From Geothrix fuzhouensis (GTDB taxonomy: Bacteria; Acidobacteriota; Holophagae; Holophagales; Holophagaceae), in contig NZ_JANHMQ010000001.1 of NCBI RefSeq assembly GCF_024609325.1, positions 1,054,001 through 1,118,000 on the forward strand: a DNA stretch of 64,000 nucleotides, written 5' to 3'. The position numbers were made by a program, and so were the translations under genes. The notes beneath the pieces were generated by a model. It made no database searches. It saw only the letters and a list, made by a program, of their open reading frames with translations, and was not told the DNA's origin. This document shows positions 1-64,000 of this stretch, piece by piece. The first letter of the stretch is position 1. Each line of letters begins with the position of its first letter.

Positions 1-1654
1 CTTCCTTCTTCAGTTCATAGGCCCCGCGAAGGTGCTCAAAGTTGGGAAGTGAGGTAAGCACAGAGCGAACAACATTCTTTTCTGCCTCGGTCTTGAACAT
101 CGGCTCTTCGGCGGTAGGTAGCAACAATGTGTGCTGACCTCCGTCCGTGGCTTCAACCAGGGTTCCAAGAAGGCTCGCTTCGAGCACCGATGGCACTGTG
201 ACCACCTGTTGTGGTTTATCGGGGATGTCCTTCCCGATCACCAGGCCCTTCCTGATGATGGAATCAGGGTCCTTCGCATGATCCACAATGTCCTGGAAAC
301 GGTCGTGAGCCACGATAGTCAGGGTGTCTACCTCGGGCACACCTGTCCGCTTCCCGTAGGGCAAGCGCAGACCACGCCCAATGGACTGCTCCACCAGGGT
401 TCTGGAATTGGCAGCCCGCAGCGGGACGATGGTGTACAGGTTCCGAACGTCCCAGCCCTCCTTGAGCATATTCACGTGAACCACAATTTCCGTGGGTTCC
501 AAGGGGTCTTCCACCGCGAGCAGTTTCGCCACAACGTCTTCGGATTCCTCTCCACGTAGATTGGAATGGACCGTGATCACGCGGCTCTTGTAGCGCCCAT
601 CGAAGAAATCATCGTTTTGGATGATTGCCACTAATTCATTGGCGTGGGCGACATCCTGAGCCACGACGAGCATGAAGGGCTTCACATAGGGAACCCCATT
701 CTGCTTCGCGTAGGTGGTGAGCTCCACTTTGGTGAATTCGTGGATTCGAACTCCGTCCTCTAACTTCAGCTTTTCTAACTGCTTTTCGGTGTAGTTGGCT
801 GGATTGAAATTTTCCCGCGTGGCGACGGCGGGTTCCTTAACGAAGCCGTCCTTCATGGCATTCGCCAAAGAGTAGTCATAGATGACGTTCTTGAAGGGAG
901 TGCGGCTTCCTGCACTGCCTTCGACGAAGGGGGTTGCCGTAAGCTCCAAACCCATGATGGGCTTGAGCTCGTTGATCGCTTTCATGCCAGCGGCGGCTCG
1001 ATAGCGATGCGCTTCATCCATCAGCAGGACGAGGTCCGGTAGGCCCGCCAGATAGTCGAAATAGCTCTGGCCGATGTATTCCGCCAAGCGTTTGATACGA
1101 GGAGCCTTGCCGCCGCGAACTTCGCTGTTGATCTTCGAGATATTGAAGATGTTGATATGGATCGAATCCATGCCCGGTAGAGCCTGGACTTGCATCCCCT
1201 CTGGACGGTCCTCCACCCGGACACCGCGACCACTTTCGTAATTGTCGCCAGTGATGATTTCAGGATGATTGAAGGTGAAATCCGAGATGCCCTGGAAGAC
1301 ATACTTCGATGTTCCAGGCGTGAAGTCTGTGATCAGCTTGTTGTAGATCGTAAGGTTGGGCGCGAGGACAAAGAAGTGCCGGATGCCCTTGGCTTGGTAC
1401 AGGTAGGCGATGAAGGCACCCATGAGCCGCGTCTTGCCAACTCCTGTTGCCAGGGCGAAGCATAGCGAAGGGAAGTCGCGCTCGAAATCCTCCACCGTCG
1501 GGAAAAGGGCCTTGATCGCGTCCAGAGAGGCTATCGCGTCCTGATCCTTAGTCATGGGCAGAAGGTCTGCAACCTGCGCCAGAATCTTAAGGGATTCTGC
1601 CTGGGGAGCACGGAGGCTCATGCGCCCCACGAGGGCGTTCAGGGTCTTATTCAT
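1..1654 (-). CDS. res: Type III restriction system Res subunit, DEAD/DEAH helicase (partial, C-terminus off the left edge)
   Basis: The open frame runs from ATG at 1654 leftward through position 1 without a stop, about 551 residues. I translated it by hand. Near residue 70 is the Walker A segment ATGVGKTRL, then a DEAH box in the context MDEAHRY, then LTATPF (helicase motif III) and [10 protein letters not shown] (motif VI). These are the ATPase/translocase motifs of Res-type subunits, which move on DNA and cut together with Mod. The PD-(D/E)xK nuclease domain expected at the C-terminus lies outside the window, so cleavage competence cannot be judged. The start overlaps the stop of the methyltransferase gene by 4 bp (ATGA), so the two are translationally coupled as usual for mod-res. 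Confidence 0.85.
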
Positions 1655-3369
1655 TCTTCCACCTCCAGCCCGAGCGCCTGTGAGCCTTCGCTGGGCTTGG
1701 CTGTCTTCGGTGGCCTGCTTCGACGTTTAGTAACCCCTCCGGGCTCTGGCGTAGCCACGGGATCTAGGGGCGCGGCTCCAAGGTCAGAGGCGCTGGGAAG
1801 GTTCTGGATGTTCAAGCTGTAGTCGTCGTGCCCCCACTCGCATTTCGAAAGCACACTCTGGGGAATCTTCTTGAGGGTGAGATTCGGGTAGGACTCTGCA
1901 TCACCTCGGAATGCCCCACAACACACCAACAATGTCTGCTTCTCACCGACCTCTTCGGAGATCGCGCGAAGCTGAGTCTGGGTGAGGGACTGTGTTGTGA
2001 CGTAGATAAAGTCAGCCTCATTGCTATGTCCCTGCCTCCAGTAATGATCCTGGCTGGGCGCATAGGTGAACCCATGCAGCTTGCACATGGCCTCGGCGAG
2101 CATGCCCGAATTAAAATCCTTGCTGATTACCCAATTGCCCCATGGGTCCTTTTCAAGGAGAGAAGGTGCAAGGTGGAAATAGCGGAAGCCACCACCACCT
2201 TTCCAGTCCACTGCTTTGGTGATCCCGCCTGGATCTGCGCCATCTATGACCTTTTCCATGCGGGGAATTATGTGTGTTTGACAGTGTTCTCCCAACTCAA
2301 TCATGATCCAGCGGCGGCCCATTTTATGCGCGACTGCGCCGGTTGTCCCGGAACCCGCAAATGAATCTAGGATTAAGTCCCCAGGATCAGATGCAATATG
2401 AATAATTCTATTAAGAAGCAATTCGGGTTTTGGGGTAGAAAAAGGTGCTTTGAATAATGTTTTTTGTTCACCCATCGCACTCTGAGTACTTCCGGCTTCG
2501 CTACTAAGCCAGACGCTTCGGGGAACAATAGCTTCAGCATCGTTTAGAAACATCTTCAGGCGTGGTGCCTTAGACTGTCCATCCTTCCCCCAATACAAAA
2601 GATTCGCTGCCTCATTTTGGGCGTGGGTTTCCAGTCCGTACCTCCAAGTCAACGTGTCCGGTGGGAAGATCAATTCACCAGTGGTCGGGTTCTTAATGCC
2701 GTAATAAAGGTTTGGACGCTCGATTCGGGTCTTATTCCCAGTGTATGTAACCGAATTCCAGGGCCCGCGAGGGTCCTTGTCGGGGTTTTTGTAATAAACG
2801 TTCTGTTGTTCCCCGCGTGGAAGTCGATTTGGTTTCCAGGATGCTTTGTCCTTTGCATAGATAAGGACGGAATCATGGTCGGTACTAAAATACTTTGCAT
2901 CATTCGCCGGGGACACGCGTTTCATCCATGCAATTGTAGATACAAAATTAGCGCGTCCAAAAACCTCATCGCAAAGCACTTTCAGGTAATGCGCCTCATT
3001 ATCGTCAATCGTGATCCAAAGAGATCCATCCTTAGATAAAAGTCGTTTGATAATCTCCAAGCGATCACGCATAAGAGAAAGCCAGATGGAATGCTCCAAT
3101 CCATCGTCGTAATGGGTGAAGGCACTTCCTGTGTTGTACGGGGGATCGATGAAAACACACTTCACCGCCCCAGAAAATTCCTGCTCCAGCGCCTTTAGAG
3201 CCAGCAGGTTATCTCCGAAGATTAGCCTGTTGTCGAAAATGTCCGACTCAGAGACGCGTGTCTTGGCCTGGTGCGAGAGCCCTGAATCCTCCAGGAGGAT
3301 CCGTGGCTCCAGGCGGGGGCGCTGGTTTTTCCCGATCCAGGTCAGTTCCAGCTTATTTCGTGCAGCCAT
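1651..3369 (-). CDS. mod: Type III-like DNA adenine methyltransferase (Mod)
   Basis: 572 residues. The catalytic motif DPPYNTG is at 75-81 and the SAM-binding motif FAGSGTTG at 337-344. The catalytic motif preceding the SAM motif is the beta-class arrangement of type III Mod enzymes, which methylate adenine N6 and give the Mod-Res complex its sequence specificity. The segment between the two motifs (about residues 90-330, bases 2380-3100) holds the target recognition region and is visibly richer in A+T than the rest of the gene, suggesting domain exchange. The C-terminus (about 530-560) is proline/lysine/arginine rich. It overlaps res by 4 bp and follows the DUF3800 gene after 161 bp. The recognition sequence cannot be predicted from the sequence. 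Confidence 0.88.
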
Positions 3370-3497
3370 TGGTTTTCCCTAGCAAATGCGAAAGGTGAGG
3401 TGTCCGGAAGGAGGATAAAAGGTGAACCATTCGCTTGTGTGACCTGCTGAAGATCCCATACTATGGGCAAGTGGATTGGGAGTGCCCGATCGGCGCT

Positions 3498-3521
3498 GGG
3501 CTCCGGTGAAAGTCGGAGCCC
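3498..3521. other. Hairpin between the DUF3800 and mod genes
   Basis: Perfect 8-bp arms GGGCTCCG and CGGAGCCC enclose an 8-nt loop. The run TTCGCTTTTT follows on the plus strand, which is the wrong side for terminating the minus-strand operon. It could terminate an antisense transcript, or act as an RNA stem between the two minus-strand genes that sets mod expression or protects an mRNA end. It begins 9 bp after the DUF3800 stop codon in the direction of transcription. Confidence 0.5.
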
Positions 3522-3530
3522 TTCGCTTTT

Positions 3531-4292
3531 TCAGGGAAAGCACTTCAATCCCCAACCTTCGGTCTTGCCCTGGGGGCTCCGAAACAGCTTGGGTTCGATC
3601 AGATCCCAGGCACGGTTCGGCTGCCTGGGGTCCATGACATGCCGCCCAATGGGTCGAGCCACCAGGTCTGCAAGCTGCAAGCCCGAACAGTTCGTCTGCT
3701 TGTTCGCGAACACGACATCCAATGGAAAATTCTGCTGCCGATAGTTCTTCCCGTCGCAGATCCTCCGGAATTCCAACTCCAGATCGTCGTCCTCCTTCTT
3801 ACCTCGGCTCTCCACGATGATGTGCGTAAGCCGCCCATCCTGCCCCTTCTCTTCCAGGAACTTCACGACCCGTTCCAGGCCGAACTCCATGGAGAGTTTG
3901 TAGGGGTGATGCGGATGCACATACTTCGCCTTGTGCGCCTCCTTCTGGATGACGCAGGCGAGGATGGTGAAGGGCATCCCTTCCATCATGGCGTTCATGT
4001 CGCCCATGAAGGACTCCCGCTTGTCCTCTCGCATGAGCAAGGCGAAGGGGCCTTTGCGCTTCCGAATGTCATGCTCGTGGAGAATCACCTGGTCGTGGCC
4101 AAAATGCTTCATCTTCATGGCCTGAAGCTCGGGCACCGAATGGAGGCGGTAGTCGTCTTTCTTAACGATGCAGAAAGCGAGCACGAAGATCGGGAAGTCG
4201 GGATTGATCGACTCCAGGCTGTGATCTCCGCTCTCATCGACAAAAACGAGGTAATCACCAAAAGGAGGAGGGGGCTGGAATTCTGCTGTCAT
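3531..4292 (-). CDS. DUF3800 domain protein (predicted RNase H-like fold)
   Basis: 253 residues. Near the N-terminus is FVDESGDHS, the DxxG-type opening typical of DUF3800, a family often predicted to have an RNase H-like fold and common beside defence genes and on mobile elements. An acidic stretch (IVESRGKKEDDD) near residue 168 and LADLVARPIGRH near 210 fit the later conserved acidic/aspartate positions. No biochemical role is established for this protein. It lies 22 bp downstream of the SNF2 helicase gene and 161 bp upstream of mod, so it is most likely co-transcribed with them. The nearest AAGGAGG is 13 nt before the ATG, a long spacing. Confidence 0.75.
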   Translation of the reverse strand: MTAEFQPPPPFGDYLVFVDESGDHSLESINPDFPIFVLAFCIVKKDDYRLHSVPELQAMKMKHFGHDQVILHEHDIRKRKGPFALLMREDKRESFMGDMNAMMEGMPFTILACVIQKEAHKAKYVHPHHPYKLSMEFGLERVVKFLEEKGQDGRLTHIIVESRGKKEDDDLELEFRRICDGKNYRQQNFPLDVVFANKQTNCSGLQLADLVARPIGRHVMDPRQPNRAWDLIEPKLFRSPQGKTEGWGLKCFP

Positions 4293-4314
4293 GTGTAAGG
4301 TATGCCCTCCTTGC

Positions 4315-7131
4315 TTACATTAATGCCCATTGAATCATGAATAAATCGACAAGCCCATGCTGAGCTTTCAACTGATCCTCGATCTCAGTGATCAGGCCTT
4401 CTCGTCGTTTGTCGATCTGGTCCTGTTGTTCATAGAGTTCGCGGCGTAGCCGGTTCCGCTTGCTTTCCAGGTTCCGAACCGACTTCTCGGCCTCGACCTT
4501 CTCCAGGAGGGTGGCGCAGGCCTTCTTCGCCTGTTTCGCCTCCCGAATCTGCCGCCCAAGGTCCTGGAGCTCCCGCTCAAGGCTGAGCTTCAGATCCTCC
4601 GCCCAAGCATCCAGCTTGGCGGATTCCTCCTCGAAGTAGCTGGTGTTCCGCAGTTCGACCTCTCCCAGACGAGCCTTCACTTGGGGCTCAAACCGGGATG
4701 ACCATTCCAAGGGCAGTAATCCGCCCTGCAAGGGTTCCACCGTGGCTGGAAGCCCGAGTAGCTTTTCGCACTGCTCCTGGTCTAGCCATTGCCCATCGTC
4801 CGTCCGTCCTGCGAGCAGGAGGAATTCCTCGATCTGGACTGAATCAATGCGGAGCTTGGCCAAGCAAAGCTGACCGCCCTTCCCCCGAAATGGGTCCAAT
4901 AGGCTGACCTTCTTCCCTGCCCCGGAGAGATCGAATACCAATTTTTCAGACCGCAACACTCTGCCCAAGGCCTTCTGGAGAAGGCTTGAGGCCAGGGGAT
5001 GATCTTCTCGGTAGAAGGTGGCCCCTCGCTCGTCTGCCTCCGGCCACTGCATGTGGTAGTGACCACGGAAGGCACCAGAGGTGACTTCGAACCTGGGGCT
5101 GGCATCGAAAAAGGTCGCCTGACCATCAAGCTCTGTCTTGGTGAGATCCCAGAGCAGGGCTTTTCGATGGTCCAGCGCTTCTTTGGCCTTCTCCCTTCTC
5201 ACCCTCAACTTGGCGGCAACGTCCTCGTCGAAATTCTCCAGAAGGGTGGTCCTGGTCTGGTTCATCCGCGCCTGGATCTGGTCATCAAGCTCTGCCTGAA
5301 GCGCCTGGAAAGCCCCCTGAATCTCCTTCGGGGTACGGCATTCCTGGTAGACCTGGGCAATCCGCTTCTCGAAGTCCAGGCCCGATTCAAGGGATCCCAG
5401 CACTTCGTCGCTGGCCCCGAACACGCCATCGAACAGGCGGAATTTTTCGGAGAGGAGCTCGAAGACTCGCTGATCGGCCTCATTGCGTCGATTCAGGAAA
5501 TTCACCACCACCACGTCGTGCTGCTGGCCGTACCGGTGGCAGCGCCCGATGCGCTGTTCGATCCGCTGGGGGTTCCATGGCAGATCGTAGTTGACCACCA
5601 GAGAGCAGAACTGAAGATTCACACCCTCGGCGGCGGCTTCCGTAGCAATAAGGAGAGTGGCCTGGTCGCGGAATTCCTCAACTAAGGCCGCCTTCATGTT
5701 GACGGCCTGCGAGCCCTCAAGAATGTCCTGCCCGGCGTGGCGCTTCTTCCACCGCTGGAAGATCGCTCTGGGCTCCGGCTCGGTGTTCACGCCATTCAGC
5801 GTGACGATCTGGCCTGCATAACCCGCCTCCGAAAGCAGCTTCAACAGGTAGGCCTGTGTTCTGCGGCTTTCGGTGAAGATCACCGCCTTACGTGCCGCGC
5901 CGAGTTCCTGCGCACGGGCAAAGGCCGTTTCCAACGCCGTGATCAAGGCCGACCCCTTGGCGTTGTTCTGGATGGTCTCTGCCAGTTGCAGATAGGACCG
6001 CAATTCGGATAACTCGGCAGCAAGCTTGGCCGGATCGGCGTCCCGCTGGGCCTCGTCCTCCTCCCATTCGTCAGCCAGTTCTGGAAGCCCTTCGAAGTCA
6101 TCTTCCAGGGCCTTCTGCTGGTCTTCCAGGCGCTGCGCCATGCCCTTCAGGGCACCGGCGATGGCGAAACTGGAAGATGCCAGCAACTTTCTCAACACAA
6201 GTGTGATTAAGGCCCGCTGACTGCTGGGAAGCGCCACCAGATCGGGTCGCTGGAGATAGTCGCTGATGCGCTCGTAGAGAAGCTGTTCCTCGTCCGAGGG
6301 CGTGAAATCCTGGGTGATTGGAATTCGCTGGGTGTACCGGATGTACTCCAGAACCTGTTTCCGGAGGGTCCGGATGCAGAGGGGCTTCAGCCGATCCCGA
6401 AGACTCCGGTTTCGGAAGTCTTCGTTCGGTGCTCGAAGGAACTGTTCCTTGAAAGACTCCAGATCCCCGAAAACCCGATCATCGATCAGGCTCACCAGGC
6501 CGAAGAGCTCCAGGAGCGAGTTCTGGAGAGGCGTAGCCGTGAGGAGCAGCTTTCGATAGCCCTTGGTGGCATCGGCGATGGCTCTGGCGATCTTGTTGCC
6601 AGGTTTATAGACGTTCCGGAGCCGATGGGCTTCGTCCATGACGACCAGGTCCCATGGAACTTCGCGGACCTCCTTGGCCTTCAGTGCCGCGAAGTGGTAC
6701 GAGCAAATCACGACTTGCGCCTGGCCGGTGCGATTCGTATCGAAGGGATTCTGGGTCCCCTCCTTCCGGGCTTGGTTGAACGATTTCGAGTCAAGGACAA
6801 CCGAAGGCAGATAGAACTTCTCATCCAACTCCATTTGCCATTGTTTTCGGAGCGTGGCGGGAAGGATCAGCAGGATCCTCCGATGGCGCTCCGCCCATTG
6901 CTGCGATATCACGAGCCCTGCCTCGATGGTCTTTCCAAGCCCAACCTCATCAGCCAGGATGGTCCCCTTGGAAAGGGGCGACCTAAATGCGAAGAGCGCC
7001 GCGTCCACCTGGTGTGGATTGAGGTCTACACGGGCTCCAGAGAAGGACCTCGACAGGTTCTCCATGCTGTCCGAGGAGGACTTCAGTGTGAGCAGTTGAG
7101 CCCAGTAGTGGCTGTGGAACGGGGTTGTCAT
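4315..7131 (-). CDS. SNF2-family (RapA-like) helicase
   Basis: 938 residues. The two helicase lobes contain Walker A DEVGLGKT (61-68), the DEAH box at 166-169, LLLTATPLQNS (motif III), a motif V region ATEAAAEGVNL, and motif VI ending IGRCHRYGQ, which is the SNF2/RapA signature. The C-terminal third is acidic/basic and predicted coiled-coil (about 830-930), fitting a protein-protein or DNA-contact arm. Such translocases occur as stand-alone partners in several defence systems, for example DISARM DrmD. Here there is no DISARM drmA, drmB or drmC nearby. Instead it heads a block with DUF3800, Mod and Res. The gene starts 60 bp after the caspase gene ends. Confidence 0.88.
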   Translation of the reverse strand: MTTPFHSHYWAQLLTLKSSSDSMENLSRSFSGARVDLNPHQVDAALFAFRSPLSKGTILADEVGLGKTIEAGLVISQQWAERHRRILLILPATLRKQWQMELDEKFYLPSVVLDSKSFNQARKEGTQNPFDTNRTGQAQVVICSYHFAALKAKEVREVPWDLVVMDEAHRLRNVYKPGNKIARAIADATKGYRKLLLTATPLQNSLLELFGLVSLIDDRVFGDLESFKEQFLRAPNEDFRNRSLRDRLKPLCIRTLRKQVLEYIRYTQRIPITQDFTPSDEEQLLYERISDYLQRPDLVALPSSQRALITLVLRKLLASSSFAIAGALKGMAQRLEDQQKALEDDFEGLPELADEWEEDEAQRDADPAKLAAELSELRSYLQLAETIQNNAKGSALITALETAFARAQELGAARKAVIFTESRRTQAYLLKLLSEAGYAGQIVTLNGVNTEPEPRAIFQRWKKRHAGQDILEGSQAVNMKAALVEEFRDQATLLIATEAAAEGVNLQFCSLVVNYDLPWNPQRIEQRIGRCHRYGQQHDVVVVNFLNRRNEADQRVFELLSEKFRLFDGVFGASDEVLGSLESGLDFEKRIAQVYQECRTPKEIQGAFQALQAELDDQIQARMNQTRTTLLENFDEDVAAKLRVRREKAKEALDHRKALLWDLTKTELDGQATFFDASPRFEVTSGAFRGHYHMQWPEADERGATFYREDHPLASSLLQKALGRVLRSEKLVFDLSGAGKKVSLLDPFRGKGGQLCLAKLRIDSVQIEEFLLLAGRTDDGQWLDQEQCEKLLGLPATVEPLQGGLLPLEWSSRFEPQVKARLGEVELRNTSYFEEESAKLDAWAEDLKLSLERELQDLGRQIREAKQAKKACATLLEKVEAEKSVRNLESKRNRLRRELYEQQDQIDKRREGLITEIEDQLKAQHGLVDLFMIQWALM

Positions 7132-7191
7132 CGGTCCTTCAGGCTATGCATGAGCCCGCAAAGAATGGGCCTTATGCAAGGCAAAGCCCCA

Positions 7192-7941
7192 TCAGGCGAT
7201 AATGCCAATTGGGAAATAGGGGCCAGAGCGCGGTTTTGAAATCATTGGATTCTGGCGACCGCCACGTTTCTTGGTTACTAGGCCCACAGCAGCTTGATGA
7301 GCATCGGGTATGTCTAAAGAAGCATAATATTTATCTGTATCTATATCCTTTTGTTCATACCAACTCTGGACTGAATCAATCAACGATGATGAATAGGCTC
7401 CGCCCTGCTGTGAATCGTCTCCGGATCTCTCGCCGATGGAGCATCCGTAAAGGACTAAAAGTTCCTTCGGGCATTCAACAATTCCCTTATCGAAAGCTTT
7501 TCGACATCGTTCTGGATGGAGTTGTGGCATCCTTCTTGCCGCCTTTTCGATTAGGCTTTTTGCCACTGGGCGCTCATCGTAACTTTCGCGGCAACAATCC
7601 AGAACAATAGTCTGCCTAATGCTAGGAAGTTTTAGCTCAGAAGAATCGAAGTCTTCTCCGTTACGCAGAGAAACAATTGTTGATTTTGTTTTTTCGGAGT
7701 ACCACCCATGACCCGAGAAAACTAAAAATAAATAGTCCACATTACCGATGACTGAGAGCGTTGTTTGGAGTCGCATGGCAGTGGGACGGTCCAAAATACT
7801 AATTTCAGAATCGTACCAAAGACCGCCAATAGGAGATTTCAAAAAGCTTGAATAATTTTCTACATCACGAGCTACTCCCTCGCAATAATTCGAAGCACCG
7901 GCTTCACCAGGATTTGCAATAATTAATGCTTTGCGAGTCAT
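7192..7941 (-). CDS. Caspase-family (peptidase C14-like) protein
   Basis: 249 residues. The His of the dyad is H78 in FSGHGWY, and the Cys is C117 in LDCCRES, preceded by the hydrophobic strand expected in the caspase fold. The substrate-pocket region YGCSIGERSGDD follows near residue 166. Prokaryotic caspase-like proteases occur in anti-phage and regulated cell-death systems, where they cleave a partner after activation. There is no fused sensor domain, so the sensing function must lie in another gene. Its ATG overlaps the stop of the upstream membrane-protein gene (ATGA), making the two a coupled pair. Base composition is much more A+T rich than the flanking genes, pointing to separate acquisition. 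Confidence 0.85.
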   Translation of the reverse strand: MTRKALIIANPGEAGASNYCEGVARDVENYSSFLKSPIGGLWYDSEISILDRPTAMRLQTTLSVIGNVDYLFLVFSGHGWYSEKTKSTIVSLRNGEDFDSSELKLPSIRQTIVLDCCRESYDERPVAKSLIEKAARRMPQLHPERCRKAFDKGIVECPKELLVLYGCSIGERSGDDSQQGGAYSSSLIDSVQSWYEQKDIDTDKYYASLDIPDAHQAAVGLVTKKRGGRQNPMISKPRSGPYFPIGIIA

Positions 7942-8762
7942 CTGTTCTTCCCTTTATCTTGAGGGTTTTTTTCAACTTTCTCAATTAAACTCGGAGCCCA
8001 GCGCTCGCTGTACCCAGATACGATCGATGTAATAAATATTCCAAGATATGGAAACTCCGCCGAGCGCAACATTGGTACAACAGCACCAAGCCTGATCGCA
8101 CCGCCGACAATTACACCAAAAAGTCCACCGGCCATCATCCTTGCCAGGGCCTCTAGGACATGGAGTGATCTTGGAGCTTCACTCGTAATATTGGATTTCC
8201 CAATTCGAAATATCATAAACAGTACTGCTCCGAGCAAGCCGCCTACAAATGCCATCAATAAAATGGCTACATTTTCACCGACTCGTTCAATTATCTTAAT
8301 TTTAATAGTTATGCAGTAAATAGCGATAATAGCCATGATTATTGCAGACCAGCATGCGGTGCAAAGTTGCCAATATCGTGCCTTTTCAATATTTCTTAAT
8401 TCAATATATGCGATCGCGGAATCCAGCATTGTTTCAGCGTTTTCATAGTCACCTTTTAACGACCTAGCTATAGATTCTCCGACCATTCGTTTGAAATCAG
8501 TTCTTATGCGTTCATCATGGTGACTATTTGGAATGCACTCAGCCAAGGCTGCCCTATTAATTATTTTATTGTGCCTTGTGGGATCTGTCTGAATCCCTGA
8601 GTTATAGGAATCCATCGTCTTCCAATCAATATCGAAATGCTCATCAATGCAAACAATAAAATCATCATTATCCATAACCAAATGCCGTATATTCACTCCC
8701 GGAAGCTTGGGGCTTGTCTCAAAATTTGGCACTATTCTCTCCCATTGCATTAGTACCAACAC
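7938..8762 (-). CDS. Four-helix membrane protein paired with the caspase
   Basis: 274 residues (250-274 aa depending on start). An N-terminal soluble part (about 1-125) has no recognisable domain. Four hydrophobic segments follow at about 131-153, 164-186, 208-231 and 239-254, then a basic tail. I do not recognise a named family. The start is GTG at 8762 or ATG at 8750, with no strong ribosome-binding site for either. The 4-bp overlap with the caspase gene suggests stoichiometric production. Reasonable roles are a membrane-damage effector released or opened by the caspase, or an anchor/sensor for it. Neither is shown by the sequence. A+T-rich like its partner. Confidence 0.75.
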   Translation of the reverse strand: MLVLMQWERIVPNFETSPKLPGVNIRHLVMDNDDFIVCIDEHFDIDWKTMDSYNSGIQTDPTRHNKIINRAALAECIPNSHHDERIRTDFKRMVGESIARSLKGDYENAETMLDSAIAYIELRNIEKARYWQLCTACWSAIIMAIIAIYCITIKIKIIERVGENVAILLMAFVGGLLGAVLFMIFRIGKSNITSEAPRSLHVLEALARMMAGGLFGVIVGGAIRLGAVVPMLRSAEFPYLGIFITSIVSGYSERWAPSLIEKVEKNPQDKGKNR

Positions 8763-8822
8763 AAACCTACACAGCGAACAGAGCGTTCAAGCTTCTAGGT
8801 AAATACTACACCCTATAGAAGA

Positions 8823-9911
8823 TCAAGGTTGCACCTCCATCGACGGCAACGTGTGTAAGTCATCAGGCAGGCGAAAATCAGTCAGGACCTGGTGCATGCG
8901 TTCTGCAACCGTTTCCCATTCACCTGACAAGTCGATCGTGCAGATCCGAACTCGATGCCCCGATAACACAACGTCTTCGATGAAATTGACCTCGACGGCG
9001 GGGTACACCAGCAGCCCTTCGATCCCTTGCCCAGGGCTTGTGGCACCTAGGTTATGGATGTAGGTCATCAACTGGTACAGATGTGAAGACCGGATCTTTG
9101 GCTTCTGACTCCAAAGGTTTGACTGAAGTGTTTTCCGGTAGAACTTGCATTCCACGACGACCACCCGTCCATCACCACGTAGGACGGCATCGGCCTGCAT
9201 TTCAGGCAGGAGATCCGGAGGGTTCGGGCAAATCCAATGGATCCGCTCTTGAGGCCGAACTTTCCAGCCATCAGCTTCAAGCGTCTTTTGATAGAACCTG
9301 GCGACGAAGAGCTCGAAGAGCTTCGCCATCTGCCGTTTGTCTCGGAGGAAGTCACGGAAATAGCGCTGCCCTGTCTCCTCGTTGATGAGGAGGTTTTCGT
9401 GTACCAGTTCACAGAGGTGCATGAGCAGCCGGTAGTGTGCATTGTTCCGGTGAAGGCGAACCTGGGCAAAGTGCGACTTTCGGATGTGCAGGGGGCTGAT
9501 GCCCTCCATCCGACGAAGCACTGAATGGACCGCTGTTCTATTGTCAGAGTCTAGGCCTGGATAGGCCCCAAGGCCCCTTAATGTCTCTTTCAGGATTCTG
9601 TTATGTAGGAGGTCGGGAAGGAATTCCTCGAAATCACACTGCACCTTGCCGTGTTCAAGGAGAAGGCGGCGGGTAGAAATCTCGAAATCGATTCTGCCTC
9701 TGATCGTGCTGAGCACATCTGATTGGGGAATGTAGCCCTGATCCATGCCGCGCCGAAGCAATTGTTGCGTTCCGTGGACCAGCATCCGGGCCAACAAATC
9801 TTCAACGCTCGGAAGATGCTCGATCCCCCTTGCAAGCTCCCTGGACTCCTCCAGGAGGTCCCAGGCGTAGCTAAGCAAGTAGTAATAGTTGCGGATCGGG
9901 ATACCGGTCAT
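8823..9911 (-). CDS. mcrC: McrC-family nuclease subunit of a modification-dependent restriction system
   Basis: 362 residues. The N-terminal half has the McrC pattern IRNYYYLLSYAW and the phrase DLLHNRILKETL. The C-terminal half holds a PD-(D/E)xK nuclease site with D241, E254 and K256, spacings of 13 and 2 that equal those recalled for E. coli McrC (D244, D257, K259). McrC joins an McrB hexamer, stimulates its GTPase and supplies the nuclease that cuts DNA with modified cytosines or related marks. The gene starts one base after mcrB ends (stop TGA 9915-9913, ATG 9911-9909), so the two are an operon. Full length for the family. Confidence 0.92.
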   Translation of the reverse strand: MTGIPIRNYYYLLSYAWDLLEESRELARGIEHLPSVEDLLARMLVHGTQQLLRRGMDQGYIPQSDVLSTIRGRIDFEISTRRLLLEHGKVQCDFEEFLPDLLHNRILKETLRGLGAYPGLDSDNRTAVHSVLRRMEGISPLHIRKSHFAQVRLHRNNAHYRLLMHLCELVHENLLINEETGQRYFRDFLRDKRQMAKLFELFVARFYQKTLEADGWKVRPQERIHWICPNPPDLLPEMQADAVLRGDGRVVVVECKFYRKTLQSNLWSQKPKIRSSHLYQLMTYIHNLGATSPGQGIEGLLVYPAVEVNFIEDVVLSGHRVRICTIDLSGEWETVAERMHQVLTDFRLPDDLHTLPSMEVQP

Positions 9912-9912
9912 C

Positions 9913-12375
9913 TCACAGGCCCTGCAAATCCTTTATCCATCGGTCTGATTTCTTGGGGTCATCGAACCAGTACTCTCTCAGTAGGGGAGCGATCTTGAAC
10001 CGAATGACCCGCTGATAATCCTCAGCGGAGTTGATGTCGCAGAAATAGCTGTGGCCGATGCTGAAGCCTGGTCCAAGGTTCGAGGTGTCCTCGACGATTT
10101 CCTTGTTCAGGCGCTTCATCTTCTGGATGATGTTCACTGCTAGGTCTTCGGGGCAATTCTCGGTGAGAGCGCTTTTGAACTCATTGCTCTCGAAGGCCGG
10201 AAGAAGATCTACATAGGAGAACCGGCGACGTAGCGCGTAGTCCACCACGGCCAGTGAGCGGTCTGCCGTGTTCATCAAGCCAAGGATGTAGACATTTTCC
10301 GGAACGAAAAACGTTTGACTGTCCTCTTGATAGGCGAGTTTCAGCGCGAATTCTTCTCCCCGCTTGTCATTCTCAACCAGCATCAAGAGTTCGCCGAAGA
10401 TCCTAGAAATATTGCCCCGATTGATCTCATCGATGATGAAGACATGCTTCTTAGGCGAACGCCTAGCATCGAGGCAGAACTTATAGAAAACACCATTCCT
10501 CAGGACAAACCCACCCTCGGGACGAGGCCGCAACCCTTGAACGAAGTCCTCGTATCCATAGGACTGGTGGAACTGAATCATGGCGACTTGCTTGGGGTCC
10601 TTAGTCTTCATCAGCGCGTAGGCGAGGCGCTTCGCGAAGAATGTTTTCCCGACACCTGGCGGTCCTTGAATGATCAGGTTTTTATCGCGCTCCCACTGCC
10701 CCAGCCACTCTTGGACCGTGGCTTCCCCCACAAAGAGCTCCTTCACCGCATCTTGAACGGTGTATTCGAGCGCCTCTTCATCTTCTGGCTCAACTGCTTC
10801 TACTTCTGAAACAGGATCAGCGCCAAGAATCGTATCGAACTCAGCCTTGGTGAGTTTATAGAGACTCCCCTGCCGGTTCCCCTGCACAGGCCCGCAGTCT
10901 GCCAATGCTGGCACTGCCTTGAGCTCCTGGAGGGATCGTGGCTTTTCCAGGTGACGGAGGATCTTGAAACGAATGCATTCACCCTCCTCAGCATCGACAT
11001 GAATCCCCTTGGTAATCTCCAAAAGACTGGTCACTTTTTGCTCAGGCGTCGTTTCGTATCCGATCACTAGATCACCCGGTTTGACCTCCTGGAAGCAGGC
11101 GTAGACCTGACGCTTGTTGTCTTTATCGTTGTGGGTTGTGTAGACCTGTTCCCCGCCGATCTCGCAACTAGCGACGCTCCAGATACCGGGGGAACAGTTC
11201 ATCCAGTAGTGCTTTGGACCATCTTCAACATCAACTTCGTCGGTCTTGATGCCGACAGTCGCAAGGATGGCGGCGACGGATTCCTTGTACCGGGTGATGT
11301 TCGTGAGGGCCTTGGTGGCGAAGCTTTCCCCATCCGGTAGAGTCCAATCCCCCTCGTGGATCCAATCCACGTCACGGACATTTGGGTACTCCGGACGGGT
11401 GGGGTCATGCCGGTAGCCACTTCGGACAATACCCACGCCAAGGATCTTACGATTTCCCTTCTTGGCAATGACAAGGTCACCTTCCTTCATAACACGGCAG
11501 AACTCCCAGGCGGCTCTGGCATCGTTGGTGGGCTCTACATCCTCCTTCGGATAGAGCACCTTGAGTTGCTGGAGGATCTCATCCTTCGTCTGGTAGGCGT
11601 CCAGCGGTCCAAGCAAGTCTCCACCGTAAACTGCGATGGATTGGCTTCTGCACTCCTCCCAGAATCTAGCCTGAGGTCCAGGAGCGAAGACCCAGATTTG
11701 CTGCCCACCCGATTTGGGCTTATCCCCAGCCTTCTTGGGGATCTTCGTTTCGAAAATCCAGCTTAGAAACTGATCCACTTCGAGGCCGATTGGTGCTCCA
11801 ATTCGAATGCCGACGACGCGTTGATACTCCTCGAAGAGAGGAACCATGGCAACGTTGAAAGCCGTGAATCTCTGGGGGAAATCCGCACCCTTTGGAAAGA
11901 TGGGATAGATCCCAAGGTATTTGGCAGCGTCCGTATCTCTCTGGTTCATGAATAGAAATTTTTCTGGAAAGAGTTGTCCGATCAATTCGGAAACAGCGCT
12001 AGGGCCAATGAACTTGCTTGCATAGGCTTCCTTGTCGCCCATGAAGGCTCGCATACGGTCTTCAACAGAACCCTGGCCATGAGCCAGAAATTCAAACGAT
12101 TCTCGATATTTTTCGATGGGGTAGTTCGGTTGGCCGAACGCTCGTGTTTTGGCCAGTTTTACGCTGTTGAATGAATGTAGCTGGTCGGCGAGCTCTTGAA
12201 AGTTCGGCCACTCGGCCTTCTGGAGGTTTTCAGGCTCAAAGAAGGCCTGTACGATTCGGTTGTAATCCAGGACGAAGGTCCGGTCCTTGAACCAAGATTC
12301 AGCCTGGGCAGCGAACTCTTTCATAAGCAATTCAAGGTTCGGACTGTTACCCGTGATAGGTGATTGCTCGGACAT
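9913..12375 (-). CDS. mcrB: McrB-family AAA+ GTPase with N-terminal EVE/PUA-like readers
   Basis: 820 residues. The motor has Walker A GPPGVGKT (571-578), Walker B IIDEINRGN (647-655) with the McrB signature continuing ISRIFGE, the sensor MNTADRS (701-707) and arginines at 716-718. The N-terminal 560 residues are the recognition part. Residues about 388-520 (starting KHYWMNCSPG, later PGDLVIGYET) look like an EVE domain, which binds modified bases. Residues about 226-375 (WVFAPGPQARFWEE, GDLVIAKKGNRKILGVG) look like an MrcB-N/PUA-related domain. The target is therefore probably DNA with a bulky or methylated base rather than a plain sequence. ATG at 12375 with an AAGGG upstream. Confidence 0.92.
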   Translation of the reverse strand: MSEQSPITGNSPNLELLMKEFAAQAESWFKDRTFVLDYNRIVQAFFEPENLQKAEWPNFQELADQLHSFNSVKLAKTRAFGQPNYPIEKYRESFEFLAHGQGSVEDRMRAFMGDKEAYASKFIGPSAVSELIGQLFPEKFLFMNQRDTDAAKYLGIYPIFPKGADFPQRFTAFNVAMVPLFEEYQRVVGIRIGAPIGLEVDQFLSWIFETKIPKKAGDKPKSGGQQIWVFAPGPQARFWEECRSQSIAVYGGDLLGPLDAYQTKDEILQQLKVLYPKEDVEPTNDARAAWEFCRVMKEGDLVIAKKGNRKILGVGIVRSGYRHDPTRPEYPNVRDVDWIHEGDWTLPDGESFATKALTNITRYKESVAAILATVGIKTDEVDVEDGPKHYWMNCSPGIWSVASCEIGGEQVYTTHNDKDNKRQVYACFQEVKPGDLVIGYETTPEQKVTSLLEITKGIHVDAEEGECIRFKILRHLEKPRSLQELKAVPALADCGPVQGNRQGSLYKLTKAEFDTILGADPVSEVEAVEPEDEEALEYTVQDAVKELFVGEATVQEWLGQWERDKNLIIQGPPGVGKTFFAKRLAYALMKTKDPKQVAMIQFHQSYGYEDFVQGLRPRPEGGFVLRNGVFYKFCLDARRSPKKHVFIIDEINRGNISRIFGELLMLVENDKRGEEFALKLAYQEDSQTFFVPENVYILGLMNTADRSLAVVDYALRRRFSYVDLLPAFESNEFKSALTENCPEDLAVNIIQKMKRLNKEIVEDTSNLGPGFSIGHSYFCDINSAEDYQRVIRFKIAPLLREYWFDDPKKSDRWIKDLQGL

Positions 12376-12411
12376 GGGGGTATCCCTTGGAAAAGACGGG
12401 CGGCTAAGGAG

Positions 12412-12651
12412 TTATCTCATCATCCACCAGAATCCGAGGGTCGTGCCAGGGATTAGAAGGACCCAGGCGCACCCGCGTAGGCCGAAGGTGGTTCGGCTAT
12501 AGATTCGGTTGTAGGCAGCTTTGCGCGGATTGGTGAGCCAACCCCAGCCGCGAGGAGCCTTTAGGCCCATATTTTGACGAATGAACCTTGCTGGGCTGGT
12601 ACGGGCAGCGATTCGCTTCTTCAAGGAGGGGGTTCTCAAGGCGATCTTCAT
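12412..12651 (-). CDS. Small basic protein with one C-terminal membrane-like segment
   Basis: 79 residues from ATG 12651, chosen because GGAG sits 5-6 nt upstream; a longer frame reaches 12666. The core phrase ARTSPARFIRQNMGLKAPRG followed by WGWLTNPRKAAYNRIY is low-complexity-free and very basic. The end is hydrophobic (WVLLIPGTTLGFWWM). I have an impression of seeing this type of short protein near restriction genes in other genomes but know no name or function. It sits between mcrB (36 bp) and the RloC-like gene (126 bp), all on one strand. Its conserved-looking aromatic/basic core argues for a real gene rather than a chance frame. Confidence 0.6.
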   Translation of the reverse strand: MKIALRTPSLKKRIAARTSPARFIRQNMGLKAPRGWGWLTNPRKAAYNRIYSRTTFGLRGCAWVLLIPGTTLGFWWMMR

Positions 12652-12777
12652 GAGAGCTCCACACATTTAGTCAAAGGGGGGAAAGATTTCGTCATTGTCC
12701 CACCATGGAATGGACAATTCTTGTCGTTTCTTGGGCGGAATGAGGACTGTAATCGCCGCATTTGATTTTTCTGCCCC

Positions 12778-14988
12778 TCAGCCTCCCGGATTACCCATCA
12801 TCATCTGGTAATGCCCTTCGTGTTTCATCTTGTAAAAAATAGCCTCGAATACCTTTAGATAAGCCTCGACCATGGCTTCATCGATCGAAACATATAAGTC
12901 ATCGTGAGCGAAATGCGATCCATCGTGAACCCAGGAGACCAGGGAATTACAGAGGAGTTTTTCTTTCCCTTCAAACATCTCGCAGATCTTATTCAGATCG
13001 ACCCTACCTAGGATTTTGAAGTAGTTTTCCAGTATTCGCCGAAGCGTGTTCTGAATGGTCAAATTGGTTCGATCAGCCTTGCGAACTTCTGCCCAGAGAA
13101 GTTCGTAGGATGTCTTGATCGGGTTGGACGGATGATTGTCGAATTTGGAAATATCTCCCGGCTTACGAACCACCCAGAAGGTCTCTTCGCATAGGCAGAC
13201 TGCCTTGTCCCGTCTGGGATTGAACGTGACTTCCTTGTGGAAATATACGTTGTGGGTCAGGACAAACACTTGCTTGAGGTGCCCAACCCCCGTCCGAACT
13301 TCTTCAAAAAGACCCTTGATAAGACTGCCAACGATGAACAAGATGTCGCTATCCAAACTGGATACCGGGTCGTCAAACACGACCACACGATCCATCGTCA
13401 TGCCGCTTTCCGAGTCGCTTCCCTTCAGGAGGTGATAGAAATATAGGAAGGTAACAAAGGTCTTTTCACCTTCGCTTAATGTCGCCTTTGCATCTGTCCC
13501 GTCTGAACGGATTAGTTTGTAGGAGGTTCCACTTGCCGCCTTCGCGAGCGAAAACCCCTTGAATCCGAATGAGGAAAGCAGGGCATTGATTTCATCTATG
13601 GTTGGCTGAACGCTGGTCGTCTGCTTTTCCAATTCCCGAATTTCAGCCTCCTTCTTTGTCGATTCGCTCCTCGCGGTCACGATCTGCGAAGACATTCCGG
13701 CAATCGCCTTATCCAGGGCCTCCTTGGTCTGTTTGTACGTCACCAAGTAATCCTTGAGTTCGTGGTCAAGGAGGAATTTCCATACTTGCGCCGTGAGCTT
13801 GGTGCGCTCCTGCGAGAGGTTCGCCACCATCCGGTTATGCTCACCAATCAAGGCGTTTGTAGAATCGATGATCGTCTTGAGCGCTGCCACGACATTGCTG
13901 ATCGATTCGAGTTCGATAACCTGGCTTGGCTCCTTCTTCTTCTGGCTGATCCTCTGGTAGTTGATGGTGAAGATGGAGTCGAGAAGCTCCTTCTCCGTTT
14001 TCAGCTTCTCCGCATCCAAGAATCGGGATGGGGCGGCAAGAATGGATGCGACCTGCTGCTGGAGCCGAGCCGAGTCTGTTTTGTAGTTCGTTACGAGGTC
14101 GTCGATGGCCTTGCTTTCGTTTTCAAACGTCTCATCGAAGTATTCGTTCAAGCTTTTAGCAAACAAGTCCGTCGTGTTCTGCTGACAGAACGGACAGACC
14201 CCTTGATTCAAGTCATAGAACGCACGACCTTCGCGAACCCAGTCACTATTGGCAAGTTTCCTGATCATCGCCGCGATATCAACATCATCTTTGCCAATGA
14301 CCCGCTTCCCAAGAATGGGGTTGGTTTCATGCGCAATCGATTTGGTCGCATCTAGGCCAGGGATCAACTGCTCTGTGGTAGGAGTTGTGCCAAAAACGGT
14401 TGCGGCTCGCTTCTCCAACTCCTCCAGTGTTGATAAAGTTTCGGAGTTGTTGGACAACTCCAAAACCAACTTTCCTTTGAACTTCTCCGCGCTTCCGCGA
14501 AACCCTTCGAATGCGCCTTGCAGCTTTGGATCATGCTTCTGCTTCTGCGCCCAGCATTTGTCCTTAAACTCCGACTCCAATGCAGCAAGCTCACCCTTCT
14601 TGCCACCCGTTCCATCCGCACCCTGAAGGCTGTTGGTCAGTGTTTCGACCTTCTTGGTGAGAGCATCAAGCTCATCTTTCGCGGTCTCAATCTTGGTGAG
14701 GGAGTCTGCCTGTTTCTCTCCAAGGGTGAATACACCTTTTAGGTCAGTCGATGGATTGAAGTTCCTGTCCACGAAATCGCGGTTGTAAACCATGGGTTGA
14801 AGAGGCGTGCCGCGTTTCCAGGTCACCTTGCAGGTCGGAAATGCTCGCTCATCTGCAATGACCCGGCTGATCGTGGTTTTGCCGGTGCCATTCGCTCCAT
14901 AGATGAAGTTGAACTGCGAAAGCCCATCCAGGGTTTCGGGCAGGGCTCCGAAAGTCGCTGTGCCTGCAATGCTGATCGCTTCAATCAT
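12778..14988 (-). CDS. RloC/PrrC-like AAA ATPase, putative anticodon nuclease
   Basis: 736 residues, AAA_13-type. Walker A GANGTGKTT is at 31-39, the ABC-like signature LSEGEKT at 504-510, Walker B VVVFDDPVSSLDSD at 535-548 and the H-loop LTHN at 577-580. Between the two halves lies a long coiled coil interrupted by CPFC at 265-268, a zinc-hook CxxC as in RloC and Rad50. The C-terminal tail has R650-x3-E654 and H688 (also H692), spacing close to the PrrC anticodon-nuclease triad (R320, E324, H356). Family knowledge: such proteins sense DNA damage or an inhibited restriction enzyme and cut tRNA anticodons, stopping phage translation. Whether this one does is inferred. It ends 126 bp before the small protein gene and begins 56 bp after the Argonaute gene. 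Confidence 0.82.
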   Translation of the reverse strand: MIEAISIAGTATFGALPETLDGLSQFNFIYGANGTGKTTISRVIADERAFPTCKVTWKRGTPLQPMVYNRDFVDRNFNPSTDLKGVFTLGEKQADSLTKIETAKDELDALTKKVETLTNSLQGADGTGGKKGELAALESEFKDKCWAQKQKHDPKLQGAFEGFRGSAEKFKGKLVLELSNNSETLSTLEELEKRAATVFGTTPTTEQLIPGLDATKSIAHETNPILGKRVIGKDDVDIAAMIRKLANSDWVREGRAFYDLNQGVCPFCQQNTTDLFAKSLNEYFDETFENESKAIDDLVTNYKTDSARLQQQVASILAAPSRFLDAEKLKTEKELLDSIFTINYQRISQKKKEPSQVIELESISNVVAALKTIIDSTNALIGEHNRMVANLSQERTKLTAQVWKFLLDHELKDYLVTYKQTKEALDKAIAGMSSQIVTARSESTKKEAEIRELEKQTTSVQPTIDEINALLSSFGFKGFSLAKAASGTSYKLIRSDGTDAKATLSEGEKTFVTFLYFYHLLKGSDSESGMTMDRVVVFDDPVSSLDSDILFIVGSLIKGLFEEVRTGVGHLKQVFVLTHNVYFHKEVTFNPRRDKAVCLCEETFWVVRKPGDISKFDNHPSNPIKTSYELLWAEVRKADRTNLTIQNTLRRILENYFKILGRVDLNKICEMFEGKEKLLCNSLVSWVHDGSHFAHDDLYVSIDEAMVEAYLKVFEAIFYKMKHEGHYQMMMGNPGG

Positions 14989-15044
14989 AATGGGCCTTCA
15001 CGAGTTCGACTTTCACCAAGGGCTGGTGCAAAAAACTTTCGAGG

Positions 15045-16562
15045 TCAAATGTAGTATTTGAAAGGCAAGGGATGCCCGGAATCCTTGGCGAACGGACCAG
15101 CCGTAAGAATTTCACCCACGGCATCCGCAAATTTTAGGGTTACGGGCACGCCATCGGCAAACGTGCAGGAATTGTAGTTCAGCTTGGTGAGAGCGAGAAC
15201 ATCCGCCATAACCGTTCGGATGTCCGAATCACCTCGGCAGATCTGGATGAATATGGGCTTCGGGACTTCCCGTCCTGGATAGGTTCGAAGGCGCGGTACC
15301 ATGCCCTTCGTCCAGAGAAAGCCGGACTTCTCGTTCACCAGATAGGCTGTCCCACGGAGAACAGGATGATCGCCGGGGCGGAATAGCTTGATCGCGGCAG
15401 AAGGGCGAATCTGGACGCCAACGACCTTGGTTTCGCTGCCCGCTCCCTCCATGAATCCGGACCACTCCTCGTCACGAAGGGAGATCTGGCCGTGCAGGAA
15501 CAACTCCTTAGGAGATTTTCCATTTTGCTTTCGATAGGCCTCGATGCACATGGACACGATTTCTTTGGCCGACTTCTTGTCTAAGTGAAAGTCCCCTCGC
15601 TTCTCATGAAACCAAGGGCCAACGGCACCTCGGAATACCACGCCATCTCCCGAGTCCATGAACATTTGCGCCGCACAGCAGGCGGTCCTGGTGTCCGCCT
15701 CCCGCTCCATCTGTTTGAAGACCATGCCGATGTAGCAAACCCCGTCACGGGCTGCTCCCAGCTTCCAGGGACGCCCACCGGACTTGTAGTAGACAGCAGT
15801 CGCAAGGTTCCAGGCGATGGCCGATTCCAGGGTTGAGTCTGGGCAGAGCGGTTTGCCAGAAGCCGAGACAAGATCGGCTTCGGCGATCTTGATTTCCCGG
15901 ATGATCTGAATAGGAACCAAGTGCGGCAGAAGCCGAGCCTTCAGTTGATGCCTGAAATTGGCCTCGTACGTGTATTCCTGAGCCAATTCCTTCATGTCTT
16001 CGAATAGGAACTGTTCAGTCGCGGACTTTCGGAGATCCATTTTGCTCAGCCGGTTTGCCGGTTGGACCTTCTCACTTGTTGGGACCTGGGATTGAGGCCG
16101 ACAATAGGAATACACTTCTTCCGGAATGAGCACACACCAGATTGTGGGAGTGATATCCTCGTCCATCCTGGCCTGAAGGATCTTCTCAACGTAGAGATCC
16201 GCCGTCTGAAATACCCGCTGGTGTTTGTCAGCATTGTGAACTCTGCGGCTGATCTCATCCGCAGGGATCTCAAGCTCAAGCACGGGGTTCGAATCCCAGA
16301 CCGTCCTGAACACTGATTCAAACCCAGGGAAAAGTGGGCGAGCGGTCGCGCCAGGTGGGCCATAAACAGGTCCCTGAACTCGCGTCACCCACTTCTTCAT
16401 CCGATCAATGCAAGACCTGGGTCCAACCGCTGCCCACTGGATCCTGCCAATGGCCGGATCCTCCAGCGGACCAAACAAGGTGAGCCCATCCCTTGGGTCA
16501 AGGGTTGCCTGACCATGGCGGAACAGCAGCGACGGCTCGGGGATGTGGACCAGTTCAATCAT
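15045..16562 (-). CDS. Short prokaryotic Argonaute (MID-PIWI), SPARTA subunit
   Basis: 505 residues, the length of short pAgos without PAZ. The C-terminus has the PIWI ending pattern LTKLNYN...VTLKFADAVGEILTAGP. The strand that would carry the first catalytic aspartate reads GVCYIGMVFK, with no acidic residue, as in catalytically inactive short pAgos. In characterised SPARTA systems the pAgo uses a small guide RNA to detect invading plasmid or phage DNA and activates the TIR partner to destroy NAD(P)+. The GC-rich gene overlaps the upstream TIR-APAZ gene by 4 bp, the usual SPARTA layout. No guide-producing nuclease is encoded nearby, also usual for the family. Confidence 0.9.
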   Translation of the reverse strand: MIELVHIPEPSLLFRHGQATLDPRDGLTLFGPLEDPAIGRIQWAAVGPRSCIDRMKKWVTRVQGPVYGPPGATARPLFPGFESVFRTVWDSNPVLELEIPADEISRRVHNADKHQRVFQTADLYVEKILQARMDEDITPTIWCVLIPEEVYSYCRPQSQVPTSEKVQPANRLSKMDLRKSATEQFLFEDMKELAQEYTYEANFRHQLKARLLPHLVPIQIIREIKIAEADLVSASGKPLCPDSTLESAIAWNLATAVYYKSGGRPWKLGAARDGVCYIGMVFKQMEREADTRTACCAAQMFMDSGDGVVFRGAVGPWFHEKRGDFHLDKKSAKEIVSMCIEAYRKQNGKSPKELFLHGQISLRDEEWSGFMEGAGSETKVVGVQIRPSAAIKLFRPGDHPVLRGTAYLVNEKSGFLWTKGMVPRLRTYPGREVPKPIFIQICRGDSDIRTVMADVLALTKLNYNSCTFADGVPVTLKFADAVGEILTAGPFAKDSGHPLPFKYYI

Positions 16563-17929
16563 GGACCCTCGACTTGATTAAGGGTGGCCTCCTCGAAAGC
16601 CGGGTCCTCGGGTGGATCCTCATCCCTCTTGAGCGATTCCTCGGAGTAGGAAAGGGGGCTTCGGAATTGAATTGGTGTGATGGGAACATCGAAGGACAAG
16701 GACGAAGAAAGGCGCACCAGAATGCTTTTCCCGTCGTTCTTGTTGGCCAACCATTGCAAGCATGCAAGCTGGCGGTCGCGCCATTCCGCATTCCACCAAT
16801 CTTTGCACGCGGATCGTCTTGCGGCATGGAGCTTCGCAGCAGAGGAAAGGAGGGTGCTCCCGTTCGTGGTCGCCAGGACATGGGGATACAGGGCCAGCAG
16901 AAGGAACGGATCGATCCGAACCTCAGCGCTCAACCCGTAATGCCACTGGTTCTCCTTCAACTTCCCGATTAAGGTTCGTCGTCCCTTGAAACCCGAATTC
17001 TCGAAGGGCACGAACTCTTTACCCTTGAAGTGGGTCCGATTGAAGTATCGGCAACGCTTCTTGCTCGCCATTTCATGGAGCGCCAACCCCGCATCGGACA
17101 TGGCTCTATCCCATGAAACTCTGAGAACCCGCAAGAGCGCGAATTGGCACTGCTCCCCGTTCAAGGGAGCATCTTGAATGCTCCCAGCAAGGACATCTTT
17201 GGTGGCGTATTGGGTTGAATCGACCTGGGTAAGTCCCAGTTCTTCCGCAGTCGCAAAGGACAAGGTGGATGAACCGATCCGGTGCGCAGGAAAGCGAAAA
17301 CCCATCCGCGAGTTCTGCTTGATTTTATCCGTGTGAAGGAAAACTTGGCTGGGGAGATCTTCGACGGGAAGCCAGTTCGAAAGCAGGACTTCAGGTTCGT
17401 GCTTGACGATTTCCTCGCCCAAATGATTTGCGTCCCACCAGGATCGGATGGTCGAGGCATTGAACTTCGCTTCGTCTCTCGGCACCGTGTCTTCATTCAG
17501 TTTCTTGAGTAGCTTGGCAAGTCCCATAGCCCAGTTTCCATGGAAATCAATGCCATTCAAGCGATGGATCTGGATGCTGAATTCGCTGAAAGGAAGATCA
17601 TCGATCCGGATCGGGATAATGAAATCGTGGATCGAAATCTGCCGTGCGACGGTAAGAGCAACTGCCAATTCGTTCAAGGCACCTTGCTTAGTCTTGGAAG
17701 CTCTTGAGGCAACAAACAGGAACTTGATGGTTCGATCCCGGATCGCCGATTCGATATCAACCCAGAAGTCCTCGCCACCAATCAACTTGGTCACATCAGA
17801 CCAAACCGCGTATCCCTGAAGACTTAGCTGAAGGCTGAGCCACTGCGTGAACTCGTTATCCTCTGGGTTGGCGTGGCTGATGAAAATCGTGTCTCTCATT
17901 GCTTCCATGCGAGTGGCAGCTTCCTTCAT
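16559..17929 (-). CDS. TIR-APAZ protein, NADase effector of SPARTA
   Basis: 456 residues. Residues about 11-150 form a TIR domain: DTIFISHANPEDN strand/BB entry, YAVWSDV, and FWVDIESAI, with E60 as the likely catalytic glutamate. The remaining 300 residues are the APAZ domain, which docks on the MID-PIWI protein in place of N-PAZ. The TIR domain hydrolyses NAD(P)+ once oligomerised by guide-target-bound pAgo, killing or arresting the infected cell. The start is given as ATG 17929, but ATG 17899 (residue 11) better matches where homologues begin and has GGAAG just upstream. This is the promoter-proximal gene of the defence run; 186 bp without a gene separate it from radC. Confidence 0.9.
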   Translation of the reverse strand: MKEAATRMEAMRDTIFISHANPEDNEFTQWLSLQLSLQGYAVWSDVTKLIGGEDFWVDIESAIRDRTIKFLFVASRASKTKQGALNELAVALTVARQISIHDFIIPIRIDDLPFSEFSIQIHRLNGIDFHGNWAMGLAKLLKKLNEDTVPRDEAKFNASTIRSWWDANHLGEEIVKHEPEVLLSNWLPVEDLPSQVFLHTDKIKQNSRMGFRFPAHRIGSSTLSFATAEELGLTQVDSTQYATKDVLAGSIQDAPLNGEQCQFALLRVLRVSWDRAMSDAGLALHEMASKKRCRYFNRTHFKGKEFVPFENSGFKGRRTLIGKLKENQWHYGLSAEVRIDPFLLLALYPHVLATTNGSTLLSSAAKLHAARRSACKDWWNAEWRDRQLACLQWLANKNDGKSILVRLSSSLSFDVPITPIQFRSPLSYSEESLKRDEDPPEDPAFEEATLNQVEGP

Positions 17930-18115
17930 GGGCGCAACTCATCCGACATGAGGAAGTCTATGAGAAGGAAAGCACTGGTGGTGGCCATTGCAGTGAAGTC
18001 TCCGAAGATCCTCCCCAGTCTACTGCTGGATAGTGGATATAAGTGGCTGCAATCCCACGATGTCAGGCTAGGTCGTTATCCACCTTCACCTTTGGCACAT
18101 TGGCCAGGACTGAAG

Positions 18116-18817
18116 CTAGGAGCGGTCCCACCCTTCAGCCGCCCGGAAGCTATGCCAGGTTTCGGCACCGATCACCATATGGTCAGCGAGAGGCACTCCT
18201 AGACTCTCTCCGGCATCACGAAGACGCTTGGTCAGGGCGCAATCCTCGCGGGAAGGTGTCGGATCCCCAGATGGATGATTGTGAAATGCCAATGCCGTGG
18301 CCGCGCCATAGCGGAGTGCCTCCCGGAAGAATTCGCGAGGGCTGATGAGCGTGGCGGTAGCAGTGCCCTGGCTCAGGATGCGTTCCGCCAAAAGTTCACC
18401 TTTGGCGTTCAGACTCAAAAGCCCAAAGCGCTCTTCGGTCCAGCCAGTGCAGCGAGGGAGAAGATACGCTCCAGCGGCCCGTGGGGAACTGATTCGCGGG
18501 CGCTCGGCGGAGCGCTGGGATCGGCGTTGCACTTCCTGGAGGATTGCGAATCTGGCCATCTCGACCCTGGTGAGACCAATGGCTTGGAGCTCGGCAGGTC
18601 CCATGGCTGTCATCCGGGCGAGGCTGCCAGCCTGGGCGAGCATTGTCTCGGCGCGTCCTGCGCGAGTCCGCGTCAGCATGGCTTCGATAATCTGCGCGTC
18701 ACTGAGGGCTTCCGGACCATACATGGCCAAGGTCTCGGACACATGTGAGAGCTTGGGTGTCGGCTGGGATTCACAGGAAAGCAGGGGCTGGGGGACAAAG
18801 GAAGCGTGGGGGTTCAT
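18116..18817 (-). CDS. radC: RadC-like JAB/MPN domain protein
   Basis: 233 residues. An N-terminal helix-hairpin-helix-like part (about 30-100) precedes the JAMM metal site H179-x-H181-P-S-G-D-P...D192. This is the standard RadC layout. Despite the name, a DNA-repair role is doubtful. RadC-like proteins are frequent on plasmids, phages and genomic islands, and may act as metalloproteases or in recombination. Here it separates the mobilization genes from the defence cargo, fitting its usual place among accessory genes of mobile elements. A second, chromosomal radC would be expected elsewhere. Confidence 0.85.
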   Translation of the reverse strand: MNPHASFVPQPLLSCESQPTPKLSHVSETLAMYGPEALSDAQIIEAMLTRTRAGRAETMLAQAGSLARMTAMGPAELQAIGLTRVEMARFAILQEVQRRSQRSAERPRISSPRAAGAYLLPRCTGWTEERFGLLSLNAKGELLAERILSQGTATATLISPREFFREALRYGAATALAFHNHPSGDPTPSREDCALTKRLRDAGESLGVPLADHMVIGAETWHSFRAAEGWDRS

Positions 18818-18970
18818 GGCTCATCTCCGTGCCCATCGAGTCGGGGCACTCACGAGACGGTGGCCCCCGCTCCCAAGACCCGAACCGGGAACGCACCGGG
18901 AACCGGGCAGAGAGCGGGCAGGGGTGCCGGGCGCGGGGAATGGACATCCGGCAGTGCCTGACACGAAATG

Positions 18971-18995
18971 GGCACGGGAGCCATTCCCCCGTGCC
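18971..18995 (-). terminator. Hairpin after the mobilization operon
   Basis: Perfect 8-bp arms GGCACGGG and CCCGTGCC around a 9-nt loop, 16 bp beyond the stop of the gene ending at 19011. There is no clean T-run on the minus strand, so it may be a weak or Rho-assisted terminator or an mRNA end-protecting stem. The rest of 18818-19010 shows only GC-rich sequence with no gene. Confidence 0.45.
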
Positions 18996-19010
18996 TCTTG
19001 TTCCTCGGTT

Positions 19011-19508
19011 CTACAAGACCCCAAGCCGCCGTTCAGCTTCCTCCTTCGTCCCGAATGGCCCGGCAAAATGGTTTACCGCTTCCTCCGCATCGATCCCGTA
19101 GAACCTGAGGACCGCCCTGAGTTCGGTAAAATCTGCTGCTTCCGGGGAACGGCACACCGCAACCTGAACGACGCTCCAAAGGTCGTGGGCTTCTTCCGCC
19201 ACAGGAAGAAGGGTTCGCAACACATCTGCGCCCGTCAGACCCGCCGCCATCAACGCGGTCGCAACGTCCGCCCATCCGGCAAACATCTCCTGAAGATGGA
19301 CCACGATGTCCTCGTATGGCAGCCCAGAAGTCTTGAGAGCCGAGGCCGAAGCCATCCACGCGCCCTTGGCTCGAAGCCCCTCAGCAATGGCCCGTTCCTC
19401 AAATCCGTTGGCCGCCAGTTCCCTGGCGGCGGCGTCCCATCTGTACCCGAGCTCCCGAAGGCGCTCCAGTCGTGCAAGTGCTGCTGTTGCGTCGTGAATC
19501 TGGCTCAT
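19011..19508 (-). CDS. Unknown protein encoded after the coupling protein
   Basis: 165 residues. I do not recognise the family. It is largely alpha-helical and alanine/leucine rich, with an internal repeat-like pattern of short helices (LRELGYRWDAAARELAANGF, then LKTSGLPYEDIVVHLQEM, then LMAAGLTGADVLRTLL). This suggests a right-handed helical repeat. ATG 19508 is chosen because AGGAGG lies 7 nt upstream and the codon overlaps the coupling-protein stop (ATGA); an in-frame ATG 6 nt earlier leaves no spacing. Coupling to traD/virD4 suggests a role in DNA transfer or its control. Confidence 0.7.
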   Translation of the reverse strand: MSQIHDATAALARLERLRELGYRWDAAARELAANGFEERAIAEGLRAKGAWMASASALKTSGLPYEDIVVHLQEMFAGWADVATALMAAGLTGADVLRTLLPVAEEAHDLWSVVQVAVCRSPEAADFTELRAVLRFYGIDAEEAVNHFAGPFGTKEEAERRLGVL

Positions 19509-21457
19509 AGCCATTCCTCCTCTTGGGTGATGGCCGGGCCCCCGGCCTGTGTGAGTGCGTTTTCTGGTGTGGGGATCGCGACTGCTGTTGGAGGTGATGG
19601 CAAGTGAAGCTCGCCAAGCATCTCCAGCCCACTCCCAATCGGTTCAGGACTGATGAAGGTTGCGGACAGCGGATTCCATCGCTCTTGGTGCGATTCGCCC
19701 GATTCCTGTGAGATCTCCTCGACGGCCATTGCAGCCATGGCCCGCGCTTCCTCCCACGGATCGCCCGCTTCAACGCCAGCCCCAAGAGGCGTGTTCGGGA
19801 CCGGAAGACTCAATGGGAGCCAGTAGGTCCACCCATTGGCCCGTGCGATCGCGGCACGTTCGTCGGACCATGTTCCCCAGGCGTCAATCGGTACCAGGTC
19901 GGCCTCCTTCTCGGTTTCCTTGGAGTGCTTGTTGGCTGGCTTGATGCGCCTGGTCCACTTTCCGAGAACACGCGAAAGCGTTTCCCGCGTGTCGTCTTCA
20001 GCGTTTCGCATGAGCCAGATCTTGCTTCCGAAACCCTTCACCACAGCCTTCCAGTTCTGGGGGTACACATCCTCCATGAGCCCCAGATTCTGGATGGCGG
20101 CGACGAAGGCAACACCCTTGCTTCTTAGGAGGACCAAGGCCCTTTCGATGCTGGGCAATCGGCCAGCATCTCCGAATTCATCGAGCAGGAGAAGAATTGG
20201 CGCGGACCCCTCGGCGCGATTTCTCAAACGGCCAATCAGCATGCCCCAGAACAGATGGACCGGAGTCCGCAGAGCATCGGACATCTCGCAACTCATCACC
20301 CATCCACCTCGCGTGATGAACTCGTCGAGAGAGACTGTGCTATCTCCTTCCGTTATTGTCGCCACCCGAGGGGCTTCCCATCGAGCAAGCGTGGCGACGA
20401 GATCCTGGAGAATTGGCACCTGTGATTTCGGTTCCTTGAGGAGGTCCTTCCAGATCGAATCGAGGCCTTCCAAGAACGTCTCCAGCCGCGTCCGCCTTAG
20501 TTCTCTGGAGATTTCCTGGAGGCTGCTCCACGGCTGGGAGTGGAGAATCGCCGAGAAAAGCACACGTGCCATCTCCCTGACCCATGGATTTGCGTCCCGA
20601 GCGTTTGTGGGGAAAACGTAGTCGACGATCAGGTCAATGTCGTCTGGGCTGCGGATTTCCTGGAGCGGGTTCCACACACCACTTCGGGTCTCGTGGCCTC
20701 GTACGTCAAGGCCCCAGACGAGGCGTTCTGGAAACATAACTCGGAAGGGGAGTTCCGATTTGCTGTCTTGGTAGATCCACGGGTGGGTCGCTGAAAGCAT
20801 AATGTGGCCGTAGAAGGCACTGGTCTTGCCGCTGCCTTGAGGCCCAAGGATGAGGATGTGACGCGAGAGCACATCCCACCGCAGGAATACGAATGTGAGG
20901 TTCCTGACCTTCCTCTGAAGAGTCATGAGCATCCGACGTGCTTTCCGCCCACAATCGCGATATGCGAGCAGAACGGCCACAGGCTTGCCGTTTCCTACGC
21001 TCTTTCCGTCCTGGCGGTCGAAGCGCCCCCAGTCCTCGTGAAGGTCCCGAAATTCGGCACTCGCCCAACTTTCACCGCGCCTGAGGTACGAGGGATGAGT
21101 GTCCCAGGTGATGAGCACAATCACGGCAATGGAGCCGATCCCCAGGTTGGCCCAGAGGAATGATCTGGGTTCCCTGTAGGCCCAGTCCCGGAAGGGAACG
21201 GATTCTATAGCGAATGCAAACAGGAATCCGAAAAAAAGTAGCCCCGTGAAAAGGGCCGCGAGCTTTCCCGATCGCCGATGGAGAAGCTGTCGAACCCATG
21301 GTTTGGAATGATGCACCAGCCAGTAGTGGGCATCGACCCCACTCACCAGAACATCGCGGAACACGATCCACGCCAGGCCAAAGCCGCCTAGGAGGATCGA
21401 TGGCCATGACACCTGTTGCCAGAGGCGGAGCAGTTGAGAAACCGTGATGGGGTTCAT
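19505..21457 (-). CDS. VirD4/TraG-family coupling protein (T4CP)
   Basis: 650 residues. Hydrophobic segments at about 17-36, 66-84 and 100-118 anchor it in the inner membrane. The cytoplasmic ATPase has Walker A GPQGSGKT at 205-212 and a Walker B in LLLLDEFGDAG near 395, followed by the TraG-like RSKGVAFVAAIQNL. It links the relaxosome to a type IV secretion channel and powers DNA transfer. No channel genes are present in this window, so transfer probably borrows the channel of a co-resident conjugative element. It overlaps the relaxase gene by 4 bp (ATGA) and the downstream unknown gene likewise, giving one tight mobilization operon. Confidence 0.88.
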   Translation of the reverse strand: MNPITVSQLLRLWQQVSWPSILLGGFGLAWIVFRDVLVSGVDAHYWLVHHSKPWVRQLLHRRSGKLAALFTGLLFFGFLFAFAIESVPFRDWAYREPRSFLWANLGIGSIAVIVLITWDTHPSYLRRGESWASAEFRDLHEDWGRFDRQDGKSVGNGKPVAVLLAYRDCGRKARRMLMTLQRKVRNLTFVFLRWDVLSRHILILGPQGSGKTSAFYGHIMLSATHPWIYQDSKSELPFRVMFPERLVWGLDVRGHETRSGVWNPLQEIRSPDDIDLIVDYVFPTNARDANPWVREMARVLFSAILHSQPWSSLQEISRELRRTRLETFLEGLDSIWKDLLKEPKSQVPILQDLVATLARWEAPRVATITEGDSTVSLDEFITRGGWVMSCEMSDALRTPVHLFWGMLIGRLRNRAEGSAPILLLLDEFGDAGRLPSIERALVLLRSKGVAFVAAIQNLGLMEDVYPQNWKAVVKGFGSKIWLMRNAEDDTRETLSRVLGKWTRRIKPANKHSKETEKEADLVPIDAWGTWSDERAAIARANGWTYWLPLSLPVPNTPLGAGVEAGDPWEEARAMAAMAVEEISQESGESHQERWNPLSATFISPEPIGSGLEMLGELHLPSPPTAVAIPTPENALTQAGGPAITQEEEWL

Positions 21458-22902
21458 CGGTCTACCTCCAGGTGGGGACGAGAGGCCTCCTGAGCCGCCC
21501 TGGCAGTCTCTGTGGCCAGCCTTACGGCCACGGCCAAGGGAGAGCCGGAGGGGAGGATCCTGGCGAGTTGCATGGCCCGTCGCAGTGACTCCGGAAGGTG
21601 GCGGGCGAATTGACGCCCCGCATTGCCCCTTGCCAGGTCGGCCATTTCGCTGGCCTCGAAGGGAAGGATCTCCCTGCCCATGGCGTTGGCCGCCTGCTGC
21701 CCACTTCCTACCAGCCCACTCCCGGCGCGGGCAAGGCCCTTGCTGGCCTCTCGACCTGCCGCCGTGAGCTCCGCCCGAGCCGCTGGCAAAGCCATTGCCA
21801 GGGAAGCGCCTCCCGTAACAGGTGCCGCCAACGCTCCCAGGGCCAGGGTGGAGACGCCACGGGTTAGCCTCAGGCTTACTTGAATCGCAGCTTTGGCAGC
21901 TTCCATGGTTGTCTGCAAGGCGACTCGGGAGGCCTCTGTCGCCAGGGTTATGGTGATCCGTGCCGTGGCCCGGAGCGGGCGGGGAACACCAAATTCACGC
22001 ATGGCTGAATCCACCCCAACCTTCGTGACCTGACCAACCGCACCGATGGTCCGGCCTACCTGCCTTCCGCCCATCTGGATTCCCTGATCGAGGGACATAC
22101 CAATGGCCCGCATTCGGCGTTCTGATTCACGCCGATCCAGGCGATGCAGAGCCCCTGTTCGGCGGTGCTCGACTCGCTCTTTTTCAGAACGATGCCTCGG
22201 ACCATCCAGGCTGCTCCGCGCCTGGTAGCGAGCATCGAGGGCGGCAATCTCCAGGATGTAACGCTGCTCGATGAGCTCTCGGCTCTTCGCTTCGAAGGGA
22301 CGTGCCACCTCCGTCTTTCGCCCTGGATCAGCCCGCCGAATCGCATCTCTTCGGCTTCGGTGATTTTCCTGCTGCCGCTGGATGACTTGTCGGACCTGTG
22401 CCTTGATCGTCAGGAATCGTTTGTGCGAATCCCAGTCCAGAATCCGGGGCTCATCGCCGAAATACTCGCGGTCCCACACTTGTTGAAGTGTGCCATCCCG
22501 ACCCATAGTTTGGCCTTTGGAGGCTCCAGCCACTGCGATATGGAAGTGGAACCGACCGTCACCCTCATGGATGGCAAGAACGAATGGTCGCCCATGTGCA
22601 TAGTCGTGCGCCAGACGTAGGCCTGATTCACGGATAGCGCCCTGCTGATCCTCTGGGTTGCGTTGCCGGAGGGTTTCACACTCTGAGTCGCTCCCAGCCA
22701 GGATTACCTCGTGGTAGGTTGCGGTCTTACCTCCGATAGCGGTGATGGCCTCCTCGACCGAAAGAGCTTTCCCCTCAACGCTCAACAGGCATGCCGAGTC
22801 ACGGCCATGCTCTGACGCGAGGTAATGCATCCTTCTATCCGCTCTCGCGGGCTGCTGGCGTCCTCGAAACCCCTTCTTCCAACCTTCTTTCACAATGACC
22901 AT
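21454..22902 (-). CDS. Relaxase / mobilization nuclease
   Basis: 482 residues. The metal-binding triad appears as H112...H119-x-H121 (HEGDGRFHFH), the HUH-type motif of relaxases. Such enzymes nick oriT and stay bound to the 5' end during transfer. The candidate catalytic tyrosine Y27 lies in the segment MHYLASEHG near the N-terminus. Beyond about residue 150 the protein is highly charged (arginine/glutamate helical), then alanine/glycine-rich with hydrophobic stretches near 340-390, unusual for a soluble relaxase. It begins directly after the accessory protein's stop codon with GGGGAGG upstream. Confidence 0.85.
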   Translation of the reverse strand: MVIVKEGWKKGFRGRQQPARADRRMHYLASEHGRDSACLLSVEGKALSVEEAITAIGGKTATYHEVILAGSDSECETLRQRNPEDQQGAIRESGLRLAHDYAHGRPFVLAIHEGDGRFHFHIAVAGASKGQTMGRDGTLQQVWDREYFGDEPRILDWDSHKRFLTIKAQVRQVIQRQQENHRSRRDAIRRADPGRKTEVARPFEAKSRELIEQRYILEIAALDARYQARSSLDGPRHRSEKERVEHRRTGALHRLDRRESERRMRAIGMSLDQGIQMGGRQVGRTIGAVGQVTKVGVDSAMREFGVPRPLRATARITITLATEASRVALQTTMEAAKAAIQVSLRLTRGVSTLALGALAAPVTGGASLAMALPAARAELTAAGREASKGLARAGSGLVGSGQQAANAMGREILPFEASEMADLARGNAGRQFARHLPESLRRAMQLARILPSGSPLAVAVRLATETARAAQEASRPHLEVDR

Positions 22903-23352
22903 CTACGCCTCCCCTCGGAGCGCCTGGATCTTTTTCTGTGCCGATGCCGAGATCTCATCCGCCCGAGAACTTCCCTCGACCATGGCGAGTAGGTGGGCGT
23001 AGACAAGCTGCGTCATGCCCACCACTGCCCCCTGGGTCTGGAGGATCTGTGTCTCCCGATCCACCTGGGCGTTCTCGATCCCACGAAGGATCGAAACCAA
23101 CGCCTCGATCCTTGTCGCATGCCTGGCTTGCTGCTCGATGACCCCAGTTAGGGTTCGAGCCAAACCATCCAGGCGTGAGCCCAGAATGGCCTCGGTCTCC
23201 TGCTGCCGTGCCTCCTCCAGCAGGGAGCGCAATGCCTGGGTCATACTGATCCCTCGGGTGGTGGCAATCCATTCGAGGGTTTCGTAATGCTGGGGGCCAA
23301 TTTTCGAATGCACCACGCTTTTGGCGTTCGAAAAGCTTTTGCTATTCATCAT
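22903..23352 (-). CDS. Mobilization accessory protein, RHH-like
   Basis: 149 residues. ATG 23352 is chosen because AGGTGA lies 5-6 nt upstream; the frame stays open to 23448 but that part looks non-coding. The N-terminal part (SVVHSKIGPQHYETLEWIATT, ISMTQALRSLLEEA) has the strand-helix-helix look of ribbon-helix-helix DNA-binding proteins of the MobC/NikA kind. The rest is helical and probably dimerises. It immediately precedes the relaxase, so it likely forms the relaxosome at oriT and may repress its own operon. Confidence 0.72.
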   Translation of the reverse strand: MMNSKSFSNAKSVVHSKIGPQHYETLEWIATTRGISMTQALRSLLEEARQQETEAILGSRLDGLARTLTGVIEQQARHATRIEALVSILRGIENAQVDRETQILQTQGAVVGMTQLVYAHLLAMVEGSSRADEISASAQKKIQALRGEA

Positions 23353-23709
23353 GGAATCACCTGTTGTGGCGTAATTTCTGGCACACGCAAGTGCCTGCAC
23401 CACAAATCGTGGTGCAGGGTAATTGGTGGCCAGCCATAAGATTGCCAAACGCTTGTACAGTCACGCACCATGGCGAACTTGCCACCTAACAGGTTCGCTC
23501 GTTGAGCGCTCTTCATCGATCGTTTCTCCATAGTCCCTAGGCTATGGATTGATCGACTCGACAATCAATCTATTTCAACCTAATTCAGAAAAAATACATT
23601 CAGCACACATCCATGGAATTCAATCATAAATGAGTACTTTGAAGAATTTTTGAAAGTGTTTAAAAAATAATGACCATCGTAACCAAATACAAGAGTAGAA
23701 AATATCACC
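23353..23709. other. Gene-free region with candidate oriT hairpin
   Basis: A perfect inverted repeat with 10-bp arms (CCTGCACCAC, loop AAATC, GTGGTGCAGG) lies at 23394-23418, about 40 bp upstream of the mobilization operon start. That is where IME origins of transfer commonly sit. From about 23560 to 23709 the sequence becomes strongly A+T-rich. This segment would suit strand opening, and may also hold the mobilization promoter. The nick site itself cannot be assigned. No gene is seen. Confidence 0.45.
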
Positions 23710-24948
23710 TTAGGCTAGGTAATTTGCCCACGCTGCCATCAGCGGTCTGCGCTTACCTAGCATGGTCGAATGGTGATAAGCCGCCTCGGCCTTATCTTCC
23801 AACTGGTGTGCGAGGGCGTGCTCAATGACCTCTTTGCTGAAATTGGTCTTATCGGCAGCCCAATCTCTGAATGTGGACCGGAACCCATGAACGGTGGCAT
23901 CGTCGCGCTCCATTCTCTTAAGCACCGCATCCATGCCACCAGTCGAGAGGTGAGTTCCTGCTTTTGGCCCTGGGAACACATAAGGCCCTTCTTTCACTTG
24001 CTCCAGGTCCTTAATGATCTTCAGGGCACTTGCTGAGAGTGGAACCACATGCTCTTTCTCTGCCTTCATCCTCTCGGCGGGCACGGTCCAGGTCTTTTTC
24101 TCCAGATTGAATTCCCCCCACACCGCCCCGATGGTTTCCCCGGTACGCGCCGCCGTGAGAATCGTAAATTCAAGAGCAAGCGCCGCGATGCCCTCCCTTG
24201 AACGGAGATCCGTCATGAACTTCGGAATTTTCGAATGGGCCATGGCGCGATGGTGTTTCTTCTTCTGAACCTTTGAGGGCTTCGGCAGCAATTGATCAAG
24301 GTTTCCACGCCATTCGGCAGGGTTTTCACCTGAGCGGTAGCCACTTACTTTTGCCCAAGCGAGGACGGCTTCGAGGCGTTGCCGAACCCGCGAGGCCGTC
24401 TCGTTCTTGGTATTCCAGATAGGGTCAAGCACCTTCCGAACCAAGGCGATATCGATGACATCGACATTCAGAGTTCCGATCGCAGGCGAGGCGTAGGTCT
24501 TCAGGGTATTGGTCCACTGCTGCGCGTGTTTCTCGCTCTTCCATCCAGAGAATCTGTCGGCAATGCACTTGGTTGCAGCCTCGTCAAAGGTGATTGTCTT
24601 GGCCTCTTTTGCCCTTTCTTCCACTCGCTTCACTGCCCTTTCGACCTTCGGGTCCTTGCGGTCGTGGAGGATTTCTCTCAGGCTCGCCGCCTTGTCTCGC
24701 GCCTTCTGCAAGGAAATATCCGGAAACGACCCCAGCCCCAATTCAATGAGCTTCTTGGTGACACGGTGCCTATACCTGAAGACCCATGATTTCGTGACCC
24801 CCTCGACCTTCTTCCTTGGGCCTTCGCCTGGTTTCGCTGGGGCGCGTTTTACGATCTGAAGGTAGAGGTTCCCGCCATCGTTCAGATACCCAGGTTTGGA
24901 GCACTTCTCAATCTTGGGAGCAACCAGTTTGTTCCGTCCTCCAGCCAT
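23710..24948 (-). CDS. int: P4-type tyrosine recombinase (integrase)
   Basis: 412 residues. The N-terminal domain has the P4-integrase pattern (YLNDGGNLYLQI, LGLGSFPDISLQKAR), followed by a core-binding SAM-like domain (about 110-210). The catalytic domain shows the arginine in TAARTGE, the HxxR box as HGFRSTFRDWA, and the final H...Y in ALAHQLEDKAEAAYHH. These enzymes insert elements at the 3' end of tRNA genes. GGAGG precedes ATG 24948 by 7 nt. It is the outermost gene of the element, 200 bp from the putative attachment site, as expected. Confidence 0.93.
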   Translation of the reverse strand: MAGGRNKLVAPKIEKCSKPGYLNDGGNLYLQIVKRAPAKPGEGPRKKVEGVTKSWVFRYRHRVTKKLIELGLGSFPDISLQKARDKAASLREILHDRKDPKVERAVKRVEERAKEAKTITFDEAATKCIADRFSGWKSEKHAQQWTNTLKTYASPAIGTLNVDVIDIALVRKVLDPIWNTKNETASRVRQRLEAVLAWAKVSGYRSGENPAEWRGNLDQLLPKPSKVQKKKHHRAMAHSKIPKFMTDLRSREGIAALALEFTILTAARTGETIGAVWGEFNLEKKTWTVPAERMKAEKEHVVPLSASALKIIKDLEQVKEGPYVFPGPKAGTHLSTGGMDAVLKRMERDDATVHGFRSTFRDWAADKTNFSKEVIEHALAHQLEDKAEAAYHHSTMLGKRRPLMAAWANYLA

Positions 24949-25147
24949 ATTTAGGCCTCCATTGACTAAAAGGATAGGCCTTTTTACCCATATTTATACC
25001 CATATTTTATCTTTGCTCGCCCCTGCTCGTCATTACTCAACCCTGCACTGTCCTGCACAGATTAAATTTATAAAACCTTCTAGTACAACACATTTGAATG
25101 ATCATCAGTGCTCTACCGTAACCAACGGTGGAATTGAATTTGGCGGA

Positions 25148-25161
25148 CTCTCTCTCCGCCA
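25148..25161 (+). other. Putative attR: tRNA-Ser-like 3' end
   Basis: CTCTCTCTCCGCCA reads as the acceptor strand TCTCTCC, discriminator G and encoded CCA of a serine-type tRNA. Sequence to the left (about 25120-25147) does not continue as a T-arm, so only the tRNA tail is present. It stands 200 bp outside a P4-type integrase and is followed immediately by a strong terminator, the expected remnant of the tRNA gene after integration at its 3' end. The matching copy should lie left of the window. Confidence 0.55.
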
Positions 25162-25162
25162 A

Positions 25163-25214
25163 CCTACAAAAAGCTGAAGGGCCACTACTTAGTGGCCCTT
25201 CAGCTTTTTGTAGG
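25163..25214 (+). terminator. Perfect bidirectional terminator at the element boundary
   Basis: Two perfect 25-nt arms (first arm begins CCTACAAAAAGC, second ends GCTTTTTGTAGG) are separated by CT. A- and T-runs are built into the arm ends, so it can terminate in both directions. It starts one base after the tRNA-like CCA, which suggests it was the native terminator of the target tRNA gene. It also insulates the element from the chromosome. Confidence 0.85.
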
Positions 25215-25309
25215 AATGGGTAAACCGCCCAGCTCTTCCATGTCCATCATCACGTTGGCCTCTGCTCGGTGCGGGATACTGACCCCTCAAGCTTGAAAGG
25301 GGGATGACC

Positions 25310-26230
25310 ATGCCTACGGTCACATCGCAGGGGCCGGTTTCGCTGCTCGACCTCCACTTCCACGTGGAAGGCACCGTGGGGGCCTTCCTGGTCCGCACAC
25401 CTGAAGGGCCCGTGCTCGTGGAAACCGGGCCGGAATCCCTCTACGGCAACCTTCAGACCGCCGTGGAAGCTCTGGGCTACGCTCTCGAAGACATCCGGCA
25501 TGTCTTCGTCACCCACATCCACCTCGATCATGCCGGTGCGGCCTGGCGCCTGGCCCGGCACGGCGCGCGCATCTATGTCCATCCCAAGGGCGCGCCCCAC
25601 CTTCAGGATCCTGGGAAATTGCTGAGTTCAGCTCAACGCATCTATGGAGACACCATGGAACAGCTGTGGGGACGCCTGGAACCCATCGACCCGGATCGAA
25701 TCGTGGCCATGGAAGATGGCCAGTCTGTCCGGTTCGGGGACATGGCCATTCAGGCCATCCATACACCTGGCCACGCCATTCACCACATCACGTTCCGTCT
25801 GGAGGATGGCCTGTTCACGGGTGACGTCGGAGGGATCCGCATCGGGGAGGGCCCCACGATTCCCCCCTTTCCTCCACCGGATATCGATCTGGAGGCGTGG
25901 CTGGATTCCATCAAGCGGATGCGGGCATGCCACCCGACCTACATCTACCCCACCCACTTCGGCATCAAAAACGATGGGTTGGCCCACTTCGATTCCCTGG
26001 AGGAGAACATCCACCGGATCGCAGGCTGGGTCAGAGAGAAGATCGAGGCGGGCCACACCGAGGAAGCCCTGGTGCCCCTGTTCCAAGGGTTCATGCGGGA
26101 GCTGCTAACCGGGTACGGGCTCCAGGAAGACGCCATCCAGGATTACGAGATCGCAGACCCGGCGTTCATGAGCGTGTACGGCCTGGCACGGTACTGGAAG
26201 AAGCAGGCCTCGAGGCGACCGATGGCCTGA
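25310..26230 (+). CDS. MBL-fold metallo-hydrolase
   Basis: 306 residues. The metal site HIHLDH (H69, H71, D73, H74) is followed by H in TPGHAIHH, D in FTGDVGG and H in YPTHFG, so all metal ligands of the metallo-beta-lactamase fold are present. The substrate is not evident; relatives include glyoxalase II-like and quorum-lactone hydrolases. ATG 25310 is preferred over the in-frame ATG 25304 because AAAGGGGG is then 6 nt upstream. It ends 3 bp from the convergent methyltransferase gene. Confidence 0.88.
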   Translation: MPTVTSQGPVSLLDLHFHVEGTVGAFLVRTPEGPVLVETGPESLYGNLQTAVEALGYALEDIRHVFVTHIHLDHAGAAWRLARHGARIYVHPKGAPHLQDPGKLLSSAQRIYGDTMEQLWGRLEPIDPDRIVAMEDGQSVRFGDMAIQAIHTPGHAIHHITFRLEDGLFTGDVGGIRIGEGPTIPPFPPPDIDLEAWLDSIKRMRACHPTYIYPTHFGIKNDGLAHFDSLEENIHRIAGWVREKIEAGHTEEALVPLFQGFMRELLTGYGLQEDAIQDYEIADPAFMSVYGLARYWKKQASRRPMA

Positions 26231-26233
26231 CCT

Positions 26234-26845
26234 TCAACCCCTCTGCGCCGTGGCCAGGAACACGGAATAGTCCTGCCCTTCCTTGTGCGTCACGGTGGCG
26301 GTACCGAGGTGGACTTGCCGAAATCCCGCCTGCTCCAGCCAGGCCTGGATGTGGGCGCGGGGAAAGCCGTGGTGATGGACGCCCGTTCTGTCTTCATGAA
26401 AGCTGCCGTCCTCTTCGTCCAGATCGGCCAGAGCCACCGTTCCTCCCGGGTTGAGGTGCGAGACGAGACGGCTGAACAAGGCGGGCACGTCGGCGATGTG
26501 GTGGAGCGTCATGCTGCTCACGATGAGGTCATAGGGACCGCCGAGGTCGCCGCCCCCCGAAGGATCCAGAAGGATCTGCCGCAGAGGCAGGCGCTTCGCC
26601 TCAGCCTTCTCCGCCAAGATCTTCAGCATGCCGGAGGAGGTGTCGGCCCCTGCGATCGAACCGACCTGAGGCGCCAACGCCAGCGTGACCAGGCCCGTGC
26701 CGCAGCCAAAATCGAGAACGGCCAGTTCCTTCGTCAGGGGTACCCGCGACGAGATGGCCTCCACCACCGCATGCGCCAGCACCACCCGTCGATCCACGGA
26801 ATCCCAGGTGGCCGCAGCCTCATCGAATCGTTTCGTATCGGACAT
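26234..26845 (-). CDS. Class I SAM-dependent methyltransferase
   Basis: 203 residues. Motif I VLDFGCGTGLV is near residue 43, the acidic ribose-binding D follows at the end of strand 2 (AGADTSSGM), and motif IV/post-motif YDLIVSSMTLHHI is near 110. The family (Methyltransf_11/25) methylates small molecules; the substrate cannot be read from sequence. It lies 9 bp downstream of the thioesterase gene on the same strand, with AAGGGGG before its ATG, so the two probably form an operon. Confidence 0.87.
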   Translation of the reverse strand: MSDTKRFDEAAATWDSVDRRVVLAHAVVEAISSRVPLTKELAVLDFGCGTGLVTLALAPQVGSIAGADTSSGMLKILAEKAEAKRLPLRQILLDPSGGGDLGGPYDLIVSSMTLHHIADVPALFSRLVSHLNPGGTVALADLDEEDGSFHEDRTGVHHHGFPRAHIQAWLEQAGFRQVHLGTATVTHKEGQDYSVFLATAQRG

Positions 26846-26854
26846 CAGGCCCCC

Positions 26855-27325
26855 TTACCGTTCAAGAAACGTTTCAGGCATCTGGACGGCCACGACCTGC
26901 CCACGTGCCGTGACCTTGCCGAGGACGGATACCGCCGCTTCGACCACCACGCGCTTGCCTTTGATTTCCTTCACGCGACCGCGGATCTCCAGTTCTGCCT
27001 CCAACGGGGTTGGTGCCAGGTAGTCCACATGCAAGGAGGCGGTGACGAACCGGAAGGCGGGCAGGCTGTCCATGGGCCGCCCTTCCTGGCGATACATCGC
27101 CGCCGCGGCGGTGCCTGTGCCATGGCAATCCACCAGGGACGCGAGCAGGCCCCCGTAAACGTAGCCAGGAATGGCCGTGTGCTCCGGCCGGGGGCGGAAC
27201 CGCGTCACGGATTCCTCGCCGTCCCAGTAGGTGCGGATCTGGTGCCCCTGGCCGTTCAGCCGCCCGCACCCATAGCAATGAGCGACATTCTCGGGGTAGT
27301 AGTCCTGGAAAGCCTTGCCGATCAT
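26855..27325 (-). CDS. PaaI-family hotdog thioesterase
   Basis: 156 residues from ATG 27325, selected because CGGAG lies 5-6 nt upstream; the open frame reaches 27370. The hotdog core includes YVYGGLLASLVDCHGTGTA, a PaaI-like acyl-CoA thioesterase motif with an acidic residue at the catalytic helix start, and RFVTASLHVDYLAPTP. A CYGCG motif near the N-terminus might bind metal. It is divergent from the methionine gamma-lyase-like gene, with a palindromic operator-like site between them. Confidence 0.82.
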   Translation of the reverse strand: MIGKAFQDYYPENVAHCYGCGRLNGQGHQIRTYWDGEESVTRFRPRPEHTAIPGYVYGGLLASLVDCHGTGTAAAAMYRQEGRPMDSLPAFRFVTASLHVDYLAPTPLEAELEIRGRVKEIKGKRVVVEAAVSVLGKVTARGQVVAVQMPETFLER

Positions 27326-27399
27326 GAGATCTCCGGAGTGCAAAAGGTGAGATGGCGGCGAACCGATCAACCATTCGCCCTAGGGCCAGCCCTGTTATT

Positions 27400-27415
27400 A
27401 TAACCGTTTGGTTAT
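27400..27415. promoter_or_regulatory. Palindromic operator-like site
   Basis: ATAACC, GTTT, GGTTAT: a perfect inverted repeat with 6-bp arms in the 143-bp gap between divergent genes (thioesterase to the left, gamma-lyase to the right). Size and composition suit a TetR-type repressor. No regulator gene is adjacent, so the controlling protein is unknown. Confidence 0.45.
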
Positions 27416-27468
27416 TTTGCATTATCCAATGTTCTCTGAACACCTCTCAATCCTGAACAGGAGCCGCC

Positions 27469-28650
27469 ATGGACACCCGCAACAAGGGATTCAACACCAA
27501 GCTGGTACACGCGGGAATCCGGGAAGACGCCCACGGGAGCGTGGTGACCCCCATCTACCAGACCTCCACCTTCGCCTTCAAGAATGCCCAGCAGGGCGCC
27601 AACCGGTTCGCTGGCACCGAGGATGGCTACATCTACACCCGCATCGGCAACCCCACCACGGCCGCGCTGGAAGAAAACGTCGCCCAGCTTGAGAACGGGT
27701 TCGGCGCCACGGCCATGGCCAGCGGCATGGGCGCGGTGAGCACCGTCTATCTCGCGCTGCTCAGCGCCGGGGATCACATGGTGAGCACGGATTCCGTGTA
27801 CGGGCCCAGCCGGGGCCTCATGGAAAAGCACATGAGCCGATTCGGGGTCGAGTCCACCTATGTGGATACCTCCAATCTGGAGAACCTCCGCCAAGCCATC
27901 CAGCCGAACACCAAGCTGGTCTATGTGGAATCACCGTCCAACCCCGCCATGTCCGTTACGGATATCGCTGCGGCGGCGGAGATCGCCCGCGCCGCGGGCG
28001 CCCTTCTGGTCGTGGACAACACGTTCGCCAGCCCTCACCTCCAGAAGCCCCTGGACCTGGGGGCCGACCTGGTCCTGCATTCCGTCACGAAATTCATCAA
28101 TGGCCACGCGGACATCGTCGGCGGCATCGTCGTGGCCAAAACGGAAGCCCTCCACAAGCAGATCCGCGCCATGCTGGTGAACCTCGGCGCGAACATGGAT
28201 CCCCACCAGTCCTACATGGTGAGCCGGGGCCTGAAGACCCTCGCCCTGCGGGTGGAGCGGGCCGAGGAAAACGCCCGCAAGGTCGCCCCCTGGCTGGAGA
28301 AACACCCCCAGGTGGCCTGGGTCCGCTACATCGGCCTGCCCAGCCATCCGCAGCATGACCTGTCGAAGCGCCAGATGACCGGCTTTGGCTCCATGATCTC
28401 CTTCGAACTCAAGGGCGGTCTCGAGGCCGGCCGCATCGTCATGGACAACGTGCACCTGGCCGGGCTCGCCGTGTCCCTGGGCGGCGTCGAAACCCTCATC
28501 AGCCACCCCGCGTCCATGACCCATGCCAGCATGGCCCGGGAGAACCGCATCGCCGCGGGCATCACGGATGGCCTGGTGCGCCTGTCGGTAGGCATTGAGG
28601 ACTTGGAGGACATCCTGGCGGATCTCGACCAGGCCCTCGGACGCCTCTGA
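27469..28650 (+). CDS. Cys/Met metabolism PLP enzyme, methionine gamma-lyase-like
   Basis: 393 residues. YTRIGNPT (56-63) and the PLP lysine K208 in SVTKFINGHAD identify the Cys/Met metabolism transsulfuration family. Overall resemblance is to methionine gamma-lyase, which splits methionine into methanethiol, 2-oxobutyrate and ammonia. The active-site loop reads VYGPSRG, however, with proline (113) where classical methionine gamma-lyases carry a key cysteine. Cystathionine gamma-lyase or O-acylhomoserine activity therefore remains possible. CAGGAG precedes the ATG by 6 nt. Confidence 0.87.
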   Translation: MDTRNKGFNTKLVHAGIREDAHGSVVTPIYQTSTFAFKNAQQGANRFAGTEDGYIYTRIGNPTTAALEENVAQLENGFGATAMASGMGAVSTVYLALLSAGDHMVSTDSVYGPSRGLMEKHMSRFGVESTYVDTSNLENLRQAIQPNTKLVYVESPSNPAMSVTDIAAAAEIARAAGALLVVDNTFASPHLQKPLDLGADLVLHSVTKFINGHADIVGGIVVAKTEALHKQIRAMLVNLGANMDPHQSYMVSRGLKTLALRVERAEENARKVAPWLEKHPQVAWVRYIGLPSHPQHDLSKRQMTGFGSMISFELKGGLEAGRIVMDNVHLAGLAVSLGGVETLISHPASMTHASMARENRIAAGITDGLVRLSVGIEDLEDILADLDQALGRL

Positions 28651-28657
28651 CGGCAGC

Positions 28658-28675
28658 GCACGATTGGAAATCGTG
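28658..28675. repeat. 18-nt copy of the tRNA-Ser anticodon arm
   Basis: GCACGATTGGAAATCGTG is identical to bases 30321-30338, the anticodon arm of the tRNA-Ser(GGA) gene 1.65 kb away. It forms a hairpin just 8 bp beyond the stop codon of the gamma-lyase gene, so it may serve as an mRNA 3' stem. No other part of a tRNA surrounds it. Confidence 0.6.
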
Positions 28676-28769
28676 CTACACAGTGATCCCGGTCACGCCC
28701 TTCCCCGCCGGGTGGCCGGTACAGTTGACGCAACCGCCCCGGCTGACTGGTCGGGCATACGGAGGTTTT

Positions 28770-30218
28770 GTGGACACGCTGCTCGAATCCCTTGAACCGA
28801 AAACGTTCTGGTCCTATTTCCTTGAATTGTCGAAGATCCCCCGCGGCTCCAAGAACGAGGCCGTGGCTGCGGCTTGGGTGGCGGATCAGGCCAAGGCCCT
28901 GGGGTGTGACGTGGAGCGCGACGAGGTCGGGAACGTGATCATCCGCAAGAAGGCCACCCCCGGGAAGGAAGGCCGGCCCACCACCTGCCTTCAGGCCCAC
29001 GTGGACATGGTCTGTGAGCAGAACGAGGGCACCGGCCACGACTTCACGAAAGACCCCATCAAGGTTTGGAAGGACGGCGATCTCCTCCGCGCCACGGGCA
29101 CGACCCTGGGCGCCGATAACGGCATCGGCGTAGCCGCGGCCCTCGCGGTGCTGGCCAGCAAGGACGTCGCCCATGGCCCCATCGAGGCCCTGATCACCAT
29201 CGACGAGGAGACGGGCCTCACCGGTGCCAACGGGCTGCAGCCGGGCCGCCTCAAGGCGAAGTTCCTCCTCAACCTCGACAGCGAGGAGGAGGGCTACCTC
29301 ACCATCGGCTGCGCCGGCGGCGAGGACACCATCGTCACCCGCAAGCTCACCCGCACGGCGCCGCCCGCGGGCGCCCGCGCCTTCCGCCTAAAGGTGTTCG
29401 GCCTCCGGGGCGGCCACTCCGGCATCGACATCCACGCGGGCCGGGGCAATGCCATTCGCATCCTCGCCCAGGTTCTGGGCACCCTGAAGCCGACCTTCGC
29501 GTTCAGTCTGGCCGCCATCAAGGGTGGCAACAAACGCAACGCCATCCCCCGCGAAGCCTCGGCCCAGATCTTCCTGGACCCCGCCCAGGAGCAGGCCTTC
29601 AGGACGGCCCTGGCGGAGCATGAGGCCCATTGGCGCGCCGCCCTCGGTGCCCACGATCCCGGCCTCCACCTGGCCCTTGAGGCTGGAGAAGGCACCCAGA
29701 TCATGGCTGACACGGATGCCACAGCTCTCCTCCAGCTTCTGCTGGCCCTGCCCCACGGCGTCGAGGCCATGAGCCCGGACATCCCGGGACTGGTGCAGAC
29801 CTCCACCAACATGGGTGTGATCGAGACCCGCCCGGATGAGGTGGAAGTGAACCTCCTCACCCGCAGCTCCATCAACGCCTCCAGGACCGCCCTGTCCGAG
29901 CGCATCGCCGCCACCTGCGCCCTGGGCGGGTTCGAGTCCCACGTCACCGGCGGCTACCCAGGCTGGAAGCCCGAGCCCAAGGCTTCCCTTGTCCGCATCG
30001 TGAACGAGACCAACCAGAAGGTGTTCGGCAAGCCCCTCGAGATCATGGCCATCCACGCCGGCCTGGAATGTGGCCTCATCGGCGAGAAATACACGGAGAT
30101 GGAGATGGTGTCCTTCGGTCCCAGCATGTGGGATGTCCACACTCCCGACGAGCACGTGAGCGTGCCCTCCGTGGGCAACTTCTGGAAGCTGCTGGTGGCC
30201 GTCCTCGAAGCCGTGTAG
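28770..30218 (+). CDS. pepD: Aminoacyl-histidine dipeptidase (cytosol non-specific dipeptidase, PepD)
   Basis: 482 residues from GTG 28770, which has GGAGG four bases upstream and gives the usual family length (E. coli PepD 485); upstream in-frame codons add non-homologous sequence. M20-family metal ligands are visible in LQAHVDMV, LGADNG, TIDEETGLTGA and LDSEEEG, the di-zinc site with the catalytic glutamate. C-terminal VHTPDEHV supplies the last histidine. It hydrolyses unspecific dipeptides in the cytosol. A 10-bp-arm hairpin follows 8 bp after the stop codon. Confidence 0.92.
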   Translation: MDTLLESLEPKTFWSYFLELSKIPRGSKNEAVAAAWVADQAKALGCDVERDEVGNVIIRKKATPGKEGRPTTCLQAHVDMVCEQNEGTGHDFTKDPIKVWKDGDLLRATGTTLGADNGIGVAAALAVLASKDVAHGPIEALITIDEETGLTGANGLQPGRLKAKFLLNLDSEEEGYLTIGCAGGEDTIVTRKLTRTAPPAGARAFRLKVFGLRGGHSGIDIHAGRGNAIRILAQVLGTLKPTFAFSLAAIKGGNKRNAIPREASAQIFLDPAQEQAFRTALAEHEAHWRAALGAHDPGLHLALEAGEGTQIMADTDATALLQLLLALPHGVEAMSPDIPGLVQTSTNMGVIETRPDEVEVNLLTRSSINASRTALSERIAATCALGGFESHVTGGYPGWKPEPKASLVRIVNETNQKVFGKPLEIMAIHAGLECGLIGEKYTEMEMVSFGPSMWDVHTPDEHVSVPSVGNFWKLLVAVLEAV

Positions 30219-30226
30219 TCCCACCA

Positions 30227-30260
30227 ATCACGGCCCTTGGCCCAGGCCCTGGGCCGTGAT
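30227..30260 (+). terminator. Hairpin after pepD
   Basis: ATCACGGCCC and GGGCCGTGAT form perfect 10-bp arms around a 14-nt loop, 8 bp after the pepD stop. There is no T-run, so termination may need Rho. It ends 34 bp before the tRNA. Confidence 0.5.
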
Positions 30261-30294
30261 AACCTTGCTGCTTCCGCCTCTACGCGGAGCCATG

Positions 30295-30385
30295 GGAGAG
30301 TTGTCCGAGTGGCTGAAGGAGCACGATTGGAAATCGTGTAACGGTCAAAAGCCGTTCGGGGGTTCGAATCCCCCACTCTCCGCCA
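30295..30385 (+). tRNA. tRNA-Ser(GGA)
   Basis: 91 nt with encoded CCA. The acceptor arm pairs GGAGAGT with ACTCTCC, followed by discriminator G. The anticodon stem CACGA/TCGTG encloses loop TTGGAAA with anticodon GGA (reads UCC and UCU). A long variable arm (about AACGGTCAAAAGCCGTT) marks a class II serine tRNA. The T-arm reads GGGGGTTCGAATCCCCC. Confidence 0.97.
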
Positions 30386-30390
30386 AAAGA

Positions 30391-30422
30391 AGCCCGCAGC
30401 CACTAGGTTTGCGGGCTTTCCT
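30391..30422 (+). terminator. tRNA-Ser terminator
   Basis: AGCCCGCA and TGCGGGCT form 8-bp arms with an 11-nt loop, followed by TTCCT, starting 5 nt after the tRNA CCA end. Confidence 0.75.
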
Positions 30423-30750
30423 ATTTGGCTGATCGGACTTGGAATCGGAGTACGGATCCCGCTGTGGGTCTCGCGCGGGTCACATAGTGGTTCTGTTCTC
30501 CCCATGCCTGGACGCCTCATTCCCTTCAGCGGCCGCGCCAGCCACTGGGAAGGCGACAGCGGAGGGCGTGTAGATCCCGCTCTGGGCGTGTTGGGAGGTG
30601 AGATCAGTGACCAGGGGCATGCTGCCCACAAGGCCGGCCGTGGCCACGAAGATCTGACTCTCAACGCAGCGCGCCGGGGCGCAGGCGGAAACGCGTCGAT
30701 GGCCCCGCCGGTTGTCCGTGTAGCATGATCGTCCCCTTCATGAACCAGGA
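30423..30750. other. Gene-free stretch
   Basis: About 330 bp between the tRNA terminator and the end of the GH15 gene. A minus-strand frame in the 30490-30720 interval gives a plausible-looking but unrecognised peptide (phrase VATAGLVGSMPLVTDL), with no start or ribosome-binding site. It may be a gene remnant. Nothing else is seen. Confidence 0.4.
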
Positions 30751-32529
30751 TCAGAATGCTTGGTCCCAGCGAATCGATAACCGAATCGCCGCATTGATCA
30801 ATCCCACCATGCTGTAGGTCTGCACGAAGTTTCCCCACAGCTCGCCACTCTCGGGATCGATGTGTTCTGCTAGCAAGCCGTGGCGATTGCGGCAAGTCAG
30901 CAACTTTGCAAAGAGGACGCCTGCTTCCTCGCGGCGATCAAGAGCGGCCAAGGCATTGATGTACCAGAAGGTGCAAAGGATGAAGGCATTCTCTGGTTCG
31001 CCAAAGTCATCCTTCTCTGTATAACGGAAAATGAAATCTCCACGCCGCAACTCCTTCTCCACGGAACCTACCGTTGCGGAAAATCGCGGGTCGCTTCGAT
31101 CAAGAAAGCCCACCTCAACCAACAACAGTAGGCTGGCGTCCATGGCCTCGCCCTCGAAGGTGGATACGAAAGTGCCACGCTTTTCGTTCCAGGCGCGTTG
31201 ACTGATGGTGCTATGAATGATCTGCGCCTGCTGGTTCCAGTAGTCGGTGCGCTCGGGCAGTCCCAATTGCTGGGCGATCTTGGCTAGACGATCGCAGGCA
31301 GCCCAGCACATGACGGCAGAGAAGGTGTGCACGCGCGCGCTGCCCCGCAGTTCCCATAGTCCGGCGTCCGGCTGGTCATGGCAGCAAATGGCCTGTTCAC
31401 CAAGCGCTTCTAGACGATGAAACAAGGCTTCATCACCTCGCCTAGTCAGGCGTTGGTCGAAGAAGATATGGGTCGCCGCAAGAATGGCAGAGCCGTAAAC
31501 ATCATGCTGCACCTGGCGGTAGGCCAGGTTGCCGATGCGCACCGGTCCCATTCCACGGTACCCCGCTAGGGCCGGGGCCTCCCTTTCGTGCAACTCGGAA
31601 CGACCATCAATTCCATAAACGGGTTGCAGCGGCCCCCCCCCGGCATCGGCGGCTAGGTTGATGATGTAGGCGAGATAGCGCTCCATGGTTCGAGTTGCAC
31701 CTAACCGGTTCAAGGCGTTGACCACAAAATAGCTGTCGCGGAGCCAGCAATAGCGATAGTCCCAATTGCGGGTACTGCCTGCGGCCTCTGGAATGGAGGT
31801 GGTCATGGCGGCGATGATGGCCCCGGTATCGTCGTATGCATTGAGCTTGAGGGTGATGGCGGCCCGAATCACCTCACTTTGCCACTCAAAGGGAATGCCG
31901 AGATTGCGAACCCACTCCCGCCAGTACTGCGTGGTCTCCTCTAGAAACCGCCGTCCCACTTCATTGGCGGCTTCGTTGACGGTCTCGTCAGAGCCCAGCA
32001 GTAGCGTGATCGTGTCCTCCAGAAAGAACGATGTCTCCTGCATGAGTGCAGTCAGGGATGCATCAGTCGTTACCCGAAGGGTGATTGATGGGGCTACATA
32101 GCGGATGTGATTGCTGCCCCAGGTCATGTCTGGTCGACTTGCCCCTTCGTCGCAGGCAGGGCGCAACCGCAGGGTGATTCGAGGGCTACCAGTGAGCCGC
32201 CGGATACGGCGCACCAGCATCATGGGGCGAAAGGTTCGCCCATGCAGGTGAAACCGTGGCGCGAAATCCATAACTTCAATGGCTCCGCCATGCGGATCGT
32301 AAAGGCGAGTCACCAGAATCGCGGTGTTTTCGAGGTAGTGCTGCTCCGTTCGTTCGCAATCAGAGAGATCAATCCCGAAATACCCGAAATCATCGCTGTC
32401 CCTGAGGAGAGCGCAAAACATTGGATCTCCATCAAAGCGGGGGAAGCACCCCCAGCTAATCGTGGCGCGGTCATCAATGAGCGCTCCGATGGTGCAATTC
32501 CCAATCAAAGCTAGGTCAAGATTCCTCAT
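30751..32529 (-). CDS. Glycoside hydrolase family 15 (glucoamylase/trehalase-like)
   Basis: 592 residues from ATG 32529, which overlaps the otsB stop (ATGA); the frame extends to 32601 but inside otsB. The N-terminal beta-sandwich opens with LALIGNCTIGALID and the (alpha/alpha)6 barrel has WDYRYCWLRDS, a GH15 hallmark. GH15 members of this bacterial group include trehalases and glucoamylases. Position behind otsA-otsB suggests turnover of trehalose or of the glucan feeding it. A run of nine C residues at 31633-31641 lies inside the frame (ADAGGGPLQ), a slippage-prone tract. Confidence 0.9.
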   Translation of the reverse strand: MRNLDLALIGNCTIGALIDDRATISWGCFPRFDGDPMFCALLRDSDDFGYFGIDLSDCERTEQHYLENTAILVTRLYDPHGGAIEVMDFAPRFHLHGRTFRPMMLVRRIRRLTGSPRITLRLRPACDEGASRPDMTWGSNHIRYVAPSITLRVTTDASLTALMQETSFFLEDTITLLLGSDETVNEAANEVGRRFLEETTQYWREWVRNLGIPFEWQSEVIRAAITLKLNAYDDTGAIIAAMTTSIPEAAGSTRNWDYRYCWLRDSYFVVNALNRLGATRTMERYLAYIINLAADAGGGPLQPVYGIDGRSELHEREAPALAGYRGMGPVRIGNLAYRQVQHDVYGSAILAATHIFFDQRLTRRGDEALFHRLEALGEQAICCHDQPDAGLWELRGSARVHTFSAVMCWAACDRLAKIAQQLGLPERTDYWNQQAQIIHSTISQRAWNEKRGTFVSTFEGEAMDASLLLLVEVGFLDRSDPRFSATVGSVEKELRRGDFIFRYTEKDDFGEPENAFILCTFWYINALAALDRREEAGVLFAKLLTCRNRHGLLAEHIDPESGELWGNFVQTYSMVGLINAAIRLSIRWDQAF

Positions 32530-33275
32530 GGGATACCTTTCACGGCTTCTCCCAGCCAATGGTGCACCGCTGCCACATCCGGTAGGTAAAAGCGTGCGCA
32601 ACTGGGACCCTTGCCGACTTTGATCGAAATTCCATCCAGCCTGTTGACCTCGGTGAAGCCATGCTCGTCATTGAGATCATCACCAATGAACACCGGTCGC
32701 CGTCCCTTAAAAGGAGGTTCGGACAGGTATTCGGCCACTGCCGTGCCCTTGTCGAAGCCGGCGGGCTTGATTTCCACCACGCGCTTGCCACGCTGCAGTT
32801 CGAGGTCAGGCCCAGCCTGCGGGGCCAATCTACCCATGAGCCGATGTACGTAGGCGGCCAGTTGGGGGGCCTGCCGATAGTGCAACGCAAGGGTCAGCCC
32901 CTTATCCTCCAGCAACAGGCCAGGATGGCGAGCAAGCACGGAGGCAAGGGCCTCTTTGATTGACACCTTTGCCGCAGGAGGAGCGGCGTGAATCCACAGA
33001 CGCCCGGCAGCATCGCGTCGTTCAAGGCCCTGCTGTCCGGCCAAGGGCATTCGCAATGGGCCGAGGTGATGTTCCAGGTCGGATAACGAGCGACCAGTGA
33101 CCAGCGCAACGGCTCCGCCACTAGCCCGGTGCAACTGCGTGATCAGGTCCAGCAATGAAGTGTCGACCCGAATCGCATCTGGCTGGTCGGCAATATCGAT
33201 CAGGGTCCCGTCGACATCCAGGAAAAAGGCCCAATCCACACGGGCCACGGGTGGGAATGCTCGGCGCATCGTCAC
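32526..33275 (-). CDS. otsB: Trehalose-6-phosphate phosphatase
   Basis: 249 residues. HAD motif I is FFLDVDGTLIDIA, motif II LVTGRS, and the C-terminal FIGDDLNDEHGF carries the metal aspartates. It dephosphorylates trehalose-6-phosphate made by the upstream OtsA. It overlaps otsA by 4 bp and GH15 by 4 bp, so the three are translationally coupled. Confidence 0.93.
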   Translation of the reverse strand: MTMRRAFPPVARVDWAFFLDVDGTLIDIADQPDAIRVDTSLLDLITQLHRASGGAVALVTGRSLSDLEHHLGPLRMPLAGQQGLERRDAAGRLWIHAAPPAAKVSIKEALASVLARHPGLLLEDKGLTLALHYRQAPQLAAYVHRLMGRLAPQAGPDLELQRGKRVVEIKPAGFDKGTAVAEYLSEPPFKGRRPVFIGDDLNDEHGFTEVNRLDGISIKVGKGPSCARFYLPDVAAVHHWLGEAVKGIP

Positions 33276-35503
33276 CTCCCCCCTCGTTCCGTCTTCTCGA
33301 CCAGGCGGCCCCGCCTGCGCATCGCCGCAGCATCAAGCAACATACGACCGGCCCAGCGGAAGACATTGAATTCCGCGACCAATCCGCGCATCAGACGCAT
33401 ACGATCGCGCTGTTCTGTGGCTGCCATCGTGAGCGCCAGGTGCATGGCGGCTGCACATTGGTCGGCGTCGTAGGGGTTGACGATCAAGGCCTCGGGTAAT
33501 TCCCGCGCCGCACCAGTGAATTCAGAGAGTATGAGGACACCGCGTTCGTCATCGCGGGCTGCGACGAACTCCTTGGCCACCAGGTTCATGCCATCGTGCA
33601 AACTGCTCACGAAGCAGAGGTCGGCTGCGCGGAAGTATTCATAGACCGCCTGTGGTTCGTGATGCTCAATCCTGAGCACGATGGGAGGCGGTCCCTGACG
33701 TTCAAAGCGACCGTTGATGCGCGTTGCCATGGCCCGGACCTGGGCCTCGTGATGCTGGTACTCATCAATGCCGGAGCGTGTTGGTGCGGCCACTTGGACG
33801 AAGGTGAAGCGGCCTACCCAATCCGGGTTCAGTTCCAGTAGGCGCTCAATGGCGCGGAATCGTTCCACGATGCCCTTGGTGTAATCCAGGCGATCGACGC
33901 CCACGCCAACTTTGTGCTCATGGGGAAGGTCGTTCAGTTCACGGATGCTGCTGCGACAGGTTGGTACGGTCTTCTGCAGCATCTCGGGTTCCGGTGGCCA
34001 GGCGATGGAGATCGGGTAGCGCCGCACGGCGGTGAGCTTTCCCCCGAATGAGACCGTGAAGGATTCCCGATCAACCCTGGCCTCGATGAATCGATCCACC
34101 GTGTCGACAAAATTGTTGCAGTGGAACTGGGTGTGAAAACCCATGATGCTGCTGCCCAACATCCCGGCCAATATCTCGTCCCGCCAGGGGCAGATGGCGA
34201 AGGACTCTGGGTTGGGCCACGGTATATGCCAGAAGGTGATGATGGTGGCTTCTGGAAGCTCTTCGCGGATCATCTTTGGCAGCAGGGCGAAGTGATAGTC
34301 CTGGACTAGGACGATGGGGGCCTTGGTTTTGGCCTCACTCACCACGGCTTTGGCGAACTTGCGATTCACGGCCAGGTACTGGGCCCAGTCGCTTGAACGG
34401 AAGGTGGGCCGCACATGGGCGATATGGCACAGCGGCCACATCCCCTCATTGGCAAAGCCGTAGTAGTAGCCCGCCTCCTCCTCCGAACTTAGCCAGACAC
34501 GGCGGAGTTGATAGGATGGCCTTTCTGGCGGCACTTGGATGCGGTCGTGCCTATCAACCACCTCAAGGTCCGCCGAGCCGCTGCCGTGGGCGATCCAGGT
34601 GCCCGAGCAGGCTCGCATGATCGGTTCAAGGGCCGTGACCAAGCCGCTGGCGGGTCTTGTGACCTCAATCCGCTCGCCGTGACGTTGGTGGATATAGGGT
34701 TCGCGGTTGGAAACGACGATCACGTCTTCGCCACTCAATTCAGAATGGAGAATTGTCCGAAGGGCTTCAGGTGTCCAGGTAATCTGGGATTCATCTCGTG
34801 CGCGGCTCTCAGCCTCCAGGTCATGAATGAGACGCTGCAGATCGCGGGCAATCGGTTTGAACTCGGGGCGAGGGGCAAGTGCACCACCCGACGGCTTTCG
34901 CAGCAGACCTTCGCCTCGCAGCAGAGAACTCATGCCAGCCATCCACCCGCGCCAGGAAAGCTGGGCGATTACCACTGTGATGAGCGAAACCACGGCGGCG
35001 AGCGCCATGAAGAAATAGAAGACGTAGCGCTTGGTCTCCTCCGTGCGCCGCGTGATGAAACTCATGTCGTGCACGAGAACCAATCGCCCGGCTGGCGAAG
35101 CCTCGCTGGCCATCGGCCTTACCGAAATGTGCAAGGGCCCATGAACGCTTGCGAGCAGGTGCCCCTGAGGTTGTTGCCAACGGTCGAGTTCGCCACATCT
35201 GATTTCTTCAGGAAGTGAACGGCTGGCCAGCATGACGCTATCCGGTGAAGCGCAGTAGCCCAGGGCAAAAAGCCGCTCATCCTGGGTGATACGGTTGAAG
35301 AATTCCTCGGTTTTGGCCCTTTTACCCGCGGCAAGCTGCTCCAGCAGAGGCTCTTGGATGGTGTTGGCAATCAGGGTCGACCGGCTATTCAGGTCCCGAA
35401 TGAACCATCGCAGAGTCAACTGATCAACCAGTGGGGAAATGCCGTAAGCGATACCGGCCAGGACGAGTATCAAAGGCAGGATGAAGCGCAGCGACAACCT
35501 CAT
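33272..35503 (-). CDS. otsA: Membrane-anchored trehalose-6-phosphate synthase with N-terminal sensor-like domain
   Basis: 743 residues, about 270 longer than ordinary OtsA. The GT20 catalytic part starts near residue 260 (VIVVSNREP) and has the donor/acceptor motifs [10 protein letters not shown] and [13 protein letters not shown], so it should join glucose from a nucleotide sugar to glucose-6-phosphate. Before it lie a transmembrane helix (7-25), an extracytoplasmic-type domain (26-158), a second helix (160-182) and a linker helix like those of sensor kinases. The synthesis enzyme is thus tethered to the inner membrane with a periplasmic domain that might sense osmotic or chemical change; that role is inference. 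It overlaps otsB and the upstream small gene by 4 bp each. Confidence 0.9.
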
Positions 35504-35775
35504 GTGAGTCCCCCTTCAAGCATGATCAGCCAAAAAAAGTACAGCGATCCTAGGCTGGCCAACACTCCGGCCTCGGTACTGCGAGTCAGGCCTGGAAAAC
35601 CAGGAATGACCTTCACGAATGTCGCGAGCATTGCACCGAGCCCAAGATTCCCGGCCACGGCGGACAGTTTCAAACGCACCGCGCCTTCGCCACCAGCTTT
35701 TGCGCCGACCCAAGGCAATGCCAGCAAAGCCAAAGTCCATGCGAATGGACCGATTGTAAGAAAGGCGAGGGGCAT
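35500..35775 (-). CDS. Small membrane protein leading the trehalose operon
   Basis: 91 residues from ATG 35775 (GGAG 6 nt upstream); the frame continues upstream to 35859 without good start signals. Three hydrophobic segments are visible at about 3-19, 28-45 and 67-86, with the loop VKVIPGFPGLTRSTEAG between. I do not recognise a family. A 4-bp overlap with otsA implies co-production, perhaps as a partner of its membrane domain. Confidence 0.65.
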   Translation of the reverse strand: MPLAFLTIGPFAWTLALLALPWVGAKAGGEGAVRLKLSAVAGNLGLGAMLATFVKVIPGFPGLTRSTEAGVLASLGSLYFFWLIMLEGGLT

Positions 35776-35961
35776 GGGCGGCTCCAGGTGGAATCGAATG
35801 ATTCCAGTGCGGAACAGCGGCCCGACTGTCCCAAGCCTGCGGCATCGAACCGCACCCAACGATTAAAAGCATACTCACTAGATGACCACTACTCCTCTGG
35901 GGGATTCGAAATCACTGAAATGCTGACAGGTAGGCCCAAGGGAACGGACAAGGCTGGAAAA

Positions 35962-37260
35962 TCAATCCGCCCCATCGGATCGGCCCTTTGAAGAGGCTTG
36001 GTCGCCATTCCTCAGGATCAGCCGGGCCCGGGGCTGCGTGGTCAGGTAGGCCCACAGCCACTCGAAGAAGACGAACACCCGACTTCGGAAGTCCACGAGG
36101 AGCATCAGGTGGATGAAGAGCCAGGCCAGCCAGGCTGGATAGCCCGTGAAGCTCAGGCCGCCCACGCGGGCGACGGCGCGGCCGCGGCCGAGGGTCGCCA
36201 TGCTGCCCTTGTCCCGGTAGCGGAAAGGCCGCCGGGGCCGGTTGGCCAGGGTGGCCAGGAGGTTCTCTGCCGCCCAGGCCCCCTGCTGGATGGCCACGGG
36301 CGCTACGCCGGGCAGCGGGCCGTTCAAGCCGTGTGTGAAGGCCGCTAGGTCTCCCACCACGAAGACCTCGGGGTGGCCCGGAACGCTGAGGTCGGGCGCC
36401 ACGATGACGCGTCCCAGGCGATCCACCGGCAGGCCGAGGCCCGCGCCCAAGGGCACGGCCGACACCCCGGCCGCCCAGATGATCGTCCGCGTCGGGATGC
36501 GCTCTCCGCCAAGCTGCACGGCACGGTCATCCATCCCCGTGATGGGTTGTCCCAGACGGACTTCGACGCCGATGCGTTCCAGCCCATCCACGGCCTTCTC
36601 GGATAGGCCTGAACCAAAATTCGCCAGGATGCTGGGACCAGCCTCGACAAGGATCACCCGGGCGCGATCCGTGCGGATGCGCCGGAAATCGCGCGGCAGT
36701 GAGAGCCGGGATGTCTCCTTCAAGGTGCCCGCGAGCTCCACGCCGGTCGCTCCCCCGCCGACAATCACGAAGGTCAGCCATTCACGGCGGATCTCCGGAT
36801 CCTCCTCCCGCTCGGCCCGCTCGAACGCGAGCAGGAAGCGTCTCCGAATTTCCAGGGCGTCCTCCAGCGTCTTGAGGCCGGGGGCCAGCCCCGCCCAATC
36901 GTCCCGACCGAAGTACGAGCTGCGGGAACCCGCGGCAAGGATCAGGAAGTCGTAGGCCAGGTCCCTGCCATCCGCCAGTCTCACCTGCCGGGCAGCCAGA
37001 TCTCCGGAGATCACTTCACCCAGGACCACTTCGGCGTTCTCCTGGGTCCGAAGGATGTGGCGGATGGGCGCCGCGATATCGGCGGGCGAGAGCGTGGCCG
37101 AGGCCACCTGGTAGAGGAGGGGCTGGAACAGGTGGTGGTTCTGGCGATCCACCAGCACGACGCGGACCGGCGCTTCCGCGAGGGCCCGGGCGGCCTTCAG
37201 CCCCCCAAACCCGCCGCCGACGATGACGACCGTAGGTTGGGCAGGACCTGGATCCGTCAC
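35962..37260 (-). CDS. ndh: Type II NADH dehydrogenase-like FAD oxidoreductase
   Basis: 432 residues. GGGFGGLKAA near the N-terminus binds FAD, FVIVGGGATGVELA near residue 165 binds NADH, and VFVVGDLAAF near 305 is the second FAD contact. The C-terminal hydrophobic/aromatic stretch (LFIHLMLLVDFRSRVFVFFEW) is the membrane-binding part of NDH-2. It passes electrons from NADH to quinone without pumping protons. It overlaps the cupin gene by 4 bp and lies downstream of the quinol NO reductase, so it may supply the quinol. Confidence 0.9.
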   Translation of the reverse strand: MTDPGPAQPTVVIVGGGFGGLKAARALAEAPVRVVLVDRQNHHLFQPLLYQVASATLSPADIAAPIRHILRTQENAEVVLGEVISGDLAARQVRLADGRDLAYDFLILAAGSRSSYFGRDDWAGLAPGLKTLEDALEIRRRFLLAFERAEREEDPEIRREWLTFVIVGGGATGVELAGTLKETSRLSLPRDFRRIRTDRARVILVEAGPSILANFGSGLSEKAVDGLERIGVEVRLGQPITGMDDRAVQLGGERIPTRTIIWAAGVSAVPLGAGLGLPVDRLGRVIVAPDLSVPGHPEVFVVGDLAAFTHGLNGPLPGVAPVAIQQGAWAAENLLATLANRPRRPFRYRDKGSMATLGRGRAVARVGGLSFTGYPAWLAWLFIHLMLLVDFRSRVFVFFEWLWAYLTTQPRARLILRNGDQASSKGRSDGAD

Positions 37261-37574
37261 CGCTCCTGGCTCCGCATGTGGGTCACGAGGACATAGGAGG
37301 ATTCGAGTCCAGTCAGGGCGTGGGGCTGATCCTTGTCAAAGACCACCCGGTCGCCGGGAATCATGGGGATCCAGGTCTCGCCCTTCAGCACTTCGATGCG
37401 GCCGGTCAGGAGCTGGGCGCTGGCGGTATACGGCGCCTGGTGGGGGGCGATCTTGACTCCCTTCGGCAGCGCAACCAGCACCACCTTGAGGCCGTCCTCC
37501 ACATCGATGAGCGGCAGGGTGGCCCGCTGCGATTCCGGCATGGGCAGGGCTTCCTGCAGATTCGAGATGGTCAT
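37257..37574 (-). CDS. Cupin-domain protein
   Basis: 105 residues, a single small beta-barrel. Metal-ligand positions of the classical cupin are partly replaced (APHQAPYTASAQLLTGRIEV, then GDRVVFDKDQPHAL), so binding is uncertain. Small cupins like this accompany NO or oxidative-stress genes in many bacteria. It begins 25 bp after norZ and overlaps ndh by 4 bp, giving the order norZ-cupin-ndh in one operon. Confidence 0.82.
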   Translation of the reverse strand: MTISNLQEALPMPESQRATLPLIDVEDGLKVVLVALPKGVKIAPHQAPYTASAQLLTGRIEVLKGETWIPMIPGDRVVFDKDQPHALTGLESSYVLVTHMRSQER

Positions 37575-37599
37575 GATGGGTCCTTTCGCGACAGCCGGA

Positions 37600-39888
37600 T
37601 CAGGCCGTATCTTTCGGTTCGGGGGAGAAGACCAGCCTCATCGTGGCGTAGGCGATGGGCAGCGCCCCGGCAAGCAGGAAGACCATGTCGGCCACGATGC
37701 GGACCCACTCAAGCGTGTGGAAGGTGCCGCTCATGAGGTAGGTCAGGCGCCGGGCGTGCCAGTAGCCGTGGGAGAGCACATCCCAGAGCTGGATGACGCC
37801 ACCGGGGAAGAGGTCGAGGACCACCATCAGGCCGAGGCCGATGTTGAGGCCCCAGAAGCCGATGCGGATGGCCTTCTCGGCCCGTTCCCAGGCCCGATCG
37901 CCCTTGAGTTCCCGCAGGCAGAAGACCAGCACCGCCAGGGCCAGCATCCCGAAGACGCCGAACATGGCCGCGTGCCCGTGGTTGGCCGTGAGCGTGGTGC
38001 CGATCTCGAAGTAGGACACGATGGGCAGGTTGATGAGGAAGCCGAAGACGCCCGCCCCCACGAAGTTCCACACGCCGACGGCGATAAGGAACTTGATGGC
38101 CCAGCGCTGCTTCGCCGCCAGGGGCCGGCCGCAATCCTCGCAGTTCTTGTCCTGCAGGCGGATGAAGTCCCAGGCATCCAGCGTCAACAGGGTGAGCGGC
38201 ACCACCTCCAACGCGGAGAAGCTGGCCGCCAAGCCCATATTGAGGGTCCCCTGCCCCGTGAAGTACCAGTGGTGGCCGATACCCATGATGCCGCCGGCCA
38301 GGTAGAGGATGGCGTCGAGGTAGACGAGCCGCGTGGCGGACTTCGCCGTGACGAGGCCCAGCTGGTAGAACATCACGGCCACCAGCACCGTCGCGAAGAG
38401 CTCGAAGAAGCCCTCCACCCAGAGGTGGATGATCCAGAAACGCCAGTTGTCGATGACGGCAAAGTTGGTGCGGGGCCCGTAGAACAGGGCCGGCACGTAG
38501 AAGAGCGGGATGGCGATGGCCGCGTAGAAGAAGAGGGAAGGCAGCTCCCCCTGCTCGCCGCCCTTCATGGCCGGTCGCAGGGCCCGGAACATGAGGAAGA
38601 GCCAGAAGATAAGGCCGACGGCCAGCAGCAGCTGCCAGAAGCGGCCCAGGTCCAGGTACTCACTCCCCTGATGGCCCAGCCAGAACCACAGGCTGCCCAG
38701 GTAGCCGTTGATGCCCAGGAACTCGCCGAACAGGCTGCCGAAGACCACGATGGCGAGCGCGCCGAGGAGCAGGAGTACGCCGGCCTTCTGGCCCTTGGGC
38801 TCGGTCCCGCCCACGAGCGGCGCCAGGAAGAGGCCGCCGCCCACCCAGGCCGTGGCAATCCAGAAGATGGCCAGCTGCAGGTGCCAGGTGCGAGCCAGGT
38901 TGTACGGCAGGATGCGGGTCAGGTCGAAGCCATAGAACCCACCCGGTTCGACGCGGTAGTGCGCCAATGCCCCGCCGAGCGCCGCCTGACCCAGGAACAG
39001 CAGCGCCACCACGGCAAAGAAAAGACCCACGGCCTTCTGGCTGGGCGTGAGGGTCCAGGCGTGGAGCCGGCTCTCCTCCGCATGCTTCCAGCCTGCCTCA
39101 CCGCCCCAGCCCAGGTAATCGAACTTCCCGAAGACGAACAGGATCAGACCCAGGCCACCCAGCAGCGTGATGAGGCTCATGGCGCTCCACAGGTAGGTCG
39201 ACGCCGTGGGCGTGTTGCCCACCAGGGGCTCATAGGGCCAGTTGTTGGTGTAGGAGTAGTCCTTCCCCGGCCGTGGCGCCACGGTAGCCCAGGTGGCCCA
39301 GGCGAAATAGGCCGTCAGATTCCGCAGCTCCCCCTCGTCCTGGATGAATTTGGCGGGCAGACCCACCGGGGCTGTGGCCCCAGAGAAGTAGGTTTTCCAC
39401 TCGTCCACCTGGAGGCGATAAGCCGCTGTCTCCAGATTCGTGAATCGAAGCGTGTCTGTGCCCGGATCGTACCGGTTCTGTTTGATCTGGGAGGTCACCA
39501 AGGCCCCGATCTCCAGGGCCTGCCCCTCGTCCAGATCCTGAAAGGCCTTGCCAAAGCGCGCCTGGGCCAGCGTGTCTCGACCAATCTCTGCCAGGCGGTG
39601 CAGGTATTCAGCCGTGTAGTCCGGACCCAGGTAAGCACCATGCCCCCACAACGTCCCGTGCTCCATCAGCCCATACTTCAGGAAGACCTCTTGGCCATCC
39701 TTGATCTCCTCGCCCGTGAAGAGGGTCTGGCCCAGATCTCCCACCACTCGGGCCGGGATGGGCGGGGCACCGGCGTAGGTCTTGGCGGTAACCCAGATCA
39801 ACAGGCTGAACCCGAAGATCATGACCAGGATGACCGCCTGACGCCAACGGGGGGAGAGTGGAGCCGAGTCAGACGCTGCATGGTTCAT
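37600..39888 (-). CDS. norZ: Quinol-dependent nitric oxide reductase (qNOR)
   Basis: 762 residues from ATG 39888 (AAGGGG upstream). An N-terminal extension (about 1-230) with a signal-anchor helix and a soluble part is fused to the 12-helix heme-copper oxidase core, as in qNOR. Ligand histidines appear in IGHHWYFTG and TWHLQLAIFW, among others; the acidic FeB-type site EGFFELFA is also visible. It reduces NO to N2O in the inner membrane using quinol, a detoxification or denitrification step. No other denitrification gene lies in the window, so detoxification is more likely. An inverted repeat 15-39 bp upstream may regulate it. Confidence 0.93.
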   Translation of the reverse strand: MNHAASDSAPLSPRWRQAVILVMIFGFSLLIWVTAKTYAGAPPIPARVVGDLGQTLFTGEEIKDGQEVFLKYGLMEHGTLWGHGAYLGPDYTAEYLHRLAEIGRDTLAQARFGKAFQDLDEGQALEIGALVTSQIKQNRYDPGTDTLRFTNLETAAYRLQVDEWKTYFSGATAPVGLPAKFIQDEGELRNLTAYFAWATWATVAPRPGKDYSYTNNWPYEPLVGNTPTASTYLWSAMSLITLLGGLGLILFVFGKFDYLGWGGEAGWKHAEESRLHAWTLTPSQKAVGLFFAVVALLFLGQAALGGALAHYRVEPGGFYGFDLTRILPYNLARTWHLQLAIFWIATAWVGGGLFLAPLVGGTEPKGQKAGVLLLLGALAIVVFGSLFGEFLGINGYLGSLWFWLGHQGSEYLDLGRFWQLLLAVGLIFWLFLMFRALRPAMKGGEQGELPSLFFYAAIAIPLFYVPALFYGPRTNFAVIDNWRFWIIHLWVEGFFELFATVLVAVMFYQLGLVTAKSATRLVYLDAILYLAGGIMGIGHHWYFTGQGTLNMGLAASFSALEVVPLTLLTLDAWDFIRLQDKNCEDCGRPLAAKQRWAIKFLIAVGVWNFVGAGVFGFLINLPIVSYFEIGTTLTANHGHAAMFGVFGMLALAVLVFCLRELKGDRAWERAEKAIRIGFWGLNIGLGLMVVLDLFPGGVIQLWDVLSHGYWHARRLTYLMSGTFHTLEWVRIVADMVFLLAGALPIAYATMRLVFSPEPKDTA

Positions 39889-39902
39889 CGCAGGACCCCT
39901 TA

Positions 39903-39927
39903 TGAGATTGGTTCTCACCTGATCTCA
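39903..39927. promoter_or_regulatory. Inverted repeat upstream of norZ
   Basis: TGAGAT and ATCTCA are inverted around 13 nt, 15-39 bp before the norZ start. It could be an operator. It does not match the FNR/DNR consensus TTGAT-N4-ATCAA. The remainder of 39928-40161 shows no gene. Confidence 0.35.
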
Positions 39928-40161
39928 GACACAGTGCTCCTGATAGATTCCAGACTCAAGCAAAAACGGTCCGGTCAACACTTGGAGCTCATCGGCGCGG
40001 TCGGTGACGATCTGTCCGATTCGCTGAGCGTCCCTATTTCCCTGGCCACCGAACAACTCGAATCGAAGGAGATCTCCGCCGGCACGAGGCTGCTCGTTGC
40101 GACGCGTCGGCTGGATTCTTACCGGTCGCGGAGGCCCCCGGAGGGATCATGAACAATAGGC

Positions 40162-40845
40162 TCAGGCGATTTTGCCGTCATCTCCCCGCCTACGCGGCGG
40201 CAGGCCGGGCCGGCGAGCGTCCTGGCCCTTCCGCAATTGGGCCAGAAGTTCGGCCTTCTCCTCCTCCATCCGTTTCAACTCGGTGATGTCGCTCAGCACC
40301 AACCGGCTCGCAGGCTCACCATTTGTCTCCCGCACAGAACTGGGCGGTGTGGCCGAAAGCCGGACCCAGAAGGTCGTCCTATCCTTTTTCACCATGCGCA
40401 ATTCGCAGACCTGTGGCTCGTTCGATTCAAAGAGCCGCTTGCGGTGAAGGTAGTAGATGTCCTGGTCCTCCTTGTGGATGAACCGGGTGATCGGTTGCCT
40501 GATGAGGGTGGATCGGGCTGCCTCCAGCAACTTCACGGCCGTGGAATTGACCTCCAGGATCAGACCTTCAATCGAGAGGATGCAGTAGCCAACAGGCGCC
40601 AGATCGTAGAGGTCGTAGTAGTGGGCGCGAGCGGAATCCAATTCTGCCTGGACCCGCCGCAGCTCCTCGTTCTGCATCTCCAGCTCGATCTGGTTGACGT
40701 GCAGTTCGTGGATGGCCCTGCGCGTCTCCTCGGGCGACAGGGACTGGGATTCTGAGGCTGATTCCGCTCTCTGGTGCCGGGCCAACTCTTCTGCACGCCA
40801 GCGCAGTTGGGCCGCCGACTCGGGAACATTCTTCTTCTCATTCAT
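40162..40845 (-). CDS. PAS-domain protein without output domain
   Basis: 227 residues from ATG 40845, which overlaps the end of the CheB-CheR gene by 8 bp. An N-terminal helical/coiled part (about 1-75, LELHVNQIELEMQNEELRR-like) leads into one PAS domain (about 78-195). It ends AELLAQLRKGQDARRPGLPP plus basic residues. In histidine kinases the same linker runs into the kinase core; here the frame stops, so it is either a stand-alone sensor or a truncated kinase. Coupling to cheBR suggests the two act together. Confidence 0.78.
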   Translation of the reverse strand: MNEKKNVPESAAQLRWRAEELARHQRAESASESQSLSPEETRRAIHELHVNQIELEMQNEELRRVQAELDSARAHYYDLYDLAPVGYCILSIEGLILEVNSTAVKLLEAARSTLIRQPITRFIHKEDQDIYYLHRKRLFESNEPQVCELRMVKKDRTTFWVRLSATPPSSVRETNGEPASRLVLSDITELKRMEEEKAELLAQLRKGQDARRPGLPPRRRGDDGKIA

Positions 40846-43800
40846 GGGGTACCGCCTTGTGTCTCTGGAGGTTTCTCTGCTCGTCCGCCGCCAGCCCTGG
40901 AGAAGGTTGGCGGTTGGTGATCTCCATGCACAGGCCAAGCCATTTGACGAGGTGGCCAGAAACGTGGTGCATGGCAAAGCAGCGTGCAGTGAAGCTTTGA
41001 TAATCGCCCTTGCGATTGCGCAAGCGGAACTCGACCATCAGTGGTTCCTTGGCCTCCGCATTGGATCTCAAGGTAGCCATCAACTGGTCTCTATCTTCCG
41101 GGTGGAAGCAGTCGAGCCATCTGTCGCCAACCTGCTGGCCATCGGGCACACCCGTGAATTCCATCCATTGAGGGCTGAGGTACTCGTGCTGACCATTCTC
41201 CTGGCACATCCAGACAAGCTGGGGCAGGGATTCGGCCAGCTGGCGGAAGATGGCTTCGCTCTCGCGAACTGCAGCCTCGGCTTTTTTCATTTCCGAAATA
41301 TCGAAAAAGGTGATGACGGCACCTTCAATCACATTATCGAGGGTGCGATAGACCTGGATGCGCAGCGAGAACCACTTGCCCTCCACCGTCTGAACCTCCA
41401 GCTCCCTGGGAACCAGGGTGTCCAGTACGGCTTGAAGATCCGCGGTCAAGCGATCGTAGCCAACCAGGTTCGAGACGATGTGTCCCACGGGCCGGCCTAC
41501 GTCGGCCGGGATCAGGTTGATCATCCGGGTGGCTGCCGGCGTGAAGCGCAGGATGTGCAGACGGTGATCCACAAAGACCGTTCCGATGCCGGTGCCCGCC
41601 AACAGATTGTTCATGTCGTTATTGACTCGCGACAGATCCACCACTTTGGCCTGCAATTCGGCATTGACCGTGGCTAGCTCCTCATTGACCGATTGCAGTT
41701 CCTCCTTGGAGGTCTCCAGTTCCTCATTGGTGGACTGCAGCTCCTCGTTCACGGATTGCATTTCCTCGTTGGAGGATCTGAGTTCTTCGTTGGAGGTCTC
41801 CAACTCCTCGTTGGCAATCTGGAGGTATTCCTCCTTGGCCCGCAGTTCCTGGGTCAAAGCCGCGATCCTGGCCGCTGCATCCTGATCCAGTTGGCTCGGC
41901 CCCTCAGAACCCTCCCCAACCAGCGGCTGCAGGAATTCGGTGGGCTGGTCGGGCGCCTCCTCCAGGACGACGAGGTACAGAGGGGTATCCGTGATCGCTT
42001 CGCCTCCCACCTCCACCGGATGGATGCTCACATTGGTCACGATGTCAGGCCCGTTGGTTTTGACGATCAGCCCGGAACGGCGGACGGTTTCCCGGGTCGC
42101 CACCGCCTTGTGCAGAGCCAAGGCCAGTTCCCGCCTCAAGCCTTCCCGGGCCATCTTCAGGACGTTATTGGTGCCGGCTTCACCAGGAGCCGGCTCCAGG
42201 TACATCCCCGCGCGGCCGTGGAGGTAGAGGATGTCACCCTGGTTGTTGACGAGCGCACCGGTGGAGACGGCCTGCTTCAGAAGTGCCTGTTCCGTCAGTT
42301 CTCGCAGAGATCCTTTCAGAGAGGATCCGACCTTCCCGGGAACCCGGTGGACGGCTTCGCTCCTGGCCATGAGGGCCGACGGGAAACGCCCGAGCCCCGC
42401 CCGTTGCACGGCGTGTTCATCATCCTTGCGTTTATACAGTTTGGATTTCCGGTCCAGAACCGCAAACAGATCACCATACTCACCCACAGACTCTGAGGTA
42501 CCCAGAAAGAGCGTACCCCCCGGATTCAGTGCGTAATGGAACATGGGAATGAGCTTCTTTTGCAGGTCCCCGCCCAGATAGATCAGGATGTTGCGGCAAC
42601 TGATGAGGTCGAGTTTCGAGAAAGGTGGGTCCTTGATGACGTCCTGTTCAGAGAACACCAGGATGTCGCGGATGCTTTTGTGGATTCGATAGGCGCCGCC
42701 GCCAGGCTCGACCGTGAAGAACCGGGCCAATCTTTCCGGCGAAATATCCGCCGCGATGCTGGCCGGATAGATTCCCGCTCGGGCGGTCGCAATCGCCTGG
42801 CTGTCGATGTCGGTGGCAAACACCTGCAGCGTATAGCTCTGCTTCAACGCCTCCATCCGCTCCTGCAGGAGGATGGCGAGGGAATAGGCCTCCTCGCCGG
42901 TGGAGCAGCCCACGGACCAGACCCGGATCGCGGCGCCCGCAGGCTTTCCCGCGAAGATCCTTGGAATGGCCTGTTCCTCCAGAACCTTGAATGGCTCTGG
43001 ATCCCGGAAGAAATTGGTCACGCCGATCAACAAGTCCCGGAACAGCGCCTCCACTTCGGCCGGCGTCTGCTGCAGGTGCCTGACGTAACCGTCCAGTCCA
43101 TCGATCTGCTGGACGGCCATGCGGCGCTTGATTCGGCGGTGGATGGTGCTCGGCTTGTAGTTGGAGAAATCGTGGCCGGTCTGGGCGCGCAGCAAGACAA
43201 AAATCTTCTTCATCGCACTTTCGGACCGCGGTGTCGAAACGGCGGAGGGCCCTTCCGACGGTCCAAAGGCATGGCCAGCATACGCCATGAGTTGGGCCGG
43301 CATCTCGCCGGGAGGGAGTTCGAGATCCACCATGCCAGTGGCAATGGCGCTGCGCGGCATGCCGTCGTACTCGGCGGAGTCAGGCGTCTGGGCGATCACC
43401 AGACCGCCCTCGCCCTTGATGGCTCGAACGCCCAGGGTGCCGTCGCTGCCGGTGCCGGACAGAACAATGCAAATCGCCCGTTCGCGTTGATCCTGCGCGA
43501 GGGATCGGAAGAAGAAATCAATCGGCAGGCGCTGGCCTCGGGGTGCGGACGGTTCCAGCAGCTGCAGAGTGCCATTCAGGAACGCCATGTCCCGGCCCGG
43601 AGGGATGATGTAGGCGCAGTTGGGCCGCACCGTCACGCCATCCTCGACTTCGGACACCTGCATGCGGGTGTAGCGTTGGATGAGATCGGTGAGGATGCTC
43701 TTGTGGTCGGGGGCCAGGTGCTGGACCAGCACGAAGGCCATCCCGGGATCCCGGTCGGCTGGCATCCCGGAAAAGAAGGCTTCGAAGGCGCCCAGACCAC

Positions 43801-43969
43801 CGGCCGAGGCACCGATGCCGACAATGGGGAAACGCTCCAACGGTGCTGTCTCAGAGGAAGCATCGGCGGGACCGGGAACCACCACTGGCGAAGCCGATCC
43901 GACAGGATTGGAGGGTGTGCCCTTGGCCTTCGGCTTCTGGCTCCCAGGGCCAGTCTTCGGTCTGGTCAT
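40838..43969 (-). CDS. CheB-CheR-PAS hybrid signalling protein
   Basis: 1043 residues from ATG 43969 (AGGAGG 8 nt upstream). First is a CheB methylesterase domain: catalytic S in GIGASAGGLGAFEAF, H in VQHLAPDH and D in LSGTGSDGTLG, with no receiver domain. Next comes a CheR methyltransferase (VWSVGCSTGEEAYS, FATDIDSQAI, LISCRNILIYL). Then a long coiled coil rich in repeated EELxSxNEE units (about 680-770), then two PAS domains. Such hybrids are not classical chemotaxis enzymes and are thought to modify or signal to partner sensors. Followed by the PAS-only gene. Confidence 0.92.
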   Translation of the reverse strand: MTRPKTGPGSQKPKAKGTPSNPVGSASPVVVPGPADASSETAPLERFPIVGIGASAGGLGAFEAFFSGMPADRDPGMAFVLVQHLAPDHKSILTDLIQRYTRMQVSEVEDGVTVRPNCAYIIPPGRDMAFLNGTLQLLEPSAPRGQRLPIDFFFRSLAQDQRERAICIVLSGTGSDGTLGVRAIKGEGGLVIAQTPDSAEYDGMPRSAIATGMVDLELPPGEMPAQLMAYAGHAFGPSEGPSAVSTPRSESAMKKIFVLLRAQTGHDFSNYKPSTIHRRIKRRMAVQQIDGLDGYVRHLQQTPAEVEALFRDLLIGVTNFFRDPEPFKVLEEQAIPRIFAGKPAGAAIRVWSVGCSTGEEAYSLAILLQERMEALKQSYTLQVFATDIDSQAIATARAGIYPASIAADISPERLARFFTVEPGGGAYRIHKSIRDILVFSEQDVIKDPPFSKLDLISCRNILIYLGGDLQKKLIPMFHYALNPGGTLFLGTSESVGEYGDLFAVLDRKSKLYKRKDDEHAVQRAGLGRFPSALMARSEAVHRVPGKVGSSLKGSLRELTEQALLKQAVSTGALVNNQGDILYLHGRAGMYLEPAPGEAGTNNVLKMAREGLRRELALALHKAVATRETVRRSGLIVKTNGPDIVTNVSIHPVEVGGEAITDTPLYLVVLEEAPDQPTEFLQPLVGEGSEGPSQLDQDAAARIAALTQELRAKEEYLQIANEELETSNEELRSSNEEMQSVNEELQSTNEELETSKEELQSVNEELATVNAELQAKVVDLSRVNNDMNNLLAGTGIGTVFVDHRLHILRFTPAATRMINLIPADVGRPVGHIVSNLVGYDRLTADLQAVLDTLVPRELEVQTVEGKWFSLRIQVYRTLDNVIEGAVITFFDISEMKKAEAAVRESEAIFRQLAESLPQLVWMCQENGQHEYLSPQWMEFTGVPDGQQVGDRWLDCFHPEDRDQLMATLRSNAEAKEPLMVEFRLRNRKGDYQSFTARCFAMHHVSGHLVKWLGLCMEITNRQPSPGLAADEQRNLQRHKAVPHE

Positions 43970-44051
43970 GACAAGCCCCTCCTGGGTGAAGCATGATCTG
44001 GATGGTTCTTCTGCATACTCGTTTTCCTTTTCCCGGGCTTGCTGGGAAGGT

Positions 44052-45176
44052 TCATAAATACAGGGCTTTCCCCGACTCCACACTGGCGGCTGCATAAAGG
44101 TACATGGAAGCGGACCAGGTCTGCCAATCCTCGCCCGCGGGGGCTCCATCCTGGGCGCGGAACCATTCGTTGAAGCCGAAGGCCCCTGGATGGGTTGCCG
44201 GGAGCTTGCGTGAACGCTGTACGAGCACCGTGAGGGCGCGGAGTGTTGCTTCTGCCAGACGCTGCTCGCCAGCCGCCACCAGTGCGGCGACGTAGAAGCC
44301 GCAGACGAAAGGCCACACCCCACCGTTGTGGTAGTTGCCTGGGAGGTTGTAGGTTTCGTACCGGGCCTGCCAGTCGGGATCCCCCGGCTTCATGAAAGGG
44401 AAGAGGCACGGAGGCAGGTCCAGCGCCAGGTCCCCGCTCAAACGCAACTCAACGCACTGGGCTTCGATCCAGGCCACCATGTCGCGCGCGCGCCCGGGAT
44501 CGGCCAGCCCAGTCAGGATGGCGAGGCTGTTGCCGAGCACATCGCAGCGGGAGTCCCGGAAGACCTTGTAGAACCACTCGGAGTAGGTGGGCTGGTCGGT
44601 GGTGGCAAACCCTCGGCCATCCACCCGGTTCGCGGCGATCCGGAACGCGTTCGCCCGGTCCTCCAGGCCCAGGAGCCTTAGGTAGCCATGCACGAGCGCG
44701 TTGACATAGAGCCCGTGGCCGAGCACCCACTGCTCATCCCGCCAATCGCTGGTCGGCTGCTGGCCAACCAGATCCCGATCATCAATGGTCTGGTAATCCA
44801 TCCACTGCAGAGCTTTGACGGCGGCCCCTTGGAGGAAGGTAGCATCCTTGGTGAAGCGGCGGTACAGGCCCAGAACCAGGAGGAACAGCGGAGTCGTATC
44901 ACTGGCGCCCCGGTTCTCGGGATCATGCACCGTGGATGGGATCTGCCCACGCGGGCTCTGGTTTCCCGCCAGCGTTTCCAGCACTCTGCGCAGCGAGTTG
45001 AGAAGATCCTGGTTGCCGGAGGCGAAGATGCCGAGCGAGGAGATGAGGAGGTCCCGGGTATAGGGTTCCGGGTAGCCCCAACCGGCCGTGCGGGGCAGAC
45101 CCTCGAAGGGGCCGGACGCATTGTGCAAAAGCACGTCCAGCGCGGCACGCTTGGCTTCCTGGATCAGGGGATCCAT
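44052..45176 (-). CDS. Six-hairpin glycosidase (amylo-alpha-1,6-glucosidase / GH100-like)
   Basis: 374 residues from ATG 45176, one base after the stop of the glycosyltransferase gene. The pattern WGYPEPYTRDLL near residue 33 and NLPGNYHNGGVWPFVCGFY near 280 with a late WQTWSASMYLYA fit the (alpha/alpha)6 barrel of glycogen debranching / neutral invertase-like enzymes. The exact substrate is not clear; possibilities are sucrose, a glucosyl conjugate or an alpha-glucan. It forms one operon with GT4 and PIG-L genes, which hints at turnover of a specific glycoconjugate made by the neighbours. Confidence 0.78.
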   Translation of the reverse strand: MDPLIQEAKRAALDVLLHNASGPFEGLPRTAGWGYPEPYTRDLLISSLGIFASGNQDLLNSLRRVLETLAGNQSPRGQIPSTVHDPENRGASDTTPLFLLVLGLYRRFTKDATFLQGAAVKALQWMDYQTIDDRDLVGQQPTSDWRDEQWVLGHGLYVNALVHGYLRLLGLEDRANAFRIAANRVDGRGFATTDQPTYSEWFYKVFRDSRCDVLGNSLAILTGLADPGRARDMVAWIEAQCVELRLSGDLALDLPPCLFPFMKPGDPDWQARYETYNLPGNYHNGGVWPFVCGFYVAALVAAGEQRLAEATLRALTVLVQRSRKLPATHPGAFGFNEWFRAQDGAPAGEDWQTWSASMYLYAAASVESGKALYL

Positions 45177-45177
45177 G

Positions 45178-46314
45178 TCAGGGCCGCCTTTCCTGGAGGA
45201 TCGCCACCAGCCGTTGCGCCACGATCCGATAGTCGAAGTGTTCGACAGCCCTTTGTCGTCCCGCCGTTCCCATCCTCTGCCGGAGTTCGGCGTCATTGAG
45301 CAGGACCTTCAGGTGCCTGGCGATATCCGGCACCGAGGCGCGGTAGTCTGAAACCCGGGGCTTGTCGAAGACGATGCGATGACCTGGCTCGAAACCTGAC
45401 TCGGGGCCCAAGACTGCCTCGGTGATCCGGATTTCCTGTGCCACATCGGCGAGCAACGCCGTTTTTCCGTGGATCAGCGTGTCGAGCATACCCATGGCCC
45501 GGATCCCCAGGACCGGTTTACCGCAGGCGCCCGCCTCCACCTGGGACATCCCGAAACCCTCCAACCTGGAGGGGGCGGCATAGACATCGCAGGCGGCGAG
45601 GAGGTAGGGCATCAGGTCCCGTGAGACCTGGTGGGTACAGAATTCCACGCGGTCTCCGATTCCGATGGCGCGAGCGAGTTCCATATCCAACGCGTTCTGA
45701 ACCTCCGTCCGTTTCTGCGGCCACACCTTACAGACGTATCGCCAGGGAGGAACCTCCTTACCCAGGTTGGCCAGTGCCTCCATCACGCCTCGACCCCCCT
45801 TGGAGGCGGTGTCCCCCCCCACGGTGAGAATCATCAATTCGTCTGGAGCGACGCCCAAGACCTCCCGGACGGCGCGCACCTTGGGATCATCCTGGCTCCG
45901 GGGAACGAACGCATCCGTGTCGCAGCCCACCGGCAACGTGACCGTGTGGTCGCCCCGGATGCCGTCCCGGATAAAGGTCTCCCCAACCCAGTCCGAGGTC
46001 ACGAGCATGAGGGGCAGCCGCTCCAGGACTTCGCGATAGTTCACGACATAGCCGTCCGCGAGCAGCCAGGGGACAGCCCGCATGCCGAAGCGCTGGGGGT
46101 GCAGGACGAGGTCGGGCACATCGCCCCAGAAGCCGACTCCCACCACCGCGTCTGGCTGGAACCAGCGGTAGTACCACTCCTTCTCAACATCAGATCGGAG
46201 GTGGGCGGCGTGGGCATCCACACCGATCTCCAGAAGGCCTTTGTAGAGAAGATCCCCTTGAGTGGCCAAGCCTCCAGGCGCCGGGGGATAGGAGTAGAGC
46301 ACCAGGATTTTCAT
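45178..46314 (-). CDS. GT4-family glycosyltransferase
   Basis: 378 residues, GT-B fold. LVLYSYPPAPGG opens the N-terminal Rossmann domain; EGFGMSQVEAGACG carries the E-x7-E motif of GT4 and sits near residue 255. It transfers a sugar from an activated donor, acceptor unknown. An eight-C run at 45813-45820 lies in the frame. It overlaps the PIG-L gene by 4 bp upstream and is one base from the glycosidase gene downstream. Confidence 0.87.
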   Translation of the reverse strand: MKILVLYSYPPAPGGLATQGDLLYKGLLEIGVDAHAAHLRSDVEKEWYYRWFQPDAVVGVGFWGDVPDLVLHPQRFGMRAVPWLLADGYVVNYREVLERLPLMLVTSDWVGETFIRDGIRGDHTVTLPVGCDTDAFVPRSQDDPKVRAVREVLGVAPDELMILTVGGDTASKGGRGVMEALANLGKEVPPWRYVCKVWPQKRTEVQNALDMELARAIGIGDRVEFCTHQVSRDLMPYLLAACDVYAAPSRLEGFGMSQVEAGACGKPVLGIRAMGMLDTLIHGKTALLADVAQEIRITEAVLGPESGFEPGHRIVFDKPRVSDYRASVPDIARHLKVLLNDAELRQRMGTAGRQRAVEHFDYRIVAQRLVAILQERRP

Positions 46315-47021
46315 GGCTTGTGCCTGCGATCCATTCCGCCAGGGAGGTAGATGGCGTCCAGCTCGCCGAAGCAGTTGAAGGCCTCGGTGCGCGGAGCGGC
46401 CTTAGCCTCCCAACTGGTGTCGCTGAAGCCGTAGATATCGGAGATGATTCCGGTTTTCCGCGCCCAGATCGCTTCGGATAGGGGAAGGTGAATGCCCGCG
46501 CCCTTCTGAGGTTGGGGGGAATAGGCCCCGCCGCCATCTTCGTAGGCGAACTGCCACAGCCTTCGGGTGCGGAGGCGACCCTCCCACCATAAATCCCGGA
46601 CGGCCCGGGACACTTCACCATGCCGCCGATGCCAGGTGTACTCCCCATCTGGAGCGTGCGTCAGCAGGAGGTCAAACTCGCGCCAGGGCAGCAGGGTGAG
46701 GATGGCATCCTGGATCGTGGTGCTGGGGAGTGGAACCTGGGTGGGACCATCGTCCACATCCCCCATGGCGCCAATGGCGCCCAGCCGCTCCAGGGCCCGA
46801 TGGAATCGTGGCGCGCGATCTGGATCCTTGCCCCGACAAACGGTCACAATGCACGTCGACCATTCGGGGTGACTCAGGAGGAGGCCCCCTGCCCAGAGAG
46901 TCTCATCGTCGGGATGAGCCACAATGACCGCCACACGGGTGGTCTCCCCTGGTTCCCGGTCCTGTGCTCTGGCTGCGTTCACTTCATGTACCTCGTCTCG
47001 GCTGACGCCGGAGGAAGGCAT
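46311..47021 (-). CDS. PIG-L family deacetylase
   Basis: 236 residues. The zinc-site motif AHPDDE is near residue 34 and THAPDGEYTWHRRHGEV near 135 carries the third ligand, as in MshB, BshB and PIG-L. It removes an N-acetyl group from an aminosugar conjugate. First gene of the operon with a GT4 transferase and a glycosidase. The order resembles thiol-cofactor or sugar-conjugate pathways, but no cysteine ligase is present here. A strongly A+T-rich promoter region lies upstream. Confidence 0.88.
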   Translation of the reverse strand: MPSSGVSRDEVHEVNAARAQDREPGETTRVAVIVAHPDDETLWAGGLLLSHPEWSTCIVTVCRGKDPDRAPRFHRALERLGAIGAMGDVDDGPTQVPLPSTTIQDAILTLLPWREFDLLLTHAPDGEYTWHRRHGEVSRAVRDLWWEGRLRTRRLWQFAYEDGGGAYSPQPQKGAGIHLPLSEAIWARKTGIISDIYGFSDTSWEAKAAPRTEAFNCFGELDAIYLPGGMDRRHKP

Positions 47022-47039
47022 TGAATATGCGTATTCTGT

Positions 47040-47095
47040 GCCTTAATACAAATATATGTATTTAAATCATTTAAATAAATTATTAGTCCGAAAGG
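47040..47095 (-). promoter_or_regulatory. A+T-rich promoter region of the PIG-L operon
   Basis: A 56-bp island of A+T in GC-rich surroundings, 18 bp upstream of the PIG-L start. It contains ATTTAAATCATTTAAAT (47060-47076), two copies of the 8-bp palindrome ATTTAAAT one base apart, a possible operator pair or UP element. Exact -35/-10 boxes cannot be fixed. Confidence 0.5.
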
Positions 47096-47124
47096 CCGAG
47101 CCAACCCATCGTAATGACACGCAA

Positions 47125-47145
47125 CCTCCTTCAATACGAAGGAGG
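47125..47145 (-). terminator. Hairpin after the cardiolipin synthase gene
   Basis: CCTCCTTC, loop AATAC, GAAGGAGG: perfect 8-bp arms 24 bp beyond the stop at 47169. No T-run on the minus strand, so a weak terminator or mRNA-end stem. Confidence 0.45.
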
Positions 47146-47168
47146 CTGGGAAGCGGCTCTTGCCTGCC

Positions 47169-48608
47169 TTAGAGCCAGTAGGAAAAGCGCCGGGAGAACC
47201 ACTCCATGAACCGCTGATGCAGCGGGCGGTGCTTCCAAGTCTCCAGCTGGATTTGGTTGGAATCCTTCAGGTCCTCCTGGAAGGCACTCTCCATCTCCTG
47301 CCCGAACTCGTCCCCCATCACGACCACGTTGATTTCCTTGTTGTGGAGAAAGCTGCGGGTATCCATGTTCGTGGAGCCCACCGTGGACCAGGTGCCATCG
47401 ATGACAGCTGTCTTGGCGTGCAGCACGGAGGCCTTCAACTGGTAGATCTTGATGCCGGCTTCGAGCATCTGCTGGTAGAAGGAGTGACTGGCGTAGGCGA
47501 CCAGCGCCCCATCCGAGATGGAGGGAAGGATGAGCTTCACGTCCACCCCGCGCTGGGCTGCTTCCAGAAGCGACTTCAGGATTTGCACATCCGGGACAAA
47601 ATAGGCGGCAGTGAGGTGGATGGATCTGGTCGCCCCCTGAATGGCCACGAAGTAGGCCTTGTAGACCTCATGGACGCCGCCAGGCTGACTCGCAATCACA
47701 CGGACCACCTTGTCGCCAGCTTGGGCTAGCTGGGGGAAGTAGTCCCGAGCGGGGAGATCGCCTTCCTCCTGGCTGGCCCAGTTGTGGATGAACAGCCACT
47801 GGAGCGCGGCCACAGCGGGGCCCTCGATCTGCAGGTGGGTGTCCCGCCAGCCCAGGGCGGCCCGGCGGCGCTTGTCCCCGGATCGGAACAAGGAACCGCG
47901 CGAGTAGGCAGCGGTGATGTTCACACCGCCTGCGAAAGCCACTTTGCCGTCCACCACCAGGATCTTCCGGTGGTCCCGATTATTGATGCGCCATCGGCCC
48001 AGCTTGTGGATGGGGCTGACAGGATGGAAGGCCAGCAGCCGGATTCCGGCATCCCGCATGCGGGTAAAGAAGGCCTCCGGCGTTCCCAGCGTCCCGACCG
48101 CATCGTAGATGATGCTGACCTGGACCCCCTCCCGCTGCTTGGCGATGAGCATGTCGGCGAACTTCAAACCCAACGTGTCCTGTTCGAAAAGGAACGTCTC
48201 CAGGTTAATGGAGTCCTTGGCCGCGGCCACCGCGGCCATCATCGCGGCGATGGTCTTGGGCCCGTCGAACAGCAACGTGACCTTGTTGCCAACGATGAGC
48301 GGTCGGCCCGTCGCAAGTTCCTCGATGCTCGCCAGCGCCTTGGCATCCACCTTGGAATGGCCCAGGCGCTGAGCGAGCACCGTGGCCGCGTCCTTGCCGC
48401 TCAGCGTGCCCTGAGCGTTGACGACACTGGGCGTCGCGGGAGCGTTGAGCGGGGTCTTCAGGTAATTCAGATCGGGCAGCCGGGCGCAGGCGCCAAGCAG
48501 CAGACAGAGCGCCAAGGCCCCGAGCCGCTGGCCAGACAGGCTCCCCCTTTCGGCGAAGCCTGCCACCCGCGATCGAATTGGGATGTGAGGCTGGGGATCA
48601 GAGCTCAT
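47169..48608 (-). CDS. cls: Cardiolipin synthase-like phospholipase D family lipoprotein
   Basis: 479 residues. Two HKD motifs are present: NNRDHRKILVVDG (H-x-K-x4-D) near 215 and VLHAKTAVIDG near 395. Each pairs with an asparagine/serine block, as in PLD-type cardiolipin synthases and phosphatidyltransferases. The N-terminus, ALALCLLLGAC, is a lipobox with the cysteine at about residue 40, so the protein is probably lipid-anchored rather than carrying the usual Cls transmembrane helices. It condenses phospholipids into cardiolipin or acts as a phospholipase. Confidence 0.88.
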   Translation of the reverse strand: MSSDPQPHIPIRSRVAGFAERGSLSGQRLGALALCLLLGACARLPDLNYLKTPLNAPATPSVVNAQGTLSGKDAATVLAQRLGHSKVDAKALASIEELATGRPLIVGNKVTLLFDGPKTIAAMMAAVAAAKDSINLETFLFEQDTLGLKFADMLIAKQREGVQVSIIYDAVGTLGTPEAFFTRMRDAGIRLLAFHPVSPIHKLGRWRINNRDHRKILVVDGKVAFAGGVNITAAYSRGSLFRSGDKRRRAALGWRDTHLQIEGPAVAALQWLFIHNWASQEEGDLPARDYFPQLAQAGDKVVRVIASQPGGVHEVYKAYFVAIQGATRSIHLTAAYFVPDVQILKSLLEAAQRGVDVKLILPSISDGALVAYASHSFYQQMLEAGIKIYQLKASVLHAKTAVIDGTWSTVGSTNMDTRSFLHNKEINVVVMGDEFGQEMESAFQEDLKDSNQIQLETWKHRPLHQRFMEWFSRRFSYWL

Positions 48609-48667
48609 GGCGTCACGGTGGCCTTATCGATCAGGTTCGGTAGGAGCTGCAGCGGCAGCTTCCGCAT

Positions 48668-48713
48668 CGCCACCAGAACCTCCGCGGGTTCTTCCGCTGA
48701 GGTTCTGGTGGCG
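48668..48713. repeat. Perfect 15-bp-arm hairpin in the cls/hydrolase gap
   Basis: CGCCACCAGAACCTC and GAGGTTCTGGTGGCG are perfect inverted arms with a 16-nt loop, in the 320-bp gap 48609-48928 that has no convincing gene. It lies 5' of cls and 3' of nothing in particular on its strand, so it may be a chromosomal repeat unit (REP-like) or a structured leader of cls. No copy is seen elsewhere in this window. Confidence 0.6.
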
Positions 48714-48928
48714 CAGTGCACTCTGGCTTCGTGAACGAGCTGGATCCCGCCCCCCCAACCTGTCGCCCCACCTGCTCGATCGATCCATCCGGAGAGTCAA
48801 AAAGCCTCCCCGGCAGGTTCGCTGCGACCTTGTCAGGTTTGTTCATCCAGGGCTCCAAGCGGGAGTGGGTGTGCCAGAACGGCGCGGGGTTCTAGCCACC
48901 CGAGAGCCGCCCACCCCTCCAGGGCCAA

Positions 48929-49789
48929 TCAGGGGGACCACGCTTCCATGAGGTTTGATCCGGCCGGTCGTTCACTGATGCGGACCTTGCGTGACCTGGG
49001 CTCATCACCACCCCAGGCCAACCAGACCCGCAGGCATTCATTGAAGGCCTCGGGCCTTTCGAAAGCCACGAGGTGGCCCGCCTTGGGGATCAATGTCAGC
49101 TTGGCCCCAGGGATGGCTTCGGCCATGGCTTCGGATTCGCTGGGCGGAATGATGCTGTCGTCGGCGCCAGCGATCACCAGGGTCGGAACCCGGATCTTCC
49201 CGAGCCAATTCCTGGCATCAGGCCGGTCGGCCATGCCCAGCAAGGCGCCGATGATGCCTTCTGGATGTGAAGGAATCATGAACTCCCTGACTGCGGCGGC
49301 CATGGCTTCATCCGTGTTGGTCGGCGCCAGCATCTTCGGGGCCATGGCATCCACCACCACGGAAGCATCCACATTCCGCACCTTCTCGGCTGTCGCACGG
49401 CGTGCGGCGGCGGTTTCGGGAGTGTCCTTGCCGGCTTTCGTGCCGACCAGGACCAACCCACGGAGCATCTTGGGAAAGGCATGGGCAAAAGCCAAGGCCA
49501 CGTAGCCGCCCATGGAATGACCCACGAGAATGACGGGGCCCGTCCCCAAGTAGTCCATCAAGGCGTGCAGATCCTCGGCAAAGCGGCTCATGGAAACGGG
49601 ACCAGGCGTTGATTCGCTCTGGCCGAGCCCCCGCAGGTCAGGGGCAATCACGCGATGCCTCGCCTTGAAGGCCTCCACCTGCTTGGACCAAGTCTTGCGG
49701 TTAAGTGGAAAACCGTGGACGAGCAGCAGCGGGAGACCAGCGCCCTCATCCGTATAGGCGACCTGTAGACCGTTCACTTTTACCCGCAT
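48929..49789 (-). CDS. Alpha/beta-hydrolase
   Basis: 286 residues. Oxyanion region LLVHGFPLN, nucleophile elbow GHSMGG (Ser near 94), acid in IAGADDSIIP and His in AGHLVAFERPE complete the catalytic triad of the fold. The substrate is unknown (esterase, lipase or haloperoxidase-like). Stands alone; no start of an operon is visible. Confidence 0.87.
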   Translation of the reverse strand: MRVKVNGLQVAYTDEGAGLPLLLVHGFPLNRKTWSKQVEAFKARHRVIAPDLRGLGQSESTPGPVSMSRFAEDLHALMDYLGTGPVILVGHSMGGYVALAFAHAFPKMLRGLVLVGTKAGKDTPETAAARRATAEKVRNVDASVVVDAMAPKMLAPTNTDEAMAAAVREFMIPSHPEGIIGALLGMADRPDARNWLGKIRVPTLVIAGADDSIIPPSESEAMAEAIPGAKLTLIPKAGHLVAFERPEAFNECLRVWLAWGGDEPRSRKVRISERPAGSNLMEAWSP

Positions 49790-49875
49790 ATGACCTCCGA
49801 GCCAGGCATCCTGGACAAATCGGTCTGGAATGGTGGGTATTCGGACGGTTCGCCCTCATGGCCATCCCAGGTCGC

Positions 49876-50154
49876 TCAACCTGGAAGATTGTTCATAGAC
49901 ACGCGGACCCTGGGTACAGGCCCACCGGCGGCAACGCCCACGCGTTCCCTGGCGTTCACTTTAGGCATGCTGCGTTTCCCGGCCACATCACCGGCTCTGT
50001 GGTGGCCCCACGGAGCGGAGCCCTCCGCTCCTTCTCGCAAGTTCGGATCAGCCTTGGCTTTACCAAGGGCGATCACGGCGGCACCGAGCGCGGCTCCAGC
50101 GAGGAAGGCAAGATAAATAGGACCCATTGGATGAGATGCGTTGTTCTCGCTCAT
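49876..50154 (-). CDS. Small YtxH-like membrane protein, diverged C-terminus
   Basis: 92 residues from ATG 50154 with GGAGG upstream. One hydrophobic segment (PIYLAFLAGAALGAAVIAL, about 11-30) resembles that of the adjacent YtxH protein. After about residue 45 the sequence is basic and low-quality, as if the ancestral YtxH tail had been replaced after a frameshift. Probably a paralogue of the next gene. Confidence 0.55.
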   Translation of the reverse strand: MSENNASHPMGPIYLAFLAGAALGAAVIALGKAKADPNLREGAEGSAPWGHHRAGDVAGKRSMPKVNARERVGVAAGGPVPRVRVSMNNLPG

Positions 50155-50285
50155 GATCCTGTTCCTCCCTAGATGCTTGAGTCCGTACCGTCTGGTGCGA
50201 TGACTTGCCGGAAGGTTCGCCCCTCCGGCAAGTTCTGGGCCTCGCCATCCTGGCTGGGCTGTTGCTTTGCGCAGCTCTAGCGCGC

Positions 50286-50564
50286 TCAGCCCCGAAGATC
50301 ATCCGCCGCATCATTCATGCCGCGTTTGAGGTCGCCGGCGGCAAGCACGGTGCGCTCCTTCATGCCATTCCAGGCCAACCCGGCATCCTCAGCCAGGTCG
50401 CTCGCCCGTTCTTTGGCCCGCCGCGCGAGATCCTTGAGGTTCCCGCGAAGTTCAGGACCGGATTTGGGCGTGGTGAGGGCCACCACCACGGCGCCGAAAG
50501 CGGCGCCGGCGGCGAAAGTGAGAAGCATGGGGCCCAGAGAGGAAGTTGTGGTTTTCTCGTTCAT
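50286..50564 (-). CDS. YtxH-domain small membrane protein
   Basis: 92 residues from ATG 50564. A glycine/alanine-rich helix (about 12-32, FAAGAAFGAVVVALTTPKSG) is followed by a helical KxxRxRAxEx tail, the YtxH layout (general-stress proteins). It starts 10 bp after the DUF948 gene. Function is unknown; association with the cell envelope is assumed. Confidence 0.75.
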   Translation of the reverse strand: MNEKTTTSSLGPMLLTFAAGAAFGAVVVALTTPKSGPELRGNLKDLARRAKERASDLAEDAGLAWNGMKERTVLAAGDLKRGMNDAADDLRG

Positions 50565-50574
50565 GGTCGTAGTC

Positions 50575-50964
50575 CTATTCAGATTCGTGAGGGGTTTGCC
50601 TGATTTTGAAGAAGGCCAGCACGGCGCCGATCCCTCTGATGATCTTTCCGATATTGCGATAGGTGGATTCGAGGCTGTCGCGAACACGGCAATTGAGCTC
50701 TGTCACCGTCCTCCCTATCTCCGCGATGGATCTGGTGAAGGTGGAAAGCTCTCCCAAAGAGGTTTGGAGAGAACCCGCCAGACTATCCATGTGCATCCGG
50801 AAGGCATGTACATCTTCTGCGATCTGGGACAGTTCCTTGCTCGAGGTGAGCAGGAAGGTGTCCACGCCTTGAGCTGTCCGGCGCAACTGGAAAAGCAGAG
50901 GCACCAGGCCAGCCGCAAGAGCAATCAAAACCAGGATGAGGGTGATTTCGAGGGCGATGGGCAT
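50575..50964 (-). CDS. DUF948-like protein
   Basis: 129 residues. An N-terminal membrane helix (about 5-25) precedes a long helical region (about 30-110) and an amphipathic tail. The arrangement is the DUF948 type found beside YtxH genes in other genomes. Role unknown; GGAG precedes ATG 50964. Confidence 0.7.
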   Translation of the reverse strand: MPIALEITLILVLIALAAGLVPLLFQLRRTAQGVDTFLLTSSKELSQIAEDVHAFRMHMDSLAGSLQTSLGELSTFTRSIAEIGRTVTELNCRVRDSLESTYRNIGKIIRGIGAVLAFFKIRQTPHESE

Positions 50965-51130
50965 GGCGGGCTCCGAGTTGGGACTCAGGGTTCTTGATGG
51001 GTGTTAAGCATCCAGAGGGCCTTGTCATTGGCGCGACTCAAGTGACTTTCTCATCGGACATTACGGGTTTTGAATATGCTTCGGTTGTGCGCATGGCAAG
51101 TTCCTAGGCCGAAAGAAGGAGCGAGGCTTG

Positions 51131-51280
51131 CTAGACAATCCTCCGTCCTTGGATGAGGCGCACCAGGACGATGATGATCGCGAGCACGAGCAGGACATGG
51201 ATGAATGAGCCCATCGTGTAGCCGCTCACGAGGCCCAATGCCCAGAGGACGACGAGAATCACGGCAATGGTCCACAACAT
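51131..51280 (-). CDS. lmo0937-type small membrane protein
   Basis: 49 residues, found by translation of the minus strand. Two hydrophobic helices flank the GLVSGYTMGSFIHVLLVLA centre, ending RLIQGRRIV. This is the lmo0937/DUF5670 pattern, small stress-associated membrane proteins. AAAGGAG sits 5-6 nt before the ATG. A second gene of the same kind is at 53073. Confidence 0.8.
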   Translation of the reverse strand: MLWTIAVILVVLWALGLVSGYTMGSFIHVLLVLAIIIVLVRLIQGRRIV

Positions 51281-51303
51281 GGTTTCTCCTTTGAGAAAAG
51301 GGC

Positions 51304-51348
51304 GGGGTTTCGGCCTCCTGATCGGGTCCTGAAGCTGGCCGAAACCCC
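51304..51348 (-). terminator. Terminator between the BON and lmo0937-type genes
   Basis: GGGGTTTCGGCC and GGCCGAAACCCC form perfect 12-bp arms around 21 nt; the minus strand continues CGCCCTTTTCTC. This fits a terminator for the BON gene, 8 bp after its stop codon. Confidence 0.75.
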
Positions 51349-51355
51349 GATAGGA

Positions 51356-52123
51356 CTACTGCACGGTCATCCGGTTGTTCACATGCGTCACGCCATGAAC
51401 GTCCTCGGCGAGTTTGGTCACCAGATCACGTTCAGCGGCGTTGGTGGCCTGCCCGTGCAGAGTCACCACCCCATCCCGCGTGACCACTTTGGTGGCCAAG
51501 GCGTGGGTGGACTTGTGGAACAGGAGGGCGGTCTTCACCTGCGCTGTGATGGAGGTGTCATCCACCTTGGCCCCGACGCTCCGGTGGGCCAGCTTGCCGG
51601 GCTTGGCGGCCACCAGCTCGTTGCGAACCTCAGTGACTCCGTCCACATCTTTGGCGTATTCCGCAGTCAGCTGCTTCTGCGCTTCAGAGTCAGCTTTACC
51701 CGAAAGGGTGACGATGCCATTTTCCGTGTTCACCTCGGTGTCCGTGGCACTCACATTCTTATGGAAGGCCAAAACCGCCTTCACCTTCATGGTGATCCAG
51801 GCATCGGAATGTTCGGAGGGCTGGTCACCGACCAGGGTGAGCCGGTTGTCCACGTTCTTGACGCCAGGCAGGCCCGCGACGGTTTCCTCGGCCAAGGTCT
51901 TATGGTAATCCCGGGCCACTGTCCCCGTGAGGGTGACCACACCGTTCGTGGACGACACCTTGATGTTGTCGTCCTTCAGGTAGGTCTTGAAGTTGTAGCT
52001 GTTCTTGGCGGAGGACTCGATCTTGCTATCCGTTTCAGCGGCCTGCACGGGGAGGCCCCCGACCAGAACCAGTGCTACCGAAGCCATGACAGCCGTGTGG
52101 GAGTTCAACGAGATATGTCGCAT
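51356..52123 (-). CDS. Exported protein with three BON domains
   Basis: 255 residues. A signal peptide (about 1-28, MASVALVLVGGLPVQA) is followed by three BON repeats, each with the NGVVTLxG strand and a closing VxxVxNxL: about 33-97, 107-170 and 185-255. OsmY-like proteins of this kind act in the periplasm on membrane integrity under osmotic or other stress. It is followed by a strong hairpin. Confidence 0.9.
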   Translation of the reverse strand: MRHISLNSHTAVMASVALVLVGGLPVQAAETDSKIESSAKNSYNFKTYLKDDNIKVSSTNGVVTLTGTVARDYHKTLAEETVAGLPGVKNVDNRLTLVGDQPSEHSDAWITMKVKAVLAFHKNVSATDTEVNTENGIVTLSGKADSEAQKQLTAEYAKDVDGVTEVRNELVAAKPGKLAHRSVGAKVDDTSITAQVKTALLFHKSTHALATKVVTRDGVVTLHGQATNAAERDLVTKLAEDVHGVTHVNNRMTVQ

Positions 52124-52180
52124 GGTGTGTCCTCTTGTCTGCCCTGTGGGGCGATTTGGGTTTGAAAGGCTCGGAACTTT

Positions 52181-52444
52181 CTAATTTTTCCGTGCTCCAG
52201 GTAGCGGCCGCCCGCCTTCTGAATGGCTTGGGGTAGGCGCGGTCTTGCCCGTCTCCTTCTCCTTCGAAAGGGTCTTGGGTTCATGCTTCGGAACCATGTC
52301 GTGCTTGGACTGGCGCCTGGAAAGGTCATCCACCTTTTTCGTGGCGGTGACCTCGAGGGGATTGGAGACCGGGCCGGGCTTGGAATCCAACCCCGGATGG
52401 GCGGGCTGGGGATTTCTCGTGGGAGGGATCTCGGAGGTCGTCAT
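52181..52444 (-). CDS. Small proline/serine/lysine-rich protein
   Basis: 87 residues from ATG 52444, chosen because AAGGAG lies 7 nt upstream; the frame stays open to 52813 but that part is non-coding-like. The protein is disordered in appearance, basic, and without hydrophobic segments. No family recognised. It precedes the BON gene by 57 bp on the same strand. Confidence 0.55.
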   Translation of the reverse strand: MTTSEIPPTRNPQPAHPGLDSKPGPVSNPLEVTATKKVDDLSRRQSKHDMVPKHEPKTLSKEKETGKTAPTPSHSEGGRPLPGARKN

Positions 52445-53072
52445 GAACGTCTCCTTAAATGAGGCTGCGAAGCCTTGGCTTGAAAGGTGGTTGGCACGAA
52501 CCAGGTCTGCGAAAGACCAGCAGTGGGCCAGCCGTACTGAGTGAAGGGTTCCTGGGCAGACGCGGTAGGGACCAGGCCTGCGGCTACTGGGGACAACCGA
52601 AGCGGACGCTGCGGTTCTCCTGCTGCCCTGCTGCGCGGGTGTGAGAGGCGAAGCGCAGGGTTGTGCTTCGCTGCCCGTCCGTCGCTCTCGGACTTGGTCA
52701 AACGATCGTAGGATCCGCCATGCCAGGACGAGTCCTTCGCCTTGGCCCTCACGCATGGGCCGAGGGTTGGGATCAGGGGACCCGAACGTTTGGGGGCTTT
52801 TGGCAAATCTCATAATTTTCCCCCGAGGTTAATCGGACGACTTGGTGGAAGGTGGTTCCTACGATCTACGAACACCGGGGGGCGGTAGCCCCCGAAGCAC
52901 GGAGTAAGTGCACTTTTCGGGCCATAGATTTAAGTTTTTTTATTTATCTATTTCCATTAATCCTGCTTTAATCTTCTATTGAAAAATACGATCGAAGTGA
53001 CGTGGTGCCTTCTCCAATCTGAAGGATGAAAAAGTCCCTCATCTCCTCGATTGCACAGGGTCCGACCTGGAA
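52445..53072. other. Gene-free region between the two halves of the stress cluster
   Basis: No convincing gene. The left part (52480-52800) is GC-rich, with frames reading like common non-coding proline/arginine runs. The right end (52925-52975) is A+T-rich with T-runs. The paired-hairpin structure at 52878-52941 is described separately. Confidence 0.5.
52878..52941 (+). terminator. Two overlapping hairpins with T-run, attenuator-like
   Basis: GGGGGC/GCCCCC (52878-52893) and CCCGAA...TTCGGG with inner GCAC/GTGC (52891-52920) share bases 52891-52893, so they exclude each other. A run of seven T follows at 52935-52941. On the plus strand this resembles an attenuator or riboswitch expression platform, but the next plus-strand gene starts 700 bp further on, so a short RNA may be the product. 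Confidence 0.35.
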
Positions 53073-53219
53073 CTAGATGGCTCCCTGGAACCGGGTGAAA
53101 GATCTGGAGACGATTACGGTCGTGAGCACCAACAGGAAGTGGAGGCCCGTGGCCACCATGTAGCCGTTCATGAAACCGACCACCCATAGGACGGTGAGAA
53201 TCGTGCCGATGACCCGCAT
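53073..53219 (-). CDS. Second lmo0937-type small membrane protein
   Basis: 48 residues from ATG 53219; a longer frame begins upstream but the extra part is arginine-rich and non-homologous. Two helices surround FMNGYMVATGLHFLLVL, the same layout as the protein at 51131. A stress-type small membrane protein of unknown function. Confidence 0.6.
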   Translation of the reverse strand: MRVIGTILTVLWVVGFMNGYMVATGLHFLLVLTTVIVSRSFTRFQGAI

Positions 53220-53642
53220 TCTGCTGCGCCCTTCAAGGCTGCGGGGAATCAATCCCCTGAACAGATGCAATCGCTGCGAGCGGCTTCGGTACCTCCGCAA
53301 GGTGCCCCGATGTTTCATGGTCGTCAGGTCCTTCTTCTGGGTACGTTTTCGCCGCCGTAGGTCTGGAGCGGGTTCGCACCCCTGCCCTGGTCGCTCCACT
53401 CAGAACCAAAGCCGTGCTTACTTCCAGGGGCGTCCTGTGCACGTGAGGCTGGCTAATTTTCTTCACCAACGCATGGAATCCATGATTGGGGTGTCGATCT
53501 ATTGGGTCAGATTAAGCATTTTTTGGACCACGGTCTAAATGGTTAATTTAAAATATTTTAAAACCAAAATATCGGAATTTGTCATGGCCTATTCGATCAA
53601 AATGAATTATGATCAACTCCAATTCGACCGCAAAGGCTGCCT
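53220..53642. other. Intergenic region with A+T-rich palindrome
   Basis: No gene is supported. Near the sigma-54 activator gene the sequence is A+T-rich and includes a perfect 16-nt palindrome TTTAAAATATTTTAAA (53547-53562), 81-96 bp upstream of its start, a possible binding site. Confidence 0.4.
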
Positions 53643-55307
<1,665 letters not shown>

Positions 55308-55397
55308 GCCGTAGCTCAGCCTGCGTTCAAGGCCGCCCTTGGGCCTACCAATGTCCAAATCGCGGCCGTGTCATTTGAAGACCCAGGCCTGGCGCAG

Positions 55398-56660
55398 TCA
55401 CGCATCAGATTCCTCGGCTTTCGACTTGGCCGAAAGAGCGTCTTCGCTTTGGCGGTTCGCCGAAATTTCGAGGGCGACCGCCGCGGCCTCGTGGGCCGCC
55501 ACACCCTCGGTCCGACGCTCGTAGTCTTCCTCCGCGAGATCGTCCTGGGCGCGCAGCTCCCTGTCCTCAATTTGCTCCTGCTCTCCCGGCAGCTCGACCC
55601 GCAGTTCTTCCAGCAGCATCATGATCGTCGCCGCGACAGGAAGCGCGAGCAGAGCACCGAGCAGCCCCATCAGCGTTCCGCCCACCAGGAGTGCGAAGAG
55701 GACCACAGACGAGGGAAGGCGGAGAGACCGGCCGTAGATCCGCGGGATGAGCAGGCGGCTCTCGATTTCCTGATACGCGAGCATCGCCAGGAAGACGATG
55801 ATCGCCGCTGCTGGACTACGGCCAAGCGCGACGACCACCACTGGTCCGAGCAGGATGATGCCGCCGATGTAGGGCAGGATATCCGCGATCGCGGCGAACA
55901 CCGCCAAGGCCATCGCAGTCTCGATGCCACAGGCCTTCAAGAGGATGTAGGTGAAGGCGCCCATGAGCATTGAGGTGACCAGCTGGCCGCGGATGTAGGC
56001 GCCAACGATCGTCTCCAGGTTCAACAGGACGCGGGAGAGGCGAATGTGGTGGGAGCGCGGAACAACCGCAAACAGCCCTCCACGCAGCCGGTCGCGGTCG
56101 ATCATCATGTAGAGCGACAGGAAGAGGGCGCTCATGCCATAGGTGGCGGCTTCGAAAACCCGGACGGAGTAGCCGAACGCGACCCCGCCAATCGCACTCA
56201 GCGCACTGTCGTAACTCATGTTCCGAAGCCAATTGGCAAACGGTGCGCTCGCATGGAACTGGGCGAAATAATCAGCCAGGCTCTTGCGGAAGGCGGGTTC
56301 CCGTTCGAACAGCGCCACCGCCTGCCCCAGGAGCGAGGGGATGGTCAGGGTCACGATGAGGGCTCCGAGGATGAAGATCCCCAGGTAGACACCTGCGATT
56401 GCGAAGCCACGCCGGACCTTCCGTTCCTCCAGCCACTGCACAGCAGGGCTCAGCGTTCCCGCAATGAGAAGGGCGACGACCAGCACGAGGATGATGGGCC
56501 AGAGCCGAAAGGCCAGCCATAGCGAGATGCCGACGAGAACCAGCCGGAGCATGGTCGCTGCAGATACATCGAAGCGCACCGTACGTGGCTGAGCGCCCGA
56601 AGATTCTTGAGAACCCTCGCGTGGCCGGGGGTCCGAAGGCGGTGGCGTCGTGGGATTCAT
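55398..56660 (-). CDS. AI-2E/PerM-family transporter
   Basis: 420 residues from ATG 56660 (a further ATG at 56678 is in frame). About seven hydrophobic segments lie between 25 and 350, with the family pattern IADILPYIGGII near 270. A long charged, disordered C-terminal tail follows (about 350-420). This family exports or channels small molecules and ions; the substrate is uncertain. It is next to, and convergent with, the sigma-54 activator gene. Confidence 0.85.
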   Translation of the reverse strand: MNPTTPPPSDPRPREGSQESSGAQPRTVRFDVSAATMLRLVLVGISLWLAFRLWPIILVLVVALLIAGTLSPAVQWLEERKVRRGFAIAGVYLGIFILGALIVTLTIPSLLGQAVALFEREPAFRKSLADYFAQFHASAPFANWLRNMSYDSALSAIGGVAFGYSVRVFEAATYGMSALFLSLYMMIDRDRLRGGLFAVVPRSHHIRLSRVLLNLETIVGAYIRGQLVTSMLMGAFTYILLKACGIETAMALAVFAAIADILPYIGGIILLGPVVVVALGRSPAAAIIVFLAMLAYQEIESRLLIPRIYGRSLRLPSSVVLFALLVGGTLMGLLGALLALPVAATIMMLLEELRVELPGEQEQIEDRELRAQDDLAEEDYERRTEGVAAHEAAAVALEISANRQSEDALSAKSKAEESDA

Positions 56661-57244
56661 GGCACCACCCTGGCGCATTCAGAAGTACGTAAGCAGGGCC
56701 TGCCTTCCACGCCGGCACCCATCACCAGCCTGATGACCCGGAGGGCCGTCGGGATTCGCACCCCGGACGGCCCTGCAGTTCTTATGCGATCAGTGCTCCC
56801 GGTGATGGTCGTCCCTCTCACGGTCCCTCTCCCTGCCCAGTGCTTGCCAGGCTGCCGGCCATGCTCCTGGCGCCAGCGGCTGTAATCCTCCCCCTCCTCC
56901 AGGCGCTGATGGGACCAGTGGCCAGGCTCATATCGGTAAGCCCCTCCCTCCGACCGGTACTGCGGTCGGATCCACCGGGCACCCTGCTGGGATGGTTCCT
57001 CCCAGCGACCGGGGGACCATGCCCAACGGTCATCCTGACGATCCCAGTAGCCCTGGATCCACACGTGGTTCCGGCTGGGCCGGGCCATCCTCACTTCCAC
57101 CTGCGGTGGAGGCGGAGCCTCCGGGGCGATGCGGATGCGGATGGCACCAAGGTCCACGCCCACGCGGATCTGGGCCACGGCGGGCACACAACTGAAGGCT
57201 GCGAACACCGCAGGTAAGGCCCATTGCGACAGCTTGAAAGGCAT
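56657..57244 (-). CDS. YXWGXW-repeat exported protein, possibly frameshifted near its end
   Basis: 195 residues from ATG 57244 (AGGAG 7 nt upstream). A signal peptide (about 1-25) and a metal-rich-looking mature part with repeats of the form YWxRQDDRWxWxPGRW mark the YXWGXW family of exported proteins. After about residue 123 the tail (GTVRGTTITGSTDRI) is unlike the family. One frame over, the same DNA reads GRERDRERDDHHREH and stops at 56790, the histidine-rich end usual for these proteins. Either a single-base frameshift occurred near 56850, or the longer frame, which meets the next gene in an ATGA overlap, is real. It follows the small lipoprotein gene by 29 bp. Confidence 0.65.
   Translation of the reverse strand: MPFKLSQWALPAVFAAFSCVPAVAQIRVGVDLGAIRIRIAPEAPPPPQVEVRMARPSRNHVWIQGYWDRQDDRWAWSPGRWEEPSQQGARWIRPQYRSEGGAYRYEPGHWSHQRLEEGEDYSRWRQEHGRQPGKHWAGRGTVRGTTITGSTDRIRTAGPSGVRIPTALRVIRLVMGAGVEGRPCLRTSECARVVP
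56742..56774 (-). terminator. Hairpin following the YXWGXW gene
   Basis: AGGGCCGTC and GACGGCCCT form 9-bp arms with a 15-nt loop. It lies beyond a stop at 56792-56790 in the alternative frame of the YXWGXW gene, consistent with that gene ending there. Confidence 0.55.
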
Positions 57245-57273
57245 GGAGGACTCCTGGTCCAGATTGAGATGGG

Positions 57274-57552
57274 TCAATGCCTACGGTCCCGACCCCTCCA
57301 CCGTGTCTCGCGCGGCCAGTGGGATCGAGGCAGTTCGGCCCAAGGCCCGTTTCTGGACCTTGAGTACTCCCAGCGGTCGTTGGTGTAGAAGTAGTAATAG
57401 CCGTCCTGGGTGTAGTAGGGCTGGTCCACATCCAGCTCGATGAGTGCTGGCAGGATGGGAATGATCTCGATCCCGCCACCGCGCCGGTGCGCCACGACGC
57501 AGGACGTGAGGAGGAAGGCCGAAGACAACAGTACGGCCATCGTGCGATTCAT
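57274..57552 (-). CDS. Small lipoprotein
   Basis: 92 residues. A signal peptide ends in LLTSC (lipobox, Cys at about 18). The mature part has tyrosine-rich VDQPYYTQDGYYYFYTNDRW and a tryptophan/arginine end. Outer-membrane or periplasmic, function unknown. AGGGAG precedes ATG 57552, and it heads a two-gene unit with the YXWGXW gene. Confidence 0.75.
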   Translation of the reverse strand: MNRTMAVLLSSAFLLTSCVVAHRRGGGIEIIPILPALIELDVDQPYYTQDGYYYFYTNDRWEYSRSRNGPWAELPRSHWPRETRWRGRDRRH

Positions 57553-57619
57553 ATTTTTCTCCCTATAGCTTTGACTGCCGCTGGCAGCGTTCAGGTGCTT
57601 CGCGACCCATCAGGGCCAA

Positions 57620-57772
57620 CTAGATCCGCCCGAGCAGGAGCAAAAGGATGAGAACCAGGACCACAAGGCCCAGGCCGCCACTCGGGTAATAACCCCACGT
57701 CTTGCTGTGGGGCCAAGTAGGTAAGGTGCCGAGGGCCATCAGAACCAGAAGGACGATCAGGATGGTGAGCAT
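57620..57772 (-). CDS. DUF3309 small membrane protein
   Basis: 50 residues from ATG 57772 (GGAGGAG upstream); the frame extends further but only this part matches. Two hydrophobic helices flank LGTLPTWPHSKTWGYYPSGG, a very characteristic DUF3309 centre, ending LLLLGRI. Stress-type small membrane protein of unknown function. Confidence 0.85.
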   Translation of the reverse strand: MLTILIVLLVLMALGTLPTWPHSKTWGYYPSGGLGLVVLVLILLLLLGRI

Positions 57773-57869
57773 GGTGCATCTCCTCCGATTCATGAACCAA
57801 GTACAGTCCCACCTCTGGAACCTCCCGCCGATCCAGCAGGGACGGTCGTTGGCCGACCCTGTCATCAGT

Positions 57870-57900
57870 GGCACGCTCCTCATGTATCAAGGAGCGTGCC
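57870..57900. other. Intergenic hairpin between DUF3309 and tauE genes
   Basis: GGCACGCTCCT and AGGAGCGTGCC form perfect 11-bp arms around a 9-nt loop, with no T-run on either side. It may separate the transcription units. The rest of 57773-58163 holds no gene that I can support. Confidence 0.5.
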
Positions 57901-58163
57901 GCATGCCCCTGTGACCTCTCCCGGCACTCCCAACCCCATAAGGCCCAGCTATTGAACGTGTTCGGAAATGGGAATGGCGAAGCAATTGGGATGCAGAGAC
58001 ATCCGATTACTGTTCAAAACGATCGGAATTCAGATTCAAAACGATGGGCCTGCCCTCCGTGATAGCCGCAGCTGTCACATCGGAAAGAAGCCAGCGCCCA
58101 GGCCGGGTCCGAACATACCGCCGACATCCCTCGCATGGCGCCGTGGGGAGCTGTCAGACAGGC

Positions 58164-58961
58164 TCAGGCTGCGTAGATCTTGTAGAAGTACCAGGCGGTC
58201 AGCACGAACCCGATGGTGATGACCCCATAGCGGACCGTGGTTCGCCCGACACGATGCGCCATGTGGGAACCGAACAGCCCGCCCAGGCCTGCGGCGACGG
58301 CCATGAGGCCTACGAGGACCCACTGGACGTTGCCGGGATGCCGCAGGTATTCCATGCCCAGAAAGGCGAAGATGGCCACGCCGTTGATGCAGAGGGCCAG
58401 CAGGTTCTTGAGGCCATTCATCTGGTGGATGTCCGTGAGGCCCAGCAGGCTCAGCGCCGCCAGCATGAGGATGCCGATGCCGGCACCGAAGTAGCCGCCG
58501 TAGATGCCCACGATGAACTGGAAGATCATGGCCCCGACCCACCACCCCGGCGTCCGGTTGTGGCTCCCCATCCTCTTCAACACTCGGTTGACCGGATCAT
58601 TGGCCGCCAGCAGCACCGTGGCCGCCAGGATCAGCCAAGGCACCAGGTGGTCGAAGACCTTCTGCGGGGTGACCAGCATGAGCCACGCACCCAGCGCACC
58701 ACCGACGAGGGAGACCGGCATCAACCGCAGGGCGAATTCCTTCGTGCCCGCAAGATCCCGGCGATGGCCCCAGAATCCCCCGATCGAGCCCGGCCACAAG
58801 GCGATGGTGCTGGTCACATTGGCCTGCTGCCCCGTGAGGCCGATGCCAAGCAGCGCGGGGAACGACACGAGTGTGCCGCCCCCCGCGATGGAGTTGATGG
58901 CTCCGGCCAGAAAAGCCGCTGCCATGACAGTGAATAGGTACCCGATGTGCATGCCATCCAA
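58164..58961 (-). CDS. TauE/SafE-family permease
   Basis: 265 residues (an in-frame ATG at 58952 is an alternative start). Seven to eight hydrophobic helices are spread over the whole length, with the family motif AINSIAGGGTLVSFP near 20 and IVGIYGGYFGAGIG near 150. These proteins export sulfite or sulfonates, or act as general anion exporters. It is next to the binding-protein gene but has no ABC components. Confidence 0.87.
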   Translation of the reverse strand: MDGMHIGYLFTVMAAAFLAGAINSIAGGGTLVSFPALLGIGLTGQQANVTSTIALWPGSIGGFWGHRRDLAGTKEFALRLMPVSLVGGALGAWLMLVTPQKVFDHLVPWLILAATVLLAANDPVNRVLKRMGSHNRTPGWWVGAMIFQFIVGIYGGYFGAGIGILMLAALSLLGLTDIHQMNGLKNLLALCINGVAIFAFLGMEYLRHPGNVQWVLVGLMAVAAGLGGLFGSHMAHRVGRTTVRYGVITIGFVLTAWYFYKIYAA

Positions 58962-58993
58962 GATGACAGGCTCACGCGCGAATCAGAAGACGG

Positions 58994-60142
58994 CTACTTC
59001 CACTTGAAGGGGTAGACCGGTTTCTTCGACCCGTACTCAGGTGGCCACACGGTTTCGTGCTTGCCGTTCTGGATCTGTTCCACCAGCATCTGGTGCTTGT
59101 TCTGGTTCGTGTAACCGCTGTAGTCGACGAACCGGACCTCGCCCATGATGCCATTCCAGTGGCCGCCGCGCAGTTCCGCGCGAAGCTTCTCGCGATCGCC
59201 GCCGACCTTCGCCGCGGCTTCCGCCATCACCATCATCGAGGCGTAGGCATTGGCGGCATGGTAGGGGACCTCGGCCTTGCCGAACTTGGCCTTGTAGCGC
59301 TTCCCGAAGTCCTTGGCGCCGGGCCAGTTCACGTCCGTGGTCCACTGCGTGCTGGAGAACACGTTGTTGGAAATCGCCTGTTCCCGGGCGAACTCGGAGG
59401 ACGCGAAGCCCGCACCCGCGCCCAGGAAGGCCTGGGGCTGCAGACCAACCTCGCGCGCCTGTCGCATGAGCAGGATGCCATCGGCCACATAGGACACCAT
59501 GAAGACGAGGTCGGGCCTGGTCGCCTTCACTTTGGCGAGAGTCGAGCGGTAATCGGGCGAACCCGCCGCGTAGGCTTCTTCCATCACCACCTGAATGCCG
59601 ACCTGGGCCGCGTAGGCCTTGGCCGACTTGGCGCCGGACGTGCCGAAATCCGTATTCTCGTTCAGGATCGCCATGGTCTTGGGCTTGCCCAGCTTCTGGG
59701 CCATGGAGATGAGGATGGAGGCGTAGTCCTCGGTGGTGGCGCTGAGCCGGAACACGTACTTCTGGTTCTGGCGGGTGATGTCTTCTTTCGATGCGACAGG
59801 CACCAAGAGGGGCACCTTGTACTTCTCGGCCAGCTTGGACACGGCGTTGGCGCAGGCGGAGCTGTAGGGCCCCACCACGGCGGCCACACGGTCGCGGGTC
59901 ACCAGCTTCTCCATGGCCGACATGGACACTTGCGGCTTGCCTGTGTCGTCCTCGATGACCAGTTCGACCTTGATGCCCTTCTTCTGGAGATCCTCCAAGG
60001 CCAGCTTGTAGCCATTGCTCATGTATTCGCCGATGGGCGCCTGGGTGCCCGTGGCGCAGTTGATGACTCCGATCTTCACGGGCGTCTGCGCTTGGAGAGC
60101 AAGCCCGAAGGCCATCAGGGGCGCGAGGATTCTCAGCTTCAT
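58994..60142 (-). CDS. Periplasmic binding protein of the branched-chain amino acid (Leu/Ile/Val) type
   Basis: 382 residues. A signal peptide (about 1-20) precedes the Peripla_BP_6 fold: VKIGVINCATGTQAPIGEYM, then VAAVVGPYSSACANAV, VPLLVPVASKE. It captures an amino acid or similar solute for an ABC importer whose permease and ATPase genes are not in this window. AAGGAG precedes the ATG, and the region to 60247 likely holds divergent promoters with the next gene. Confidence 0.88.
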   Translation of the reverse strand: MKLRILAPLMAFGLALQAQTPVKIGVINCATGTQAPIGEYMSNGYKLALEDLQKKGIKVELVIEDDTGKPQVSMSAMEKLVTRDRVAAVVGPYSSACANAVSKLAEKYKVPLLVPVASKEDITRQNQKYVFRLSATTEDYASILISMAQKLGKPKTMAILNENTDFGTSGAKSAKAYAAQVGIQVVMEEAYAAGSPDYRSTLAKVKATRPDLVFMVSYVADGILLMRQAREVGLQPQAFLGAGAGFASSEFAREQAISNNVFSSTQWTTDVNWPGAKDFGKRYKAKFGKAEVPYHAANAYASMMVMAEAAAKVGGDREKLRAELRGGHWNGIMGEVRFVDYSGYTNQNKHQMLVEQIQNGKHETVWPPEYGSKKPVYPFKWK

Positions 60143-60247
60143 GCTGACTCCTTGGATATTGGATTGGGATTGAATGCTGGACGGGAGCGTAGCATGCCCG
60201 AGCCTCGGTCAACGTGATAGGCTCGCGGTCTTTCCCTGAGGTCGGCC

Positions 60248-61258
60248 ATGCGGGTATTCCTGGCATCGATTCTTTCCATTGCACTCGCGGCCGTGCCTCA
60301 CCCGGCAAGACTCCGAGTCGTGAAGACCCTCCCCGTCGGTGAAGCTGGCGGATGGGATTATGTGACCCTCGACAGCTCGGCCAAGCGCCTCTACGTGCCC
60401 AGGTCAGATCGGGTGCTGGTCCTGGACGTGGATGGCAAAACGCTCGGGGAGATCAGGGGCACTGGCGGCGTCCACGGCGTAGCGCTGGCCCCGGGCCTGG
60501 ACCGCGGCTTCACGAGCAATGGCCGGAGCAACACCATCACCATCTTCCGCCTATCGAGCCTGGAGGTTCTCGGCCAGGCCAAAGCCACCGGCGAAGGCCC
60601 CGACGCCATCCTCTTCGATCCCGCCACCACCCGGGTGTTCTGCTTCAATGGCCGGGGGAAGAACGCCACGGTCTTCGACGCCACCACGGGGAACGCCGTG
60701 GGAACCATCCCCTTCGGCCAAAAACCTGAATTTGCCGCCACCGACGGCAAGGGCCATGTGTTCGTGAACCTGGAAGATCCGGCGGAAGTCGCCGTGATCG
60801 ACGCGAAGAAGCTTACCGTGGAGCAGCGCTGGCCCCTGGCTCCCCTCCAGGATCCCACCGGCATGGCCATCGATCTGAAACACAACCGGCTCTTCATTGT
60901 CGGCGGCAACAAGCTGATGGCGGTGCTGGATACCGGCACCGGAAAGATCGTGGCCACGCCCGCCATCGGAGCCGGTGCCGATGCCGCCGCCTACGATCCC
61001 GAGCTGGGCCTGGCCTTCAGCTCGAACGGCGAGGGCACCCTCACTGTCATCCGCCAGGAGGGCCCAGACCGCTACATCGTCTTGGAGCAGGCCCCCACTA
61101 AGCGCGGCGCCCGCACCATGGCCCTGGACGAAAAGACCCACCGGATCTACCTGCCCACCGCCGAGTTCGGCCCCACCCCTGCCCCGACGGCGGAAGCCCC
61201 CAGGCCCCGGCCCACCATGACGCCCGGCAGCTTCCAGATCCTGGTGGTGGGCCGCTAG
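60248..61258 (+). CDS. YncE-like beta-propeller protein
   Basis: 336 residues. A signal peptide (about 1-20) is followed by repeated blades of the WDYVTLDSSAKRLYVPRSDRV kind. The DxxxxxxYVxN-type repeats are typical of seven-bladed YncE-like surface/periplasmic proteins. Function unknown, perhaps binding or storage of a ligand. It ends in a proline-rich tail (about 310-325). GAGG precedes the ATG by 6 nt. Stop codons overlap those of the convergent hutD gene. Confidence 0.82.
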   Translation: MRVFLASILSIALAAVPHPARLRVVKTLPVGEAGGWDYVTLDSSAKRLYVPRSDRVLVLDVDGKTLGEIRGTGGVHGVALAPGLDRGFTSNGRSNTITIFRLSSLEVLGQAKATGEGPDAILFDPATTRVFCFNGRGKNATVFDATTGNAVGTIPFGQKPEFAATDGKGHVFVNLEDPAEVAVIDAKKLTVEQRWPLAPLQDPTGMAIDLKHNRLFIVGGNKLMAVLDTGTGKIVATPAIGAGADAAAYDPELGLAFSSNGEGTLTVIRQEGPDRYIVLEQAPTKRGARTMALDEKTHRIYLPTAEFGPTPAPTAEAPRPRPTMTPGSFQILVVGR

Positions 61259-61842
61259 ACGTTTCTGAGTTCGACCACCACCAGCGCCGCGCCCCCGAAG
61301 CCTGGCATCAGCTGAAGGCTGCCTGGGGCATCGTCCATCCGCAGCAGATGGCGCCGGCCCAGGTGCAGGTCCACCTCCGGGACATAGACAGTTCCCGCGG
61401 CCACGAAGACGATCAGGGTGGAGCCCGCAGGCCAGGCCAGAGTGCGTGGGGAGACCAGGCGGAAGGACTCCACCTGAGCGTGGCAGCCCCGTGGATCCAC
61501 CATCAGGTTGAAGTCCGTGCAGGGTCCGTCTACCAGGGTGGCCGCCGCGGGCCAGTCCCCGGAAAAGCGGATGGGCACGAGCGGTTCCGTGAGCTCCACC
61601 CGGCCGAATGGGCCGAAGTCGAGGTCGAACCCCGCGCCCTCCAGCAGAAGCAGCCAGCGGTCCAGGCCGGGAAAGGCCGAGAAAGGCCCTGACTCGGCCA
61701 CCTCCGCCGAGCTGATGCGCCATCGGAAACCTGTCTCCAGCGCGGCCCCCGGCGGGTCCACCATCATCTCCAGGGTCGTACCCCCGCCGTTCTTCCAGGG
61801 CACGACGCGACCCTCGGCGGGCTTGATCCGCTGCCACCTCAT
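61255..61842 (-). CDS. hutD: HutD/Ves-family protein
   Basis: 195 residues from ATG 61842, which overlaps the upstream methyltransferase-like stop by 4 bp. The N-terminal VVPWKNGGGTTLEM and the double-cupin shape mark the HutD family, found with histidine-use genes but here without other hut genes. It may act on or regulate histidine/urocanate metabolism. The frame reaches 62007 but that part overlaps the upstream gene. Confidence 0.8.
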   Translation of the reverse strand: MRWQRIKPAEGRVVPWKNGGGTTLEMMVDPPGAALETGFRWRISSAEVAESGPFSAFPGLDRWLLLLEGAGFDLDFGPFGRVELTEPLVPIRFSGDWPAAATLVDGPCTDFNLMVDPRGCHAQVESFRLVSPRTLAWPAGSTLIVFVAAGTVYVPEVDLHLGRRHLLRMDDAPGSLQLMPGFGGAALVVVELRNV

Positions 61843-62486
61843 CGCCTTCCCTCCAATCTCCGGGCGTCTTCTCGACTCAGGATCCGCCAGGGTCGCGGCA
61901 GCAATCCGGGGACCTGGGCCATGTAGTCCCGGTACGCCGCGCCGAACCGGGCCAGGAGCTTCCGCTCCTCCAGCCACGACCCGGCGATGAAGTAGACAGT
62001 GATCCACCCGGCTGACACGAGGCGTGCCGTGTTCATGTCACGGGTCCAGAGGATCACCAGGGACAGGCTGTACCAGGGATGCCGCACAAAGCGGTGCAGC
62101 GACGAGATCCTGAGCGGTTCCAGATCCTCCGCGCTTTCGCGGCCCATCCGGATCTGCCGCCAGCCCAGGAATTCCTTCAAGTCGTACCCGGCCGGCCCGA
62201 ACACCAGGACTCCAGCTGCGACGAGGGCCAGACCGTTCATCACCCACGCCGCCGGACCGGTCCAGCGCCAGAGCCAGGGTCCGGGGCGGTACGCCAGCAG
62301 CCAGAGGATCGGCAGCAGCGTCAGCCCGGCCACCAGGTTGTAGAACAGTCGGTAGGCCGGCACCAGACGCGGGCAGTGCAAGGCCGTGACCCGTTTTAAT
62401 CCAAGGGAGGCCAGGCTGGAGTGCACGGCCGCGAAGGCGACCCATGCGAGGCAAAGCAGGAATACATTGGCGGTGTCAGAACCCAT
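61839..62486 (-). CDS. ICMT/NnrU-like membrane methyltransferase
   Basis: 215 residues from ATG 62486. Five to six hydrophobic helices are present, with the family's C-terminal motif LHRFVRHPWYSLSLVI, then an E-RKLLARFGAAYRDY ending. It is similar to isoprenylcysteine carboxyl methyltransferase-type proteins, whose bacterial substrates are mostly unknown. It is head-to-tail with hutD and divergent from psd (69 bp between starts). Confidence 0.78.
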   Translation of the reverse strand: MGSDTANVFLLCLAWVAFAAVHSSLASLGLKRVTALHCPRLVPAYRLFYNLVAGLTLLPILWLLAYRPGPWLWRWTGPAAWVMNGLALVAAGVLVFGPAGYDLKEFLGWRQIRMGRESAEDLEPLRISSLHRFVRHPWYSLSLVILWTRDMNTARLVSAGWITVYFIAGSWLEERKLLARFGAAYRDYMAQVPGLLPRPWRILSREDARRLEGRR

Positions 62487-62555
62487 GTATCGATTGTGGG
62501 CGCCTGAGTCTTCGAGGGCCACCGGCGGAACCGGCTGGCGGGTTATCCTGTTGCG

Positions 62556-63488
62556 ATGCATCTGACTTGGCCCCAGCCCGCGCGTGTTGCGCTCGTCCTA
62601 GCCCTGCTCTGGGTGGCCTATGTCCTGCTCTGGACGCCCGGCCCCCTGTCCTTGAGGGTGCTGGGACTGTACCCGAAGAAGCTGGGTTCGCGGGTGGTGG
62701 GCTGGGCCGCCGCCTGCCCTCTGCCCCGCGCCTGGCGTCAGCCTCTGCTGGGGCGTTTCGCAGGCCACTACGGGATCAACCTGGCGGAAGCGGAGCTTCC
62801 CCTGGGTGACTATCCCAGCCTCCAGGCCCTGTTCACGCGGCGTCTCAAGGCGGGCCTCCGCCCCCAGGACGCCGCCACGCCCGGCGGCCTGAACAGTCCC
62901 GTGGACGCCCGCATCATCGCCAGCGGCCGCATCGAGGCCGACACGGCCATCCAGGCCAAGGGGCTCTCTTACCGCGTTTCGGAACTCTTGAAGCACGAAC
63001 AAGGGGCCGGGCGCTTCGAGGGCGGCCACTACCTCACGCTTTACCTCTCGCCCAAGGATTACCACCGCATCCACGTGCCGCTGGAAGGCAAGGTCAGCGC
63101 CGTCAGCCGCGTGGAAGGAGAGCTCTGGCCCGTGAATGACCTCAGCACCGGCGCCATTCCGCAGCTCTACGAACGCAACCGTCGCGCAGTCTGGATGGCC
63201 CTGGGCACGGGCCCTTGTGAAGGACTGGAAGTGGCTGCCGTACTGGTGGGTGCCACGCATGTGGGTGGCGTCGTGATCGACCGGCGCTGGCTCGCTGGAC
63301 GCGACCTGCCGAAAGACGGTGGCTTCGCCGTGGACCTGCTGCCCTGCGCGCCCGGCGAAGACCTCGGCACCTTCGAATTCGGCTCCACCGTGGTGCTGCT
63401 GATCGGGGGTCCCAGAGCCGGTGACTGGGTTCCGCTCCAAACCCAGGGCAACGTGAACGTCGGACAGCGTCTGGGGGCCTACCGGTGA
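62556..63488 (+). CDS. psd: Phosphatidylserine decarboxylase
   Basis: 310 residues. A hydrophobic N-terminus (about 10-28), LALLWVAYVLLW, anchors it to the membrane. The fold has the YLSPKDYHRIHVP and VNDLSTG blocks. The autocleavage site is FGSTV near 275, where Ser becomes the pyruvoyl cofactor (family LGST). It makes phosphatidylethanolamine. It overlaps scpB by 4 bp (GTGA). Confidence 0.93.
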   Translation: MHLTWPQPARVALVLALLWVAYVLLWTPGPLSLRVLGLYPKKLGSRVVGWAAACPLPRAWRQPLLGRFAGHYGINLAEAELPLGDYPSLQALFTRRLKAGLRPQDAATPGGLNSPVDARIIASGRIEADTAIQAKGLSYRVSELLKHEQGAGRFEGGHYLTLYLSPKDYHRIHVPLEGKVSAVSRVEGELWPVNDLSTGAIPQLYERNRRAVWMALGTGPCEGLEVAAVLVGATHVGGVVIDRRWLAGRDLPKDGGFAVDLLPCAPGEDLGTFEFGSTVVLLIGGPRAGDWVPLQTQGNVNVGQRLGAYR

Positions 63489-64000
63489 ACGAAACCGAGA
63501 TCTTCAATCAGGATCCTCTCTGGGACGAGGGCGGGGACCTGCCCGGCGCGCTGGAGGCTCTGTTCACCGCGGCCGGCGAGGTGCTGGATCTGGCTCGGCT
63601 GAGGGAACTCACCGGCCTGGGCGACGGCGCCCTCCAGCAGGGCATCGAGAAGCTGCAGGAGCGCCTGAGTGGGCCCAGCGGCCTGCGCCTCCTGGAAGTG
63701 GGCGGCGGGTGGCGCATGGCCACCAGCCCCCTCTACAAGGAGATGGTCGCCCGGCTGGTGACCACCACCCGGAGTGGCAAGCTCACGCCGGCGCAGATCG
63801 AGGCGCTGGCCATCATCGCCTACCGCCAGCCCGTCACCATCACCGAGCTGAATGCCATCCGCGGCGTCACCAGCAGCGCCAACCAGGTAAAGAGCCTCAT
63901 GGAACGGCAGCTCATCACCCCCGCCGGCCGCAAGCCCGTGGTGGGCCGCCCCATGACCTATGCCACCACGCAGGCCTTCCTGCTGCACTTCGGCCTGAAG
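63485..64000 (+). CDS. scpB: SMC-Scp complex subunit ScpB (partial, C-terminus off the right edge)
   Basis: 172 residues of the protein are visible, beginning with GTG 63485, which overlaps the psd stop codon. The winged-helix pattern PAQIEALAIIAYRQPVTITELNAIRG is a ScpB hallmark. ScpB joins ScpA and SMC to organise and segregate the chromosome. The coupling to psd is unusual but probably just compactness. The end of the gene lies outside the window. Confidence 0.92.
   Translation, partial: MNETEIFNQDPLWDEGGDLPGALEALFTAAGEVLDLARLRELTGLGDGALQQGIEKLQERLSGPSGLRLLEVGGGWRMATSPLYKEMVARLVTTTRSGKLTPAQIEALAIIAYRQPVTITELNAIRGVTSSANQVKSLMERQLITPAGRKPVVGRPMTYATTQAFLLHFGLK

Follow-up and report, generated by a model that had tools for sequence, protein, structure and literature searches.

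An RloC-family protein, predicted to be an anticodon nuclease, among the defence genes of a mobile island in Geothrix fuzhouensis

A gene lying beside McrBC in Geothrix fuzhouensis was described in a first-pass annotation as a zinc-hook ATPase carrying a PrrC-like anticodon-nuclease triad, and as a possible back-up for McrBC when a phage inhibits it. This raises the questions of which family the protein belongs to, which residues would form its active site, and whether it serves McrBC, another neighbour, or none. The window analysed here is a stretch of 64,000 nucleotides of contig NZ_JANHMQ010000001.1, to which coordinates refer unless otherwise indicated.

The gene (12778..14988, minus strand, as are all features of its product given below) is real and intact, and starts with ATG to encode 736 residues, as first described. 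Its product matches the Pfam family PF13166 (AAA_13) over residues 11-718 (641.6 bits, E 2.7e-192) and the PADLOC candidate model PDC-S06 over residues 1-733 (976 bits), and more weakly the PADLOC models for PrrC (E 3e-13) and for LmuB of Lamassu. Taken together with residue conservation, a PrrC profile match and a Rad50-like structure model, these matches support the proposed zinc-hook ATPase with an anticodon-nuclease domain, and the product can be assigned, on sequence grounds, as a full-length RloC-family protein composed of a Rad50-like ABC ATPase, a CPFC zinc hook and a predicted C-terminal nuclease domain of the PrrC/RloC type. The family is already known, being present in PADLOC under the name PDC-S06, and the Geothrix protein is a sound yet ordinary member of it. 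A single copy is found in its own genome. Among the bacterial and archaeal genomes scanned, 80 relatives were found that share 42-71% identity along almost the entire protein, and an additional copy (49% identity) in a genome of the same genus brings the relatives to 81. A phage protein annotated as RloC (L101) shares 28% identity in the alignment.

The ATPase motifs are split by a long insert, with Walker A (GANGTGKTT, residues 31-39, 14872..14898; G31 and K37 invariant) on one side, and the ABC signature LSEGE (residues 504-508, 13465..13479) and the Walker B/D-loop VFDDPVSSLD (residues 537-546, 13351..13380), both recognised by motif and conservation, on the other. The switch histidine H579, in LTHN (13252..13254), is present in all 81 aligned sequences. 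Within the predicted coiled-coil insert lies the CPFC hook (residues 265-268, 14185..14196), whose letters are as first reported and whose cysteines are kept in 80 (C265) and 81 (C268) of the 81 aligned sequences. An AlphaFold2 model of the full protein (pLDDT 83.8, pTM 0.53) places long helices on either side of the hook (residues 94-160 and 286-457), and its head matches those of Rad50 and SMC proteins, with Z up to 17.3 for Rad50, while also resembling the ATPases of Lamassu and of the retron protein PtuA.

The C-terminal domain (residues 624-736, 12781..13119) is predicted to be all-helical, of the PrrC/RloC type, and is a proposed HEPN RNase. The first-pass annotation had read a triad R650/E654/H688 in it, of which the first two residues stand, R650 (13039..13041) being kept in 80 and E654 (13027..13029) in 79 of 80 relatives. 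The histidine does not, since H688 (12925..12927) is replaced by Asn in 54 of the 80 and by Gln in two, leaving His in 24. The conserved histidine is H692 (12913..12915; 79 of 80), which follows the invariant S691, present, like R651, in 80 of 80. When the protein was aligned by profile with eight PrrC homologues from Enterobacterales (L092-L099), among which the Arg, the Glu and the Ser-His pair are invariant, R650 and E654 paired with PrrC R286 and E290, and S691-H692 with PrrC S324-H325; this comparison gave an E value of 2.5e-9 and a probability of 96%, with the triad in register. In RloC, the triad has been published as R-X3-E-X36-52-His, often with Ser before the His, and mutations of the Geobacillus kaustophilus protein identified R692, E696 and H737 as required (PMC2610378). 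The Geothrix residues R650-X3-E654-X37-H692, with S691, follow this pattern and are kept in 79-80 of 80 relatives, whereas E654-X33-H688 falls outside X36-52. H688 was thus rejected as the catalytic histidine on conservation and on the PrrC alignment, and the correct triad, as judged from these alignments, is R650/E654/H692. The spacing and architecture, first called PrrC-like, are those of RloC, and H688 was presumably picked owing to its likeness to the shorter PrrC spacing. Lack of conservation in close homologues, named beforehand as an argument against the triad, is true of H688 and false of the corrected one. In one relative (L061), Arg takes the place of the catalytic histidine (GSR), and its nuclease is possibly inactive.

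By themselves, such motifs are weak evidence, because shuffling the last 150 residues yields the spacing first proposed in 2% of cases and the RloC motif with Ser-His in 1.2%, and shuffling the whole protein yields a CxxC somewhere in 7%. It is their conservation in relatives, together with the profile match, that makes the triad and the hook significant. Modelled alone, residues 624-736 form an all-helical bundle (pLDDT 83.7, pTM 0.78), for which Foldseek returned no match under E 0.001. With a second structural aligner, five HEPN toxins were among the top seven rows, weakly at Z 3.7-4.3, which agrees with the published assignment of PrrC and RloC nuclease domains to HEPN (PMC3710099), without proving it. 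Residues 687-701, around H692, are of low confidence in the full-protein model, and a sequence search for a solved PrrC or RloC structure found none. HEPN RNases act on many kinds of RNA (PMC3710099), and the head resembles the Lamassu and PtuA ATPases, so one may ask whether the protein is a Rad50/SMC-like DNA-defence ATPase whose RNase cuts RNA other than anticodons, for example mRNA or rRNA. We hold this to be decidedly unlikely, since the active site lines up in register with that of PrrC, and the two relatives that have been studied, PrrC and RloC, are anticodon nucleases.

With regard to the neighbourhood, the genes on the minus strand run in the order TIR-APAZ-like protein, short pAgo, RloC, a small ORF, McrB, McrC, a membrane protein, a caspase-like protein, an SNF2 helicase, DUF3800 and a methylase. 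McrB, with an EVE domain (9913-12375), and McrC (8823-9911) do lie downstream of RloC on the same strand, within 8823..12375 (minus strand), as had been noted, yet McrB is 402 bp away, beyond an 84-residue ORF (12412-12666) that matches nothing in Pfam, PADLOC or NCBIfam and is separated from RloC by 111 bp and from McrB by 36 bp. The nearest neighbour is instead a SPARTA-like pair (15045..17929, minus strand) consisting of a short pAgo (15045-16562; PADLOC pAgo_I, 640.7 bits) and a TIR-APAZ-like protein (16559-17929; Aga_TIR-PNTD1-PNTD2, 410.3 bits), whose genes overlap by 4 bp and of which the pAgo gene lies 56 bp upstream of RloC. This short gap, the shared strand and a similar GC3 (0.626 against 0.642) could make RloC the third gene of a SPARTA operon, that is, an additional effector switched on by the TIR/pAgo complex. 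Such an arrangement seems very improbable, as neither TIR nor pAgo was found near the 81 RloC relatives, and the pAgo relatives in the phylum, examined over flanks of about 1.5 kb, had no RloC nearby. A limited literature search found no paper linking RloC to SPARTA.

Further downstream, a type III-like restriction-modification (R-M) system (1651..7131, minus strand) comprises a DrmD-like SNF2 helicase (4315-7131), DUF3800 (3531-4292) and an N6/N4 methylase (1651-3369), and the ResIII subunit of the system is encoded immediately beyond the left edge of the window (L085:14916-17654). Some relatives carry RloC and a DUF2130 gene at the place that DUF3800 occupies in this four-gene, R-M-like system. 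The caspase-like (Peptidase_C14) gene, in the region 7192-8762, overlaps the putative membrane-protein gene by 4 bp; this pair is probably a separate acquisition, because its GC3 (0.37-0.39) is much lower than that of its neighbours (0.56-0.76). Mobile-element genes are also present, coding for a tyrosine integrase (23710-24948), a conjugative coupling protein, RadC, ArdC, SSB, a RepB-like protein and a serine recombinase. The ArdC-type anti-restriction protein (ArdcN and zincin domains; L085:10162-11055) is encoded left of the window on the same apparent element; an rloC-ardC linkage has been reported in 2 of 73 cases (PMC2610378). The search for an attachment site gave as sole long exact repeat the T-arm of two tRNA-Ser genes, which is uninformative. 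On this mobile island, with its several defence systems, the RloC gene is probably a piece of cargo.

The 81 relative loci, many of them on short contigs, were then compared for their neighbours. Within 5 kb of RloC, type I R-M genes occur in 16 loci and a type III-like Mod or Res in nine; 25 of the 81, or about a third, have one or the other; in six relatives, HsdS overlaps RloC by 4 bp. Among the 107 genes situated within 400 bp of RloC relatives, the Pfam families include specificity subunits (12), DUF2130 (11) and ResIII (9), while McrBC is absent from the families represented at least twice, so that at most one of these neighbours could carry the McrBC domain. Phmmer searches with the McrB, McrC, TIR and pAgo proteins of the window found no counterpart in the available flanks. 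Mapped on the tree, the R-M partner labels require a minimum of 20 changes, against a mean of 23.4 after shuffling, and DUF2130 requires 8; the former is nearly equal to the shuffled mean, and RloC therefore swaps partners freely.

These comparisons bear on the back-up role first proposed, in which RloC would be held silent by McrBC as PrrC is by its restriction enzyme, and freed by phage anti-McrBC factors. Its basis is the position of RloC on the same strand and in the same defence island, 402 bp from McrB, and the precedent of PrrC with type I R-M. The proposal transfers the logic of PrrC, which requires a type I enzyme, to a genome apparently devoid of one: no HsdM_N match was obtained in the Geothrix genome (97% complete), which led us to reject a type I system acting in trans and makes a PrrC-style guard of such a system unlikely. 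Given in addition the lack of McrBC in the flanks of relatives, the intervening ORF and the internal DNA-responsive switch of RloC, whose response to a break inducer in Acinetobacter baylyi persists in R-M mutants and does not require the R-M genes (PMC3874168), we consider guarding of McrBC the least probable of all the readings weighed here.

A tie to the type III-like system of the island, for which RloC would be a second line when R-M is blocked or cutting, has more in its favour. RloC is found in or beside orthologous systems in four relatives (L006, L023, L014 and L036), and the same system is complete in the Geothrix island. In L006 and L036, RloC has DUF2130 on one side and, on the other, Mod or Res of systems whose helicase and methylase are 50-53% and 59-63% identical to those of the island; the order in L006 is helicase, DUF2130, RloC, Mod and Res, with 59% identity for Mod and 53% for the helicase. 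In Geothrix, however, the system is 5.6 kb away, with McrBC, the membrane protein and the caspase-like gene in between, and the majority of relatives have a different partner or no partner, with label changes scarcely below the shuffled value, so that this tie is also quite unlikely.

With regard to DUF2130 (PF09903), its gene is no more than 133 bp from that of the RloC homologue in 11 of the 80 relatives (L006, L023, L027, L028, L029, L031, L034, L036, L044, L051 and L071), and it occurs without RloC on two plasmids. The one example scanned had no PADLOC match, and a D...E-x-K pattern seen by eye is suggestive of a PD-(D/E)XK nuclease, with which RloC may form a pair made of a nuclease and a Rad50-like protein. 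Other RloC homologues are near SbcD-like nuclease genes (L014, L038, L075 and L116, the latter on a Caulobacter plasmid and also with an SMC-family ATPase gene nearby); such neighbours are consistent with DNA-end biology.

The family, the domain anatomy, the conserved motifs, the relation to PrrC and the lack of a conserved partner are what the present analysis establishes. As the anatomy is that of RloC and no partner is conserved, we regard as likeliest, and indeed as probable, that the protein is an autonomous RloC-type anticodon nuclease bringing about abortive infection upon activation by DNA ends, and carried as cargo of a mobile element. For the DNA-end trigger, the control by the zinc hook and the cleavage of tRNA, we infer from the characterised proteins of G. 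kaustophilus and A. baylyi: in RloC, ATPase activity with linear DNA turns the nuclease on, the zinc hook is inhibitory, and the wobble nucleotide is excised (PMC2610378, PMC3874168), the natural substrates in A. baylyi being tRNA-Glu and tRNA-Gln (PMC3874168). By analogy, the Rad50-like head with its coiled coil and hook would detect DNA ends or DNA damage, whether from the ends of a phage genome, from breakdown of host DNA or from cuts by restriction systems nearby; ATP hydrolysis would set the C-terminal RNase free, and the R650/E654/H692 site would cleave the anticodon loops of tRNAs, perhaps with excision of the wobble nucleotide, so that translation would halt and the infection abort. 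Whether the protein is fully autonomous is less certain, given that about a third of its relatives lie beside R-M genes. One unlikely reading would make RloC an effector of last resort common to the entire island, fired by linear DNA that McrBC or the type III-like system supplies through breaks. If true, it is DNA ends that would couple DNA restriction to translation shut-off, rather than one R-M enzyme holding RloC physically silent; a trigger consisting of ends made by neighbours would also explain why RloC lands beside many kinds of R-M.

For mutagenesis, the active-site assignment is corrected, with H692, and not H688, as the histidine. Since partners are freely exchanged among the 81 relatives, adjacency to McrBC says little. 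The family had been correctly spotted at first, with one active-site residue misassigned and the partner deduced from adjacency alone.

Among known systems, PADLOC PDC-S06 covers the protein over nearly its full length, with no difference found. Rad50 and SbcC share the head fold, the coiled coil and the CXXC hook with it, but they use the associated Mre11 nuclease, whereas the Geothrix protein carries an RNase-like domain at its C-terminus. PrrC has in common the ABC motifs and the C-terminal anticodon-nuclease motif, in register, but is smaller (about 350-420 or about 341-416 residues, against 736 with an insert and CPFC) and is devoid of coiled coil and zinc hook. PrrC sits in type I hsd loci, most of the eight homologues adjoining HsdS- and HsdM-like proteins as judged by eye, whereas no hsd genes were found in the Geothrix island. 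The closest likeness is to RloC of G. kaustophilus and A. baylyi ADP1, with which the protein shares the split ABC ATPase, the coiled coil and the CXXC hook (PMC2610378, PMC3874168) and, according to the published motif definition, the triad with its optional Ser (PMC2610378). Its length falls within the 658-897 residues published for RloC (PMC2610378), and, as at the Geothrix locus, RloC as a rule keeps to no single R-M type.
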